Of a DNA stretch of 64,000 bases, positions 1 through 64,000 are shown piece after piece (the stretch's first letter is position 1; each line of letters begins with the position of its first letter). Position numbers and translations under genes: made by a program. The stretch is from Cladocopium goreaui (taxonomy: Eukaryota; Sar; Dinophyceae; Suessiales; Symbiodiniaceae): the NCBI GenBank assembly GCA_947184155.2, contig CAMXCT020002066.1, forward strand, positions 51,001-115,000. The letters are read 5' to 3'. The notes beneath the pieces were generated by a model. It was not told the DNA's origin. It did no database searches and saw nothing but the letters and a program-made list of their open reading frames with translations.

Positions 1-513
1 GTAGCCTTGGCATCCGTCGCAGCCCTGGCCCTGACAACCCTGGCAGCCTTGATAGCCTTGGCATCCGTCAAACCCCTGGCAGCCGCCTTGACAGCAGCCG
101 CCCTGGCAGCCACAGCCACCACAGCCAGAACAGCTGCCACAGCTGCCACATCCTCCACAGCCGCAGTTGCCACAACCTCCACACCCACAACCGCCACAGC
201 CGCAGCTGCCACATCCACCGCAGCATCCGCAGCCTTGGCAACCGCAGCCTTGGCAGCCACAACCTGGGCAGCCACAACCTTGGCAGCCACAGCCTTGGCA
301 GCCACAGCCTTGGCAGCCACAGCCTTGGCAGCCACAGCCTTGGCAGCCACAGCCTTGGCAGGCACCGCAACCACAGTTGCAACCGCAGCCTTGGCCATAA
401 TTCTGGCAACCGCATCCATACATGTCACAGCCACCACAGCCGCAACTTCCGCAGCTGTTGCCTTGGCTTGGGAGTCTCCAGTCTAGCTCTGCTGCATACC
501 ATCTTACGAGATC
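1..513 (-). CDS. Cys-Gly-Gln repeat protein, partial (continues past the left edge)
   Basis: The minus strand is open without a stop from the window edge to an in-frame TAA at 514-516, and this frame gives a strikingly ordered peptide. Its core (240-360) is the five-residue unit CQGCG repeated about eight times, flanked by CG, GGC and CGSC runs and then by a QGYQGCQGC-type stretch near the edge. About one residue in three is cysteine. The other frames give only Ala/Thr or Pro/Trp runs, so this is the likely coding frame. No start codon precedes the repeats, and an AG at 488-489 could be a splice acceptor. Such composition fits a metal-binding or disulfide-linked structural protein, but I recognise no family and claim no function. 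It has the same orientation as the other host exons. Confidence 0.6.
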
Positions 514-516
514 TTA

Positions 517-2880
517 CGGTGGGTGTACCCAACCAATCATTTCCTGCAAGGCACCAAAACATGGCTCGCTGACAGCTAAACTGCCGCTAGCGCCGTGACT
601 CTCTGATGGGTCTGTGATGAAGTTGCCTCCCAGTCGCCACGGTGGGGAGGCATCTCACCATGCGACGGTACATGTAATTATTTAAGATCATGCAAGTGAC
701 AACTTTCAAATTCGGGTAGCCATACTCAGTACCAGAAACTTAGCATGGACTTAGCATTTATATATCTAAGATGGCCGGCAGTTTTTGTCTCTCTCAACTC
801 TGAGTGGGGTTGTCTCTAAAATAGAGGAACATTACCACCGAAATTGCCGATTTAATCAGGAAGATGATCACCAAGCACGGCGGGGTTCGAAACGTCAGTG
901 GAAGGACAGCGTCAATCGAGAGATTGTGGACGATTGTGGAGCCGAGGAATGTTTTGAATCATCCCAAAAAGCCATAAAAAGCCAACAATTTGAAACCGCC
1001 ATCTCCAAATATCGGATGGAAATGGATGGAACACAAAAAATCTTAATCTTTGAAAAGTCGACGTTCCAAAGATACCGGCGCAACCGCACCTTGCATGGCA
1101 GGCCTGCGGAGCTGAAACAAACTGGGCGAACCATTTTTGTGTTTGTGATAAAGAGGATAGAAAAATGTAGAAAAACATTCAAAAAAACAAGGATATCAAA
1201 GATCGGAAGGCGTTATGTGTGATGATTCAAACATATCAAGCCACATTTAAGATATTGAAGGCATTTTTTTGGATGGATTCCTATGGATTCCCTCTGCCAT
1301 CATCGTTCTGGTGAAATCTTTGAGGGGTCCGGAATCTAGTTGTTGTCTCTTTTTGTGGCGAGCTTGGCAACGTTGGGTCACACATACCGTGGCCTCCAAA
1401 GAAATGTGTCTCTGTAGTATTCTAACATATTCTAACACTTTTACCAGTATGTATCTGTGTTCGGACTACAGAACATGGCATAAACAATCATAATCATAGT
1501 TCTTGCAGTTGTCGCCGTCTCAAAATGATCACTGACCAGTTTCCGACTTCAGATGACCATGGCAATCCCACCTTTTTGGGCTGAGGTGGTTTGAGTCACT
1601 CAAGGCATCAGCGGACAATTTTCTGCGAGAAAAGCTCCGATCAAACTTGTTGTTTTGGGATGTCTCTGCTGTGTGGCTCAAGTGACTTGGAACGCCAATC
1701 CGGGACGGTTTCAGTTTCTGAAATGGTCGATTTTGGGGGATTCCTTCTCTATCGGACATATGTGACATATGGGTGTGTCTGAAAATTGTATATTCCACAA
1801 ATTGCCATGGCTGCCATGGCCATTCAATCTGGAAATGATTTTCAAAACCGCCTTTGGAGGCCAGGTTTCAGACAAACCCGTGCCTTCCTATGATGTCCGT
1901 TGAATGAGAAGACATGAGGATGAAGGATTTCCTTCGACACTGCGAACCGAATTTGAAGACGACTGAGTTCCATCTTCAACTGGGTCACCATATTTGTTGT
2001 CCTTACAAAGCGTGAAAAGTTGGCCAATCTTTCATATCAAGCGTGTCACGCTAGGGCCAAAAGCCTGTGGCGGCCAGTCGCTTCTCTGTTTGTCTCATCT
2101 GTGTGTTCATGGGCAGTACCAAAGCAATCATCTGCCGCAGAGATGGAAAGTCAAGATCCCGCTGCAAACATGCAATGCTACGAAACCAGCAATATCTAAA
2201 AACTGTTTCATGGATTACAAACAGTACCCTGGCTCCATCTATGCAGCTCCTCGGCTGGACAAGTACTTTCCCTTCTCAAAGGCTCAGGAAGATTTGGAAA
2301 TGCCATGGTCTGAGCTTCCTCCAGCAACCATTGAGGGTGACATCTCCAGCTGGGTCACTGCTTCAACACCCCAGCCGCGTCTAGAGCCTCAGTTGAGCTC
2401 AGTTGAGCCATCTCAATGATATGTTCCAGCTTCAAGCTGGAAGACGGGGGGCCATCAAGCATTCAATCCATTTACTGACCTATATACTGACCTTACGGAT
2501 CATCCGTGCAGTCCCTCGAGTCCGCTACATCCGTGTCCTGGAATCTAGTTCTACAACTGTTGCTGGTTTCCGGTATCAAACAATGGATTTACAATGATTT
2601 ACACATCCAAACAAGAGCCAACTTAGTCAGGGAGGGTCATTCAACTTAGCCCCCCAAAACGATCCGCCAACTCAATCAGCTCTCTAAATCCTAACAAAAT
2701 GCAAATTCATTCCACTCGTCCCAAATTTCGAGGTATGCCCACTTATTACAAAAATGTTGCCAAGTGGTAGAGATTGGTAGAGTGGCAGACCGGATGCTGC
2801 ATACGCATTATTTTTTCACACGTTTGAAAAGACAGCTATCCATGTATGGGTATGTGGACCGATGTAGTACCGTCGAGCAG
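517..2880. other. No gene identified; host non-coding DNA
   Basis: Short open frames exist here (for example 785-1222 and 1994-2419 on the plus strand), but none shows a recognisable motif, a repeat pattern or splice-site support. The second, ending at 2419, has an exon-like composition in its last 60 codons and could be the end of a plus-strand exon. I see no RNA gene or mobile element. Confidence 0.4.
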
Positions 2881-2883
2881 CTG

Positions 2884-3355
2884 TATACTACAACTTATAT
2901 ATGTATATATATATATTATCCAGTATCATATATCATATCATATAATATAATATTATATTATATAACTTAATGTTATTATATTCTATCATATTATACAAGA
3001 TTACATTATATGATTATATAATGTAATATAATAAAATATTATATTACATTATATAATAATATAATATAATATAATATTATATAATATAATATAATATTAT
3101 ATAATATAATATAATATTATATAATATAATATAATATTATATAATATAATATTATATTATATTATATTTTATTATATTAAATTTTATTATATTATACTAT
3201 AATATTATATGATATTTTATTATATTATACGATAATATCATATTATATTAAAAAATGTAATATAATACAATATAATATAATACAATCAATCATATAATAT
3301 TATATCATATTATTGTACATATTATTGTACCGTATTATATCATATTCAACTATCC
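2884..3355. repeat. AT-only microsatellite block
   Basis: Nearly pure A/T sequence built from ATAATATAAT/ATTATAT units, with a regular run of a 17-18-base unit around 3055-3150 and many self-complementary stretches. It has no coding potential. Confidence 0.9.
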
Positions 3356-3552
3356 ATGAAGATGGCATTTCACAAACAATCTACCACCACTACATACACC
3401 GCCAATGGTAGAGCGATCAAAAGTCGTGAACTCACAGGCAATAGAAAGCCCAGGACATCCCAGGACAAGAACTGCGAAAAGAACATGGGCCGCTTCGGTA
3501 ACCAAAGATGGCAACGGAGGTTTTAATGAATTACATATATATATATATATAT

Positions 3553-3664
3553 ACCCTCTGGTGAACTAACATAGCAATGGAAAATGGCCATAGAAATAGT
3601 GGATTTTCCCATTAAAAATGGGTGGATTTTCCATTGCTATGTAAACGTTCACCAGGCCGGGTAT
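3553..3664. mobile_element. MITE family A, copy 1
   Basis: This is a 110-bp palindromic element. Its left arm begins CCCTCTGGTGAACTAACATA and its right arm is the imperfect reverse complement ending near CGTTCACCAGGCCGGG. TATA flanks both ends and may be the target duplication. Related copies with the same termini lie at 45430-45537 and 57181-57289. It has no coding capacity, so it would have depended on a transposase elsewhere. Confidence 0.7.
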
Positions 3665-4034
3665 ATAGAATGGGAACAATCATCTGCAGGTGGATTTTCC
3701 AGCCATGTCTGATCATCCTGCGTTCACCAAGCTGAAATAAACTCATTATTTGGAGTGGAAAAGAAAGCAAAAAAAGAGTCGCTGCTGGTCCAGACTTGGC
3801 TTAAAATTAGTTCATTTCCAGGATGAATAGAAATGAATAGAATATGCCATGTAGAGATGCGTCCTACCACTCTGAGATTTTCTTGATCTTTAGTAACCTG
3901 TGGCTATCTAATAGTTTGCCATCGAAAAGCGGTAAGTTCTACAGTTTCTAGAACGGAAATCATCTAGAGTCTTTGCACGGGCCATTTTCCATAGCTGTTC
4001 GATTGCCACAGGCCAATTGTTCCACCAATACAAC

Positions 4035-4099
4035 CCGTGGCGAGCCGCGCCAATAGCCAGAAGTACGCCAGTGAAGAACAGCAACCCCGTGAGATCTAC
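4035..4099 (-). CDS. nhaD: NhaD-type antiporter, downstream exon (left of the transposon)
   Basis: After a CTCAG acceptor the minus strand encodes VDLTGLLFFTGVLLAIGA and a few more residues before a GT donor at 4034. This matches the region of plant and algal NhaD proteins that reads roughly 'R-I/V-D-x-x-G-x-L-F-F-x-G-I-L-L', a transmembrane helix in the second half of the protein. It lies on the same strand as, and downstream of, the NhaD exons at 37-58 kb, with the virus-like element between. The following exons, which should carry the 'DNVP' motif, were not found in 1-4000. It could instead belong to a second, tandem NhaD copy. Confidence 0.6.
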
Positions 4100-4154
4100 C
4101 TGAGCCGTGTTTTTGCCGAACAGAAACAGGCTTGCTGCTCTCACAGATACATTG

Positions 4155-4257
4155 TCTTACTGGTGCTTAGCAGGGAATGAGGGAATGATCCACAATAACT
4201 ATCAATAATAATCCCATTCCCTCATTCCCATCCGTTCCCTGCTAAGCACCAGTAAGA
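4155..4257. mobile_element. Palindromic MITE-like element
   Basis: Inverted arms begin TCTTACTGGTGCTTAGCAGG and end in its reverse complement, with a second complementary block GGGAATGAGGGAATG / CATTCCCTCATTCCC inside. The whole 103 bp can fold into one hairpin. It lies between the NhaD exon at 4.0 kb and the transposon's left end. Confidence 0.6.
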
Positions 4258-4657
4258 TTTAGGGGACACTTGCCATTTTTCTTGACCCAGAGTGAATAAT
4301 ACAGGATGCCTATGGGTTGGAGCAACCCGGACACATGGGGAGAGGGTGCAGCAATCCAACATAGGATTAGCATCACTACCATACCATAGCCTATGGTATG
4401 ACCCAAGTATAAGCTCATTCAGTAGCCATTCACCAACTCAAGGGCACATGGCTGAGATTCAACAATTTTGAACCATCTTCAAATATCAAGTTTGTTGGTT
4501 CAAGCACTAGACAGTCCACCATATTCCCGATTTATTGGTTATATCATGTCCCATGACCCATAATATCCTAGATATATCCCCATTATGGCTGGCTATAGTC
4601 CTATTTTATGGGGAAATGAGTTATCATATGTTATCATATCCCATCATAATGAGAATA

Positions 4658-4663
4658 TATGGG
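4658..4663. repeat. Target-site duplication, left copy (TATGGG)
   Basis: Six bases directly outside the left terminal inverted repeat that recur at 25111-25116. Six base pairs is the duplication length typical of Polintons and other rve-integrase elements. Confidence 0.75.
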
Positions 4664-4923
4664 AAAAATGGAAAAATGGGGGTTTCAGGGCGTTTATGTT
4701 TGTATGTTGCTTGTTATGATTTTGTGTTGGGGTTCAATGTTTCATCCTTGGTTTTGATGATTTTTCAGGTGGGGTTTTGGGGGTAATTTTGATGCTAAAG
4801 TGATGTGTTAATGTTTGGATTGAATGGGGGTAGGATTTGTTTAGGCTGTTGGGGTTTTCTGTTTGTGTTTGGGTGGGTGATTACTTCATAATATATTTTA
4901 TTAAGATATTATGAATTAATCAT
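4664..4923. repeat. Left terminal inverted repeat
   Basis: About 260 bp, reverse-complementary to 24853-25110 with roughly nine in ten positions agreeing by eye. Differences cluster near 4750-4760 and 4825-4850. The inner end contains a perfect 10-bp hairpin (4885-4894 with 4906-4915). It ends five bases before the stop codon of the first gene. Confidence 0.9.
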
Positions 4924-4928
4924 CAGGT

Positions 4929-5351
4929 TTAATGCCTCCACTTTTCATCACCACTACCTATTCCATCCCAACATTGAGAAACAATCGTTTTGATGTTGTA
5001 GAACACTAAAATGATTGTGTCTCTATCAAGTCCTCGTTGGTCAATCAAGTATCCCAACACTGACAATAGTGTATAATAGTTTTGTTGTAATGCTCTCATT
5101 CCTCCTCTGTGATGTATCCTCTCACCGTCTTTTCTGATTAAGTCTTTATGAAATATGTTTTCATAAATTTCTTTCATAAGGTCGTGGTTTATCTCTCCAT
5201 ACTCTGCGTATTGCTCCAAAGATTGTTTTTGCTTAAGTATTAGGTCATATTCTATAAACTTATAATCAGGATATGGGTTTTCTTTTATGAAATTTATTAA
5301 TCTTTCTCTATCTCTTTTCAGTTCCTCTTCACTAACTCCAATCATTGGCAT
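4929..5351 (-). CDS. Unknown element protein, 'WDGIG' paralog 1
   Basis: A 140-residue acidic, helix-rich protein I do not recognise. Its C-terminal part (residues about 60-134) lines up with that of the neighbouring gene 5408-5887. Both have a 'MK-x-x-YEN' segment, a long amphipathic stretch, and a closing W-D-G-I-G shortly before the end. It is the outermost gene at the left end, and its stop lies five bases inside the TIR. The start at 5351 is fixed by a class A promoter motif 28-36 bases upstream. There is no signal peptide or membrane segment. A role in early infection or host interaction would be a guess. Confidence 0.7.
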   Translation of the reverse strand: MPMIGVSEEELKRDRERLINFIKENPYPDYKFIEYDLILKQKQSLEQYAEYGEINHDLMKEIYENIFHKDLIRKDGERIHHRGGMRALQQNYYTLLSVLGYLIDQRGLDRDTIILVFYNIKTIVSQCWDGIGSGDEKWRH

Positions 5352-5378
5352 TTTCTCTTACTATATATAGGTATTTTT

Positions 5379-5387
5379 TCTTTAAGT
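5379..5387 (-). promoter_or_regulatory. Class A promoter motif for 4929-5351
   Basis: ACTTAAAGA on the coding strand, followed by an A-run and TACCTATATATAGTAAGA directly before the start codon. Confidence 0.7.
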
Positions 5388-5407
5388 AATTTTGATGTCT
5401 TGTTCAT

Positions 5408-5887
5408 TTATGCTTTCCACTTTCCTATTCCATCCCACCAGTGTTCAATTACTCTCATTTGTGTTAAGCACGGTTTGTTTGTATCGTTTAGTTCATCCAT
5501 CGCTATTGATAAAAGAGTTATATTAATAATCATTGCGTTGAATTCACCATCACGGTTAAGTTCCTTACCGCAATCAATGATGACTTTTTTATCAGTGAGG
5601 TTTTCATACATCTTTTTCATTATATCAAATCTTACGAACGAATATATTATCATTCCATTTACTCCTTCATTATCTTTCATCCCATCAATTACTTTCTTCC
5701 AAAATTTTTCTCCTTCCTCGTCATCGGGTGAAGGCATAGGATGACACCTTACAAAGTCTCTAATCTCTTCATCTTCTTTTTCTATTGCTTGTCTATCACA
5801 TTCGTGTTCATCTTCGCTTTCACTACCAAAGTCAGCATATATACCGATATTACCTGTATCTATAACCTCAATTTTTGCTCTACTCAT
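5408..5887 (-). CDS. Unknown element protein, 'WDGIG' paralog 2
   Basis: A 159-residue protein with a very acidic N-terminal third (residues 22-60, rich in Asp/Glu) and a C-terminal two-thirds related to gene 4929-5351, again closing with W-W-D-G-I-G. The pair probably arose by tandem duplication within the element. The intergenic regions before both genes are nearly identical, so the promoter was duplicated as well. I recognise no family. The start at 5887 is supported by the class A promoter. Its position beside another paralog at one end suggests an accessory rather than a structural role. Confidence 0.7.
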   Translation of the reverse strand: MSRAKIEVIDTGNIGIYADFGSESEDEHECDRQAIEKEDEEIRDFVRCHPMPSPDDEEGEKFWKKVIDGMKDNEGVNGMIIYSFVRFDIMKKMYENLTDKKVIIDCGKELNRDGEFNAMIINITLLSIAMDELNDTNKPCLTQMRVIEHWWDGIGKWKA

Positions 5888-5914
5888 TTTCTCTTACTAT
5901 GTATAGGTATTTTT

Positions 5915-5927
5915 TCTTTAATTAAGT
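5915..5927 (-). promoter_or_regulatory. Class A promoter motif for 5408-5887 (variant)
   Basis: ACTTAATTAAAGA, the class A motif with a four-base TTAA duplication, followed by the same TACCTATACATAGTAAGA stretch. Confidence 0.6.
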
Positions 5928-5943
5928 AATTTTGTGGTCTCTT

Positions 5944-6348
5944 TCAGTTTTCGGGTTCAGGTCGTTTTTCTTCGTTCTTTATCTCTTCTATCATCCTTCT
6001 AATTTTGTCTATACCGTGTTCTCTGTCAAATCCTTCCATTACATTTCTCACTTTTTCCAAACCGATATGCCTTTCAATCTCTTCGTCTGTCATTTGTCGG
6101 AATTGTTCTTTATATTCTTCATCATACTCTTCTTCGTCTTCATCTTCATAGTTCATAAACATTTCCATTCGTTGCTTTTCCAGTTCCATAAGTTTGTTTT
6201 CCATCTGTTGGAATTTCATTTGCTTCTTGTAGCACTTGCCACAAACATTCACGAAGGTTTTGAGCAAGTAGTTCCAATTAGGTTGGTTTCTATCGTTCAG
6301 GGTTATAACATCTGTCATTATACGACATCCACAGTCAAATTTAGTCAT
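5944..6348 (-). CDS. Small cysteine-motif / coiled-coil protein
   Basis: A 134-residue protein of unknown function. The first 40 residues hold C-G-C (residues 6-8) and C-G-K-C (36-39), enough ligands for one zinc site. Residues 40-134 are charged and predicted helical, with an acidic run (EDEDEEEYDEEY) in the middle, resembling a coiled coil. It is divergent from the integrase gene across an 87-bp shared promoter region. This gene uses the class A motif and the integrase uses the TCTA motif, so the two directions probably fire at different times. Confidence 0.65.
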   Translation of the reverse strand: MTKFDCGCRIMTDVITLNDRNQPNWNYLLKTFVNVCGKCYKKQMKFQQMENKLMELEKQRMEMFMNYEDEDEEEYDEEYKEQFRQMTDEEIERHIGLEKVRNVMEGFDREHGIDKIRRMIEEIKNEEKRPEPEN

Positions 6349-6380
6349 CTTATTTAGTCTTACTATATATAGGTATTTTT

Positions 6381-6389
6381 TCTTTAAGT
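6381..6389 (-). promoter_or_regulatory. Class A promoter motif for 5944-6348
   Basis: ACTTAAAGA, 33 bases upstream of the start codon, followed by TACCTATATATAGTAAGA. Confidence 0.7.
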
Positions 6390-6419
6390 ATTTTTTTTTA
6401 TTGTTGATAATTTTAAAAA

Positions 6420-6423
6420 TCTA
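6420..6423 (+). promoter_or_regulatory. TCTA promoter motif for the integrase
   Basis: TCTA in an AT-only context, 16 bases upstream of the ATG at 6436. Confidence 0.65.
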
Positions 6424-6435
6424 ATATTATAATAT

Positions 6436-7377
6436 ATGGCAAGGAGACTATCAAGAGATGACATCATAAGCAATGTCTATTATAATCTTGAAACGGGCTT
6501 CGGCTCAATCAATGAGACCCTCAAGAAAGCCAAGGAACAAGACCAGACCATCAACAGGGTGGATGTGGAAAACTTTATGAGGAAACAGCCCAACAAACAG
6601 ATTAGAAAATACAGGGGTTCAAACTCCTACACCGCACCCTTCGCAAGATTTGAATATCAGATTGACATAATGGATATGAAACCCCTTACCAAAGAACCAG
6701 AGACGAAAATTCCCATCAAGAACGACGAACCGAGATATGGGTTGGTGGTCATTGACATCTTCAGCAAGTTGGCAAACGTCGTCCCTATGAAAGAAAAATC
6801 CGGACCAATCACATTATCGGCGATGAAGGAGAGTTTCAACAAAATGGGTTTTCCAATGTCCGTTTATAGTGATAATGACCGTGCCTTCCAAGCAGGGGTA
6901 AAAGAGTTCTTTGAGAAAGAAGGCATCACTCACGTCGTCACCCTAACTCACGCCAATGTTGTGGAGCGTTTCATAAGAACAATGAAGAATATGATACACG
7001 ACAGGGTGAGGTTTAATCGCGGTAGTTGGACTGTTATGTTGTCCAAAGCGTTAGATAAATACAACGACACCGTCCATTCATCCACCAAAATGAAACCCAA
7101 GGATGCCCACGACGACAAGAACCATATGGACGTCAGGGTGAATTTGACAAGGAGGGAAAAGAACACTCGCAAATATCCAGAGGTCAAAGTGAATGATATG
7201 GTCAAGGTCTTTGAGAAGAAAAAAGACAACTACACCGAGAGGAAGGAGTATAACTCAAAATGGAGCAATCAATCCTACAAAATTGTCAAGATAGAATACG
7301 ATGATGTCGGAAACAGAACCTTCAAACTGGAAGGATTGAACAAACCGTATTTGAGGCACGAGATTTTGAAAGTATAA
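6436..7377 (+). CDS. rve-family (retroviral-type) integrase
   Basis: A 313-residue DDE integrase that would insert the element's DNA into the host genome, leaving the 6-bp duplication seen at its ends. Residues 1-60 form a helical DNA-binding start. The catalytic core runs from about 70 to 200: D77 in 'QIDIMD', the 'VVIDIFSK' strand at 105-111, D146 in 'YSDNDRAF', and E177 in 'VVERFIRTMKN', which gives the D-D-E triad. The D146-E177 distance is 31 residues, about three shorter than I expect for Polinton integrases. A basic SH3-like tail (230-313) follows. The frame is intact with all three acidic residues present. It lies directly after a TCTA motif and heads a plus-strand block of four genes. 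Confidence 0.93.
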   Translation: MARRLSRDDIISNVYYNLETGFGSINETLKKAKEQDQTINRVDVENFMRKQPNKQIRKYRGSNSYTAPFARFEYQIDIMDMKPLTKEPETKIPIKNDEPRYGLVVIDIFSKLANVVPMKEKSGPITLSAMKESFNKMGFPMSVYSDNDRAFQAGVKEFFEKEGITHVVTLTHANVVERFIRTMKNMIHDRVRFNRGSWTVMLSKALDKYNDTVHSSTKMKPKDAHDDKNHMDVRVNLTRREKNTRKYPEVKVNDMVKVFEKKKDNYTERKEYNSKWSNQSYKIVKIEYDDVGNRTFKLEGLNKPYLRHEILKV

Positions 7378-7384
7378 AAAATTA

Positions 7385-7388
7385 TCTA
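7385..7388 (+). promoter_or_regulatory. TCTA promoter motif for 7401-7775
   Basis: TCTA followed by TAATATTAATAT, 16 bases upstream of the ATG. Confidence 0.65.
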
Positions 7389-7400
7389 TAATATTAATAT

Positions 7401-7775
7401 ATGACAGAGGTAGTCGTAAAAGAGATTGATAATGAAGAACCCAAGGAAGAAACAATACCAGAACCAATACAGGAAGAAGCACGGCAAAGCCCTGCTTCCT
7501 ATCGGGAAGCACCGAAAGAAGAGGAGAAACCAGAAGAAACAATTGAACCACCCGTTGAAAAGAAACCGCAACCAGCGCCAAAGCCCAAAAGGGTAAGACC
7601 GTCAAGGGCGAAACCACCTTTTGACCCAGAAGCATTCAAAAACGACCTTGTAAAACAAATAAAGGAAGAACTACAAAGTGCGATGTCCGCCAGAGACACC
7701 TACAACAAAGCCAAAGAGGAAAAGAACAAAGCGACGAGAGAGAAATTGAAATCTTTAGCATCAAAAATTTTATAA
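7401..7775 (+). CDS. Pro/Glu/Lys-rich disordered protein
   Basis: A 124-residue protein of low-complexity composition. Residues 1-60 are Glu/Pro-rich and acidic, 54-75 are Pro/Lys/Arg-rich (PKPKRVRPSRAKPP, nuclear-signal-like), and 75-124 form a charged helix ending in KSLASKIL. I recognise no family. Its start has a TCTA motif and it lies 23 bp after the integrase stop. A structural or DNA-condensing accessory role is possible from its charge but not shown. Confidence 0.6.
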   Translation: MTEVVVKEIDNEEPKEETIPEPIQEEARQSPASYREAPKEEEKPEETIEPPVEKKPQPAPKPKRVRPSRAKPPFDPEAFKNDLVKQIKEELQSAMSARDTYNKAKEEKNKATREKLKSLASKIL

Positions 7776-7791
7776 AGTATTATATATAAAA

Positions 7792-8241
7792 ATGAACATC
7801 AAGGAACAGAAAACGGAACTCAACAAAACTGACATCTACGAAAACGTCCGCAAGGACATCAACAGAAGACAAACCGTCCATTCAAACAAAAGTGCCAATT
7901 ACCGGAGCGGAACGCCCGAAATGCCAGACAGAAGAAAAAACGTGTATAGTAGTTATGACCACTACTACCACAACGACAGCAACACGGCAAGGATGCCAAC
8001 TCACAACCATCATCTTTACCTGAAGCGTCTTCTTGAATATCACAACACCGAGCACGATTACAAGGTCTTACAAGTAAAGCGGAGGATGAAGGAAGAGAAT
8101 GAGATGCTACAGAACGAAATGACAAGGTTGAGGGAGGTGAGGAAAAATCACAGATTGGAAGATTACGGGGCGAACGTCCAGAATATGAAACAGAGAATTG
8201 ATGAGTATAAACAGTGGTTGAGAGGCGATACACAAGATTAA
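7792..8241 (+). CDS. Coiled-coil protein of unknown function
   Basis: A 149-residue hydrophilic protein. Residues 1-75 are polar with many Asn, Tyr and His, and 80-145 form a continuous charged helix (KRRMKEENEMLQNEMTRLRE) typical of a coiled coil. It has no recognised family and no membrane segment. The gene starts 16 bp after the previous stop. Its upstream region has TATAAAGTATTATATATA in place of a TCTA, so it may be co-transcribed or use a variant site. Confidence 0.6.
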   Translation: MNIKEQKTELNKTDIYENVRKDINRRQTVHSNKSANYRSGTPEMPDRRKNVYSSYDHYYHNDSNTARMPTHNHHLYLKRLLEYHNTEHDYKVLQVKRRMKEENEMLQNEMTRLREVRKNHRLEDYGANVQNMKQRIDEYKQWLRGDTQD

Positions 8242-8249
8242 TATAAAAA

Positions 8250-8253
8250 TCTA
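8250..8253 (+). promoter_or_regulatory. TCTA promoter motif for 8272-9567
   Basis: AAAAATCTAAAGTATTAATA, 22 bases upstream of the ATG; one of the clearest versions. Confidence 0.7.
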
Positions 8254-8271
8254 AAGTATTAATATATAGCA

Positions 8272-9567
8272 ATGACAGCAGAAGTAATCAACGCAAAACA
8301 GGGATTGACACGAATACCCACTTACGCAGAACTCATCAAGGAAATAGACAGGGAAAAGTTCAAAACCAATGACATCAGAAAAATCTTTGATAGGAACGCT
8401 TGGTATTTTCACGAAAGTCCGCAGGGTCAAGCACTGAACACAAACAACATCCACCCAGCAGACTTACAGCAAATGAACTTCAAAAAGATGGCAGAGGAAG
8501 CGACCGCGAGGAAGGAAGAAGAAACACCCAACCTTGACTTTGAAGATATGACCGACTTGAGGGACGACGCCATCAGCGACTTTGAGATGTCCTTTGACAG
8601 AGAGGCAGAGTTGAGGGAAGAGAACGAAAGGAGAGTAGCAGAACAGGCAAACTTAAGTCATTCACAAGACCACTATATGGCAAACAAAGGAACATACGAC
8701 GCCGTTGGAGCAACAGCATCGGCAGGGATACAAGAAGACGAAGAACCGCCTTCAAGCAGTAGAAGCATCTTAAAGAACTTCCTTAAATCATCCAAACCAG
8801 TCATCAAAGCAGTCGCCACAGCAGGAGGAACAGCAAAGGGAGGGTCAATAGGAGGACTAATAGCATCAAAACTGACAGACGCCATCATACCCGACGAAGA
8901 GGAGGAAGAGAAACCGTCCAAGATAAAACCAACACAAAAACTAATCAACAAACAAGTCAAAAAGGTAAATCACCAAAAGAAGTTAAAGGAGGAAAAATCA
9001 AAAATGAACGTAGATGTAGTGCCCGACACCGCAGAAGCAATGGACACAACAGCAATACCAACAGCAGAAAAGAGGAAACCCTTAAGCGTGAGACAGTCCA
9101 AAGCAAAGAGACAGAAACCAAAACCGCCAACGCAGGAGAAGAGAGAATTTCAGGAAGACCCATCCACAACCACCAAACCGCCCAAAGCAAGAAGAGTAAG
9201 AGGAAAGCAACCCCAACCACAAGCATTAGGAGCAACAATCAACATCCCCAAAGACAACAAGACACCCAATGTAGATGAAGCAGAAACAGCACAGGAAGAA
9301 ACAGGGGCGTCATCTTCATCAAAAGCACCAGTCAGGAAACCAACAATGAACAAGGCAATATCACCAAGCAAGGTAGGAATACAAGTGATAAGAGAGAAGT
9401 TTGAAGAGATGAACAACAGCAAAAGCATAGACACAGGAGACTATCAAAGGTTTCAAGAGGTATATGGTAAATGGAAATCAAGCAAGGGAGAGGAAAAGAA
9501 ACAACATCTAAAGGAAGCGAAGGAACTTTACAAGTCAATCATCTATCCAAAATTAAAATCAAAATAA
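8272..9567 (+). CDS. Large basic virion-type protein with a glycine/alanine hydrophobic segment
   Basis: A 431-residue protein, mostly disordered. Residues 1-160 are acidic and helical. Residues 165-205 (ILKNFLKSSKPVIKAVATAG, then GGSIGGLIASKL) form an amphipathic helix followed by a Gly/Ala stretch. Residues 210-350 are strongly Lys/Pro-rich and basic, and 370-431 are helical again. In adenoviruses and related elements, minor capsid and core proteins combine membrane-active amphipathic segments with basic DNA-binding tails, so a comparable role is plausible. This is inference from composition and from its place next to the capsid gene, as no homologue is recognised. Confidence 0.6.
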   Translation: MTAEVINAKQGLTRIPTYAELIKEIDREKFKTNDIRKIFDRNAWYFHESPQGQALNTNNIHPADLQQMNFKKMAEEATARKEEETPNLDFEDMTDLRDDAISDFEMSFDREAELREENERRVAEQANLSHSQDHYMANKGTYDAVGATASAGIQEDEEPPSSSRSILKNFLKSSKPVIKAVATAGGTAKGGSIGGLIASKLTDAIIPDEEEEEKPSKIKPTQKLINKQVKKVNHQKKLKEEKSKMNVDVVPDTAEAMDTTAIPTAEKRKPLSVRQSKAKRQKPKPPTQEKREFQEDPSTTTKPPKARRVRGKQPQPQALGATINIPKDNKTPNVDEAETAQEETGASSSSKAPVRKPTMNKAISPSKVGIQVIREKFEEMNNSKSIDTGDYQRFQEVYGKWKSSKGEEKKQHLKEAKELYKSIIYPKLKSK

Positions 9568-9602
9568 TTAATAAAATTATTCATTATAATTTTATTAATT
9601 AT
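9564..9602. terminator. Convergent-gene hairpin, 17-bp perfect stem
   Basis: Arms 9564-9580 and 9586-9602 pair perfectly around the loop TCATT. The hairpin overlaps the stop of 8272-9567 and lies 14 bp before the end of the capsid gene, so it can serve both directions. Confidence 0.7.
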
Positions 9603-9615
9603 CCCACTATCTTTT

Positions 9616-11016
9616 TTAGTCATAGAAAATGACAGATTGGGCTTTTATCTCCAAGATACATTCGTGTTCAATAACGATATACATTTTGTCAGGCATCAGT
9701 CCAGTATCAGTCCCGTTGTCTGTTGTATATAAGTCTGTTCCATATAGAGGCTTTACACGGACAACCATATTTGAATTGTTCTTCAAATTCAGTCCAGTGT
9801 AATTGGCACTGTTAAGTTTCTTTAGATTAGACCCTGCTAAAAAGGAATTCGTCCTATACATATGAGGTTTTATGGAAACGTGATTGTTTCGTGTTTCTTG
9901 TAGATGCTTGTAGTTGTCAGCAACCCCCATCGTTGGCATTTCGGGTATGACGGTATTACCAATACTCAACTGAAAGGATAAATCAATATTTTCATAGTAT
10001 CTTTGAGCAATTGATGTTCCGCTTTCCCACGAAAGGGGATGATAAAGAAGATTATGAGGTTTCAACACTTCTTGGAAACCGCCCTTATAACCAAAATTTG
10101 AATAGAAAGATATGAAAATGTTGTCAGCCTTGCTTACATTTCTAACTATGGTCGTGAAGATGTCGGTGCTTCTACTTGTTGTTTGTGTTTGGACGGAAAC
10201 GCTGTTGAAGGTTATAGGTAAAGATTGCTTTTCCAAAATTTCAGCATACTCCGCAAATAAACCATCATCAAGTCGGTGAATATCACAGGTGATGATGGGT
10301 TGCTCTATGTTCCATAAGAACGAAGTATTCGTTGTGGTAAAATCACCACTTAAATTAACAAGGGGTTCATTAGCATCACTGACCAAAGTTAGTTCAATGA
10401 CAATCGGACAGTATGATAAAGGAATGAAGTTTGATACATTGAAGAAGGGACAAGAAGGTCGGTAATAAACGGTCTTTTTGTTTTTAAACCCTCCGAAATT
10501 GTCAGGTTTCGCTTGGTCAATGACATTCTGAACTGTGTTTGAAACTGGGTTCGTTGCCAACTGCGTATATGTCAAAAATCTATTTCCTTCATTGTAAAAG
10601 GTCTCGCCAAAACCAAGATTGTCAGTGTAGTTTCTTGAACCGTCATCTTGTAAAATATCCATCATTGCTTCGTATCTATTTAAGTCAGGAACTTCAGCAA
10701 TAACATTTGAACCCGCCATCACTCGCATTCGTTGAAAAAATGAGGATGGTTTATAGGCAGGTCTCAACTCTTTTGTTCCGTCATTGTCAGCATTGATGAG
10801 GGTAAAACCTATCAAAAGACTTCGTAGATTTATCCATTCATTCGCCCCACCCGTTAGGTTAAAGCGGATGACACTGTTTGAGTTGGATGAATAAGTAGAG
10901 ACCGAAGAAGGGTAAAATGTTTTGATACGCTTGTCTCTAATGTAGGACGCTCCACCTTTTAGTCTATACCGAAGGACATTTTCATTAAGAACATCTGTAA
11001 TTTCCAATGCTTCCAT
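9616..11016 (-). CDS. Major capsid protein (double jelly-roll type)
   Basis: A 466-residue protein that would form the hexon-like capsid lattice. The frame extends upstream to 11070, but the start at 11016 (MEALEITDV) is preferred because an AT-rich promoter with TCTATATAGA lies directly before it, inside the longer frame. The protein opens with 'RYRLKGGASYIRDKR', then 'SNSVIRFNLTGG' and a long beta-rich body with many Asn/Thr/Ser, the pattern expected of two jelly-roll domains. It ends in 'ECILEIKAQSVIFYD'. Identification rests on length, composition and position beside the minor capsid and ATPase genes. I cannot assign it to Polinton, PLV or virophage lineages by eye. The frame is intact. 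Confidence 0.78.
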   Translation of the reverse strand: MEALEITDVLNENVLRYRLKGGASYIRDKRIKTFYPSSVSTYSSNSNSVIRFNLTGGANEWINLRSLLIGFTLINADNDGTKELRPAYKPSSFFQRMRVMAGSNVIAEVPDLNRYEAMMDILQDDGSRNYTDNLGFGETFYNEGNRFLTYTQLATNPVSNTVQNVIDQAKPDNFGGFKNKKTVYYRPSCPFFNVSNFIPLSYCPIVIELTLVSDANEPLVNLSGDFTTTNTSFLWNIEQPIITCDIHRLDDGLFAEYAEILEKQSLPITFNSVSVQTQTTSRSTDIFTTIVRNVSKADNIFISFYSNFGYKGGFQEVLKPHNLLYHPLSWESGTSIAQRYYENIDLSFQLSIGNTVIPEMPTMGVADNYKHLQETRNNHVSIKPHMYRTNSFLAGSNLKKLNSANYTGLNLKNNSNMVVRVKPLYGTDLYTTDNGTDTGLMPDKMYIVIEHECILEIKAQSVIFYD

Positions 11017-11034
11017 ACTTGTATATATTCTATA

Positions 11035-11038
11035 TAGA
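11035..11038 (-). promoter_or_regulatory. TCTA promoter motif for the major capsid gene
   Basis: TCTA within the palindrome TTCTATATAGAA, 22 bases upstream of the chosen start codon. Confidence 0.65.
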
Positions 11039-11076
11039 AAATATTTTAAATAACCGATATATCTAATCAAATTAAA

Positions 11077-11298
11077 TTAAAAATAAAATTTCTTAAATGT
11101 ATTTTTGGTTTTCTTCCCTTTGTTTTGTGGTTTGTTTTCTATAGGTTTATTTTCGTTGTTCTTTATCTCTTTTCCGCTCTCTATGACCTTCTTGATTTCA
11201 TTGTATGTTAGGTGTTTTTTGTCCTTGGTATTCTCGTTCTTCAACTTCTTCATTTCCTGTCTGTTGTTCTTCAAATAGTCCCTTACGATGTCTTCCAT
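11077..11298 (-). CDS. Small lysine-rich protein
   Basis: A 73-residue protein that is about one third Lys and Asn (KKLKNENTKDKKHLTYNEIK, ending in TFKKFYF). Predicted to be helical or disordered and strongly basic, it could bind nucleic acid. It sits between the lipase-like and capsid genes on the same strand. TTTTATATAAG rather than TCTA precedes the start. No family is recognised. Confidence 0.5.
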   Translation of the reverse strand: MEDIVRDYLKNNRQEMKKLKNENTKDKKHLTYNEIKKVIESGKEIKNNENKPIENKPQNKGKKTKNTFKKFYF

Positions 11299-11347
11299 AT
11301 AATATGACTTATATAAAATAAAATCACATTATCTTGTTGATTGGTTA

Positions 11348-11381
11348 GGTTGAAAAATTATCACAGATAATTTTCTCAACC
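11348..11381. terminator. Hairpin over the stop codon of the lipase-like gene
   Basis: Arms 11348-11361 and 11367-11381 pair with one bulged base around CACAG. The stop of 11376-12089 lies inside the arm. Confidence 0.6.
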
Positions 11382-12089
11382 CAAGCGAAACATTATTGCT
11401 CTAATCGGTTCCGCAACATTCTTTTCTGACTTTCCCATATCTCCAAAATGGACGGCGTGAAAGCCGTGATTGTATAAAGGGTTATAACTGTTTTTATTGA
11501 CTGTTATATCCACGCCTTTGTCAAACATACTGACTGGGTCGCCTACTGCTCTGAACCTTGTGTTCTTACTGTCAGTGTTGTCATTGAAACTTACTGTTGG
11601 TGTTCCGTAGGTTCTGGTAGTAAATCTTTTGTTGTAGTCTTGGTTCAATTTCATTGTTGTTGCTGAACCCAAGGAATGACTGACGATTGTATCAACATTG
11701 TCAATGTTGTTTCTGATAAAATCGTTTGCGGTCTTATACCGCTTTGACCTATGAACCATATGAAAAGGTATGAGTGTGTCGTCCAAAATGTCTCTTGGAA
11801 AATCTTTCGTCCCCGCTATGTAAAGGGTTTTATTCTCTGGGTGGTGGTAAAGTCCTAAATCTGTTCTGTTGTTGTATGCCCTCTTTAGTCCTGTCTCGTC
11901 GTTGATGTTGCTGAACTCCTCCAAGTATTTGTTTCCCTGTTGTATCTCCTTACTGAATTTTTCCAACAATTCCTTCTGTTTGTTGTTGTGTTTCTTGTTG
12001 TATTCTTTACCGTCAATCTCTTTAAAGGGATTTATTCTTTGTAGTCGTCCCTGTGTTTTCATATCATCCATTAACCTTTTTTGAAGCAT
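11376..12089 (-). CDS. Lipase-like alpha/beta hydrolase
   Basis: A 237-residue protein. The first 75 residues are a charged helical region. After that comes an alpha/beta-hydrolase core resembling class 3 lipases: strand 'TLYIAGTKDF' (about 88-97), nucleophile elbow 'VSHSLGSA' with S139, acid candidate D184 in 'VGDPVSMF', and histidines H208, H211 and H214 near 'HGFHAVHFG'. The elbow is S-H-S-L-G rather than the usual G-H-S-L-G. A lipase in a virus-like element could help particles cross or leave membranes, which is inference. It diverges from the minor capsid gene across a 53-bp region with a TCTA motif for each direction. Confidence 0.7.
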   Translation of the reverse strand: MLQKRLMDDMKTQGRLQRINPFKEIDGKEYNKKHNNKQKELLEKFSKEIQQGNKYLEEFSNINDETGLKRAYNNRTDLGLYHHPENKTLYIAGTKDFPRDILDDTLIPFHMVHRSKRYKTANDFIRNNIDNVDTIVSHSLGSATTMKLNQDYNKRFTTRTYGTPTVSFNDNTDSKNTRFRAVGDPVSMFDKGVDITVNKNSYNPLYNHGFHAVHFGDMGKSEKNVAEPIRAIMFRLG

Positions 12090-12102
12090 ATATAATAATG
12101 TA

Positions 12103-12106
12103 TAGA
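12103..12106 (-). promoter_or_regulatory. TCTA promoter motif for the lipase-like gene
   Basis: TTTAATCTATACATTATTAT on the coding strand, about 17 bases upstream of the ATG. Confidence 0.6.
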
Positions 12107-12118
12107 TTAAACATATTT

Positions 12119-12122
12119 TCTA
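12119..12122 (+). promoter_or_regulatory. TCTA promoter motif for the minor capsid gene
   Basis: TATTTTCTAAAGTTATTATA, 24 bases upstream of the ATG at 12143. Confidence 0.65.
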
Positions 12123-12142
12123 AAGTTATTATATCATAAAAA

Positions 12143-12970
12143 ATGAGTAGATTTAAAAAGATATACATAGACAGCCATCACCGAACCCAGAACTCCAACA
12201 GTAGTAGTGATTTTGAAATCTACCTACCCGAAAGTCAAGAATGCGGGAACGACACCAAACTATACATCCACGAAATCACCATACCTAATTCCATTTATCC
12301 AGTTCAAGCGGGGTTAAACAGCAACCTATACTTAAGACTGACGGACTTTTCAAACACCACGGATGTTCTAATTGAACTGTTGAGTGCTTCCTATGTCGGT
12401 GCTACATTGGCATCAAACCTTCAAACAAAGATGAACGAAGCAACAAATGGGTTTCAAGCCAACAACGACTATTTCAGTGTGTCTTACGACTATGACACCA
12501 ACAAAATAACAATCGCTTTGAACTATGTAGATTTTTCGTTTAAGATAATGACCGACTATGAGATGGAATATAATACCATCCAATGGACGGGAGCATCTTA
12601 TGACAGAAATAACCTAAAATCCATCAATCAGGTTTTAGGAAATTACACCTCGTCGTTGAACTATCCAGATTGGAAAAGCGGATATTTGACATTATTGGCG
12701 TTGAGAAACTTATACCTTACTTGTAGTGAGTTGAGCGATGCTAAACAATTGGGTTCTACGGGTGCTTACAACATCATTAAGAAAATCCCCATGAACGCCC
12801 CTTTCGGTTCAGTCATCTATGACAACGAAATAATAAGCGTAGATTACATCAATGTTTCAAACAGAGTGTTGAGAACACTACACTTCAAATTAGTCAATAG
12901 TTATGGTAATGTGGTTGATTTGAACAATGTGAATTGTTCATTCTCCCTGACCTTCATTGAGGATGATTGA
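12143..12970 (+). CDS. Minor capsid (penton, single jelly-roll) protein
   Basis: A 275-residue protein expected to fill the fivefold vertices of the capsid. It begins 'FKKIYIDSHHRTQNSNSSSD' with 'FEIYLPES' following, the N-terminal signature of Polinton and virophage penton proteins (Y-I-D-S-x-x-R ... S-S-D-F). A 'LYIHEITIPNSIYPV' strand comes next and the C-terminus reads 'LHFKLVNSYGNVVDLNN' then 'SFSLTF'. The frame is intact. Its last 33 bases overlap the 3' end of the opposing methyltransferase gene. It is followed directly by that convergent gene, with no hairpin between. Confidence 0.8.
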   Translation: MSRFKKIYIDSHHRTQNSNSSSDFEIYLPESQECGNDTKLYIHEITIPNSIYPVQAGLNSNLYLRLTDFSNTTDVLIELLSASYVGATLASNLQTKMNEATNGFQANNDYFSVSYDYDTNKITIALNYVDFSFKIMTDYEMEYNTIQWTGASYDRNNLKSINQVLGNYTSSLNYPDWKSGYLTLLALRNLYLTCSELSDAKQLGSTGAYNIIKKIPMNAPFGSVIYDNEIISVDYINVSNRVLRTLHFKLVNSYGNVVDLNNVNCSFSLTFIEDD

Positions 12971-13574
12971 TGTAAAAATTTCATTGATTAACTCACTGGG
13001 TATTCTATATAATTCATCTTGACGATGGATTATAGGATTATCACCCCATTCACTCTTTTTACCCGACGGCATCCGTTGGGCTGTCTCTTTATGTTTGTTG
13101 TTGATGATGTTTCCACAGTCTTTTTTACATAGTGGTCTCGGTTTCCAAGTTTTAAGGTTCGTCCATATCCTTGTTCTTTTTCTGTATGGAAAGCCGTATT
13201 TACAATAATCAAGGTCAAAGTAATCAAAGTCTTTCATAAACTCCTGATGTTTCAATAAGCCAGTCTGTGGATTTTCTATGAACCATACCGAAGGGTTGAA
13301 GTAGTTGATTCTTTCAATGGTTTTCTTTACGATGCTGTTGGCATAATCTATTTTTCTAACACCAGTGGTTTTAGCAATGCTATATTCAATCAACACAAGG
13401 GGGAGAAGCCCAAATGATATTAAACTCATTTTGTTTGAAAACTTTGTAGTTCCAATTGAGGATGTCGGTATTGATGTTGGCATCCTTCAAGTCCAACGAG
13501 ACAACATCATAACCTAACTCTTTGGCGACTTTCCCTACACCGCCCGTTCCAGAAAACAGTTCAAGTAATTTCAT
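12938..13574 (-). pseudogene. C5-cytosine DNA methyltransferase, broken by one frameshift
   Basis: The gene encodes a small cytosine-C5 methyltransferase in two frames. Frame one (13574-13386) has motif I 'LELFSGTGGVGKVAKELG' and the catalytic 'ASPPC' (motif IV). It then stops after one extra base near 13392-13394. The second frame continues with 'EYSIAKTTGVRK', motif VI as 'ENPQTG', and a cysteine-containing C-terminal part ('PLCKKDCGN') to 12938. All motifs are present across the two frames, so the enzyme was complete until a single-base insertion, or this is a sequencing error. The length of about 210 residues suits viral methyltransferases. It would methylate the element's own or a competitor's DNA. 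The C-terminal codons overlap the penton gene. Confidence 0.82.
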
Positions 13575-13586
13575 ATTATAAATCTA

Positions 13587-13590
13587 TAGA
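13587..13590 (-). promoter_or_regulatory. TCTA promoter motif for the methyltransferase
   Basis: AAATCTATAGATTT palindrome, 13 bases upstream of the start codon at 13574. Confidence 0.55.
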
Positions 13591-13604
13591 TTTAAAATAT
13601 GAAA

Positions 13605-13970
13605 CTACGACAGCAACACATAGGAGTTGTTGGTTGGGTCTTTATTGATTTTGTAGTATGTTAAAGTCTCTTCTTTGGGTTGTGTGATTTTACCCGTTGT
13701 AATCCACTCAAAGTATTGTTTCCTTTTATCTTCCCACGAACCGACGGGTCTGCCTATCTGCTTCTTTTCAAAGGCTTTGTTTATTCTTTCTTTGTCTTTG
13801 TCGTTGGTATTTTCTTTGTTCTCTTCCTTCTTACCAGCATTCAGTTTCTCCTCTATGTTCCTAACAATACCGAGGACGGCATTAAGGTTCTTATTCATTT
13901 TGCTCACCTTGCTCTTCAGTTCTTCCAGTTCTGACTGTTTTACGGGGTCGTCGCTCTCAACATCCACCAT
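13605..13970 (-). CDS. Coiled-coil protein with a GRPVGS basic motif
   Basis: A 121-residue protein of unknown function. Residues 8-50 are a heptad-like helix (SELEELKSKVSKMNKNLNAV), 45-70 are very charged, and 72-85 read QIGRPVGSWEDKRKQ, where G-R-P resembles an AT-hook core. It ends in YYKINKDPTNNSYVLLS. It could oligomerise through the helix and touch DNA through the basic motif, but this is inference. TCTA elements (ATATCTAAATAAATA, twice) lie farther upstream than usual, about 40-60 bases. Confidence 0.6.
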   Translation of the reverse strand: MVDVESDDPVKQSELEELKSKVSKMNKNLNAVLGIVRNIEEKLNAGKKEENKENTNDKDKERINKAFEKKQIGRPVGSWEDKRKQYFEWITTGKITQPKEETLTYYKINKDPTNNSYVLLS

Positions 13971-14086
13971 ACTATTATATATTTATATATATTGTTATTT
14001 ATTTAGATATATATTTATTTAGATATTTATTTATCAATTTGCTTTCACGCAAAATCTACTCTTTACACCATTTTGGGAGAAACTTT

Positions 14087-14521
14087 TTAATCCATATCAT
14101 TCATTGACTTTCTACCGCTACTTCTTGGAGTGCTCATTACATCGCTTATCATTCTATTTCTGTTTGCTTCTTTGTCCTTGTCTTCTGGTGTAATCTGGCG
14201 GTTAAAACTAAAACTGATGCTATGGTCTTCGCTTTCTAAAACAATTTCGCCGTCATCATCCTTTTTGACATTCATTGTTTTATCATTCTTGCTGATTTTG
14301 AAACTACAGGGAGAACATTTACATTTAATACCCTTGGGGGTTATTTCAATTTCATTTCTCATCTGTAGTTTGCCCTTACACAAGGGGCATTCAAATACAA
14401 TGTCTTTAGATGTCAGTTTTTGTTCCTCGTTCAGATTGACAACAGCGGGTTCTTCATCTGAAAGTTCAAAGTCCTCGGGGATTGGTTGTTTTTTGATTGG
14501 GTTAGTTTTCTTTTTCGTCAT
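14087..14521 (-). CDS. Zinc-ribbon protein
   Basis: A 144-residue protein with one clear zinc site: C-P-L-C (about residues 50-53) paired with C-K-C-S-P-C (73-78), separated by a beta hairpin (ITPKGIKCK). This is a zinc ribbon of the kind used to contact nucleic acid or a polymerase. The N-terminal 45 residues are Lys/Pro then Glu-rich, and the tail is Ser/Arg-rich. Its start codon follows directly on the stop codon of the small gene 14522-14683 (TAG-ATG), so the two are probably co-transcribed. No specific family such as TFIIS can be assigned. Confidence 0.65.
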   Translation of the reverse strand: MTKKKTNPIKKQPIPEDFELSDEEPAVVNLNEEQKLTSKDIVFECPLCKGKLQMRNEIEITPKGIKCKCSPCSFKISKNDKTMNVKKDDDGEIVLESEDHSISFSFNRQITPEDKDKEANRNRMISDVMSTPRSSGRKSMNDMD

Positions 14522-14683
14522 CTATTTTATATTTGAGAAAAATAAAACAATTTCAATCAGTTCCAATGTGTGCCTACAGCATCTCTTCACCCTGTTGTCG
14601 GTGATGACTGGATATTTCGTGTCATCAACAACCCTATTTTCAATCTCTTCTAGTGTATCAATGTAGGTTTCATACTCGTTCAT
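14522..14683 (-). CDS. Small 53-residue protein (short gene)
   Basis: A short frame starting MNEYETYIDTLEEIE and ending in a hydrophobic tail 'IEIVLFFSNIK'. It has a TCTA motif 20 bases upstream, as good as that of any structural gene. Its stop abuts the ATG of the zinc-ribbon gene. The two cysteines in 'KRCCRHTL' are adjacent. No function is suggested. The promoter and the tight junction are the reasons for calling it real. Confidence 0.55.
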   Translation of the reverse strand: MNEYETYIDTLEEIENRVVDDTKYPVITDNRVKRCCRHTLELIEIVLFFSNIK

Positions 14684-14699
14684 CCTGATTATATATAAT

Positions 14700-14703
14700 T
14701 AGA
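14700..14703 (-). promoter_or_regulatory. TCTA promoter motif for 14522-14683
   Basis: TATTTTCTAATTATATATAA on the coding strand. Confidence 0.6.
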
Positions 14704-14791
14704 AAATATCATCAACATACATTCTAATTATACGATACAGGACTTTTCTTTTGCGACACGAAGATTTCTACTGGGGGTGGGTAGAACGAAA

Positions 14792-14902
14792 ATGTCGGGG
14801 GGTTCAATCAAAAAGATTTATCAAAAGAAAATGCACAAACGAATTCATCTTCTATTGCTTCGTTTTGTCAGTCAGAAGGACGCAGAGTTCAAAACTAATT
14901 AA
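14792..14902 (+). CDS. Possible 36-residue basic peptide
   Basis: A short frame beginning MSGGSIKKIYQKKMHKRIHL in the 340-bp gap before the ATPase. It is strongly basic, as are small core proteins of related viruses. A TCTA lies 25 bases upstream but in a GC-richer context than the other sites. Weakly supported. Confidence 0.25.
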   Translation: MSGGSIKKIYQKKMHKRIHLLLLRFVSQKDAEFKTN

Positions 14903-15007
14903 CGTCTTATGCGGACTGAAAAGCAACTGTCCCATTTTCACCCGACACCGACACCCTTTCAAGGTAAAAAAGGTTTCCTTTTCAATATCATATATCGGAA
15001 ATTTATT

Positions 15008-15011
15008 TCTA
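15008..15011 (+). promoter_or_regulatory. TCTA promoter motif for the packaging ATPase
   Basis: ATTTATTTCTAAATACTTTT, 16 bases upstream of the ATG at 15024. Confidence 0.65.
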
Positions 15012-15023
15012 AATACTTTTAAT

Positions 15024-15770
15024 ATGATAAATATAAAGCCTTACAAACACAAAGAATATAATTGTAAGCAGTCATCCTACGGGTATATGGCTTGTCTTCC
15101 AGCAAGGATTTTACTGAACGCTCCGTCGGGAACGGGTAAAACGGTTGCTTTGACAAACTTGGTCTTGGACATCTACAAGGGATGCTTTGAGAAAATCTAC
15201 ATTTTTTCACCAACCATCTTCATTGATGACAACTGGACGGTTGTGAAAAAATACATTGACAAAGAAATGGACATCAAACACACGGATGAAGACCCCATTT
15301 ACTTTGACACCTTTGAGGAGAAGGACTTGAAGAACGTGATAGACACGCAGGAAGGAATAATAAAGTATATGAAGGAGAAGGATTACAAACACCTATATAA
15401 CATCTGTATCATCATAGACGACTGGGCTGACAACGAAAAGGTGGTCAGGAAGAACAAGGAGTTAATCAAACTCTTCACCAAAGGTCGGCATTGGTATATC
15501 TCAATTTTTATCACATCGCAATCCTACACACAAATATCGCCAGTCGTTAGGAAGAATGCCACGCAACTGTTCATCTTCAGGCTTCGTAATCAAAAAGATT
15601 TAGATGCCATTTTGGAAGAATTGAGCGGGTTGTATGACAAGAAAACTTTAGACAAGATATACCGAGTTGCCACGAATGACAGGCACGGTGTTTTATACAT
15701 AGATTTGATGGAAAGCGACAAGAAGAAAATGTTTTACAAAAACCTCAATCAAAGAATTCAAGTGGAATAA
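15024..15770 (+). CDS. A32-like (FtsK/HerA) genome-packaging ATPase
   Basis: A 248-residue ATPase that would pump the genome into capsids. The frame is open back to 14751, but the start at 15024 (MINIKPYKHKEYN) follows a TCTA promoter and gives the usual length. Walker A is 'APSGTGKT' at residues 33-40 with K39. Walker B is 'ICIIIDDWAD' with D132-D133. The following 'GRHWYISIFITSQSYTQISP' strand with its S-Q pair is the sensor region typical of the A32 family ('T-x-Q'). The domain is complete and the frame intact. It heads a plus-strand group with the fibre genes. Confidence 0.9.
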   Translation: MINIKPYKHKEYNCKQSSYGYMACLPARILLNAPSGTGKTVALTNLVLDIYKGCFEKIYIFSPTIFIDDNWTVVKKYIDKEMDIKHTDEDPIYFDTFEEKDLKNVIDTQEGIIKYMKEKDYKHLYNICIIIDDWADNEKVVRKNKELIKLFTKGRHWYISIFITSQSYTQISPVVRKNATQLFIFRLRNQKDLDAILEELSGLYDKKTLDKIYRVATNDRHGVLYIDLMESDKKKMFYKNLNQRIQVE

Positions 15771-15794
15771 TAATGCTACAAAATTATTTTATCA

Positions 15795-15798
15795 TCTA
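15795..15798 (+). promoter_or_regulatory. TCTA promoter motif for the fibre gene
   Basis: TTATCATCTAATAATATAT, 13 bases upstream of the ATG at 15808. No equivalent site precedes 16613. Confidence 0.6.
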
Positions 15799-15807
15799 AT
15801 AATATAT

Positions 15808-16632
15808 ATGGCAAATTATTATAATATAAATAGGAGCGTGGAGGCATACGAGTTTAGAACAATAGACCCAAATAACGGACAGTTAAGGAACATCCTTGAC
15901 ATCGCAGGAAGTGGTGGTGGAGGGGGTGGTAGTGTTGATTTATCCAATTACTATACAAAAGCGGAAACAAACAACCTATTCACCCCTTATTATGATAGTG
16001 GTGAAGTTGATGGTTTATTCACAAGTTATTATACAAAAGTTGAAACCGATGGTTTATTTACCCCTTACTACACAAAAGTTGAAACCGATGGTTTATTCAC
16101 CCCTTACTATACAAAAGTTGAAACCGATGGTTTATTCACCCCTTACTATACAAAAGTTGAAACCGATGGTTTATTCACCCCTTACTATACAAAAGTTGAA
16201 ACCGACGGTTTATTCACCCCTTACTATACAAAACTTGAAACCGACGGTTTATTAAACAATAAATTGAATGTCAGCAATCCCGAAATAACAGGCGTTTTGA
16301 AGAGTAATGACTTTGATAGTAAAAATAGTCTGTCTAACATACTGTTTAAACATAACAATGCTGTTTATTTAGAATATGATTATGATTACGATACTAACGG
16401 TGGTTTAGTTTTAGGAAAACCATTGGCTTTAGCATCAAGTTTAGATATACCATTGAATAGTAAATTACTTTTTCAACATACCGACAGTTATATAAATGAA
16501 ACTTTAAACGCTGGAAACTTTTTGAATTTTGTAATGAAAGAACAGACAGGTCAAATTGACTTTTATGTAGGCGACCCCGCTACTGCTTCTAATTTAGTTA
16601 TGACATTAGCAAATGATAATAACATTTCATAA
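15808..16632 (+). CDS. Fibre protein, N-terminal part with 13-residue repeats
   Basis: A 274-residue protein. After a short N-terminal anchor-like region (1-32) come a glycine hinge (GSGGGGGG, 34-41) and eight units of a 13-residue repeat, consensus YYTKVETDGLFTP (residues 48-151), five of them identical. A beta-rich stretch follows. 'YYTK-x-E-x-D' repeats are common in trimeric phage and algal-virus fibres next to S74 domains. The frame ends at 16632, overlapping the next frame, which continues with another glycine hinge. I infer that this and 16613-18133 were one fibre gene of roughly 775 residues. Near-identity of the repeat units at the DNA level suggests that copy number changes by slippage. 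Confidence 0.75.
   Translation: MANYYNINRSVEAYEFRTIDPNNGQLRNILDIAGSGGGGGGSVDLSNYYTKAETNNLFTPYYDSGEVDGLFTSYYTKVETDGLFTPYYTKVETDGLFTPYYTKVETDGLFTPYYTKVETDGLFTPYYTKVETDGLFTPYYTKLETDGLLNNKLNVSNPEITGVLKSNDFDSKNSLSNILFKHNNAVYLEYDYDYDTNGGLVLGKPLALASSLDIPLNSKLLFQHTDSYINETLNAGNFLNFVMKEQTGQIDFYVGDPATASNLVMTLANDNNIS
15949..16260 (+). repeat. Eight in-frame 39-bp tandem repeats in the fibre gene
   Basis: Units 3-7 are almost identical. Because 39 is divisible by 3, unit gain or loss would change fibre length without breaking the frame. Confidence 0.85.
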
Positions 16633-18133
16633 AACAACATCACCCGCTATTGGGGGTGGCGGTGTTGATGATACTAATTTAGTAAGATATACAGGTGAAA
16701 CATTACAGACAATAGAAGGCGATTTGGTCATAGGTGGTGGTTCTCAATTTTCTACTTATGACTTAACGGTTAATGGTGTTGCTTATTTGAACGCAACCAT
16801 AGAATTTCCATTAGGAGGTGCGATTAATTTAGGGACTGGTAAAGGTTATATCCGTTCTATCAATATAGGAAGTGGCACTGCCGCGTATGATTATTGTATT
16901 TTTGGTTCTGCTGGATTACATCGGTTTTATGTTGGAGGAAGTCCATTTCCTCAATATTTAAGATTTCAACTATCATACACACAGGCATATTTTAATGTAG
17001 ATGTCGTATGTCATACTGAATTACAAACCGATGTCATCAATACAAAAAATGCTGGTAATGTTGATTTAGTCTTTAAAAGGGGTGATGTTGAATATATGAA
17101 GTTTGAAGGAACGCTACAAGCAGTGGAACTAACAAAAGGTGCTAAATCAAACACCTATGATAGTATCGGTAATGCTGATGTCAGTTTTAGAAGGAACGCC
17201 ATAGATTTTATGTATTTCAGAAATGGTAATGTAGAAGTAAATGCAGGTATATCATTAGTTGCTGAAAGTGGTAAGTTTGATGTAATTTATAGTGCCACTC
17301 CTACTAATGTAGTATTTAAAAGGGGCGGTGTTAATTTCTTTACATTAGACGGCACTAAAAATATAATTGATGTTTCAACAGGTAGGGCTTTGTCGTCTCA
17401 ATATATTTATGGAGACTATTTTATCCATAGAAATGTTGGTGCTGATATGGTTTTTCAAGGTAGTAATACAACAGATGACGGTTCAGTAGAATATATGAGA
17501 TACAGAAAAGCAGATGAAGATGTTAATCTTTCAAAAGACATATATGTCAATCAAGACAAAAAGGCATATTTTCATAAAGAAACTGGTAAGAATAGTTATA
17601 TATTTAATGAACATACAGCAGGTGTTAATCATTTCAAGTTCATCAATGAAGACCCTAACGGGGACATAAGATTTTATGCTAATAGTAGCATAAGACTTTT
17701 TATTACTCCATCAAAAGTTTCTGTTCCAGCACCTTATACATTAGAAGGGGATTTAGTAGATACATCCGATTTTACTAAAAAATATGACATTAAAAGTATT
17801 GAGCATAATTTCACTGACATAGTTAAACAAATTGAACCTAAAACTTTCAAAATGAAGGAAGAAAAAGAAATAGGAATAACTAAAAACCATCTTGGATTTA
17901 TTGCTGATGATTTAATGAATGTAATACCTCCTGAATGGGAAGATATTGTTAGGGTTGATGATGAAGGTATTAAGAAGTTAAGTTATATAAAATTATCAGG
18001 TATATTGTGGGGAGTATGTAGAGAGCAACAAACAAAGATAGAGCATTTAGAAACCCGCTTATTTGAAGTTGAAAACTTCATCAAAGATTTTGTCAAACCT
18101 AAAGCAAAGGCGAAATCCAAATCAAAGAATTAA
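16613..18133 (+). CDS. Fibre protein, C-terminal part with S74 self-cleaving chaperone domain
   Basis: A 506-residue frame with no TCTA promoter of its own. It begins with a Gly hinge and 'VDDTNLVRYTGETLQTIEGD', then about 350 residues of repetitive beta structure ('VDLVFKRGDVEYMKFEG', 'VSFRRNAIDFMYFRN'). It ends in a Peptidase_S74 domain (residues about 384-485): 'TSDFTKKYDI' carries S385 and K390, the Ser-Lys spacing of that family, followed by 'LGFIADDL' and a C-terminal coiled coil 'KIEHLETRLFEVENFI'. S74 domains help fibres trimerise and are then cut off. The tail is Lys-rich. The protein would be the distal, receptor-facing part of the fibre. Confidence 0.75.
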   Translation: MIITFHKTTSPAIGGGGVDDTNLVRYTGETLQTIEGDLVIGGGSQFSTYDLTVNGVAYLNATIEFPLGGAINLGTGKGYIRSINIGSGTAAYDYCIFGSAGLHRFYVGGSPFPQYLRFQLSYTQAYFNVDVVCHTELQTDVINTKNAGNVDLVFKRGDVEYMKFEGTLQAVELTKGAKSNTYDSIGNADVSFRRNAIDFMYFRNGNVEVNAGISLVAESGKFDVIYSATPTNVVFKRGGVNFFTLDGTKNIIDVSTGRALSSQYIYGDYFIHRNVGADMVFQGSNTTDDGSVEYMRYRKADEDVNLSKDIYVNQDKKAYFHKETGKNSYIFNEHTAGVNHFKFINEDPNGDIRFYANSSIRLFITPSKVSVPAPYTLEGDLVDTSDFTKKYDIKSIEHNFTDIVKQIEPKTFKMKEEKEIGITKNHLGFIADDLMNVIPPEWEDIVRVDDEGIKKLSYIKLSGILWGVCREQQTKIEHLETRLFEVENFIKDFVKPKAKAKSKSKN

Positions 18134-18164
18134 ACATATAAAACCATATATATATATATACACA

Positions 18165-18371
18165 ATGGGAAATTCAAACAGCAGTGTTGAAAACGACTAC
18201 CTTGAACAAATCAAAAAGATAGACGAAGACGAAAAGACCCGAACAGATGTTTTACTCATCAAGAGCGTAAAAGAGTTGGTGGGAAGAGTGGAGAAACTGG
18301 AAAAGGAGAAACAAAACAAACTTATATATCAACTACCGAAACTACAACTCTGTAATTGGAGTTTGATATGA
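18165..18371 (+). CDS. Small protein with a possible N-myristoylation signal
   Basis: A 68-residue protein. The frame is open upstream to 18063, but the start at 18165 is preferred because an AT-only stretch precedes it and the longer form would overlap the fibre gene. It begins M-G-N-S-N-S-S, matching the N-myristoylation pattern M-G-x-x-x-S/T. A charged helix (residues 12-50) and a short hydrophobic tail ending in CNWSLI follow. A lipid anchor would place it at a membrane, perhaps the virion's inner membrane or the host's. This is inference from the motif alone. Confidence 0.5.
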   Translation: MGNSNSSVENDYLEQIKKIDEDEKTRTDVLLIKSVKELVGRVEKLEKEKQNKLIYQLPKLQLCNWSLI

Positions 18372-18372
18372 A

Positions 18373-18410
18373 CAATTGATAATATTATTGTTAAATAATA
18401 CTATTAATTG
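18373..18410. terminator. Convergent-gene hairpin between the 68-residue gene and the polymerase
   Basis: Arms 18373-18389 and 18394-18410 pair over 17 bp with two imperfect positions and a four-base loop. The polymerase stop lies inside the right arm. Confidence 0.6.
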
Positions 18411-21400
18411 GAAAGTGAGTAGTGCCCATAGGGGAGACTGTCAGTATCGTTGAACCAATACCTTTTATTGTCATAACTGGTCAGTCCAACTTTACTTTGA
18501 TTTATTGAGTAGATTTGGTGGTTCTTACTTCTGATGGCATTGAAATTTACATTCTTTGGTATGTGTTCGTGGAGTGTTGCTTCGTAGTCTTTCATATCTA
18601 AATCCCGTTTAACTTTCAGTTTTGGAACTCCTTTTGCTTTCTTTTCTGCTTTCTGTTCGTTGAATACTTTTAGACAATACATCTTCGGTCTCAACGCTAT
18701 GAAGTTTGTGATGATTTTTCCATCCATCTTGTCCTTGAATTTGCCAAGGACTTTTTTGTTAGTACCTTTGGATACTCTAAATCAACTTCAAGGATGTAGG
18801 CATTGTCGTCGTTCTCATTCCAGTCCATTATCATCTGTTCCGTCAGCATTTTCTTTATCCATTTGAGTTTTCCTATGGGTAGTTTCATTGACATTGCCAG
18901 TCCATAAAGGTTGTTGGCATCTAAATAGTTGATGTAGTTAGATGGTTTTGTTTCATCATATTCGTCTTTCATATACTTATTGTTTGCCTTTGCCTCCTTA
19001 TGACCCACTTGACACATTCCACCTCTCAAACCTCTCTCAATCATTTCATAAATCTCTTGGTCGGTAATCGGTTCTAACACCACTCCAGTTTTTAGAAGCA
19101 TAGCATCCCAAGCGAAGTTAGGAAGTGTAAAATAATGTGCGGGGTCTAAACCGTAGTATTCCAAACAAAGGTCTCTAAAATTTTCAAAGACATCAGTAAG
19201 CAATAAAACATCAGTTCTCAAATATAAGTCGTGATATTGACCAAGATTTCTTATACCGAAATGTTCCCATATCTTAAGTGCTCTTTCATACTCATCATCT
19301 TCAATATGACTTTCGGTGAGATTACTGTAAAACGCTTTCTTCGGTGGTAATTGTTTTTCTCTAAACTTGTCAAATGAAGTGAAGTAATCGTATGGATAGA
19401 CACCTTTGTCAGTGAGTAAGTCTAAATCATTGTCATTGCTTACATAGGGGTTTCTTTTGCTGAACTTGAAGTTGTTTTGCCAGTTTTCTTTCTTCTGTCC
19501 ATCTTCATACTTGCTCAACTTGACCAACTTGTCCAATGAGGACGATAAGAACGAAAAACTGTCTTTGAAACACATATTCTTGAATGCGAAGGTTATGAAC
19601 TTCTCACTGTTCTGTGCTATTACATCTATCTTGGCATTTTCAGATAGTTGATTGGCTCTTTCAATCACTAAATGACTGTCATAGTTCTTCAAGTTATGAA
19701 GGAAGACTGGAATTTTGTAATAACGCATTGAAAACTGTAAATTACAATCATCGTGGGCACATCCTCTATACTTACCTGTAAAGTGGCAATGGTCTCTACA
19801 CTTTTTGTCTCCTTCCTTGAAGTCCTCACCGCAAATGAAACATTTAGTGGCGGTCTTAAAGTCCCTCCAGTCTTCGTCCTTCATAATGATGTCCTTGTTT
19901 TCTTTCATCTTCTCCATTATCTTATCCTTTACTTCAATCATCTTTTTAACAAAGACATCCATACAATCCTCACCCCTATACAAGAACGGTTCATTTGAAC
20001 CATCAATTGAATTGACAACATTTATCATAAAACCACAGGGTCTATGATGTTGGTATTTGTCTGTCTTGATTGGTTTGGTGCTTACCGTTCCCGTTTTCGT
20101 GGTCAAACATTCAAAATCAGCATATATAACGAATGGTGCTTTTAGTTTCTTAAAGTGGTTTTTGAATTTGACGAAGAACTTGTCAGGCTTCTCTGGGTCA
20201 AACTTTGGCATCTCTATAGTTTGCCCTTCTACTGCCATACATCCCTTTTCCTTATGATTAGTCAAATCATCCTCTGAATGAAACACACCCGAACAGTGAT
20301 TACAAATGTATTTCTTTGCTTTCCGCTTACCAGCCTGTTGATACATCAACTTGTTAAAATCCTTTATATAAACATAGTGGTGATTGTCCCCATCAGTTAT
20401 TTTCAATAGGTCTATGTGGTGAGTTGCTTTGACAACTGTAGTCCTCTTATATAATAGGATTGATTGCTTACCATCTTCATCATCAATGTAATAGACATTG
20501 ATGGATATTTTACCTTCGTTGTTCTGTTCTAAAATGTCTATGTCAAGATTTGATGCTGGAAAATTGACATTATCCCAGTTGAGGTCATCCTTTAAATTTT
20601 TGTATCTGTAAATTCTGTTTGGATGGTCTTTCTCATAGACTTTACAAACACCGCACTGAATGGAATACATAAAACATTTGTCATCTGTATTTTGAATGTT
20701 GATACAGGCTCGTTTCAGTTTCAACCATTCAGGTAGTTCAATGTAAGAACCTCCACGAGTAGGATTGTATTTGTCATAGTTGAATTTAAGTTTATCAATA
20801 TGCTTCAACACCAATCCACTCTCCGACATCTCCATCTTGTCTAACTGAAACTCTATGTCAGTTGCCATTTGATTTAACTTTTGGGGTATTTCCTCTTCGT
20901 TGGTGATGTTGTATCTTCTACTTCTGATACTCTCCCTTATCTCTTCGTTGGTTTTCTTGCTCTTCATAGTGGCGGACACCTGTAAAATAACTTTCATTCC
21001 CTTATGTTTCCTCAAATACTCTTTCAATCTTAAATCTTGGTATTTGAGATACTGTAGTGCCTTGATGCCTCTAACCCTGACATTGGTGATGGCAAATGAA
21101 TTGACATAACCCTTGAAAGCAGATTGTTCGTTGGTGGTGGTTGCTTTGTATCTCATTTGGATGCCTGTGAGTGCTTTGTTTTTGTCAAGATTGACCCATC
21201 TAATGCCTCTCTTTTCTTTCAGTTCATACTTTTTGTAGTCCATTGTCTGTCTAATCTTGTTGAACTTGGTAATCAACCTTTTTGAAATGGGTTTTCCCCT
21301 TTCAAAATTGTAGGTCTTCTCTCCGATCTTGAGTTTCTTGAGTTCCTGTCCATTCCGTTTCAATATCTCACCCTGTTCGGATGATAAAAGGTAATCTAAA

Positions 21401-21582
21401 ACAATCTGCTGTGAAGTGTCCATTATAGTATAGTCTATATTATTATTAGTGGATGTTTCTTTAAGTAATTTTTCAGTATGAATTGTTTGTTGAGGATGTT
21501 GCGGTTGATTGGATTGATTGTCTGATTGGTTTTTAACATATAACATTTCTGTTGAATGTTTCAACCTTGTATCCTCTGCCAT
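18404..21582 (-). pseudogene. Protein-primed family B DNA polymerase with an internal deletion
   Basis: This polymerase would replicate the element from a terminal protein. The long frame (21582-18697, 961 residues) has an N-terminal domain, a Cys/His finger from C427 ('ICNHCSGVFHSEDDLTNH'), Exo I 'YADFEC' (D489, E491), a C-x-x-C/HCH cluster ('CFICGEDF', 'DHCHFTGKYRG'), Exo II 'NLKNYDSH' (D635), Exo III 'YLRTDVL' (D791) and palm motif A 'YLDANNLYG' (D888). After 'YILEVDLEYPK' it goes out of frame. The second frame (to 18404) resumes at 'VLGKFKDKMDGKIITNF', which in intact relatives lies about 200 residues farther on, and runs to the normal C-terminus 'LPYGHYSLSN'. Motif B (K..NS.YG) and motif C (DTDS) are therefore missing, and the product cannot polymerise. 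The exonuclease half looks intact. Confidence 0.93.
21458..21466 (-). promoter_or_regulatory. Second class A promoter motif, inside the polymerase N-terminus
   Basis: ACTTAAAGA within codons 39-42 of the long frame, 35 bases upstream of an in-frame ATG at 21423 (MDTSQQIVLDYL). It implies an alternative or original start 53 residues downstream. Confidence 0.55.
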
Positions 21583-21609
21583 TTTCTCTATAATATATAA
21601 GGTAACATT

Positions 21610-21618
21610 TCTTTAAGT
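21610..21618 (-). promoter_or_regulatory. Class A promoter motif for the polymerase long form
   Basis: ACTTAAAGA, 28 bases upstream of the ATG at 21582, followed by TTATATATTATAGAGAAA. Confidence 0.7.
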
Positions 21619-21683
21619 AGTTTTTGGGTATGGGTTGCCTGTTGGAGTTTTTGGGTTTGGGGTTGGACTTCAACATAAAAACC

Positions 21684-21712
21684 TTCTCAATAAAAATGAT
21701 TGTTATTGAGAA
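21684..21712. terminator. Hairpin downstream of the zinc-finger gene
   Basis: Perfect 10-bp arms 21684-21693 and 21703-21712, downstream of the 3' end of 21772-22077 and upstream of the polymerase promoter. Confidence 0.5.
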
Positions 21713-21771
21713 AATTTTGGATTAAAAAACCCTTTGAATGAAATGTGCCGTAAGGTGTCTTAAAGCACCTT

Positions 21772-22077
21772 TCAACATTGGCATCTGTTTCTCATACAAA
21801 TGTTGGTCTGACGATGTTTGGATAAATTGGATTTGGACGAAATGGTGCGTCCGCAATCGGGGCAGGTGAAAGGGGTTGATAATTTCTTTTGATAGTATTT
21901 TGAGAAGTATTTTGGGTCGTTGGGTTTCTTGTCATAAGTTCCGTCGGGTTGCCATCTTGTCGAGGTTTGGATTGGGGGTTCTTGGACTGTTGGTGGATGG
22001 AGTGCTTCAACCATCTGGTCAAACATGTCTTCATCCATTTCTTGTTTCTTTCCATCAATTACTAAATAGCAGGGCAT
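21772..22077 (-). CDS. Small zinc-finger protein with a DPKYFSKYY motif
   Basis: A 101-residue protein. It starts MPCYLVIDGKKQEMDEDMF, has a Pro-rich linker, then 'NDPKYFSKYYQKKLS' (residues about 53-67), directly followed by a finger 'FTCPDCGRTISSKSNLSKHR' and a closing Cys (C-x2-C ... H ... C). A 'DPxYFxxYYxxxLS' plus C-P-x-C-G finger pairing occurs in small proteins of large algal DNA viruses, though I cite this from memory of the pattern. It is probably a DNA-binding regulator. It has the class A promoter and lies upstream of the polymerase, suggesting early expression. Confidence 0.65.
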   Translation of the reverse strand: MPCYLVIDGKKQEMDEDMFDQMVEALHPPTVQEPPIQTSTRWQPDGTYDKKPNDPKYFSKYYQKKLSTPFTCPDCGRTISSKSNLSKHRQTNICMRNRCQC

Positions 22078-22106
22078 ATCAAATCTTAATTATATAAGGC
22101 GACTAG

Positions 22107-22115
22107 TCTTTAAGT
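22107..22115 (-). promoter_or_regulatory. Class A promoter motif for the zinc-finger gene
   Basis: ACTTAAAGA, 30 bases upstream of the ATG, with TTATATAATTAAGA after it. Confidence 0.65.
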
Positions 22116-22199
22116 ATTTTAAGGTTTTATGTTGAAAAAATGGGGTGTCCTAAATGATGTTAAAAGGTGTCAAAAACAACCAGTTTAGGACACTTGTTG

Positions 22200-24790
22200 A
22201 AATACTGTTCTTGCGGTTGTCTCGTAGATTTTATGTCAGTATGTCTCATAGATGTTTATGTCAGTGTTGTCAGCGCTTGTTGTTTGGAACTCCAACCACG
22301 TCGTTGATGGATGAAGTCGGCGTTGATGCGAAGCAATCAAAAAATATAGGCCAAATATATGTGTGTGTATATATATATATATATCTATCTATCTATCCGC
22401 CAAACACCAAGTGGGGGTATGCTTGGAAACCTCCGCAACAAACAGCGGTTGGCTCCCTCCCGGTGTTTTATTCCCTTTTGTTTCACGATGATTTTCTCAT
22501 CCCTCTCAAAGGTCAAAACCAGCTCACCGCGAGACCTGATGTAAGCTTGAAAAAAAGTATGGATGAATTGATTGAGGTGAAAAAGGCATTGGATATTAAT
22601 GTATATGCGGGATGTGTGGGGGTATGAACGGATATGTATGATATATTCAAAGGGCTTGGAATGATCCCCCCATCCAAAGAAACATGAGCTCATCCATTCG
22701 AATTTCAGACTTGAAAACTGTTTGGAATTGTCATTTCATTCAAAGCTTTGGTTGAACCTCTCACCAAAGTGACGTTTGCGACTGATGGGAAGCACCGGTA
22801 CAGAAAACATTGTCACTGATGACTTCTTGGCCTCGGCGCGGCAAAATGCTGAGGGGGCAGCAGAGCAAAAATATGCTGTTGCAGCGTATGGGTGCCCTGT
22901 TTAGGATTAGGTATTGCCTATTTTGTGTGAGCATGTGCAATTTTAGGATGAGGTAGTGCCTATTTTATGTGATGCTGGGCTTTAGCATGTTTTAGGAAAG
23001 GTCTTGAAAATGGAAATGTGCTGGAGCCCAAGCGCATGCTGTTTTGGCATTGGGCTATGCTGTGTGCTAATTGTGGTGAATTCAACGGCGAAAAGGTATA
23101 TACGCTTTGAACATGTGGGTGGGTGTGCTGTTGGAGAGCATGTGCACGTTTTCAGCCGCAGTTTCTGTCAAGCAACAGGCTGCCTGTTGAGGTTCGTTTC
23201 TGCAAACCCCGCCAAACAAACACTGACAAGCGCATTTTTGCTCTCCACCGCGCACAAGAAGTTCTCTGCATCCTCTCTATACTATCGGCAGCACCAAGCC
23301 AGCACTCAGCAAAGCACCTTCTTTGAACTTCCCATCCACGTATGTAATGTTCATGTCAAGCGCCTTTTTTGCCTGGCAACTGTGACCACTTGCAACAATT
23401 TGGAAAATCACACCCTCTCCAACCCACAAAAGCTGGGAAAACCTGCGTTGCACACTACTCTACCTGTCGCATTTTCCCGGCATTTTTCCCACCTGTAGCT
23501 CACAGAGCGCCACTGCGACTGCTGCACCAAGCGGTTGTTTCCCACCGCATAGAAAGCCTGTCCTCTTGAGCTCTGGATAGTGAATATCCTTGGGATTTGG
23601 ATTCAAGCATCACGTTACTGTTCTGAGATGACAAGAGACGTCACAGGAAAGTTGGTTCTCTGCAAATCTAGCTGAGCTAGGGGCCTTGGAAAGCTCATGC
23701 ACAAGGTCTTGGAGATCTTTCACAACATCACGTTGCTGAGCAGCATGTCTGGAGACTTGGGTGAGGTTTTGGAGAATCTGCTTTGCGCTTGGTGTCATAG
23801 TGGGCCTTCCTTTCTTCTGAGCTTTGAGGAGATTTGGAGAAAACTTTTTGTACCCTTCTGTCAGGGACAATTTTGGATATAGTTTTAGTAAACCCTCTTC
23901 CAGCAAAAATCGGTTGCACAGGATGGAAGCGTACCGTGCCTCCCCGTGTAGCCTTGGCTAGGCGCAACAATACTGTACAAAGTAATGGGAATATTGTGTT
24001 GTGCAAATGCTCAATGAGGGTAGATCCATTGCTAATTGCAAAGTTCCATGTCATTGACACCAAAACACTAAGCCGACGGCTTCTCTGCAGTCATCCGGTG
24101 AAGGTCCTTCTCCAGCTGGGCCAGGTCCTTCTTCAAAAGGGCCTTCTCCTTCTCCTTGTCCTTGATCTCAAGGGCCTTCTCCTTGTCCTTGATCTCAATT
24201 TCAGCTTGGTGTAACATGTTGATCAGCTGTTTCGTGCTCGAATCAATGCCTGTCGAATTTTCGCTAAGCCATTGGCTAAGCCGGCCCCGACAACCAATTC
24301 TCTCACAACGAGTTCCTGGTGTCGCTGACACGACCACCTGTGAGATAAAGACCCTGTGTGATGCCATACAAGCGGTCCAAGCCGCAAATATGGCCGCTGA
24401 CCAAGCGTGACGACACCGCGCCATCCCCGCAAGGTATCATATCGGGCTGCTAAGTGCAACGTGTTGGGGCTTGAGGACGCTAAACACCGCGGGACTGGCG
24501 CTGCACAAATCAAGATGCTTCTCCCTCAAACTCTGGTTGAACCTGCGCGCTCTGTCACAAACTCTCGCTGGACTGGACAGCTATGAGGTATCCTGGGTGC
24601 CCCGACCATATTCAAGACCATGTTCGAGGACAGCGAGCCAACATGGCAAAAACAAGGGAGGAATGAACTTTAGGGCTCCATCTGGCATATTCATGTTCTG
24701 AAGAACTCCAAAATTAATGCAAGATTGTGAATCACTATCTACTGCATTGTCAAAAGCAATCAAACAACTACACGAAGGAAATTAACCCAA
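22200..24790. other. Host-like DNA enclosed by the element's right end
   Basis: This stretch between the last viral gene and the right TIR differs from the rest of the element. It has higher GC, a CT/AT microsatellite at 22365-22398, a direct repeat around 22890-22970 and no viral promoter motif. It is either later inserted or captured from the host. The boundaries are approximate because no duplication or inverted repeat marks them. Confidence 0.55.
23610..24513 (-). pseudogene. Host gene remnant, frame-broken
   Basis: Three overlapping minus-strand frames give protein-like sequence. One (24424-24068) has 'STKQLINMLHQAEIEIKDKE' leading into a Glu/Lys coiled coil, 'KDLAQLEKDLHRM'. A second (24063-23728) includes 'GTVRFHPVQPIFAGRGF'. 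A third (23906-23610) has 'LLKLYPKLSLTEGYKKFSPN' and 'QRDVVKDLQDLVHELSKAPS'. They may be pieces of one decayed gene. I recognise no family, and the frames do not join cleanly. Confidence 0.35.
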
Positions 24791-24852
24791 ATATTCAACT
24801 ATTAGAGTTATTGAATGGTGGTGGGGTGGAATAGGAAACTGGAAAGCAGAAA

Positions 24853-25110
24853 ATGATTAATTCATAATATCATAACAAAATATATTATGAAGTAATCACC
24901 ACCCAAACACAAACAAAAACCCCAACAGTCTCAACAATTATCCCCCCATCTGAACCAAACATTGACACATCATTTTAGCAACAAAATTACCCCTAAAACC
25001 CCACCTGAAAAAACATCAAAGGCGAAGATGAAACATTGAACCCCAACACAAAATCATAACAAGCAACATACAAACATATACGCCCTGAAACCCCCATTTA
25101 TCCATTTTTT
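24853..25110. repeat. Right terminal inverted repeat
   Basis: Reverse complement of 4664-4923, with about one position in ten differing plus single-base gaps. The outermost bases are a T-run following CCAT. Confidence 0.9.
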
Positions 25111-25116
25111 TATGGG
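25111..25116. repeat. Target-site duplication, right copy (TATGGG)
   Basis: Identical to 4658-4663 and directly adjacent to the right TIR. Confidence 0.75.
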
Positions 25117-25134
25117 GATATACTCATGCTACTA

Positions 25135-25190
25135 TACATATATATATATAATATAATACATATATATATATATACATAGTATATCCCATG
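25135..25190. repeat. TATA microsatellite beside the insertion site
   Basis: Alternating TA and ATAATATAATAC runs just right of the duplicated target. Polinton-like elements often land in AT-rich DNA. Confidence 0.8.
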
Positions 25191-25252
25191 ATATTGTCAG
25201 AAGCTCATGTAATATCACCCCATGACCCCATGTGTAGAACATCTCCCAAGAT

Positions 25253-25282
25253 CCGAATGCTTCGAATGGGTGCCTTCTTCAT
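25253..25282 (-). CDS. nhaD: Candidate NhaD exon (MKKAPIRSIR)
   Basis: The minus strand reads MKKAPIRSIR before a possible GA donor. In NhaD proteins a 'K-x-P-x-x-L-S-R' segment directly precedes the 'I/V-D-x-x-G-x-L-F-F' helix encoded by the exon at 4035-4099. If correct, these two exons flank the virus-like element and are separated only by the intron that holds it. The acceptor is uncertain and the match is short. Confidence 0.3.
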
Positions 25283-26258
25283 GGCACTCACAACTCCGCC
25301 TTGTGGTGGACCATGGTCTGTGCGGCGCAGCCGGTTTTGGGATGACCAGCTGACCAGCAAAGGGGGAAAGTCTACTGGAAACGATGGGTATTTACGGTGA
25401 CTCCCAGCATAATTCATAACTTTTTGCCGCCAAATGCTACCCAACACCAGAATGCATTGACTATATGCTGTCGTCCGAACAGTCGATTAGATTCTTGGAG
25501 CAGGTTGCCGAAGTTGTTGAGGAAACATCTCATGGGGATAAGGTAAACATGGGCATATAATCAACCAAAAAAGGATTGCAACGATTGCAACATCAGCGAA
25601 ACAACATTGGGAGCGAGGAAACATGGGATCCAACACTTATTTTCTGCGGTGCAAAAACAATATTAGCCAAGTAATACGGCTGTTGCTTTTGTGGGACATT
25701 ACACCATCCACGTTAGTACATGGCCATGATTTTGACATGTTTTGATCTTGCAATCATGATTGCCCCAATTTTACAGCTACTTTATCGTCAAATCCTTTTG
25801 TACGTATACAAATTATCCCCTGAAATCATATCCTGTTGACATATCTTGACATGTTTGCCAATGTGGCAGTTCGTGGCCCAACGTGTTTCTACTACAGTAC
25901 AACTGTACAACTGAATTGAAGCAAGAGGGATAAAACTGGTATATATTGGTATGTATGGAGTCCTCGCAAGTCAATCTGACCTCGCAGGCAGAGGAGGCTG
26001 CATCGATCCACAGACACTCAGAATGTTCAGTATCAACCATATCATATTTTTGTGGGGTACCTAGCTCTTCAGTGGGTGCATGTGTCCAACCCCAAACAAA
26101 CGATTATACTCCTTACTTTCTCATCATCTTCGTACATTGTAAGTCTACTCTTACTATTCTTTTCGAATAACGCCCCCAAGAAATAGAGCTTCAATCTACC
26201 AAGATATACCAATGATGTTGAAATTCCATCCCATTTTTCCAAATGTTGTGCTCCCGGC

Positions 26259-26289
26259 CTTCACTGTCCACCTCCTCTTCGTGGGCGCC
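26259..26289 (-). CDS. nhaD: Candidate NhaD micro-exon (acidic loop)
   Basis: After a good CCGCAG acceptor the minus strand encodes GAHEEEVDSE before a GC donor. An acidic loop is expected about here in NhaD, but it is poorly conserved. Weak. Confidence 0.22.
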
Positions 26290-26299
26290 CTGCGGCGCA

Positions 26300-28430
26300 G
26301 TTCATGGGAACTCCGGTAGCCCTCAAAGAAAACATCGTGTTCCAAGTTTTTTTGGTCATAAATGAAGGTATCCTCAACTTTCTAGGAAAAAAACACATTT
26401 GTATGTATATATATATACGGTAACTACATTTAAATATACGGACTTTTAAATATACCAACAGGTATTTTAGACTACCTCCAGGAAAGTTTTCCTTGGCCCG
26501 CCCGGCCACTTAAACATACGGAATCCAATTCATTTAAACATACGGTAACTACATTTAAATATACGAACTAGTATTTCATACTACCTCCGGGGCCTCACGG
26601 TCTGGCCGCCCTCCACATAACTTAAATGGCGTTACCGTGTATATATATATGTGTGTATCCTGATATATCCTGATTTTCAAATAGGTCAAAACCTACGATA
26701 TTCACAGATGAAATGAGGGGATGGACATCATGGACATCCATGAGCGCTGGTTTTGTTGATGTGAACAGCAGAGTACCCGGGCTTTGATTGATAGATATGG
26801 ATATATATATAGGTGTGTCTGAAAATGGGGTATACAATGGGTATACGGTATACCCCCACATGGCAATTTCAATAGGAACATGAATTTGAAATACCATAGT
26901 ATAAGACAAACCCATATTATGTTGTTGGGGGTTCCCACCGTTCCAACGCAGGTTGTGGTTGATCAATCCACCAAAAAAACACCCAACAATCCATCAAGCA
27001 ACGGGCATTGGGGCATTGCTCACTTCCACAATGCTGGGTCCCGTCCCCAAAAAGGGAGGTGATCATAGGGTTGCAGTTGGGGTTCTGGCTGCCTGCATCT
27101 GCAAAACGTCAGTGAGGAGCCACATAAGGCCCAAGGCTAAAAGCATGCCCAAATACCTAGGCGATGACCATGATCCCAAGACTTGTTTGGTTTAGGCCTT
27201 TTGGGAGATTGAGAATCAACCAAACATGAAAGGACCATGATTCATATGTTTATATGTGTATATACATGCTATATATATATACACGTATATATTAGACAAC
27301 AATGAAACAACGTATTAAAAACAGTCATATGGAGGTCCAACATATGCAATCTCCTTTATGATTGAACCACCCCCAGATTATAGGATGGTCAAGCTCTATT
27401 TCCCCCACAACAATGAACAATGTTGGATGATTTTGGGTCCCACATTTCAAACAACTTCCAAAATATTCCTAAATCATCTCTTCTGAAACATTCATTTTCT
27501 TCTGAAACATATATGGGTACCCAAACTATACAAATATCCGAGGATAACTTTGAGACCTCACATGAGACGCCTCAGCTCAGTATTCTTACGGTCAACGGGC
27601 GCTCCGATCGGTCTTTCTCTTGACAACGAAAAACGGCTTTGTTCAGTGGGTCCAGGGCCGGAAAAAAAGACGATCAACTTACAAGATGCTTTTTGGATGT
27701 CATTTTGGGCACTTTTTGGTCTTTTTTTTGATCCTGACAACTTGAACAATTAGGCTATTTTGGGAAACGTACCCTTCGAATTCATTCACACACACATGTA
27801 TGTATATATATATAGTACCCCACGCCCCAAGACCCACCCTTTTGCAATTTTTATCGGTATTTGGGGTATTTGTTTAAGCAACTGTTGCCTTTTACAAAAT
27901 GTATTTAAAAAACGCATTATGTGTTCTTTATTTTTTTCTTTTATATAAAAGAAACTTGGATTCAATCTGCATACTTGCAAGTGTGTGCTTTGCTTACCAA
28001 TCCAATTTGCAATTATGCAATATCTTGCTGAACCTACTGCTGCTACTCTTAAAGGATGTGGGATACGCATTACAACCAAAACCTCGAGAAAACCAAAAAA
28101 ACAATCAAACATAACTTTTCAGGGAATGGTTGGTCTGAAGCTCATGTTTGAAATTCTTGGTTTTACCTCGTTTTTTTTTGGCGTCACGTCTAAAAAACAA
28201 AATAACTCGACATTAATTGGTTTTCTGGATAAAACGATGGAATTGAAATGGTGAAACACCACAAAAAATCAAGGCTTTTTATTAGTGTTCTCATGGTTTG
28301 AGAACCCTCGCAAAAAGTTACTTAAATCAATGGGAAGAAATACAACACAGGCAAGGCTTGAAAATACAATAAGAACACAAGTTTCAGCATGTACTTTGAA
28401 AAAAAACTGCTTTCAAAGCAAACATCCTCC
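26300..28430. other. Host intron or intergenic DNA; nothing identified
   Basis: This region contains short AT microsatellites (26403-26418, 26640-26660, 27255-27295, 27800-27815) and a twice-repeated 'ATTTAAATATACGGAC' motif at 26430-26570. No exon or RNA gene could be supported. Confidence 0.4.
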
Positions 28431-28519
28431 ATATAGGCCTTGTGCAGGATAGTTTCAAAGAATATGACATTCCTTGGATAAAGTTGCATCATTCCTTGCA
28501 TAAAGTGACATCATTTTGT

Positions 28520-28890
28520 ATAGTCCTCTTATATAAAGGAGTACAGCATTTCTTTGTAAGGAACATGGAATTATTTTCAAAGAGACTTACAGCTGAGCAA
28601 AGCTATAAACAAATGCAAAATTTCTCGAAGAAACATGCAACTATTCTCACAGAGACGTACAGCTGTGCAAAGTTCTAAAGAGATGCGGCATTTCTTGAAA
28701 AGAACATCAAGTTATTTTCAATGAGACTTGCAGGTGTGCAAAGTTATAAAGGAGTGCAGCTTTCTTTGAAAGGAACATAAAGTGATTTTCAATGAGACTT
28801 ACACCTGTGCAAAGTTATGAAGGAGTGCAGCTTTCTTTGAAAGGGACATTGAGTTATTTTCAATAAGACTTAGAGCTGTGCAAAGTTCTG
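28520..28890. repeat. 71-bp tandem repeat, about five diverged units
   Basis: Units contain GTGCAAAGTTATAAAGGAGT ... TTTGAAAGGAACAT ... TTTCAATGAGACTTACA, recurring near 28595, 28667, 28738, 28808 and 28879. Confidence 0.75.
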
Positions 28891-28899
28891 TTAAAGAGG

Positions 28900-30500
28900 T
28901 ATACAATTGATTTCAGGAAGGATGATAGCATTACTTCAGAATGGAATCCTTCGAGTAATCATTTTAAGCGATTAATCTGTGGTATTCCTCAAAGAATGTT
29001 TTGGTGCAAGTATGTGCAAAACTTCCTTCACACGGGAGTGAACCATTTGATTGAAAAACATGCAATAATACAAAGAAACATTACTATGAAATAGAAAAAA
29101 ACATTACTATGAAGTAGAAGCCTTGGGTGTATGTAGTGTTTTTTGAAAGAAACAGGTCATGGATGTATATACTGTATATGCAATACGCCCTTCCATCCAG
29201 TTGAAACATCTGCGCAAAACACTTAACATGATATATTTTGAAGAAATGAAACATTTCCAGTAAAGCCACATGTCATGCAGAAAAAAAACATTGGGGGAGG
29301 CTGAACTTTTTAAAGGATGTATTACACCTGTCGAAATATTGTATTTTTCTGCAAGAATACTGCTACTTAAGGGGATACCTCGTCTTCAAGGCAATTCCCG
29401 TATTTTGAAGACATTAAGTCTTTCCTTAAACAATGGTCGTACAAGAAGATGCTGAACTCCATTAAAGGATGTAGTTCATCTTTCCACACTTATAGTTTTC
29501 TTAGGAAAATATTGGTTCTTATTTAAGGGAATATTTTATTTTCAACACAAATTGTAACCTGTAAACAGCACTTTCCTTTAACAACAATCTTTCTTTTTCA
29601 AGGTATGCTGCAATGTGCATTGACCATTGCACTTTTTATTTCACATCAATCCTGAATGTTAATCACACACTGCATATTGTTTAGGAATCTGGTGTTTTGA
29701 AAGAAGTAGTATGATTGAACCAAGGCTGAGTATATAACTGTCTGAAAGGAAGACTGCACTTCTCCAGAAAGGAACGCTGCATGTTTAGGGGAACGCTCAA
29801 AATTGTGTAGGGATACAGTACGGTTTCTGTAAAGGGCTCTATTTTTTTTGGTTTTGTTCTTTACTTTGGTCTACTTTTCTACTTTTTTGGAAGGTTATCT
29901 CTAGCTATATATACTTATACAGGTGTGTATGTTACCTTTGTGGCATTTTTCATCTGAAAAGGTGGGTCTTGGAGAGGGGGTTGCACATATATAGTTACAC
30001 ACAAATAACAATCAATCATCCAACAGGTATCAACTATACTACACTAACAGTTTATATCATATCCATACGTTTGCTGATCAAATCCATATTTGGAGGGCTT
30101 AATCATCGTTAAACCAGATCCATCCAAAAATTAACCATATCAAATACTTAGCCAATCATCAATGAAAATCAATAACCAATCAAAACCTTAATCATCATCC
30201 TCCCCATCATTGATGCATCATCATTTATCAAGTATATGATCCACAGTTTTGCTCATCAAATCCCATATGTGCTCATCATTCGGATATATGTGGGATGAAC
30301 ATCCAATACCATCCTGTTTTCACGAACATAGATGTGAAAATCCTAGGCCATTCGTATGTTTACCCCAGGCTAACCACATCAATAACCACCGGGGCTCGGA
30401 CGGCGGTAAGCCGCAGCCCATCTTCAGGCCAGGTACCTGTTGAGCTTTAAGGTATCCCGGGATCATAAGGTATATTGTACAGTAGCTAATTAATGATCAG
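28900..30500. other. Host non-coding DNA; nothing identified
   Basis: AT-rich unique sequence with many short near-repeats of 'AATCATC' at 30015-30260. A minus-strand 'GLPPSEPRW' near 30380-30410 resembles the NhaD 'GLPPYMG' motif but lacks splice support in the right phase. Confidence 0.4.
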
Positions 30501-30559
30501 CATTAATGATATATTATATTGTTGAGATTATTCAGTTTTTCCACTCTGGTGAGACGACG

Positions 30560-31170
30560 CTTTGTAGTTGGCACTCCCACTTGCAGGTGCAAGACTTTGT
30601 ACGTGCTGCCTTGTGTCAAGCGACGGGTCTTGAAGGAGTCCAGCAGCCAATCCATGATTTCGATCCCTTGATCATTTACACCGATGGGAGCTCGAAACCA
30701 TCCAATAGAAGGAAAGCACCATTGTGGGTGCAGGACCATGGTGTACCGGATGCCTGGCATTTAAATTTATTGTCCTTGGCGAAAAATATGGGTGCAGCGA
30801 AGCTACGTCGACGATTACCTTCATTGGGTGGCATGCACAACCAGTTTTGTACGGGTCTTCTTTGCCCCATTTTGTAGGCACTGACGCCATAGGCTCCGAA
30901 TTTGCAGAAAGAGACGGATTGTTCTGGGCCGGAGCCTGGAGGCTCGGTCTTAATTCTAACATCCCTACCGTAGCACCACAGCAGGCCAGGCCTCTGGATG
31001 CACTAGCTCATTCGTTCTGCTTCGCGGTGTTTTTCAAACACTTTCTGCAGGCCTTACTGACGATGGATTGATTGTGGAACATGTGGCAGGCCATGCCGGG
31101 GACGCGTGGAATGAGTTAGCAGATTATCTCGCCAAGACGGAGGCAGCCCAGGGCCACAAACTGCAGAGAC
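30560..31170 (+). pseudogene. RNase H domain of the retroelement
   Basis: Two frames. 'LIIYTDGSSKPSN' holds the first catalytic Asp (near 30681), 'FAERDGLFWAGAWRLG' the Glu region (about 30905-30950), and 'VEHVAGHAGDAWNELADYLA' the closing His/Asp motif (31071-31133). It would degrade RNA in RNA-DNA hybrids. A frameshift lies between the first and second motifs. Confidence 0.75.
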
Positions 31171-31349
31171 AACAGATTGATTTGAGAAGGTGGGCTCCGT
31201 TTCTGCCCTTTCTATGGATGGCAATACATCGTGACGCAGGTTTGCCCATCCTCACTTGTTCAGGGTTTGATATCACCCCGCCTAAGCTGCCTTTGACAAA
31301 GCCTCATTTTGACACAGCCATATTGCCAACCAGGAAGACTCCCGCCCAA

Positions 31350-32110
31350 TTTACCTTGAGCCTGGCTACTCTGAATGTTGGATCTCTCTTTGTGGGACCG
31401 GAGGGATACGCAGGCAAACTTCAATACCTCAGAGAGCAAATGCGCTCATTCAAGCTCAACATCATTTGTTTACAGGAAACAAGAAGTCCCGCTGGCTTGA
31501 GCACTGTGGATGACATCCTGAAACTTGCACGGAGGGCGCACTGTGGTCAGTACGGCATTGAGATATGGGTGAATCTTGCACAACCCATCGGTTTCGCCAA
31601 CAACAAACCTCAATTCCTGAAGAAATCACAGGTACAAATTGTACATGCTGATCCACGCAGCTTGCTGGCCCGCATTGTTCACCCAGCCCTGCAGTGCCTT
31701 TTTCTCTCCATGCATGCTCCACAGAGGGGGAGACCCCTTGGGGAACGAAGGACCTGGTGGAAAGAAACGCATGAGATCGCTCATGCCCATTGCAAGGACA
31801 TTCCTCTTGTTGTCTTGATTGATGCCAATGCAAAGAGTGGACCGCAAAGGGCATCAATTGTCTTTGAGCGTGATGACACTTGCTCTGCCAATAGTGAGTT
31901 CTTCATCGAATTTACAAGCTCAAAGTTTGTGTCTCCCAAGTGCGAGTCAATTGCACAGCGGAGCAATGGCAACATGGACGTCTCCAGATGGCACGCACCG
32001 TCATCGCATTGACTATGTTGCGGTGCCGCAGAATTGGAGCGCATCCTGTGCACACTCAAGTGTCATTCAGGATTTTGACCAAGGAAATGCACACGAGGAC
32101 CACCAAGCGG
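31350..32110 (+). pseudogene. AP-type endonuclease domain of the retroelement
   Basis: 'LATLNVGSLF' (about 31360) begins the exonuclease-endonuclease-phosphatase fold. 'IICLQETRSP' supplies the catalytic Glu, 'MHAPQRGRPLGERRTWW' the middle strand and 'VLIDANAKSG' the D-x-N. After a frameshift near 31990, 'THRHRIDYVAVPQNW' and 'GNAHEDHQAV' give the final Asp and His. All motifs survive, but not in one frame. Confidence 0.8.
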
Positions 32111-32689
32111 TCGGTCTTGAATTATGCTGGCATGGAGTTGCGGAAACTGAGCCTAGAAGAGCCACTGGTGCTTCTTTCCATCGTGCAGCCATTGGCCCCA
32201 ATTGCAACCGTATTGCTTGTGCTGAGATCAAGCCGGCATCTTGGTCCACAGACATTGAGACCCAAGCTCAACAACTCAACACGCAGCTGTTGCAGCAAGT
32301 ATGCCTGGCCTGTCCAGTATATCCTGCAGCCCCAAAGAAAAGATGCCTCAATGGAGCAGTTTGGGCGCTCCGTGCCCAGAAACTTGCTTTGCGTAAACGC
32401 ATCCGGCAAGCTCCAACTGTTAGTTCCAACACTAGGCTCCGCCTGTCTTTTCATCTTTGGAAATTTCCGGCCACAGCTGCTCAAACCATTGTGCAACACC
32501 AGGCATGCGAACACACCAATTTGTGCATCCAAATCAGATTGCAATGCCAATACTTGTATTCGCTCGCAGGTTGCGGCGGCACCTGCGACAGTCCAAAGCG
32601 CATGCATTGCAAGATGAAATTGCAGCTCTCACCGAAAATGCGCCTGCTTGGATGATTTTGCATTGTCTCAAGCCTTTTCTGGGTCCGAT

Positions 32690-33800
32690 TAACCCCAAAA
32701 AAGTTAAGCGTGCATGTCTTCCATTTGTGAAAGACGCTGCCCGCAAAGTTTGCGGCACTCCCCCAGCTGCCCAACAGAGATGGATAGAATTTTTTCAACA
32801 TATGGAGGGCGGACAGAGGCTGACACATGAAGAATTCAGACGAACATGGCTGACCAATTTAGCCAAGTTTTTGAACATTGAGACTCTTCATGTACCGATC
32901 CATGAACTGCCGAGATTAGTTTATTTAAAAAAACTGCCTTTCGCAGGGTTTCTGTCGGCAAGGCTGCCGGCATGGACGGCATACCCCCGGAGCTATGCCG
33001 GCATAAAGCATGTGATCTTGCCCGGCTGTCGTACTCCATCATGCTGAAAAGCTGCCTGTTTGGACAGGAAGCAATTGCACATAAAGGGGGCCGTTTGGCC
33101 ATCGCATGGAAACACAAAGGTGACCCTGCTGAATGTTCTTCACATCGATCATTCTTAGTCTCAAGCCACCTGGGCAAACTATACATAGAGCGCTACGCCA
33201 GAAACACCATGGACTGTACACCCATTTCATGCAGTCACAGCAGTTGGGTGGACGCCCGCACATGCCAGTTGGAGTACCGCTTCACATGTCACGTGCCTTT
33301 TTGAGATGGCAACACAGACTGAAATGCCCTGCATCAGTTGTCTTCTTGGATCTTACAGAAGCGTTTTATCGTGTTGTAAGAGTGCTTGCCCTAGGCGGAG
33401 ATCTTGATGATGAGCATTTGGCTTACATTGCATGCCATTTAGGATATTCATCTGACATGAGTTTGCCCAACAGCTGCGAGAGCCATCGGCAATTGCAAGA
33501 GCTGGAGCACCTTTTCATGTACAACGGTTCATGCAGGCACTGCACACAGACACATGGTTCACCATCGGTGACCAAAGCGATTTAGTGCGGACAGAGCAGG
33601 GGTCTTGCCCCGGGGACAGCTACGCAGACGTAGTTTTCGGACTACTCTGGGCTAAGCTTCTGCGCACATATGAATCCAAATTGGTAGAGGCAGAGGTACT
33701 CACTTACATTCCTGGCTTAGAGCGTCCTTCACTGGTGATGATGAAATTTTCATACCATTTCTCGGACCCACATGGATGGATGATTTGAGGGCCGCAGCTG
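32690..33800 (+). pseudogene. Reverse transcriptase domain of the retroelement
   Basis: The order is 'GKAAGMDGIPPELCR' (about 32955-33000), 'HKGGRLAIAWKHKGDPAECS' with 'HRSFLVSSHLGK', motif A 'VFLDLTEAFYRVVR' (33340-33380), motif B 'QGSCPGDSYADVVFG' (33596-33640) and motif C 'PTWMDDLRAA' (about 33767-33795, D-D present). These lie in three different frames. Confidence 0.8.
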
Positions 33801-34194
33801 CCTGCTGGAGCGCGCAGAGATTTCGTGGACTATGATGTTCAGGTTTTGGAGCTACCTCATCTACCTCTGCTTGGTGGAATTGGATGATGATGCAGATCTT
33901 CAGACAGCGTTGCAAGCTGAAATCCAACAACATCCTGTATGTTGGACCACTTGCTGCCATACTTTGCATCAATTTTTGGATACGTTCACTGAAGATGATG
34001 CTGAACCACTGAGTGTTTCATTTGACCAGGTCGTTGCGTGTATCCACTCCCTGTTGAAGGTTGACAATTTGCCATGTCTTGCAGCTTCGAAGCCGCCTGA
34101 CTCATTATCCAAAGTGCGTCTTGATGAATGGGAAAACTGGTTTGCTGATCTTGCTGTAAGCCCCACGTGTGCTTGGAATACGATTCCAGCAATA

Positions 34195-35703
34195 CCGCGT
34201 CAACCTTGCCGCTACAAAGTTGTGCTTCACGCCTATGCTGGACGGAGAAGACGGGGAGATATTGAATGGTTCAGCAACACCAAAACGTGGGTTAGATCTG
34301 CAGTGGTCTGGATTGGCAATTGTTTTTTTAATCAAAAATATGAAAATATATGAATAAAATTGAAAAAATAAAAATGAAAAAATGAAAAAATATGAAAAAA
34401 AACATTTTAAAAAAATCTCAAAAAATATCAAAAAATCTCACAAAATCTGAAAATATCTCAAAAAATCTCAAAAAATCTCCAAATATCTCAAAATGTCTCA
34501 AAATGTATCTAATGTTGTTTTTCAAACGTGGTTTTGCGAGACTGGGTTCTGTATTGCATATTTTTCTGGACCATAGAAAATCTCAAAAAATCTCAAAATC
34601 TCTCAAAATATCTCAAATTTGCTGGAAAAAAACAAGAAAAAAACAAAATAAAACTAACGCAACCTTACAACAACTTTGCTGAGGCCAGCGGCAGAATTGC
34701 TGCCCAACTGTCAGCTGTTATCATATTTCCTTGTGTTGTCAAATGTTGAGCTTCTATGATGAAAGGATTTAAAACACATTTGCTTGTCACATGATGTATT
34801 GCTATGTATTGCTTGGTAACTACAGGGAGGTCCCAAAGCAAATAAATTCAAATAAAGTCAAATAAATTCAGATACCAGCAAATAAATGATTGAATGTGGG
34901 AAAAATTGTTTTTAATTGAAAAAATATGTTGTAATCTGATGCTGGTGGCCAAAAACCTTGTTGTGGGAATCCACTAGCAATCCAACCCACCTTTTGGTTT
35001 CAATGAATGGTATAAGACCTCCTTGGCCGAACAATTTCCAGACCACATCATTGTGACAGTCCTTGCAATACGTGGAGTAAAGCAAGAAACATTGATCTTG
35101 GGGAGTTTCACGACCCAAGGGTCGTCCGAACGAAGTCCTGATGCCCCATGGGGCTTGCCATCCTTGCGACTCAGTGAGTTGCGCCAGGTAATGCTGGGCA
35201 CACTCCTACTTGGGTTTGCTTTTAAATGCATGGCTGCTCTGGCCACCTGCACAGGTGTTGGACTTCTTGAACATCCTCGGGATCCAGAACACCCTGATTA
35301 TGTTAGCATTTGGCGTCCCCCAATTTTGAGGATGCTATTGGCTTTGCCACGAATGCGACTGATATCGCTCTCACAGGGCTTATTTCGTGCGCCTTCACCC
35401 AAACCCACGACTTTCTTAGTTTTGGGCATGGTGACGCTGGAAATGGACTTGCGTCGACATCGTCTTTCAGGCCACCTTCCGCATGGCAGTTCCATTGGCA
35501 AAGACTCTAGCGGAAATTACCGTACTGCCCCGCTCAAAGAATATCCTCCTTCACTTTGTAAAGCGGTGGCAACTGGTATTTGTACAGATATGACCAGCAT
35601 GGATTGCGGTGATGTGCAAAGTGATCCTCCATCTGAGTTCATCAACAGATGTAAAGGCATGAAGGATGTTTCTTTTGATGGATGGATCGGGCACGACGGA
35701 TGA
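34195..35703 (+). pseudogene. Trailing domain of the retroelement, interrupted (possibly methyltransferase-like)
   Basis: 'YKVVLHAYAGRRRRGDIEWF' (34206-34265) and then, after an AT-rich interruption, 'WGLPSLRLSELRQVMLGTLL' (from 35141), 'GLLEHPRDPEHPDYVSIWR' (about 35260-35320) and 'SIGKDSSGNYRTAPLKEYPP' (35491-35550). The A-G-R-R-R-x-G-D start and the E-H-P segment recall motifs I (F-A-G) and VI (E-N-P/V) of C5 DNA methyltransferases. The expected P-P-C segment would fall in the interrupted part, so the link is only suggestive. Confidence 0.5.
34330..34990. repeat. AT-rich insertion with CTCAAAAAAT repeats
   Basis: From 34340 the sequence turns into A-rich DNA with a 10-bp unit ATCTCAAAAA repeated many times to 34515 and again at 34575-34620. 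It splits the retroelement's last domain and carries no gene. Confidence 0.7.
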
Positions 35704-35709
35704 CATCAT

Positions 35710-37330
35710 CTGTTCGGGCCTTTCGAATTTGACCTGCTCCGTCGCAGCGTGGATCGCTTCTGGGAACGGGAGGGAAATAAGTATATTGTTTAATCATATG
35801 TAAGCTTACATACAGGTATCACATATTATGCAATTATTGATGATAATAATAATTATTACTATATAATTTTTATTTATTTACTCTATATATAGATAAACTG
35901 CATCTGTGTATATGTATATACACTGCTTTTCCCACGTAATGCTTATAACATGGCAAAAATCCGCACGGTCAGGGGCTGGAGATCAAAAAAGTTGGTGCTT
36001 GACCGCTCAAAAACTAGGACATCTGGTGCTTGGGATAGCTCACTAGCGCGGTCTAATGCATGTCACAACTTGGAGATGATTCGTGGGTAGTGTTGAAGTA
36101 CATCCTGACAGAAGTTAGTACCCAGGTACTACCCAGGAATCGACCTGACAGTTGCGCCAAGCATTATAGACGCCAAACCGTTTCGGTGACACTTACGATA
36201 AGCATTATAATTCTGCAATGCTTAGCATAACTGTTCCAGGATTCCTGGGTAGTACCTGGGCAGTGTCTGGCAGTGTCTGGGTAGTCCTGGGAAGTCCTGG
36301 GCAATCCTGGGCGGTTCTGGGTTAAGAATCTGATAGCCGAACCCCTTATGGTCAAAGGAACCCAAACTTGGACATTGCAAAAGTCAAATTCTATTTCCAC
36401 AGCACTTGAGTTCCAGAACCATGAAAGAACATAGAATTAGTGCCCAGGAACCCAGAAATAGCGCCCAGGAACCCAGATTGTGAATTTGACGTTATAAGCA
36501 TTACATGGGGAAACCAATATATACATATATGAAAAAGAAAGTGAAAGACACATGTGATATATAGATATATTGCCTATATCAAATGAATACATACAATATG
36601 AAAGACATGAAATACATATTGTATATAAATATGACATATCTGAAATATGATATCTCAAAATAGTTATATGCATAGAATGCATATATATATATATATATCA
36701 TACGTATATCCTGATATACATATACGTTATATATCTGAAACATATAAATATGTGATATATATATATACATGCATGAAATATGTACACATGAAATATAGAT
36801 ATGATGCTATGTATATATATATGTGATACTTGATTTGTATACATATATATATATATGTGTACGTACATTACATGCAACACCCCAAGATCGGTGTTCAGAT
36901 GATTTGGCTTCAGCTGCACTAGTTACAAAGTAACTAACGCAGAACCACTTTGGACGCGTCTGAATAGATGGCGCGGCACGCTGGTATTTTGGCCGCATTC
37001 AACACTGCTATTTGGTTCAGAGGGGTTCTCACCTACTACTTCCTCCCGAACCAGGTAGCTGGAGGCAGCCTCTAGTGTGGCAAACCACTAAACAACAATC
37101 CCCGATTTGCATAATTTCACCACTTGGGGATATCATAAACTATACCAAAGAAAATGATTGCAAGGACCCCCTGGACAAGTAAGTTAGTTCAAAATTAATA
37201 ACTGGTCCAATAATATCATATTTAGATAATGTGATGACTTTCACCAATCTAATATATGATATATATATATATATCAATGTAATGATCAATGGTAGATATT
37301 ATATCAATGTAATGCATTAGATATGATATA
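35710..37330. other. Host intron DNA with microsatellites; nothing coding
   Basis: This region holds a short tandem 'CCTGGGCAGT/CCTGGGAAGT' array at 36240-36320, TATA/CATATA microsatellites at 36520-36865 and 37255-37325, and otherwise unique AT-rich DNA. Confidence 0.5.
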
Positions 37331-37338
37331 TGATTGAC

Positions 37339-37402
37339 CCTGCCAGCCCTTCACCGGCCGCGCCATGAGGATGCAGAACACCCCAAAGATCAGCGCAGTG
37401 AT
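37339..37402 (-). CDS. nhaD: NhaD exon (transmembrane helix after the acidic loop)
   Basis: After a GTCAG acceptor the minus strand encodes ITALIFGVFCILMARPVKGW and Q-G before a GT donor. In NhaD a hydrophobic 'K-L-V-F-G-V-x-x-x-x-L' helix follows the cytosolic loop. The previous exon (38060-38116) ends in phase 0 on 'ITRKK', so the junction reads K-K-I-T-A-L-I-F-G-V and preserves the frame. Confidence 0.6.
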
Positions 37403-38059
37403 CTGACCGGAATCATGGTGAATTTATACCACCTGGTGTAAGTCCGCATTCATGGGTTAATGTGGGTAAAAGAATAATAAACCACCCATTTGGGAATGGT
37501 CTATAGCCCGTACTTATGGTGATTGGGGCATGGTTTATGATTGTTTTACCAACATTATTGAAATTATACATGGGTAATATTAGTTTCCCTCCAAGCCAAA
37601 ATAATTACTAAGTGGGATGATGGTCCTTCCACACCCTGTTGGTTTCATCCCCCTTCTATCTACTTCTATGGGGGCGGGATGGGTTGGGAAATCGAGGTTT
37701 CAAAAACCAACCAGTCCCATTCTCTTTTTGTTGGTTCTCAATTGCGGCCCATGCCGTATTATGTGCTGGCTGATGATGGGACACTTGATCCATCAATGAA
37801 AGGTATCCCGTGGTATCCCTGACAACAGGATTCCAATATAATGTCTATGACATCTGGCTGAATGACCGATTCGGACCGATCATGTTGCGGTATTCAACTC
37901 CTCACGGCACGAGTAGAGCTCCTAGATCCGATTCAGGGCGTCGTCAAACATAACCTCTGAGGTTCCATAAATTCACAGATCCATTTAAATCTAAATAAAT
38001 ACCATAGAAATGACCAGATCTTGGGACCATTGGTTGTCCCCCAATCTGGTGCCATCGGC

Positions 38060-38116
38060 CTTTTTTCGAGTGATTGGTTCCTTCTCCTCGGCGTCAATGT
38101 CCTCTTTCAGGGGTTC
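38060..38116 (-). CDS. nhaD: NhaD exon (acidic cytosolic loop)
   Basis: Exactly 19 codons, EPLKEDIDAEEKEPITRKK, bounded by a GTCAG acceptor and a GC donor. It is in phase with the next exon. The hydrophilic Glu/Lys loop precedes the helix of 37339-37402, as in plant NHD1. Confidence 0.6.
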
Positions 38117-38119
38117 CTG

Positions 38120-41100
38120 ACAGTCTCGAGGCACAATTTTTACCACATGTAGATGCAGTTAGTTCGATGATTTTCCCATTTTTCCCCATGAACTAAATGC
38201 CCATTGAGTTCGGGGATTTCCCAGCGGCCCGCCATGTTTGAGTGGCAAAAATGGAGGTCAAGTAGATCCAATTCGGTATTTCCCAGGATCAAGGTGCGGG
38301 GTATCCTGAACATCCCTGAACCATCTATTGAACAAACCTAAATTGGTGTGGTTTGAGATGTACCCCTATCTAATTAACTTATAAGTAATGTATCTAATTA
38401 CATCTACCATATGTTTCACATGTTAATGATATCTTTTCCATCCAAAACCCGACCACCAAGTAGGAAACACACAGATCTTGTCTGAAGCCTGCAAGACCAT
38501 GATGGCTGAACCAATCAACCAGAAGTGGTACGAGTACCGTTTTTTTGGTGATCCTGTTTAACCCCCTGAAGAGTCAAGCATGGCAGATAGGCATACGCAC
38601 ACAACTGACTTTATATAATGACTTTAGGTTGCACCTTAGGTCACTGCAGGGTGCTTCCATTCTTGCATCGATTTGCATGGAGTATTGCGGAAAATTGTTC
38701 ATGAAAACTGCCTCTGCTCCATTCCACAACGTTCCATGCACCAACTGTGCCCCGAACTGCTTTCAGAGTATCAAACACCAGTAGGCATTCCATCAATACA
38801 TCAAATCTATGATGGGTTCATCATATTCATCACGCTTACCCTTCTGCACTGCGCAGTTTGCCCGACCCATGTCGACCATTGCCCATCGGCATCAACAGGC
38901 ATTTCATGGAACTTCACTTGGATTCCTTTTCAATATATATATATATATAATTATATATACACACATAGTTCTCGAAACTGCTCCCAAACGCGGCTAGGAC
39001 AGGGTGGAGTCAAAGTTTCTCCAACATAGACCACAGCCAGTGGTTGCCCATGCCGCACCTGTTCCCAATTTGGCCCCTTCTTGTCCTGGCGTTGAGCCCA
39101 TATTCACAAGGTAGACACATTCTTTTCGGAATCTTAGGAGAGTTTGACTATGTTTGACTTGCACAATTTGAGCAAACATGATCATCAGGATTATTGAATC
39201 AAGTCAAATTGGATATTATTGATGACAAATAGGATAAATTCTCCAATTTGGGTGCAGATTCTGTCATCAATAAATCCTGCCGGGAAACGACCACCGACCC
39301 AGGCGGTGGACCAACTTTCAATGCAATGCCAATGGCAACAGTGAGCGCCAAACCACGACTCACGCGATTTTCATAGAACATTCACAAAAAAAAACAACTA
39401 AAAAAGACTAAGATCCCCCACAAGACAGACCTTTTTGTGAAAATTGCATGAACATGACCACCCCCCAAAAAAAAACAATCCGCACCAGCAGCAGCTCATT
39501 TTCTGCCGTTCTCCATCATCCCTGAGACCCGATCGGCCTTGGCCTTGTGCCTTTGGGACTCCTTGTGAGTTTGGGAGTCCAAGCGCCTAGCCCGACACCT
39601 GATCCAAGGTATCCAAGGTATCCAAGGGACCGGATGACCGGATCATTTTTTGGGGCGATCCATGAGCACGGTTCATAGCCATCAAACGATCAGTTTCATG
39701 GGGAACTCATTATTTTTTGCACCAGAATCCCAGTCCTGGACCATGATCTGTGCTGATTTCAGGTCCCAGGACATCCATCAGGCGATCTTTCTCGGAGTTT
39801 CCATATAATGATTTGGGTACTAGTGGATTATGCATCTTCATTTGGACACCATCAAATTTCACCATAAACCATCATTCAGGTTGCCATGACTGTGATGCTT
39901 TTCATGATTTGAACAATGGAAATGTGTCAAACTAAATGGGTAAACAATGGTAAACAGGATGTTCCCATGTTTCCAAATGATGATTGTTTCTTCAACTCCA
40001 ATGGCTATGGGTCAAACTCGGGCCCAGCTGTTAGTCCTACATAATCATCATGATTCCAGTCCGGCGCGCCTTAAGAACCAGAGGGGCAGAACGCCTGCCA
40101 CCAAGGACCTGGGAAAATTCATTGAACTCAGGGGGGATCTTCCAATATCTTCCAATATCTTCACCCAATTGCCATGTCTTCACCGGTCACGGTGACTGTT
40201 CACCGTTCCACTTTGCACAGGTGATCCCACGAAACCAACGGCGAAACCAACGGGGCATCACCGATTCTATGCTTGAGGATGGTTCACCAACCTGAAATGC
40301 TTGGTAACCAAAGTGGTGATATCCCACAACCCGTGCTTGGCGATGTCAATCCTTAAAACCCTTAATTGACATTGATCAAGTGTCGTGCAATTATCGCGGC
40401 GTGTCACTTGTTGGGGTGAGCCTGTTTTGCAGCTCGCGAGTTTGTGCCAGCAATTGTCAAGAGTTCTTCGCCACAGCACAACTCAGTTTGAGGAGGGCCT
40501 AATTTTAAATCATTGGCAACTATTGGCAACTAGCATCATTCTGAATCATTCTTGTGTTGAAATCAAGGAATACGAATTCATGGACGTGGCTTTGTCCAGA
40601 AGTACGGTACCCCAAATTCGATCTGAAATCTCCCAAGACTTGGACGGCGACGGCCCCGAGCCCCAGAAATCTGGGGAAACCGTGGGAACCTTACTTCATC
40701 TTCCACCTTGAAGATCCTTTAAGGCTATGTTTGAAAATTTAATGAGGATTTAACCAACTCCTTCCGGCAGCACTGGGAATGGTGTCGAGGTTCATCGACC
40801 CCATTTCTTTTTGCTCATGCTAGTTGCGCCTTGATTGCTATTATAACATCTGATAAATGAAAAATAACGTCATGCAACAGATTGGGGCTTAGAATTGAGA
40901 AAGAACATCCTAAATAGTTTATCATCATATTAATATTTCATAATATTTCACAATGTTTCACCCATTGGAAGGCAAATTTTGGGGTATCCCATGGTATAGA
41001 GGACCTGCCAGGACACTGCATTCCGCTACATACTGAAACAAGGGACTCTCTGGTAATGACCAACCATGACCAACAGCTAGATACAGCTACTGTATATATC

Positions 41101-41474
41101 TAGATCAAAAAAAAACAGCAAAATCATCGCAGTCTGCGAACTGGAACATCACCAGTATAGAATCATACGGTATATAAATCTTGGTAAATCATCGAACTAA
41201 AGGTTATAGTATTGCGACATGATCAAAACCCGGCTATCCTGGTGATGATCGGCAAATGGATCCCAGCAATACATTCCAACAGTATGCTCGTCATATCAAC
41301 CAATCCCTTTTGTATGGCTGAAAAAAATGTTAAATCGACATGTAAACCCCCCAACCAGATGATGTTGAAAAAACATGACACAATAAATGTTTGTATGGTT
41401 AAAGAAAAACATAACCATTCGAAACCCGGCAAGCAGTTAGACAGTCATTGGTTTTGACTCTGACCAGTCTCGAC
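38120..41474. other. Host intron DNA, some unassigned exon-like stretches
   Basis: Minus-strand stretches with coding-like composition lie at 38640-38780 (VFDTLKAVRGTVGAWNVVEW), 38860-38930 (FHEMPVDADGQWSTWVGQTA, followed by GTAAGC), 39325-39370 (RGLALTVAIGIALK, a helix that could be NhaD), 39496-39598 and 40300-40480. None joins the NhaD model in phase. Confidence 0.35.
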
Positions 41475-41498
41475 CCATCCCCAGAGAGATTGGCTGCC
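41475..41498 (-). CDS. nhaD: Candidate NhaD micro-exon (GQPISLGM)
   Basis: Eight residues after a strong pyrimidine-rich acceptor (CTTCTTCCCGCAG). It is in phase with the preceding exon and gives 'L-W-I-S-R-G-Q-P-I-S-L-G-M', close to the 'W-I-x-G-Q-I-S/T-T-L-P-T-M' of plant NHD1. Confidence 0.42.
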
Positions 41499-42677
41499 CT
41501 GCGGGAAGAAGAGCCATAGCACCGTTTTCGTGGCAGAAATTCGATCCCTGCTGCGACGGACCAAACATCAAAGTGGATCCATTGGATTAAACTAATCGGT
41601 AGGGTTAACAGTTATTGACAACCCTCAAAAAATTTCGAAATCTAACAGGAAAGTTATCTCTACAAACAGTTTTGCGGGGGGCTGTTGAATCTCAGAGATG
41701 TAAAACTGGTGCGTCTTCAAATCAGCTTCATACAGATCTCACTGGTCAGCTCTACCAGATCCTGATATGCATCACCTGAGCAGATTGCCTGGCAAATTTC
41801 TGAACAGAGACAAAATGGGCACTTAGATGGAAAAATCATGAAAAATCATCGAAATGGAGGGCTCTCCACTGCCATGTTTGACTATACCAAAGGCTTTCTT
41901 AAGGTTTTCAGCCATCTGTTGGTTTTTTGACAGCTCTCAAGCCAACAACTGGGTGCTCATCAACAAATTTCAACCCAGTGGATCAAAACATGATGGGGTA
42001 CCACTGGGTCATGTCATATGTGGGGTACGGTTCAACATGCAACAGCTGACAATCGTAACACCATGTTTTGTTACAAAGGGCTATTACTATTTTTAAGACC
42101 TGGAAAATAAACAATGGTGTTGTTCATAGCTTGGATCTGCTGAATGACCAACAAAAAAATAGGACACTTTCCCGATAGTGTGGCAAACCCAATAGTAAAC
42201 CATCCCCAGAATCACCACAAGTGGGTTGGTGATATAAACTTTTCCCAAATGGAAAGTTTGTTGTTTTCCCACATCAGACCCACTATTTGGTTCCACTCTA
42301 TCCATTCTGTTCATTTTTGTTGGTTATTGTTGGTTATATACCCATTACTAGCCATTATTCACCATGTTTCACCATTATTCACCATTATTCACCATTATCA
42401 ACCGCCTTTAACCATAGAATTAACCACAACTCGCCGTTGACCATTAGATATTGACAATTTATAATCATGTATAACTGTATAATCATTGACCATTATTAAC
42501 CATGATTAACATCTATCTGGGCAAATTATAATAATTCACTAACCTGAATCTTGCGGCCATTTGGGGATGATTTCCCTTACTAACCATGATTTCCAGTGAG
42601 GGAGAACAGTGAGGTCGTTATAATTTACCCAGATCTATTAACCATGGACCATGAGATCAAATGACTCCCCGGGACGC

Positions 42678-42731
42678 CCCGCGAGATCCACAGCATGGTG
42701 GTCGTCACGTCTCCGATGGGACTCCAGGCAC
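42678..42731 (-). CDS. nhaD: NhaD exon (AWSPIGDVTTTMLWI)
   Basis: This exon encodes the family signature A-W-S-P-I-G-D-V-T-T-T-M-L-W-I, part of the ion-binding region of NhaD antiporters. It has acceptor TCCAG and donor GC. The split glycine codon with the exon at 44660-44711 restores A-N-A-G-G-A-W-S-P-I-G-D, the most conserved stretch of the family. Confidence 0.9.
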
Positions 42732-42749
42732 CTGGAGGAACGCCAAGCT

Positions 42750-42912
42750 ACGCCAGAATTAGTACTACTACGTACTTATAGTAGTAATATGTACTAATAA
42801 AATAGTAAAGCAGTAAAATAGTAACATAGTAAAATAGTGAAATAGTATAATAGTATAATAGTACGGCAATAGCCTGAGGTTTGCCCGGACTCGCAATGAG
42901 CGCCCGGGCAAG
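42750..42912. other. ATAGT-rich spacer
   Basis: Short repeats of AATAGTA at 42780-42865, with similar sequence at 43725-43800. No coding signal. Confidence 0.5.
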
Positions 42913-42983
42913 CCAAGATGACGATGATGATGATGATGAAGATGACGATGACGATGACGATGACAATGATGATGATGATGACA

Positions 42984-43020
<37 letters not shown>
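42913..43020. repeat. GAT/GAC trinucleotide repeat
   Basis: About 36 triplets of GATGAC and GAT, reading poly-Asp on the plus strand. Minus-strand poly-Ser and poly-Ile frames are by-products. Confidence 0.85.
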
Positions 43021-43022
<2 letters not shown>

Positions 43023-43548
43023 GCATTATTAATTGTTCCATGGGGGCGAGGGACTTTTATATCTTCTTGAAACCCTATGAGAAACACTAATGACTGCATG
43101 GTTACTGGTTCCATGCATGGGGCCGGGGATTGTGAAATCTTCTTGAAACCCTATAGGAAACCCTAATGATTGCATTGTTAATTGCTCCTTGGGGGCGGGG
43201 GACTTTGATATCTCCTTGAAACTCTATAAGAAACCCTAATGACTGCATGGTTAATTGTTCCATGGGGCGGGGGGATTTTGAAATCTTCTTGAAACCCTAT
43301 AGGAAGCCCTAATGATTGCATTGTTAATTGCTCCTTGGGGCGGGGGGCTTTGATATCTCCTTGAAACCCTATAAGAAACCCTAATGACTGCATGGTTAAT
43401 TGTTCCATGGGGCGGGGGGATTTTGAAATCTTCTTGAAACCCTATAGGAAGCCCTAATGATTGCATTGTTAATTGCTCCTTGGGGGCGGGGGACTTTGAT
43501 ATCTCCTTGAAACCCTATAAGAAACCCTAATGACTGTATGGTTAATTC
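43019..43548. repeat. 73-bp tandem repeat in alternating A/B units
   Basis: Seven units plus a fragment. A-type units carry GACTGCATGGTTAATTGTTC with CATGGGGCGGGG; B-type units carry GATTGCATTGTTAATTGCTC with CTTGGGGGCGGG. They alternate, so the real period is about 145 bp. All end in AAACCCTATAxGAAxCCCTAAT. Confidence 0.85.
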
Positions 43549-43864
43549 TATATGATATGTACAAGCAACATGATCTGGTTATATGATATGTAGATGCAAC
43601 ATGTTCTGTTTAACACCCTAGCGACATGACTGAACATCAAATCCTTCCCGTTGTTTGACGCCATACAGAATTCCCTGGTATTTACAATTTACGCTATTCT
43701 GGGTTTGGGCAAACCTCGGGGTCTGTGTGAAATAGTACAATAGTATCATAGATTAATAGTATATTAGTAAAATAGTATAATAGATTATAATAGTATAAAA
43801 GTACATGTATAATACGTACTAGTGCATCTGATATATTAGTACGTACTAGTATAATATGTATATT

Positions 43865-43964
43865 TATATCCCAGATGCTCCATGTATGGAATATTTGCCT
43901 ACATTTACCCAAACATTGCCCAAATGTTGGTAAATATTCCATACATGGAGCATCTGGGTATATA
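43865..43964. mobile_element. 100-bp near-perfect palindrome (MITE or hairpin RNA locus)
   Basis: Arms 43865-43896 and 43932-43964 are nearly perfect reverse complements (CCCAGATGCTCCATGTATGG). The spacer itself is self-complementary (TTTACCCAAACATTG / CAAATGTTGGTAAA). TATA flanks both ends. Confidence 0.7.
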
Positions 43965-44659
43965 TAACCTAAGGTGGTTTCGGTTGATGGTTTATGGTTT
44001 ATGTATGTTGATGATGATGATTGTTTATCTAGCATTTATATATATATGGTAATACAACTTATACCCCCTTTGATTCATAATGTGAAGGTTTCCTAAGTCA
44101 TGGGGGTACCCCCAGTTCTCATCCAAGTCATGGATGACCATGACTTAGTATTGAAACCTATGGTGACTTGGGGATCCCCCATTTCAAGAACACCCCATAC
44201 AGGAAACAACGATGACAAGCACATACACCAACCATCAAATTCTTTTTTTTCTGCCATAAATTTCAGCCAAAGGGGCACAAAGGCCTATTTTCAATGGTTG
44301 AGCCTTTAAAAATCCGCCAGTGATGTAGGTAATCGATGGTAAACATAAGTATACCAGCACCATGGAACTGAACATATGGGGCAAGTCAATGACTTTGGCG
44401 TTTCTGAGGGAAAAGTGTCAAAGAGGAAACACATGACATGGAGTTTGATCGGCTTCCAACCAATTCTGGGAGAAAGGGCTGACGGTGAAACAAGACCCAA
44501 ATCGAGGGAACAGAATGGGATGTAACACCACTGTGGGCATCGCTGCACCATCAAACATAGCGTATATTGGTAAATTCCAAAATGCACCCAAAATTGCCAT
44601 GGCTAGGAAGTAGCCCTTCATGACCCTTCCCCTCCGTTCAACGGAATTGAACGCCCAGC

Positions 44660-44711
44660 CTCCAGCGTTGGCAGCAATGACTGCAAGACCACCACACAGC
44701 TGACGATACTC
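44660..44711 (-). CDS. nhaD: NhaD exon (EYRQLCGGLAVIAANAGG)
   Basis: Seventeen codons plus one base, acceptor GCCAG, donor GC (GGAG|GCTGGG). The product E-Y-R-Q-L-C-G-G-L-A-V-I-A-A-N-A-G-G aligns residue by residue with the plant NHD1 segment 'EYRKLLGG..VIAANAGG'. Confidence 0.9.
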
Positions 44712-45201
44712 CTGGCTGAAGATATCTGAAGCCGCCAAGCCAAGCAAACCAGCTGGTTTCCCGCTTTTCCCAACTGCTTTGAACCATTAAAGACTTAAAT
44801 TTAACACCATCATTTTTGCTCTGCGAGGAGATTAATGAATCAACCACAACATTCCTGGGGTTGAAAAAGTGGTGATCCAAAGGCAGGAAACAAACATCGC
44901 AAACATGCGGGGGTTGGTGACTTCTACACTCCTCCCCTTCAGAGAAAAGATATGAGTCACTTGGAATCATCTTCCCAAATAGGATGATGACACTTTGGAA
45001 CAACAGACTAATTATTCGGGAAGATGCTCGGCTTCAGACAGTTCCCAAGAATACAGAGCCAATCTTAGAGATTTGGCATTCTTTTTGTAAGAACATACAA
45101 GGTAAATAGCTGGGTTTACAGTTGGGTTTATATGCATTTATAGTCTTTTATAGTCCTAAACTAACCATCCAGCTGGTTTCGCCACTGCCCAGCTGCCCAA
45201 C

Positions 45202-45270
45202 CTGGTTCTCTGGAGCCAGGCGCCGCAAGATCTTTACGGCGACAATGGTCGAGGTGAGATTGTCAATGAT
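45202..45270 (-). CDS. nhaD: NhaD exon (IIDNLTSTIVAVKIL)
   Basis: Twenty-three codons in phase 0, acceptor GCCAG, donor GTTGGG. It contains D-N-L-T-S-T-I-V, the conserved ion-site helix of the family, then 'ILRRLAPENQ' leading into the next exon's EYRQL. Confidence 0.9.
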
Positions 45271-45429
45271 CTGGCAGCGTCTTCATTGGAGTTTAAAGGA
45301 TACAGCAAACGAGAAACCCATAGTTTTTTCCCATCAAAATAAATGTGTTTTATTATAGGGGTACCATTATATATCATCCTCTTCCTATGGTGATTTGGGG
45401 GATGGTTTATTATTGTTTTACCTACATAT

Positions 45430-45537
45430 ACCCTCTGGTAAACTTACAAGACATATGGACAGATCCACCATCTTTAATAGGTAAATCATCTATCTCTATG
45501 GCCATTTTCAATAGCTATGTTAAATTATCAGAGGGTA
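45430..45537. mobile_element. MITE family A, copy 2
   Basis: Starts CCCTCTGGTAAACTTACA and ends TTAAATTATCAGAGGG, with TA flanks. It shares the internal 'CCATTTTCAATAGCTATG' with copy 3. Confidence 0.7.
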
Positions 45538-45829
45538 GTTTTTTCCGATCAAGATAAATGTTCTTTTAGCAGATCTTCCCTTCAACTTTCAACCAATTCT
45601 TGGAAACACATTTGGATCCTGGATCCGTTGGAAAGTGGCTACAGCATTCATTCACCACCAACTTCCAGGATCCGAATACCCGGCGAATTTGATACGAAAT
45701 ATAGGGCTCTTGTCCACGATGTAAATCCCAGAAAAATGGTTTCTTGTTTTGTGATTTTCACCCCAAGGATCATTGCAAAAGCTAGTGGTTGCCGAACACA
45801 CACACACATAATACTATTTGTACACATAT

Positions 45830-45995
45830 ATACTGTATATAACTACATATATAACTATATATATATAATTATTTTATATTGTATTATATTATGTTATATT
45901 ATATTATATTATGTTATATTATATTATATTATGTTATGTTATATTATATTATATTATATTATGTTATATGATATGATATGATATTATATTACAGT
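45830..45995. repeat. ATTAT microsatellite
   Basis: TATATTATATTATGTTATAT runs in an NhaD intron. Confidence 0.85.
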
Positions 45996-46363
45996 TGTGA
46001 CATCATGGGGGGTTAACGGCTATGTTTTGCAAGAGTTCATGTGGAACGACAATTTCCAAGGAACGGTGCTGAGATGAGAATAGAGCGGCGGAGCGGAGTG
46101 GCGGTTTAGCCCCTCAAGCGATTCTGTGGGAAATCACACCCCTTAGTTTTAAGATTAGATGAGAAAACACGATTGTCGGTCGTTCGACAATGTATATACC
46201 TCTGGTGATCCTGCGGCTGCAACATACATATTGAATGATCTTATGATCTTGAACGTGCTTCAGACTGAGCAATCCTCTAGTAGACTACAAGCAAACACTT
46301 CATATTTTTTGCTCACCACCACAGCTATCTTCGATATCTTCGCACCAAATCTGCCAGGGATAC

Positions 46364-46411
46364 TGAGCTCAAGAAAAAGGTAAGGATGCAAATGATTGGC
46401 ATCAACCGGTC
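46364..46411 (-). CDS. nhaD: NhaD exon (DRLMPIICILTFFLSS)
   Basis: Sixteen codons in phase 0, acceptor GGCAG, donor GTATCC. The 'L-T-F-F-L-S-S' end matches plant NHD1 'V-T-F-F-L-S-S' directly before 'ILDNLTSTI', which here is the next exon. Confidence 0.85.
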
Positions 46412-47035
46412 CTGCCGCGCAGCCAAACATAGATCTCTTATGTCTCCCGCTTGGACATTCCGAAAATGTTGCTAGAATAGTCTTGGAATGTGAAACAATA
46501 CATAGGAATCACAGTACAAAATTGGGGAGAATTCCGTTGCCAAGTATCATGTATGGTCAGGTCGTAAAAAAATCCACATCAGATCCTCAGCAAACAAATG
46601 CATGACATTCTTATATCCCCGTATATCTCCATCATGGTTGGTCCGTTTTATTGTTTATATCCTGGGATATAGTGATATAGTTGTTATTTTTCATTTTATC
46701 CAGATATCCCAATTCTACCCCCAGTTAATTGATGCCCAAAAAGTCCAAATGGATTCCATTGCATAGACTAAACCCAAATAGGATGTATATTGTTATTCTT
46801 GCCGTAAAATCAGGTTTATTTCCTACGAGGTGAGGCCCCCACAGTTTTAGGTCGGTTTATAATTCCATCAACTATGCTTATATCCCCCTAATGAAGCCTA
46901 TAGTTCACTAAGTTTTCCTTAAATGGTTTGTTACAAATCCATGAAAAGTATAGTTCACCAAATTTCAGCATTTAAAAGAAAATTACTTTACTTCGTGTGA
47001 TCCCCACCATGACATTTATACATTTTGTTACTGGC

Positions 47036-47525
47036 AAATCTTCTGGCATTCTATCTGACATATTTTCTGGCATTCGATCTGGCATTCTATCTGGCATATC
47101 TTCTGGCATTCTACCTGGCATATCCTCTGGCAGATGTTCTGGCATATCTTCTGGCAGATGTTCTGGCATATCTTCTGGCATATCTTCTGGCATATGTTCT
47201 GGCATATCTTCTGGCATTCCATCTGGCATTCTATCTGGCATATCTTCTGGCATATTATCTGGCAAATCTTCTGGCATTCCATCTGGCATTCTATCTAGCA
47301 TATCTTCTGGCATATTATCTGGCAATTCTGCTGGCATTCTATCTGGCAAACATTCTGGCACTTTATCTGGCATATCTTCTGGCATTCTAGCTGACATTCT
47401 ATCTGGCATTCTATCTGGCATACCTTCTGGCATTCTATCTGGCATATCTTCTAACATTCTATCTGGCATATCTTCTAACATTCTATCTGGCATATCTTCT
47501 GGCACTCTATGTGGCATATCTTTTG
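47036..47525. repeat. 12-bp minisatellite (ATCTTCTGGCAT / ATCTATCTGGCATTCT)
   Basis: About 40 units. Because 12 is a multiple of 3, several frames on both strands stay open. The longest reads M-P-E-D/M-P-D-R on the minus strand. I regard these as by-products. Confidence 0.85.
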
Positions 47526-47529
47526 GCGT

Positions 47530-47775
47530 GGATACTCGCGGTTGAGGTCCGGCAGGGAACACTGGGGATGGTCGTGGTTGAGGTCCGGCAGGGAACACTG
47601 GGCGGGATGGTCGTGGTTGAGGTCCGGCAGGGAACACTGGGCGGGGATACCCGCGGTTGAGGTCCGGCAGGGAACACTGGCGGTGATGGTCGTGGTTGAG
47701 GTCCGGCAGGGAACACTGGGCGTGGATGGTCGTGGTTGAGGTCCGACAGACAACACTGTGCGTCGAGGGTCGCGG
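47530..47775. repeat. About 40-bp tandem repeat
   Basis: Six units containing GTGGTTGAGGTCCGGCAGGG and AACACTGGGCG, directly joined to the 12-bp repeat. Confidence 0.8.
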
Positions 47776-47777
47776 TT

Positions 47778-47885
47778 GAGCAGGAGGAGGAGGAGAGGAG
47801 AGGAGGAGAGGAGAGGAGACGAGGAGAGGAGAGGAGGAGAGGAGGAGAGGAGGAGGAGGAGGAGGAGGACGAGGCAGGAGGAGGC
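47778..47885. repeat. GGA/GAGGA polypurine tract
   Basis: About 105 bases almost entirely purine on the plus strand, able to form triplex (H-DNA) structures. Confidence 0.8.
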
Positions 47886-48465
47886 AACTGACATAAAATC
47901 TAACAACCCTCACCTGGCAGGTGGGGAAAAAATCTAGTTACGAGTAGTACTGCGCAAGACAGTGGCGGAAATCTCAAGAGATAGGAAACATTAGGAAACT
48001 ATAGGGGGAACTCTCTCTCTTTCCCCCTCTCTCTCCATGTCAAAGTGGTCCGAAGGTGTGGTGTTTGTAGCATTTTGACTTCCACAGGGGCGTGCACTTC
48101 TTGATCTCACATCTGCCATCTCAGATGGCTACGCACCCGCAGCTTTAGCGGCTTTAGCGAGCCTACTTTTCGTCTTTCCGGAGCCACAAAACATTGGAAC
48201 AACACATTGTTCCGCGACTTTTCTACCTTTTCGTGCACCTTGATCTTCTTCGTACTGGATCTTCTTTCTACTGACTGTTTCTCTTCTGACTTCTCCTCTT
48301 CTCTGCCTCTTCCCACCTCTTTCATCTGTCCGTATTGTCGGAAGTTTGACTTCTAAACTTCCTTCGAAAAATCAGATATAAACCCAATATAAGTATAGTT
48401 AAAAGTTATAAGTATACAGTTTTTTCCCCGAGGGAACTTCAAGGGCTGGGGCTCAAGATGTTCTC

Positions 48466-48545
48466 CTTACGACCTTCGATGGCTCGACGTATGGCCATGT
48501 TGACCAAGGCGAAACCGTCGAAGTGGTCGATGGATTCCACCACGC
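48466..48545 (-). CDS. nhaD: NhaD exon (VVESIDHFDGFALVNMAIRR)
   Basis: Twenty-six codons, acceptor CCCAG, GA donor (AAG|GAGAAC). The product aligns with NHD1 'T-I-V-E-I-V-D-A-H-Q-G-F'. The GA donor is required to keep phase with the next exon; the nearby GTAAGG would break it. Confidence 0.8.
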
Positions 48546-48574
48546 CTGGGGCGATGGAGTGAGGTCCATCTCTA

Positions 48575-48685
48575 GCATATTATATTATCCATATGATTAT
48601 CCATATGATTATCCATGATTATCCATGATTATCTATGATTATCTATGATTATCTATGATTATCTATGATTATCTATGATTATTTA
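48575..48685. repeat. TGATTATCTA tandem repeat
   Basis: About ten units of ATGATTATC(C/T)AT. Confidence 0.8.
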
Positions 48686-48699
48686 AATGAGATCTTATA

Positions 48700-50090
48700 T
48701 CATGTATATATATACACTGAACCTCTTTCATGTATTGTATTGTTATATATACTATGTGTTTGTATGTTTGTTGTAGTGCGTTAAGTGCATGTATAGGTTG
48801 ACATACAAGTATATACAAGTACAAACGATCATATTGATACATTCATGAGATAGCAACATATTTCACAAGTGTGGGGGGCAATTATTGGAGGACCATGGAG
48901 GAGCAAAGGTTTATGAACCACAACCAAACACAACCAAGCCGTGAACGATCATCCCAATAAGTAACTTGATATAATTGCCCTGGTGATTGGTTGATTTATT
49001 CCCCAATTGCTGGGGTTATCGGTTATCCCATGTATGCATAGGGGTTTAGCCATCGCACATTTCACATCAGTTTGCGAAACAAAATGGGAGTTTGGGTTTC
49101 CAATTATGAAGCACACTATCATCTATCATCATGTCAACCTCATAACAATAAACGGACCTGAACTAGAGTTATGTATCTATCAAGAAATATATATACATAG
49201 GCGCCCGATTGCATTACCACCCCCCCAATTCCATGTGCATAAGAAACACACAGTAAATACCATACAAAACTGTTTCTTCAGGATGTTACCTTGTGAACAT
49301 GCATATTGTTTTTTTTGTGCTTATTCATTTTTGTGACATCGTGATGTCTATGTGATTATATCTATATAGGATGTATGCCTCAAGTAAAGAACCCTTGTGA
49401 TCTCCACAGAGACGAGCAATGTTTGATAAAGTCCAAACCGTGAAACTTCATTTTGTACTGCGTTTCACAGCGTATTTTGCTCTTTGACAGGTTCATGCAT
49501 CACATGGAATCAAGCATTGCCTGGCTGCATGTCCGTATAAGGCCAGCAATTCCTGATAATTTTCATGTGTGTAATCTTAGTCAAGTGAAATACAGGGGTG
49601 GTAATACAATCGCGTAACTACATGTCCAACTACATATAGAGTAATATTACAGTGATATGGATATGTAACATGTACTTGCATGTGTACATATGTGTATATA
49701 TATACACATGTATGTTTATGCTTTTGTACATGTATGTAATCGTATGTAACCGTATAAAGAAAGATAAGCTTCGAGGGCAGTTTGTCAAAAGGCTGACATT
49801 ACTTCATCCTCCACACCAGAAGACAAGGCGTTGACAACGCCCAGGTAACCTTTGCGTCTAGGGGTCTGAATCCATGCTACCCTTTTGTCTGAAATGGTGC
49901 ATGGATATTGAGGGTTATCAATTGTTATTGATGGAATAGCCCATTTTTAGAGGAAAAGTAAGTCGTCTTCCATCCCTCAACTCTTGGCAGGGTCTATACC
50001 AATTGGAGGGGATGGTAGTAGTCATGAGTGTTCATCCCGTGTCAAAGATGTCTTTTTTCCCGGCGAAACAGGTGCTGTTTCAGGTACCCC
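48700..50090. other. NhaD intron DNA; nothing else identified
   Basis: Unique AT-rich sequence with TATA microsatellites at 48700-48715 and 49690-49710. No exon is supported. Confidence 0.5.
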
Positions 50091-50093
50091 CAC

Positions 50094-50133
50094 CCATGGC
50101 AGGTAGAAGGAAGAGGAGCACGCTGCCAACTTC
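50094..50133 (-). CDS. nhaD: NhaD exon (EVGSVLLFLLPAMG)
   Basis: Forty bases, acceptor GACAG, donor GTGGGG, ending one base into a glycine codon completed by the exon at 48466-48545. It matches NHD1 'E-V-S-E-I-V-F-F-L-L-G-A-M'. Confidence 0.85.
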
Positions 50134-50225
50134 CTGTCATTTTTTTGGCAGATCAAATTATATATAACCTTGAATGGTGATGGTGAAAATTGGTGATTCA
50201 TGTAATATCAACTTCATTCATGGCT

Positions 50226-50385
50226 AAAACAACAAAACCAACAAAACCAACAACAACAACAACGACAACGACAACAACAACAACAACAGCAGCAGCAGCA
50301 GCAGTTGCAGCAGCAGCAGCAGCAGCAGCAACAGCAACAACAACAACAACAACACCAGCAGCAGCAACAGCAGCAACATGCCAAC
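50226..50385. repeat. CAA/CAG trinucleotide repeat
   Basis: About 50 triplets of ACA, ACG, GCA and CAG. The apparent Thr/Ala, Cys and Val/Ala frames are by-products. Confidence 0.85.
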
Positions 50386-50617
50386 GACCTATCATTCATC
50401 AAGGCTTGCTCGAAGATGTGTCAACTTTTGGTCACAACAGCCTCCATGCACGGCACACTGATGAAAGCAACTTGACATTTTGCGGGAAAATTATCCTGTT
50501 TTCCCAAATTCCACAGACTCTGAGAAATACCGGCATTGGAAGCGCGTAGAACATATCTTTGTTTGTTATGTTCAAAGGAAGTTTAGGGGGAGAAACTTCC
50601 GTGTTACGGACTTTTAG

Positions 50618-51665
50618 AATGTCAGGGAAAGAGTTAGTCAAAGAAAGAGTTAGCAAAGAAAGAGTTCGTCAGGGAAAGAGTTAGTCAAAGAAAGAGTTAG
50701 TGAGGGAAAGAGTTAGTCAAAGAAAGAGTTAGTGAGGGAAAGAGTTAGTCAAAGAAAGAGTTCGTCAGGGAAAGAGTTAGTCAAAGAAAGAGTTAGTGAG
50801 GGAAAGAGTTAGTCAAAGAAAGAGTTAGTCAAAGAAAGAGTTAGCAAAGAAACAGTTAGTCAGGGAAAGAGTTAGTCAAAGAAAGAGTTAGTGAGGGAAA
50901 GAGTTAGTCAAAGAAAGAGTTAGTCAAAGAAACAGTTAGTCAGGGAAAGAGTTAGTCAAAGAAAGAGTTAGTCAGCGAAAGAGTTAGTCAAAGAAAGAGA
51001 TAGTGAGGGAAAGAGTTAGTCAAAGAAAGAGTTAGCAAAGAAACAGTTAGTCAGGGAAAGAGTTAGTCAAAGAAAGAGTTAGTGAGGGAAAGAGTTAGTC
51101 AAAGAAAGAGTTAGCAAAGAAACAGTTAGTTAGGGAAAGAGTTAGTCAAAGAAAGAGTTAGTGAGGGAAAGAGTTAGTCAAAGAAAGAGTAGTTAGTCAG
51201 GGAAAGAGTTAGTCAGGGAAAGAGTTAGCAAAGAAACAGTTAGTCAGGGAAAGGGTTAGTCAAAGAAAGAGGTAGTGAGGGAAAGAGTTAGTCACAGAAA
51301 GAGTTAGCAAAGAAACAGTTAGTCAGGGAAAGAGTTAGTCAAAGAAAGAGTTCGTCACAGAAAGAGTTAGCAAAGAAAGAGTTCGTCAGGGAAAGAGTTA
51401 GTCAAAGAAAGAGTTAGTCAAAGAAACAGTTAGTCAGGGAAAGAGTTAGTCAAAGAAAGAGTTAGTGAGGGAAAGAGTTAGTCAAAGAAAGAGTTAGTGA
51501 GGGAAAGAGTCAGTCAAAGAAAGCGTTAGTGAGGGAAAGAGTTAGTCAAAGAAAGAGTTAGTCAGGATATATGAGGTAGTCAAAGAAAGAGTTAGCAAAG
51601 AAACAAGTTAGTCAAAGAAAGAGTTAGTGAGGAAAAGAGTTAGTCACAGAAAGAGTTAGCAAAGA
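50618..51665. repeat. 17-bp satellite (GTTAGTCAAAGAAAGA)
   Basis: About 60 units in three flavours: GTTAGTCAAAGAAAGA, GTTAGTGAGGGAAAGA and GTTAGCAAAGAAACA. They alternate in recurring blocks, so higher-order periods of about 85-120 bp exist. Confidence 0.9.
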
Positions 51666-52985
51666 AATTGTTCCCTCACTGTAAATGGGATTGCAAGTGG
51701 TGGAGGAGTTGCCGATGGAGTTGTGGAGGAAGTCTCGCACGAAATGCGTTTTTGAGAGATAGCAGATGCACGAAACCCTATGTTTTTCCATACAAAGTTC
51801 GTCCCCGAACCTCGATGATCTACCTCTGCGGTGCGACGGGTGCGAGACGGTCTCGTGTGTGGTCGGATCATCCTCGGATCATCCTCGGATTGGTCTCGGA
51901 TCGGTTCCGCATTGTAAATGGGGTTTCAACTGTTTTTCGTGCATGTGTGGTCGACAGAATTCCATTGTGATTTGCAACTGTAGGATCGTTCCCGCATTGT
52001 AAATGGGGTTGCAAGGGGTGCTGGTGGATGAGTTGCTGATGGAATTCCATTGTGATTTGCAACTCTAGGATCGTTCCCTCACTGTAAATGGCATTGCAAG
52101 TGGTGCTGGTGGAGGAGTTGCCGATGGAGTTTTGGAGGAAGTCTCGCACGAAATGCGTTTTTGAGAGATAGCAGATGCACGAAAGCCTATGTTTTCCATA
52201 CAATGTGCGTCCCCGAACGTCGCTGATCTACCTCTGCTGTGCGACGGGTGCGAGACGGTCTCGTGCGTGGTCGGATCATCCTCGGATCATCCTCGGATCA
52301 TGCTCGGATCGGTTCCGCATTGTAAATGGGGTGTCAACTGTTTTTCGTGCATGTGTGGGCGACAGAATTCCATTGTGATTTGCAACTGTAGGATCGTTCC
52401 CGCAATGTAAATGGGATTGCAAGTGGTGCTGGTGGATGAGTTGCCGATGGAATTCCATTGTGATTTGCAACTGCAGGATCGTTCCCGCAATGCAAATGGC
52501 ATTGCAAGTGGTGCTGGTGGAGGAGTTGCCGATGGAGTTTTGAAGGAAGTCTCGCACGAAATGCGTTTTTGAGAGATAGCAGATGCACGAAACCCTGTGT
52601 TTTTCCAGGCAAAGTGCGTCCCCGAACGTCGATGATCTACCTCTGCGGTGCGACGGGTGCGAGACGGTCTCGTGTGTGGTCGGATCATTCTCGGATATTC
52701 TCGGATCATGGTCGGATCGGTTCCGCATTGTAAATGGGGTTTCAACTGTTTTTCGTGCATGTGTGGTCGACAGAATTCCATTGTGATTTGCAACTGTAGA
52801 ATCGTTCCCGCATTGTAAATGGGGTTGCAAGTGGTGCTGGTGGATGAGTTGCCGATGGAATTCCATTGTGATTTGCAACTCTAGGATCGTTCCCTCACTG
52901 TAAATGGGATTGCAAGTGGTGCTGGTGGATGAGTTGCCGATGGAAGTCCGTTGTGCTTTGCAACTGTAGGATCGTTCCCGCAGTG
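51666..52985. repeat. About 413-bp tandem repeat, three copies, with an internal 86-bp repeat
   Basis: The block beginning 'AAGTCTCGCACGAAATGCG' recurs near 51730, 52140 and 52547. Between copies, an 86-90-bp unit with 'GATTTGCAACTGTAGGATCG' repeats one to three times. Confidence 0.85.
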
Positions 52986-54020
52986 TAAATGGCTGCGTCA
53001 AGGTTGCTTCGTGCTGTGGCTGCATTGGTAATACTATTGTCTTTTGCAGCTGGATCTCGTAAATCGTACAGGAGTGGCTGCATGAAGGCTGCCACAGTGA
53101 TTTTGTCAGCAGATTTTCTCCATTTTGGCGCTAGTGATTTTCCTTCTAAAAATCCTTTTAAAAAGTGCTTCAAAATCGTCTTTTTTTCGCTCTGGCGTCG
53201 AGATCCGGTTTTGGAGCTCCAATTTCCGACGCCGTTGCGTGTAGTTCTATTGTGTTTTGGAACTCAATCTCTGACTCTGCAGATCGCATTGTAATGGCTG
53301 CGTCAAGGTTGCTGCGTGCTGTGGCTGCATTCGTAATACTATTGTCTTTTGCAGCTGGATCTCGTAAATCGTACTGGAGTGGCTGCATGAAGGCTGCGAC
53401 AGTGATTTGTCAGCAGATTTTCTCCATTTTGGCGCCGGTGATTTTCTTTTTAAAAATCCTTTTCAAAAGTGCTTCAAAATCGTCTTTTTTTCGCTCTGGC
53501 GTCGAGATCCGGTTTTGGAGCTGCAATTTCCGACCCAGTTGCACGTAGTTCTATTGTGTTTTGCAACTCAGTCTCTGCAGATCGCATTGTAATGGCTGCG
53601 TCAAGGTTGCTTCTTGCCACGGCTGCATGCGTAATACTATTGTCTTTTGCAGCTGGACTTCGTAAATCGTATTGGAGTGGCTGCATGAAGGCTGCGACAG
53701 TGATTTGTCAGCAGATTTTATCCATTTTGGCGCCAGTGATTTTCTTTTAAAAAATTCTTTTGAAAAGTGCTTCAAAATCGTCTTTTTTTCGCTTTGGCGT
53801 CGAGACCCGGTTTTGGAGCTACAATTTCCGACCCAGTTGCGCGTAGTTCTATTGTGTTTAGCAACTCAGTCTTTGCAGATCGCATTGTAATGGCTGCGTC
53901 AAGGTTGCTTGGTGCCGCGGCTGCATGCGCAATACTATTGTCTTTTGCAACTGGACTTCGTAAATCGTATTGGAGTCGGTGCATCAAGGGTTCGACAGTG
54001 ATTAGTAGTAGTGCTGGGAA
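52986..54020. repeat. About 300-bp tandem repeat, 3.4 copies
   Basis: Copies begin 'GTAATGGCTGCGTCAAGGTT' (first one variant) at about 52985, 53292, 53590 and 53888. They stay largely open in one frame (MAASRLLRAVAA...), so a coding origin is possible but unproven. Confidence 0.85.
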
Positions 54021-54109
54021 TTGATTAATGAAAGCTTAATAGATGACATAAGAGAAGGGACGAGATGAGAAGAGATGAGCTGGGATAAGGTGAGAAGAGC
54101 TCAGATGAG

Positions 54110-55365
54110 ATGAACTGTGGAGTGTGAAGAGTGCAGTGTGAAGTGTGGGGCGTGAAGAGTGCAGTGTGAAGTGTGAAGTGTGAAGTTTGGAGTGTGAAGG
54201 AAGCAGTGAGAAGTGAGACGTGTGAAGTGTGGACTGTGAAGTGTGGAGTGTGAAGTTTGGAGTGCAAAGAGTGCAGTGTGCAGTGTGGAGTGTGAAGAGT
54301 GCAGTGTGAAGTGTACAGTGTGAAGGAAGCAGTGGGAAGTGAGAAGTGTGAAGTGTGGAGTGTGAAGTTTAAGTTTGGAGTGCGAAGTGTGAGTGTGAAG
54401 TGTGAAGTGTGAGGTTTGGAGTGTGAAGGCAGCAGTGAGAAGTGAGAAGTGTGAAGTGTGGACTGTGAAGTGTGGAGTGTGAAGTGCGAAGTGAGAAGTG
54501 TGAAGTTTGGAGTGTGAAGGAAGCAGTGAGAAGTGTGAAGTGTGGACTGTGAAGTGTGCAGTGCGAAGTGAGAAGTGTGAAGTGTGAAGTTTGGGGTGTG
54601 AAGGCAGCAGTGAGAAGTGAGAAGTGTGAAGTGTGGACTGTGAAGTGTGGAGTGTGAAGTGCGAAGTGAGAAGTGTGAAGTTTGGAGTGTGAAGGAAGCA
54701 GTGAGAAGTGCGAAGTGAGAAGTGGGAAGTGTGAAGTTTGGAGTGTGAAGTTTGGAGTGGGAAGGAAGCAGTGAGAAGTGAGAAGTGTGAAGTGTGGACT
54801 GTGAAGTGTGGAGTGTGAAGTGCGAAGTGAGAAGTGTGAAGTTTGGAGTGTGAAGGAATCAGTGAGAAGTGTGAAGTGTGGACTGTGAAGTGTGAAGTGC
54901 GAAGTGAGAAGTGTGAAGTGTGAAGTTTGGAGTGTGAAGGAAGCAGTGAGAAGTGTGAAGTGTGAAGTGTGGACTGTGAAGTGTGAAGTGCGAAGTGAGA
55001 AGTGTGAAGTGTGAAGTTTGGAGTGTGAAGGAAGCAGTGAGAAGTGTGGAGTGTGAAGTGTGGACTGTGAAGTGTGGACTGTGAAGTGTGGACTGTGAAG
55101 TGTGGAGTGTGAAGTGCGAAGTGAGAAGGAAGCAGTGGGAAGTGAGAAGTGTGAACTGTGAAGTGTGAAGTGTGGAGTGTGAAGTTTAAGTTTGGAGTGC
55201 GAAGAGCGCAGTGTGAAGTGTGAAGTGTGAGGTTTGGAGTGTGAAGGCAGCAGCGAAAAGTGAGAAGTGTGAAGTGTGCAAGTGCGAAGTGTGGAGTGTG
55301 AAGTGTGAAGTTTCGAGTGCGAAGAGTGCAGTGTGAAGTGTGGAGTGCGAAGTGTGGAGTGTGAA
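54110..55365. repeat. 8-9-bp minisatellite (GAAGTGTG / GGAGTGTGAA)
   Basis: About 1.25 kb, recurring in blocks of about 75-150 bp marked by GAAGGAAGCAGTGAGAAG. Long minus-strand Ser/Thr/His/Leu frames reflect the repeat. Confidence 0.9.
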
Positions 55366-55454
55366 GACTTTGCTTCGTCTCTCGCTGAAAAAAAGCCGCT
55401 TGTCGAGGGAAGGACACGGTCGGGACAGGCTGGCGTCGAACTATAGGTCATTTA

Positions 55455-56090
55455 TGTTTGGGAAACTTCCGCCGCCGGCTTGCCCGGGTCTATGTTATGT
55501 GTCAAAAAGCTAGTGTCATGCACGTGTACATGCGTTTGAGACTCAGATGCTGTCAAGAAGGCTTGCCATTTCCCACCCAAAAAATCCTGCACTGACTGCA
55601 GTGCACCCTCCATTGGGAGAGTCCGATCCTTTCCAACCATACCATGATGATCACCAAAATGTCGAGTCTAAATGGGTTGGACTGGCAATAAGGTACCCCA
55701 AATCCAATGCCTGACCATAAATCTAATCTATTATTTGATGGCCATCAATGGTTTGTATACTGTTGTATACTGCATGTTTAGGTAAATCCCAAAAGCAAGT
55801 ACTAGATGTAGCCACCATCATGGGAAACAAAACTATTTTCAGATGGGTAACACCAGCATCATTCAGCAATTTCCGCCTTTGGTGGTTAAATCCCCAGTGT
55901 ATTCAACCATGAATTACTACCATGTTCGCAATTTTCGATGGTTTAATCAGTTTAATCCCTAAATAAAAGAGCAATCATCAATCAAATCACTTGTGAAACA
56001 TGATTGCTGGATGATATACCAGTGATTCACAAAAAAAAAGATCACCATGCCTTCATGGGTAAAGTCCATCCATCCAAAGGAGCACCAAAT
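55455..56090. other. NhaD intron DNA; nothing identified
   Basis: Unique sequence. A short minus-strand frame at 55452-55640 has no recognised motif. Confidence 0.45.
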
Positions 56091-56096
56091 TTCCGC

Positions 56097-56126
56097 CTCG
56101 AGTCCTCGATTAAGCTCCTCATGGAG
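56097..56126 (-). CDS. nhaD: NhaD micro-exon (LHEELNRGLE)
   Basis: Ten codons in phase 0, acceptor ATGCAG, GC donor. Joins 'KAAGAI' upstream with 'EVGSVLLF' downstream, where other NhaD proteins have a similar Glu-rich helix. Confidence 0.7.
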
Positions 56127-56334
56127 CTGCATGTAGCCAGCCTGCCAGAGTAGATAGCTAGGATGGCTGGGTATACTTTCCCACTTGTTCGTGGTGGAAG
56201 TACAAGATATCCTCATTTAATGGCAAGACCATACTTATTGGTGGTAGTCTACCCATTTATCTGGATGAATGATAGCTATTTTTGGCATTTTACCAGCAAA
56301 AAATAAAGGTATAAAGCATTAAAGAACCAACGTA

Positions 56335-56550
56335 TACATATATATATATATATTATACAGTATATATATATATATACCTGTGTATATGGGGATAATCTAT
56401 GGGATATAGATCAAATAGGTTTAATCTAAACCGCTCACATTGGGATATGGAAAGAACAAACAGGTCGGTTTGTAGAATCACCACGACATTCATCATCATT
56501 CCAGTGATAACGCGACGTGAGGTCTGCAACATTTATAATAATAATAATAG

Positions 56551-56582
<32 letters not shown>

Positions 56583-56700
56583 TATATATACACATGTGTA
56601 TGTATATATATATATGTGTGTGTGTTATATGCATATATATATATATTATCTATTATATAGTATGGTGTATATATATATACATACATACATACATATAAGC
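56335..56700. repeat. TATA, AATAAT and CATA microsatellites
   Basis: TA runs at 56335-56380, AAT triplets at 56535-56582 and ATAT/CATACATA runs to 56698. Confidence 0.8.
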
Positions 56701-57180
56701 AAATTATCTATGGTATATTATTGTAAATACCTCCAAGAAACGAGACATGGAACCTATGCTCAATTTCTTTCAGTTGTCGCCAGGCGCGCGCCCAAGTGAC
56801 GGTGGACAATGCCACTGAAACTTGAGGCCATGGGGGGGCATCAATCCTCACAATGATTCGGTCACTATGTTTTCTACCCAGATTTTTTTTGTCTTCCCCA
56901 GATATGATAGTTAGATAATTGATAGTTAGACTTAGCTAGATAATCTTAGATAATGTTTACTTCATGTTTGTCAAGTTTCCAGCTGGCCTATCTTTCGTAT
57001 CATTGTTCGTGGTACCATCATGCCATAATCCATTGATGAAACAACCTGAGGAATGGAGGTCTTGTGGATTGAGTGGGTCACCGACGAGTTCGGAACTGAA
57101 AATAGGCTACCCGCGGCCCAAAACATCTTGGTTGACCATGATTTTCACTGATTTCCCCTTTTGAATAGTCATAACATGGG

Positions 57181-57289
57181 GTGCCCTCTGGTAAACTAAC
57201 ATAGCTATGAAAAATCACCATCATCAATAGGTAACTCAACTGTAAATGTGCCATTTTCAATAGCTATGCCAAATTACCAGAAGGTATGC
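57181..57289. mobile_element. MITE family A, copy 3
   Basis: Starts CCCTCTGGTAAACTAACATA and ends AAATTACCAGAAGGTATGCC. It lies 31 bp from the NhaD exon 57320-57407. Confidence 0.7.
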
Positions 57290-57319
57290 CCTAGTTTGAA
57301 AACAACATATGTGCTCAGC

Positions 57320-57407
57320 AATGGCACCCGCTGCCTTGGAGTTGTTGGGATGGTAGCCGACAGCCAGGAACGTCCACATGACCGCAGCCTCAGTGTTGCA
57401 CATCTTT
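57320..57407 (-). CDS. nhaD: NhaD exon (AAVMWTFLAVGYHP)
   Basis: One base plus 29 codons, acceptor CATAG, GC donor. Encodes a transmembrane helix 'AAVMWTFLAVGYHPNNSKAA' that follows the 'GINKS' helix in the family. The split glycine codon with 57734-57780 keeps phase. Confidence 0.85.
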
Positions 57408-57733
57408 CTATGAGATGTTAACCCAAAAAAGCAACTCGTTTTTAGAGATAGAAAAGCAACACCCTACGTGAATAGAGATACTTTACTTTTAGATAATTCT
57501 AATAGTTATTTGTTTTGGGGGGAGGTTGTATACTATGGCTAAATCCAAATGGTATGATAATTTTGGATGTCCAGGATCTTGAGATGTCCAAGATCTCGAG
57601 ATGTGTAAACAAAAATTATGTAACATGCAAAAGTTTCGGACCCACTTCAGTGTGTTCATCTGATCTCCAAAGTTGGCTCCATTTCTGTTTGACACACCCC
57701 ACAGATGCCAAAACTTCAGTGCCCAGTAGGTGC

Positions 57734-57780
57734 CCGACGAGTACCATCATCATTGCCGACTTGTTGATGCCAACAATGTC
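57734..57780 (-). CDS. nhaD: NhaD exon (DIVGINKSAMMMVLV)
   Basis: Fifteen codons plus two bases, acceptor CGTAG, GC donor. D-I-V-G-I-N-K-S-A-M-M-M-V-L-V matches the 'x-x-x-F/I-N-K-S-x-x-x-L-L-M' helix of NhaD antiporters. Confidence 0.88.
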
Positions 57781-58017
57781 CTACGAACAACATTGACAAA
57801 GCATGGCTGAATCTGTCGTTGAGAACATCATGACTATGGGATTTGGGGGGTCTGGAGACAGATCCAGTGGCCATCGCCAAACATGTGGAAAGCTGCAGGC
57901 CAAATCATTAACCCAATCAAACATGTTGGTTAGATTTCCCAATTATAACCAAACCATACCAAACCAACTATCATCCAACGTTGAGGATCCAAAAAAAATC
58001 AGCAACATGGGGGCCGC

Positions 58018-58071
58018 CTCCACGGCGACAATAAAGAGCCCGGCCGCAAAGAGAACGGACATCACTTGCAC
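58018..58071 (-). CDS. nhaD: NhaD exon (first recognised; VQVMSVLFAAGLFIVAVE)
   Basis: This is the most 5' exon I can recognise of a Na+/H+ antiporter of the NhaD family (plant NHD1, plastid or plasma membrane), which exports Na+ in exchange for protons. It encodes one transmembrane helix and ends on Glu, continuing into 'DIVGINKS'. Acceptor CGCAG, GC donor (GTGGAG|GCGGCC). The ten exons from here to 42678 total 562 bp and join without a stop, every phase fitting. Six of the ten donors are GC, three GT and one GA; all acceptors are AG. A start codon and targeting peptide should lie at 58.1-59.0 kb but were not identified. Confidence 0.85.
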
Positions 58072-58079
58072 CTGCGAAG

Positions 58080-59080
58080 GCTGCGAAGGATTCTATTCCA
58101 TACCATTTCCTGCTCAGTTTTTTGAGGACAAAAACAATCATTTGAGGCATAGTTCACCTGCCAAGGACTTGGGTGACTGGAAAAAACATGAGTCTGAACT
58201 TCAGATGTTCGGCCTTTTCTGAAATATAAAAATGTTTGCTAACCGGAGGCTAAACATGTCATCACGTTCTATGGTTGGTCAAGGCTTTGTTGCGCAACCA
58301 ATCGAATTGTGTGTATATGATATGGCACGTGCTCTCTGAATCTCATTATCCCTCAAGACCTCCCTTGGCTTCCCAAGTTGCCATAAAACGAGCAAGTAAT
58401 AGACAGTTTCCGTGTTCGTTTACAATTGTTTCCCATCTAAGAAATCTTTAAAAAACACATGGCAAAACATTGCTATCAAAAATTAAATTTGTTTGCCCAT
58501 CATAGTTGCGAACAATCATCTGTTTTCCGTTGCCGCATTCGTTTTCTGCGCAGCTGTCAAATGCAACACTGCAACACATTCAGCAAACCTAAAGCCTGTG
58601 TCTGGTGTCAAACATTGCAGGCAAAATGTTGGTCCTAACACTGGGTTCTTCGTCTTTACCAAAAGCTCGCAGAAGATCCTTTCCACTGTTGGCATGCGAT
58701 CATGCACCTTTGCACACATCTACCCAGTGCGCCAGTATTTGAAGAACAGATGGATTGCCTCCTGTAGCTATGAGATTCTACCGGAGTGTTTGAAAATGGG
58801 CATACACCCACAATCACCTGTATTCTCTAGGGAAAAACACGTTCATTGAAACCATAACATTTTGAAACCCAAGGTCGCCACGATTTCCTAACCAAACAAA
58901 AACAATTGGATTTTGGTGCGTTTCAATGTTTTCAAACATTTTTTGAAGAAAAATCCTAAGGTTCAACATTTCTCAAGGAAACAACTTGTGTTTTTCTTAT
59001 GGTTCCCAAGTTCTCCCCAAATGTTTACAAACTGTTCGCGGTTCCACCGAAGACCCACGCTGCTTTGCGCGGTGTACCAG
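58080..59080. other. Upstream region of the NhaD gene; nothing identified
   Basis: Expected to hold the gene's start. Open frames at 58493-58849 (plus) and 58516-58719 (minus) show no family features. Confidence 0.4.
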
Positions 59081-59085
59081 TGCCG

Positions 59086-59211
59086 TCACACCGGGGCCGC
59101 CCGCAGGGCTGGCACCGCAAAGACGCTACGACAGGCACCACAGATGATCCGATGGCGCTGGGTTGCGCGGGCCGCGTTGACCGCGTTGCAGAAGGGGCAT
59201 TGGATGTGGAT
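59086..59211 (-). CDS. Zinc-ribbon protein, last exon
   Basis: After a GGCAG acceptor the minus strand encodes 41 residues and a TGA stop (59086-59088). It contains 'IQCPFCNAVNAAR' and 'IICGACRSVFAVP', two Cys pairs (C-P-F-C and C-G-A-C) 16 residues apart, a zinc ribbon like those of LSD1- or LITAF-type proteins. GC content is high. The plus-strand frame over the same bases has no such pattern. It is the 3' end of a gene whose earlier exons would lie to the right, on the same strand as NhaD and about 1 kb upstream of it. The specific family is unknown. Confidence 0.6.
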   Translation of the reverse strand: MHIQCPFCNAVNAARATQRHRIICGACRSVFAVPALRAAPV

Positions 59212-59259
59212 CTGCCTTAGTGGATCGATCCAAATTAGATCTTAACTCAATGAACTAAC

Positions 59260-59340
59260 ACATGTAAATATATAAATATATAACTATATAAATATAAATA
59301 TAAATATAAATAAATAAATATATATATTTATTTATACTGT
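59260..59340. repeat. AATATA microsatellite
   Basis: TATAAATA repeats just downstream of the 59211 acceptor. Confidence 0.75.
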
Positions 59341-59479
59341 GTTTGACACTGCATATGCATGTATGTATATATGTACATCTGTATTATATGTCTATGTAAA
59401 ATATGAAAATGCAACCCCCTGTCAATTAAGGGTTGGGGCTGTGCAACCAGTTTGTAGTGAAGAAACGGCCTGCATAGCC

Positions 59480-60740
59480 TCAAGCTCTACTAAATGGATG
59501 TGCATGCATGATCGAATTTCACTACTAAATGTGGGCCCCTGGTTCAGCTGAAGCGCAAAATTTGGATATATTTTCACAGTGTCTTAAGACGCCAACATGA
59601 CTCGACCAAACACCCTGTTCCATTTAGTAGAGGTACTCATTTGAGCACAAGTTGCGGGACCAACATCACTCGACCAAAACCCCAAAGCCATTTAGTAGAG
59701 AAATACACGGGGTCCATTTAGTAGAGAAAACAACATGAAACACATATATGACTGATCCCATGACCATCCATTTAGATTTGGCATCGCCCCCAAAAAAGGC
59801 AACAAAAGAACCCAAGCACGAAAGGCAGCACCCGACGAGCAAGAAACACCCAAGCGAGGGATTTGGCATCGCCCCCCAAAAAAGGCAAAAAAAGAACCCA
59901 AACACGAAAGGCGGCACCCGACGAGCAAGAAACACCCAAGCGAGGGATTTGGCATCGCCCCCAAAAAAGGCAAGGCAGCACTTGGCTAGACAGGGAAAAT
60001 CTTGATAGAATTTGGACATTTTGGGACTACAAATGGTGTTGCATAGCGCGTAAGGGATTATAGGGCACACAAGGATGCAACAGGGCTTTGTTTGAAACAG
60101 TTCTAGATAGACTGATCCCATGACCATCCATTTAGTAGAGGCAGCACTTGGCTAGACTGGAGGCGGCATGGCAAGATACCGCAAGGATGCTATCTTTGTC
60201 CAACTTCTGTTGTTTCATATCGCGGTATACCCGATCATGTTGATTTACTTCAACCTAGGAATATCTTTGATATTCATTGGCATTCTGGAATTTATATTTA
60301 TTTTTCAAGCTTATTTTTTTTTGAGCATCTATTATCATATACTATCTGGATTTACGTGATTCATCCTGATGAACATGGATTGGCCAAACGACTATCGGGG
60401 GCAACGGAATGGGAATCTCTACTAAATGGTTTTTCAGTTTTGTCTCGTGTCATTGTGACCGTTTTATGAACTCTACTTCGCAACCTCTACTAAATGGTTC
60501 CTGTGATTTTGCAACATTTTTTTGACATCTCTACTAAATGGTTTTACCCCAAAAACAACATTTGACATCATATGATTAACATATCATTTTTACCTCACTA
60601 CTAAATGTGGATCATGGGTCTAGAGATGTTTACTTGATTTTTTTTTGAAAAATCATGATTCTCTACTAAATGGTTTCTGGAAATTTCACACTAAATTTTT
60701 GGTTCACTTTCCGGGACCTAGGTCATAGCATTTAGTAGTG
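59480..60740. repeat. Array of the motif CCATTTAGTAGAG in both orientations
   Basis: The 13-base motif, or its complement CTCTACTAAATGG, or a close variant with CACTACTAAATG, occurs about a dozen times (near 59487, 59520, 59621, 59691, 59713, 60128, 60417, 60489, 60530, 60597, 60661, 60728). Copies are spaced irregularly in otherwise unrelated sequence, so it is not a simple tandem array. Confidence 0.75.
59769..59975. repeat. About 90-bp tandem repeat, 2.3 copies
   Basis: Units contain TTTGGCATCGCCCCCAAAAA, AGAACCCAAGCACGAAAGGC and ACCCGACGAGCAAGAAACAC. It lies inside the motif array. Confidence 0.85.
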
Positions 60741-60839
60741 GAAATTGGCAGGAGGATGAAAATGCATACTATGTCTATAGGATATGTATATTTTAAAAAA
60801 AACATATTATTGCAAAATATGATTTGTTATGCATATATA

Positions 60840-60960
60840 TGTGTAAAAATAAATGCATGTATATTATATATATATGTGTATATATGATTGTGTATATGAT
60901 TGTGTATATATATATATACACGTATATATATATATATGTAAATAATATATATATATAAAT
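60840..60960. repeat. TATATG microsatellite
   Basis: ATATATATGTGTATAT runs. Confidence 0.8.
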
Positions 60961-61399
60961 AGAGCTATACATATTTACTTACTTATAGCCCCGTCTTCCT
61001 ATCATCAAAACCTCACCAAATAAAACAAAACTACCTCAGATTGTTTGTTTGGGAAATTTTCACATTGGCCAATTTGATTTTCAATTCCCGAAAGTTCCGG
61101 CGAAGGGTTTTTCCCGAAAAACTGCTGCCAAATTCCACGTTTCACTTCATCTACATAACACCTCCCGAATCCTTTACATCACCTACATCATCTACATCAA
61201 CTTCATCTACATTGCATACATCACGTACATCTCCTACATCAATTTCAACCAACCTCACCTACATCGCACAAATCACCCACATCATCTACACTAACTTCAA
61301 TCAACTTCATCTACATGACATACATTATCTGTCATTATCTACATCATCAGCACAATCTACAGGTGCTCAACATCTACATATTTCCCGCAAAAACCTGCA

Positions 61400-61572
61400 A
61401 TGCCTTTTGCACAGGAGTCATTACACAGAGGTTCTTACACAGGAGTTGTTACACAGGAGTTCTTACACAGTTGTTGCACAGGATTTGTTACACAGGAGTT
61501 GTTACACAGGAGTTGCTACGCAGGAGTTGTTACACAGAAGTTGTTACACAGAAGTTGTCACACAGGAGTTAA
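61400..61572. repeat. 15-16-bp minisatellite (GTTACACAGGAGTT)
   Basis: About eleven units of GTTACACAG(G/A)AGTT. It is related in sequence, on the opposite strand, to the larger array at 61985-64000 (CTGTGTAAAAGC). Confidence 0.8.
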
Positions 61573-61659
61573 CTTCTAGGTGATCTACTTGTATCGGAAC
61601 CCCCTGCAAAACTCCTACTTCTCAACTTCTTCTAAATTTCTCTCTTTGGGCAGCAGGGG

Positions 61660-61825
61660 CAGCCAGGCGGTGGCTTACGAAACGTCAACCTCTGCGGAGA
61701 TCGCGCGTGTCGGACGCCCAAACGTGTGGTGAAATGCGCATTCGCCTTGTCCGTGGCAACCTCCGCAAGGATCGTGCGTGTTGGACGCACAAACGTGCGG
61801 TGAAATGTTGTTTTGTTGTCCGTGG
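61660..61825. repeat. About 88-bp repeat, two copies, GC-rich
   Basis: Copies share CAACCTC(T/C)GC(A/G)(A/G)GGATCG-type sequence followed by GTGTTGGACGCACAAACGTG and GTGAAATG. Open on the minus strand but with no recognised motif. Confidence 0.6.
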
Positions 61826-61984
61826 CGATGCCGTTTCGTACGAAATGAAGGTCTAATGTCAAAAACTGGTGTAAAATTGAGATTTTGAAATGTCCGATGC
61901 AACCCTTTCGCACAAAATGATGATGGTAAAACGTTAAAGTCTGCAGTAAATTTGCGAAATTGCAGCGTCACAAAGCTGCTCAGT

Positions 61985-64000
61985 GGCCAGGCTTCTCAGT
62001 GTAAAAGCTTCTGTGTGTAAAAGGTCCTCTGTGTAAAGACTTCTCTGCGTAAAAGCGTCTGTCTGTAAAAACTTCTGCGTGTAAACGCATCAGTGTGTAA
62101 AAGCTCCATTGTGGATAGACTTCTCTGTGTTAAAGGCTTCTGTGTGTACAAGCTCCTCTGTGTAGAGATTTCTTTGTGTAAGAGCTTCTGCATAAAAGCT
62201 CCTCTGTGTAAGACTCTTCTGTGTAAAAGCTTCTTTGTGTAAAAGCGTCTGTGTGTAAAGACGCCTCTGTGTTAAGACTTCTCTGTGCAAAAGCTCCTAT
62301 GCGTCAAGACTTTTCTGTGTGTGCAAACTTCTCTGTGTAAAGACTTCTCTGTGTAAAAGCTTCTGTGTGTAAAAGCTCCTCTGTATAAAGACTTCTCTGT
62401 GTAAAAGCTTCTGTGTGTGTAGGCGTCTGTGTGTAATAGCGCGTCTGTGGAAAGACTTCTGTTTTTAAAGCCTCTGTTTGTAAAAGCTCCTCTGCACAAA
62501 GACTTCTCTATGCAAAAGATTCTGTGTGCGAAAGCTCCTCTGTGCAAAGACTTCTCTGTGTAAAAGCTTCTGTGTGTAAAGGCTCCTCTGTGCATACAAC
62601 TTGTCTTTGTAAAGGAGTCTGTGAGTAAAAGCTCCTCTGTGTCAAGACTTCTCTGCGTAAAAGCTGCTGTGGGTGAAAGCTTCTGTGTAGAAATTTCTGT
62701 GTGTAAAATCTCCTCTGTGTAAATAAAGGCTGTGTAACAGCTGCTCTGTGTAATGAACTTTGCTGTGAAAACACATCTGTGTGTAAAAGCTCCTCTGTGT
62801 AAAGACTTCTCTGGGCCTGTGTGTGTACAAGCTCCCCTGTGTGAAGACTTGTCTGCGTAAAAGCGTCTGTGTGTAAAAACTTCTGCGTGTAAACGCGTCA
62901 GTGTGTAAAAAGCTCCACTGTGGATAGACTTCTCTGTGTTAAAAGCCTCTGTGTGTACAAACTCCTCTGTGTAGAGACTTCTCTGTGTAAGAGCTTCTGC
63001 ATAAAAGCTCCTCTGTGTAAGAACTCTTCTGTGTAAAAGCTTCTCTGTGTGAAAGCGTCTGTGTGTAAAAACGCCTCTGTGTTAAGACTTCTCTGTGCAA
63101 AAGCTTCTGTGTGTAAACACGTCCGCGAGTCAAAGCCCCTCTGTGTAAAGACTTCTCTGCGTAAAAGCTTCTGTGTGTAAAAGCTTCTGTGTGAAAAACA
63201 AAAAGTGTGTCAAGCTTTGTCTCTGTACAGACTTCTCTGTGCAAAAGCTTCTCTGTGTGAAGGCGTCTGTGTGTAATAGCTCGTCTGTGGAAAGACTTCT
63301 GCTTTTAAAGCCTCTGTTTGCAAAAGCTCCTCTGCGCAAAGACTTTCCCTCTCTATGCAAAAGATTCTGTGTGCGAAAGCTCCTCTGTGCAAAGACTTCT
63401 CTGTGTAAAAGCTTCTGTGTGTAAAGGCTCCTCTGTGCAAACAACTTCTCTTTGTAAAAGAGTCTGTGAGTAAAAGCTCCTCTGTGTCAAGACTTCTCTG
63501 CGTAAAAGCTGCTGTGGGTGAAAGCTTCTGTGTAGAAACTTCTGTGTGTAAAATCTCCTCTGTGTAAAAAAAGGCTGTGTAACAGCTGCTCTGTGTAATG
63601 AACTTTGCTGTGAAAACACATCTGTGTGTAAAAGCTCCTCTGTGTAAAGACTTCTCTGGGCTTGTGTGTGTACAAGCTCCCCTGTGTGAAGACTTGTCTG
63701 CGTAAAAGCGTCTGTGTGTAAAAACTTCTGCGTGTAAACGCGTCAGTGTGTAAAAGCTCCACTGTGGATAGACTTCTCTGTGTTAAAGGCTTCTGTGTGT
63801 ACAAGTTCCTCTGTGTAGAGACTTCTCTGTGTAAGAGCTTCTGCATAAAAGCTCCTCTGTGTAAGAACTCTTCTGTGTAAAAGCTTCTCTGTTTAAAAGC
63901 GTCTGTGTGTAAAGACGCCTCTGTGTTAAGACTTCTCTGTGGAAAAGCTCCTATGCGTCAAGACTTCTCTGTGTAAAAACTCCGTGTAAAAGCTTCTGTG
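61985..64000. repeat. 16-bp minisatellite with an 843-bp higher-order period
   Basis: Units such as CTTCTCTGTGTAAAAG and CTCCTCTGTGTAAAGA. Landmarks repeat about 843 bp apart, for example GGCTGTGTAACAGCTGCTCT at 62728 and 63571. Minus-strand frames read a 16-residue repeat (FTQRSFYTQKLLHREV) because 3 x 16 bp equals 16 codons. The array continues past the right edge. Confidence 0.9.

What the first reader, a model, noticed from the sequence alone, without database searches (positions are those of the whole stretch)
6420..15798. TCTA late-promoter motif before most virion genes, as in CroV and Mavirus
TCTA in AT-only context lies 13-24 bases before the start codons of the integrase, 7401, 8272, major capsid, penton, lipase, methyltransferase, 14683, ATPase and fibre genes. 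The giant virus CroV and its virophage Mavirus are reported to share a TCTA late promoter. This suggests the element is, or descends from, a virophage activated by a CroV-like giant virus infecting a dinoflagellate.
Basis: partly seen in the sequence, partly recalled or inferred. Interest (0 to 1): 0.88.

Follow-up and report, generated by a model that had tools for sequence, protein, structure and literature searches.

The report
Two-class promoters in integrated polinton-like virus
A virus-like element repeated many times in a large protist genome carries the four-letter late-gene switch known from a giant virus and its virophage before most of its particle genes, but a different switch before its DNA-copying gene, which suggests two timed gene sets, only one of them tied to a helper virus.

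Summary
TCTA starts 13-24 bases before all ten genes named. Of 13 non-early transcription units (my grouping) 10 carry it; shuffles give 1.2, and 0 of 10,000 reach 10. A diverged relative with an inverted gene block has it in 8 of 13 non-early upstreams tested; a second has it in 2 of 4. "AT-only" should read AT-rich.

The virophage interpretation is only partly supported. Five genes, PolB among them, have no TCTA but share another box, TACTTAAAG-8-CCTATATA (one of them as a variant). A review puts the CroV motif upstream of all Mavirus genes (PMC6723459). TIRs, A32-type ATPase and PolB point to a polinton-like virus.

Best reading: early genes through a TATA-like box, then particle genes through a CroV/ChlorV-like TCTA late promoter. 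Who reads TCTA is not shown. The genome gave no VLTF3 match (no control rang) and one giant-virus capsid fragment, in GC-rich DNA. No tool named the host. No promoter study of dinoflagellate polintons appeared among the papers listed.

The parts
6420..6423 (+). TCTA, late box of the integrase-like gene (6436), -16
   Evidence: in the C3821 relative at -32
7385..7388 (+). TCTA, late box of g7401, -16
   Evidence: relative -22
8250..8253 (+). TCTA, late box of g8272, -22
   Evidence: relative -21, not in alignment register
11035..11038 (-). TCTA, late box of the major capsid gene, -22
   Evidence: C3821 -22, C724 -24; unchanged in 26 of 30 close copies; lost in 2 of 4 older copies
12103..12106 (-). 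TCTA, late box of the lipase-like gene, -17
   Evidence: C3821 -17, absent in C724; 26 of 30 close copies
12119..12122 (+). TCTA, late box of the penton-like gene, -24
   Evidence: C3821 -21, C724 -22; 26 of 30 close copies
13587..13590 (-). TCTA, late box of the methyltransferase-like gene (start 13574, frame broken downstream), -16
   Evidence: absent in C3821 and C724
14700..14703 (-). TCTA, late box of g14522 (start 14683), -20
   Evidence: relative -20
15008..15011 (+). TCTA, late box of the packaging ATPase gene, -16
   Evidence: relative -17
15795..15798 (+). TCTA, late box of fibre gene 1, -13
   Evidence: relative -16, not in alignment register
5352..5388 (-). early-type promoter of g4929: TACTTAAAG, 8 bases, CCTATATA; no TCTA
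5888..5930 (-). early-type promoter of g5408, a variant: upstream box with an insert, TATA part CCTATACA
   Evidence: not matched by the exact patterns
6349..6390 (-). early-type promoter of g5944, in the same 87-bp gap as the integrase TCTA on the other strand
21583..21619 (-). early-type promoter of PolB
   Evidence: kept in the relative
22078..22116 (-). early-type promoter of g21772 (C2H2 zinc finger protein, E=6.9e-06)
9616..11016 (-). major capsid protein gene (466 aa)
15024..15770 (+). packaging ATPase gene, Pox_A32 E=1.9e-11
18697..21582 (-). PolB gene, 961 aa open frame; many listed relatives are 1150-1320 aa, so this copy is probably cut short
16613..18133 (+). fibre gene 2, Peptidase_S74 chaperone domain
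9564..9602 (.). 17-bp-arm AT hairpin between the convergent ends of g8272 and MCP; candidate termination signal
   Evidence: the relative has a 17-pair hairpin of different sequence between ATPase and g8272
18373..18410 (.). AT hairpin between the fibre side and the PolB side; candidate termination signal, not clearly kept in the relative
4878..4922 (-). hairpin after g4929, at the inner edge of the left TIR
4664..4923 (.). left terminal inverted repeat, 260 bp, 90.4% to 24853-25109
24853..25109 (.). right terminal inverted repeat

Best explanation
TCTA is the core of a late-type promoter in an integrated polinton-like virus whose genes fall into two promoter classes. Shown by sequence: five genes (PolB, a C2H2 zinc finger protein and three small ORFs) share a TACTTAAAG-8-CCTATATA box (g5408 as a variant) that ends 11-17 bases before the start codon; most of the others (integrase-like, capsid, ATPase, fibre and small unknown genes) have TCTA at -13 to -24; in the window the classes do not overlap; a relative has both. 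Inferred: the early box works with a TATA-recognising polymerase of the host or of a helper and starts DNA copying; the particle genes then need a TCTA-recognising late factor, most likely from a co-infecting giant virus of CroV/ChlorV type, so that particle making is tied to the helper while DNA replication need not be. The confidence given is for the two timed classes, not for the helper.
For: TCTA: 11 of 14 non-early upstreams, 0 of 5000 shuffles; 10 of 13 units, 0 of 10,000. Early box: seen in 5 of 5, exact by pattern in 4, none with TCTA; TACTTAAAG occurs 5 times in 64 kb against 0.53 expected, four of them in these promoters. Fisher exact test of TCTA between the classes p=0.0048 for 11 of 14 against 0 of 5; by hand with g11077 and g18165 added, one-sided about 0.012 (11 of 16) or 0.016 (10 of 15 without FIB2). 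Relative on contig C3821: TCTA in 8 of 13 non-early upstreams at -26..-12 (mean 1.8 in shuffles, 0 of 5000 reach 8; g11077, left out of that list, also lacks it); 0 of 4 early upstreams (three on C3821, one on C1002) have TCTA and 4 of 4 have TACTTAAAG. Gene order there differs by inversion of the block capsid to ATPase, and most genes moved with their own box. In four older copies 23 of 25 late upstreams that could be read keep TCTA. Motif match to CroV, mavirus and ChlorV. One long hairpin at a convergent gene end is kept in form but not in sequence, as described for mimivirus polyadenylation signals (PMC4402537, passages).
Against: No transcript data. Strict alignment-based conservation of TCTA in the C3821 relative is weak: whole tetramer in register 7 of 10 against 4.5 expected, P=0.09; single bases 37 of 40 identical against 424 of 560 elsewhere. 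The C724 relative has TCTA before 2 of 4 genes read (MCP, penton; not lipase or methyltransferase). In one older copy an early upstream (g5408 in L158) has TCTA at -20 (1 of 3 early upstreams), so the split is not clean everywhere. In close copies TCTA columns vary hardly less than neighbours (0.036 against 0.039-0.056 minority bases). Integrase carries the late box although PolB does not. Hairpins: 4 of 17 gene ends reach z about -3 or lower, two of them the same hairpin and one inside a coding frame (MT and PolB ends not tested; single-base shuffles); strong ones also lie at 13564 and 14684, over promoters; three other gene ends of the relative show none (z -0.2, 0.0, 0.7). A freshwater ATPase relative (L157) has TCTA before 1 of 3 genes, read by eye. 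No CroV-like virus was found in this genome.
Confidence: 0.6

Rival explanations
1. The element makes its own late factor: an early gene product (for example the C2H2 protein g21772 or one of the three small early ORFs) recruits host RNA polymerase to TCTA, so no giant virus is needed. The likeness to CroV is shared ancestry or convergence.
For: Five genes form a separate early class that includes PolB and a zinc finger protein, as an autonomous cascade would need. The genome gave 96 matches to this capsid gene and no CroV-like trace. [quoted passage not shown]
Against: No ORF was recognised as a transcription factor known to read TCTA. The PF04947 search rang in no control genome either, so its silence is uninformative.
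Confidence: 0.35
2. True virophage: the whole element is expressed by a CroV-like helper.
For: The motif and its position equal those of mavirus and CroV.
Against: Five genes including PolB lack TCTA, whereas all Mavirus genes are reported to have it. No cysteine protease recognised among 20 ORFs scanned. MCP profile matches no PDB chain even at E<=1.
Confidence: 0.1
3. TCTA is a transcription initiator or 5'-leader feature read by ordinary host transcription, not a viral late box.
For: Its distance to ATG would suit a short 5' leader; no transcript ends were mapped.
Against: Host ATGs with AT-rich upstreams have it in 10 of 103; the early genes of the same element do not have it (0 of 5).
Confidence: 0.1
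4. Chance in AT-rich sequence.
For: AT content upstream of the 19 genes is 63-93%.
Against: 0 of 5000 and 0 of 10,000 dinucleotide shuffles reach the count; TAGA 2 of 14; other element ATGs 4 of 70; excess also in the C3821 relative.
Confidence: 0.01

Closest known systems
CroV and ChlorV late promoter (Mimiviridae)
   Same: TCTA with AT-rich flanks just upstream of late genes (PMC5294985, passages; PMC13196603, passages)
   Different: their early motif is AAAAATTGA, which I do not see in the five early upstreams here; CroV encodes a transcription apparatus, the element none that was recognised
Mavirus and type-4 EMALEs
   Same: TCTA promoter, integrated in a protist genome, PolB and integrase related to polintons
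   Different: there the motif is reported upstream of all Mavirus genes; here PolB and four others have another box; no protease recognised here
Dinoflagellate polintons and PLVs (Bellas 2023; OmPLV, Haro 2025)
   Same: TIRs, MCP, A32 ATPase, PolB, GC below most of the surroundings, many copies
   Different: the word promoter has no occurrence in either main text; OmPLV has a helicase-PolB fusion and a tyrosine recombinase
Mimivirus hairpin polyadenylation signals
   Same: hairpin-forming palindromes not conserved in sequence, at gene ends (PMC4402537, passages)
   Different: here clear only at some gene ends; no 3' ends mapped

Membership tests
Virophage (mavirus type) | giant-virus late promoter upstream of all genes | tested here: not met
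   0 of 5 early genes, PolB included, have TCTA; reference PMC6723459
Virophage (mavirus type) | MCP, penton, ATPase and cysteine protease (PMC6428243, passages) | tested here: inconclusive
Virophage (mavirus type) | capsid protein of the virophage family | tested here: inconclusive
Virophage (mavirus type) | replication only with a giant virus | not testable with these tools
   no infection or expression data
Polinton / polinton-like virus | terminal inverted repeats | tested here: met
   260 bp, 90.4%
Polinton / polinton-like virus | protein-primed type B DNA polymerase | tested here: met
   some of the 120 listed relatives, at 57-68% identity, carry PF03175 (8000 scored); the window ORF itself does not reach that model at E<=0.1
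Polinton / polinton-like virus | retroviral-type integrase | tested here: inconclusive
   rve_3 only at E=0.072
Polinton / polinton-like virus | A32-type packaging ATPase | tested here: met
   Pox_A32 E=1.9e-11; 31 of 38 homologues carry PF04665
CroV/ChlorV-type late promoter | TCTA, AT-rich flanks, short fixed range before the start codon | tested here: met
CroV/ChlorV-type late promoter | use in the late phase by a giant-virus polymerase | not testable with these tools
   no transcript data
Mimivirid hairpin termination | hairpin at transcript 3' ends | tested here: inconclusive
   4 of 17 gene ends at z about -3 or lower (two share one hairpin) against 28 of 872 windows; one hairpin kept in form in the relative, three other ends without

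The most novel reading that the evidence does not exclude
The element is a half-dependent virus: it can start DNA copying from its own early promoters, but makes particles only when a giant virus with a CroV/ChlorV-type late machinery is in the cell. Its many TCTA-bearing copies would then be a record of an unknown mimivirid that infects this host, and a possible alarm or defence against it.
Probability: 0.3. Interest if true: 0.8.

Novelty: new variant of a known kind. Interest (0 to 1): 0.62.

Why it matters
If right, one small virus splits its genes between two promoter systems, a middle state between autonomous polintons and fully dependent virophages. It predicts a CroV/ChlorV-like giant virus of the host, and it gives a simple rule to sort the genes of related elements in other protist genomes by timing and by likely helper.

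Tried and rejected
Relatives in IMG/VR: MCP, MCP alignment, ATPase and ATPase alignment gave no relative; the early-box pattern gave 120 stretches (scan stopped at its limit), one match in each of the 80 rows shown, probably chance, and I examined none of them. Phage records: no ATPase match. Prokaryote genomes: one locus of 584 pattern matches, L157, probably misbinned, with TCTA before 1 of 3 genes, inconclusive. A capsid 45% identical to the query (P0021) found in the genome only places of the same family (93 matches). Spliced-leader relic as a host test: two 3-mismatch matches, as by chance. Rfam at gathering thresholds: none. Close copies as a constraint test: uninformative, too similar. 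A first version of that script failed on locus orientation, found. Genome-wide count of the early box: not completed.
Full report
What was claimed and what is there. The finding lists ten genes with TCTA 13-24 bases before the start codon. All ten are there. The flanks are AT-rich rather than AT-only. In the whole window TCTA is not enriched (427 found, 450 expected), so any signal must be one of position.

Test against chance. With 19 genes of the element five share another promoter and are called early here. Of the other 14, 11 have TCTA starting between -26 and -12; shuffles of the same upstream sequences give 1.6 on average, at most 6, none of 5000 reaching 11. All 256 tetramers were counted and those present in at least four of the 14 upstreams were ranked; among these TCTA had the largest excess. 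The reverse complement TAGA is found in 2 of 14, TCTA in the two 15-base intervals further upstream in 1 of 14 each, before other AT-rich ATGs of the element in 4 of 70 and before AT-rich host ATGs in 10 of 103. One of the 11, FIB2, lies in the coding frame of FIB1 and is probably chance. I had left two short ORFs out of that list: g11077, which is conserved in two relatives (88% and 71%), and g18165, which is not. Both lack TCTA. With them and counted by transcription unit (g7792, g14087 and FIB2 taken as second genes, my assumption), 10 of 13 have TCTA at -24 to -13 (1.2 expected, none of 10,000 shuffles). ORFs antisense to these genes or in the inserted DNA at 22.1-24.8 kb were not counted as genes; that was my judgement.

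A second promoter class. The five genes without TCTA are g4929, g5408, g5944, PolB and g21772. Four have TACTTAAAG, then eight bases, then CCTATATA or CCTTATATA, ending 11-17 bases before the start; g5408 has a variant, with an insert in the first box and CCTATACA as the second. TACTTAAAG occurs five times in 64 kb, 0.53 expected; four of these are in the promoters, the fifth inside the PolB frame. None of the five has TCTA, and no TCTA gene of the window has TACTTAAAG before it on its own strand. Fisher p is 0.0048 (11 of 14 against 0 of 5) or 0.0065 (10 of 13, without FIB2); with the two short ORFs added it is about 0.012-0.016 one-sided, by hand. At 6349-6435 both classes share an 87-bp gap, early box to the left, TCTA to the right.

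Relatives. The genome (unnamed, 1.17 Gb, 6202 contigs) gave 96 matches to the capsid gene, a lower bound in which some genes appear in pieces, most at 97-100%. Thirty of them fetched with flanks have TCTA unchanged in 26 of 30 at each of three genes, but their columns vary too little to show constraint. A more distant relative lies on contig C3821: tblastn found many genes at 62-96% identity (g14087 at 50%, fibre 1 at 40%, parts of the methyltransferase-like gene lower; g4929 and g21772 not found), with the block from capsid to ATPase inverted against the window. Of its 13 non-early upstreams tested, 8 have TCTA at -26 to -12 (1.8 expected, 0 of 5000) and 9 at -34 to -12 (2.6 expected, 3 of 5000 reach it); g7792, g13605 and g14087 lack it in both elements, and the methyltransferase-like gene lacks it here. 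g11077 and FIB2 were not in that list; g11077 lacks it, FIB2 was not looked at. Four early upstreams (three on C3821, one on C1002) all keep TACTTAAAG and have no TCTA. A third relative, C724, has TCTA before capsid and penton genes, not before lipase- and methyltransferase-like genes (2 of 4). The alignment-based test for C3821 is weaker: 7 of 10 tetramers in register against 4.5 expected, P=0.09; 37 of 40 TCTA bases identical against 424 of 560 others. In four older copies 23 of 25 readable upstreams of TCTA-class genes keep TCTA, both losses being at capsid genes; 3 of 3 early upstreams keep TACTTAAAG, and one of them (g5408 in L158) also has TCTA at -20, an exception to the clean split.

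Gene ends. A 17-bp-arm AT hairpin lies between the convergent ends of g8272 and the capsid gene (9564-9602), and a 17-pair hairpin of other sequence between ATPase and g8272 in the relative. Others follow g4929 and lie between fibre and PolB. This resembles the mimivirus polyadenylation hairpins, which are not conserved in sequence (PMC4402537, passages). But of 17 gene ends tested only 4 reach z about -3 or lower, two of them the same hairpin and one inside a coding frame (28 of 872 windows do so); strong hairpins also sit over two promoters; and three other gene ends of the relative show none, the fibre end among them. These z-scores are against single-base shuffles.

What kind of element. 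TIRs of 260 bp at 90.4%; ATPase Pox_A32; PolB with 8000 scored relatives, of which some of the 120 listed carry PF03175, this copy (961 aa) being shorter than many of them; integrase only at E=0.072; fibre 2 with Peptidase_S74. The capsid matches no Pfam model well and no PDB chain. This fits a polinton-like virus. Bellas 2023 reports a separate dinoflagellate capsid group and 2,535 capsid genes in Polarella (passages).

Comparison. TCTA is the late motif of CroV (PMC5294985), of type-4 EMALEs including mavirus (PMC8547959) and of ChlorV, said to be shared only with CroV (PMC13196603). EMALEs of other types lack it, and only type 4 responded to CroV (PMC10945749). The CroV late promoter lies upstream of all Mavirus genes according to a review (PMC6723459). 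All of these I saw as passages. The original CroV paper is not held and the mavirus paper I did not read. The present element differs in having a separate early class with PolB.

Giant-virus traces. PF04947 gave nothing, with no control ringing. PF04451 gave one match: a capsid fragment with a 187-aa frame in an island of 57-68% GC, next to an LRR gene; its PDB matches (11 sequences) are large-virus capsids, PBCV-1 among the best four. It shows past contact with some giant virus, not with a CroV-like one.

Conclusion. The motif is real and promoter-like. The element is better described as a polinton-like virus with an early and a late promoter class than as a virophage. That a giant virus reads TCTA is the most likely but unshown step.

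Novelty. Searches listed, among titles and abstract starts of capped lists, no paper on promoters of dinoflagellate polintons; in the two dinoflagellate papers and the cryptophyte PLV paper that I searched the word promoter has no occurrence in the main text. The library holds only open-licence papers.

Noticed in passing
L152 and L151 against window 9616-15770: The block from capsid to ATPase is inverted between the two elements; a long AT hairpin stays at the convergent junction beside g8272 and could be a recombination point.
   Followed up: partly
window 22160-24800: GC-richer DNA inside the element, between the last early gene and the right TIR; looks like an insertion of host or other mobile DNA.
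   Followed up: no
window 24801-24852: Beside the right TIR lies a 52-base stretch 85% like 5407-5458 at the end of g5408, so the small early genes may once have been present at both ends.
   Followed up: no
window 18697-21582 and 12938-13574: PolB is probably cut short and the methyltransferase-like frame is broken in this copy.
   Followed up: partly
window 15948-16292: 39-base tandem repeats in fibre gene 1 (a 13-residue repeat).
   Followed up: no
window 18165-18371: Short ORF beginning MGNSNS, which resembles a myristoylation signal (recalled); not conserved in the relative.
   Followed up: partly
L162:3653-4216 (minus): Capsid_NCLDV fragment of 187 aa in a GC-rich island of the same genome, next to an LRR gene.
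   Followed up: partly
window 30960-33585: Endonuclease and reverse-transcriptase-like frames, probably a LINE (by eye).
   Followed up: no
L157:1-3123: Contig binned as Bacteroidetes carries an integrase-like gene (by eye) and an A32-like ATPase (48% identity); probably misbinned.
   Followed up: partly
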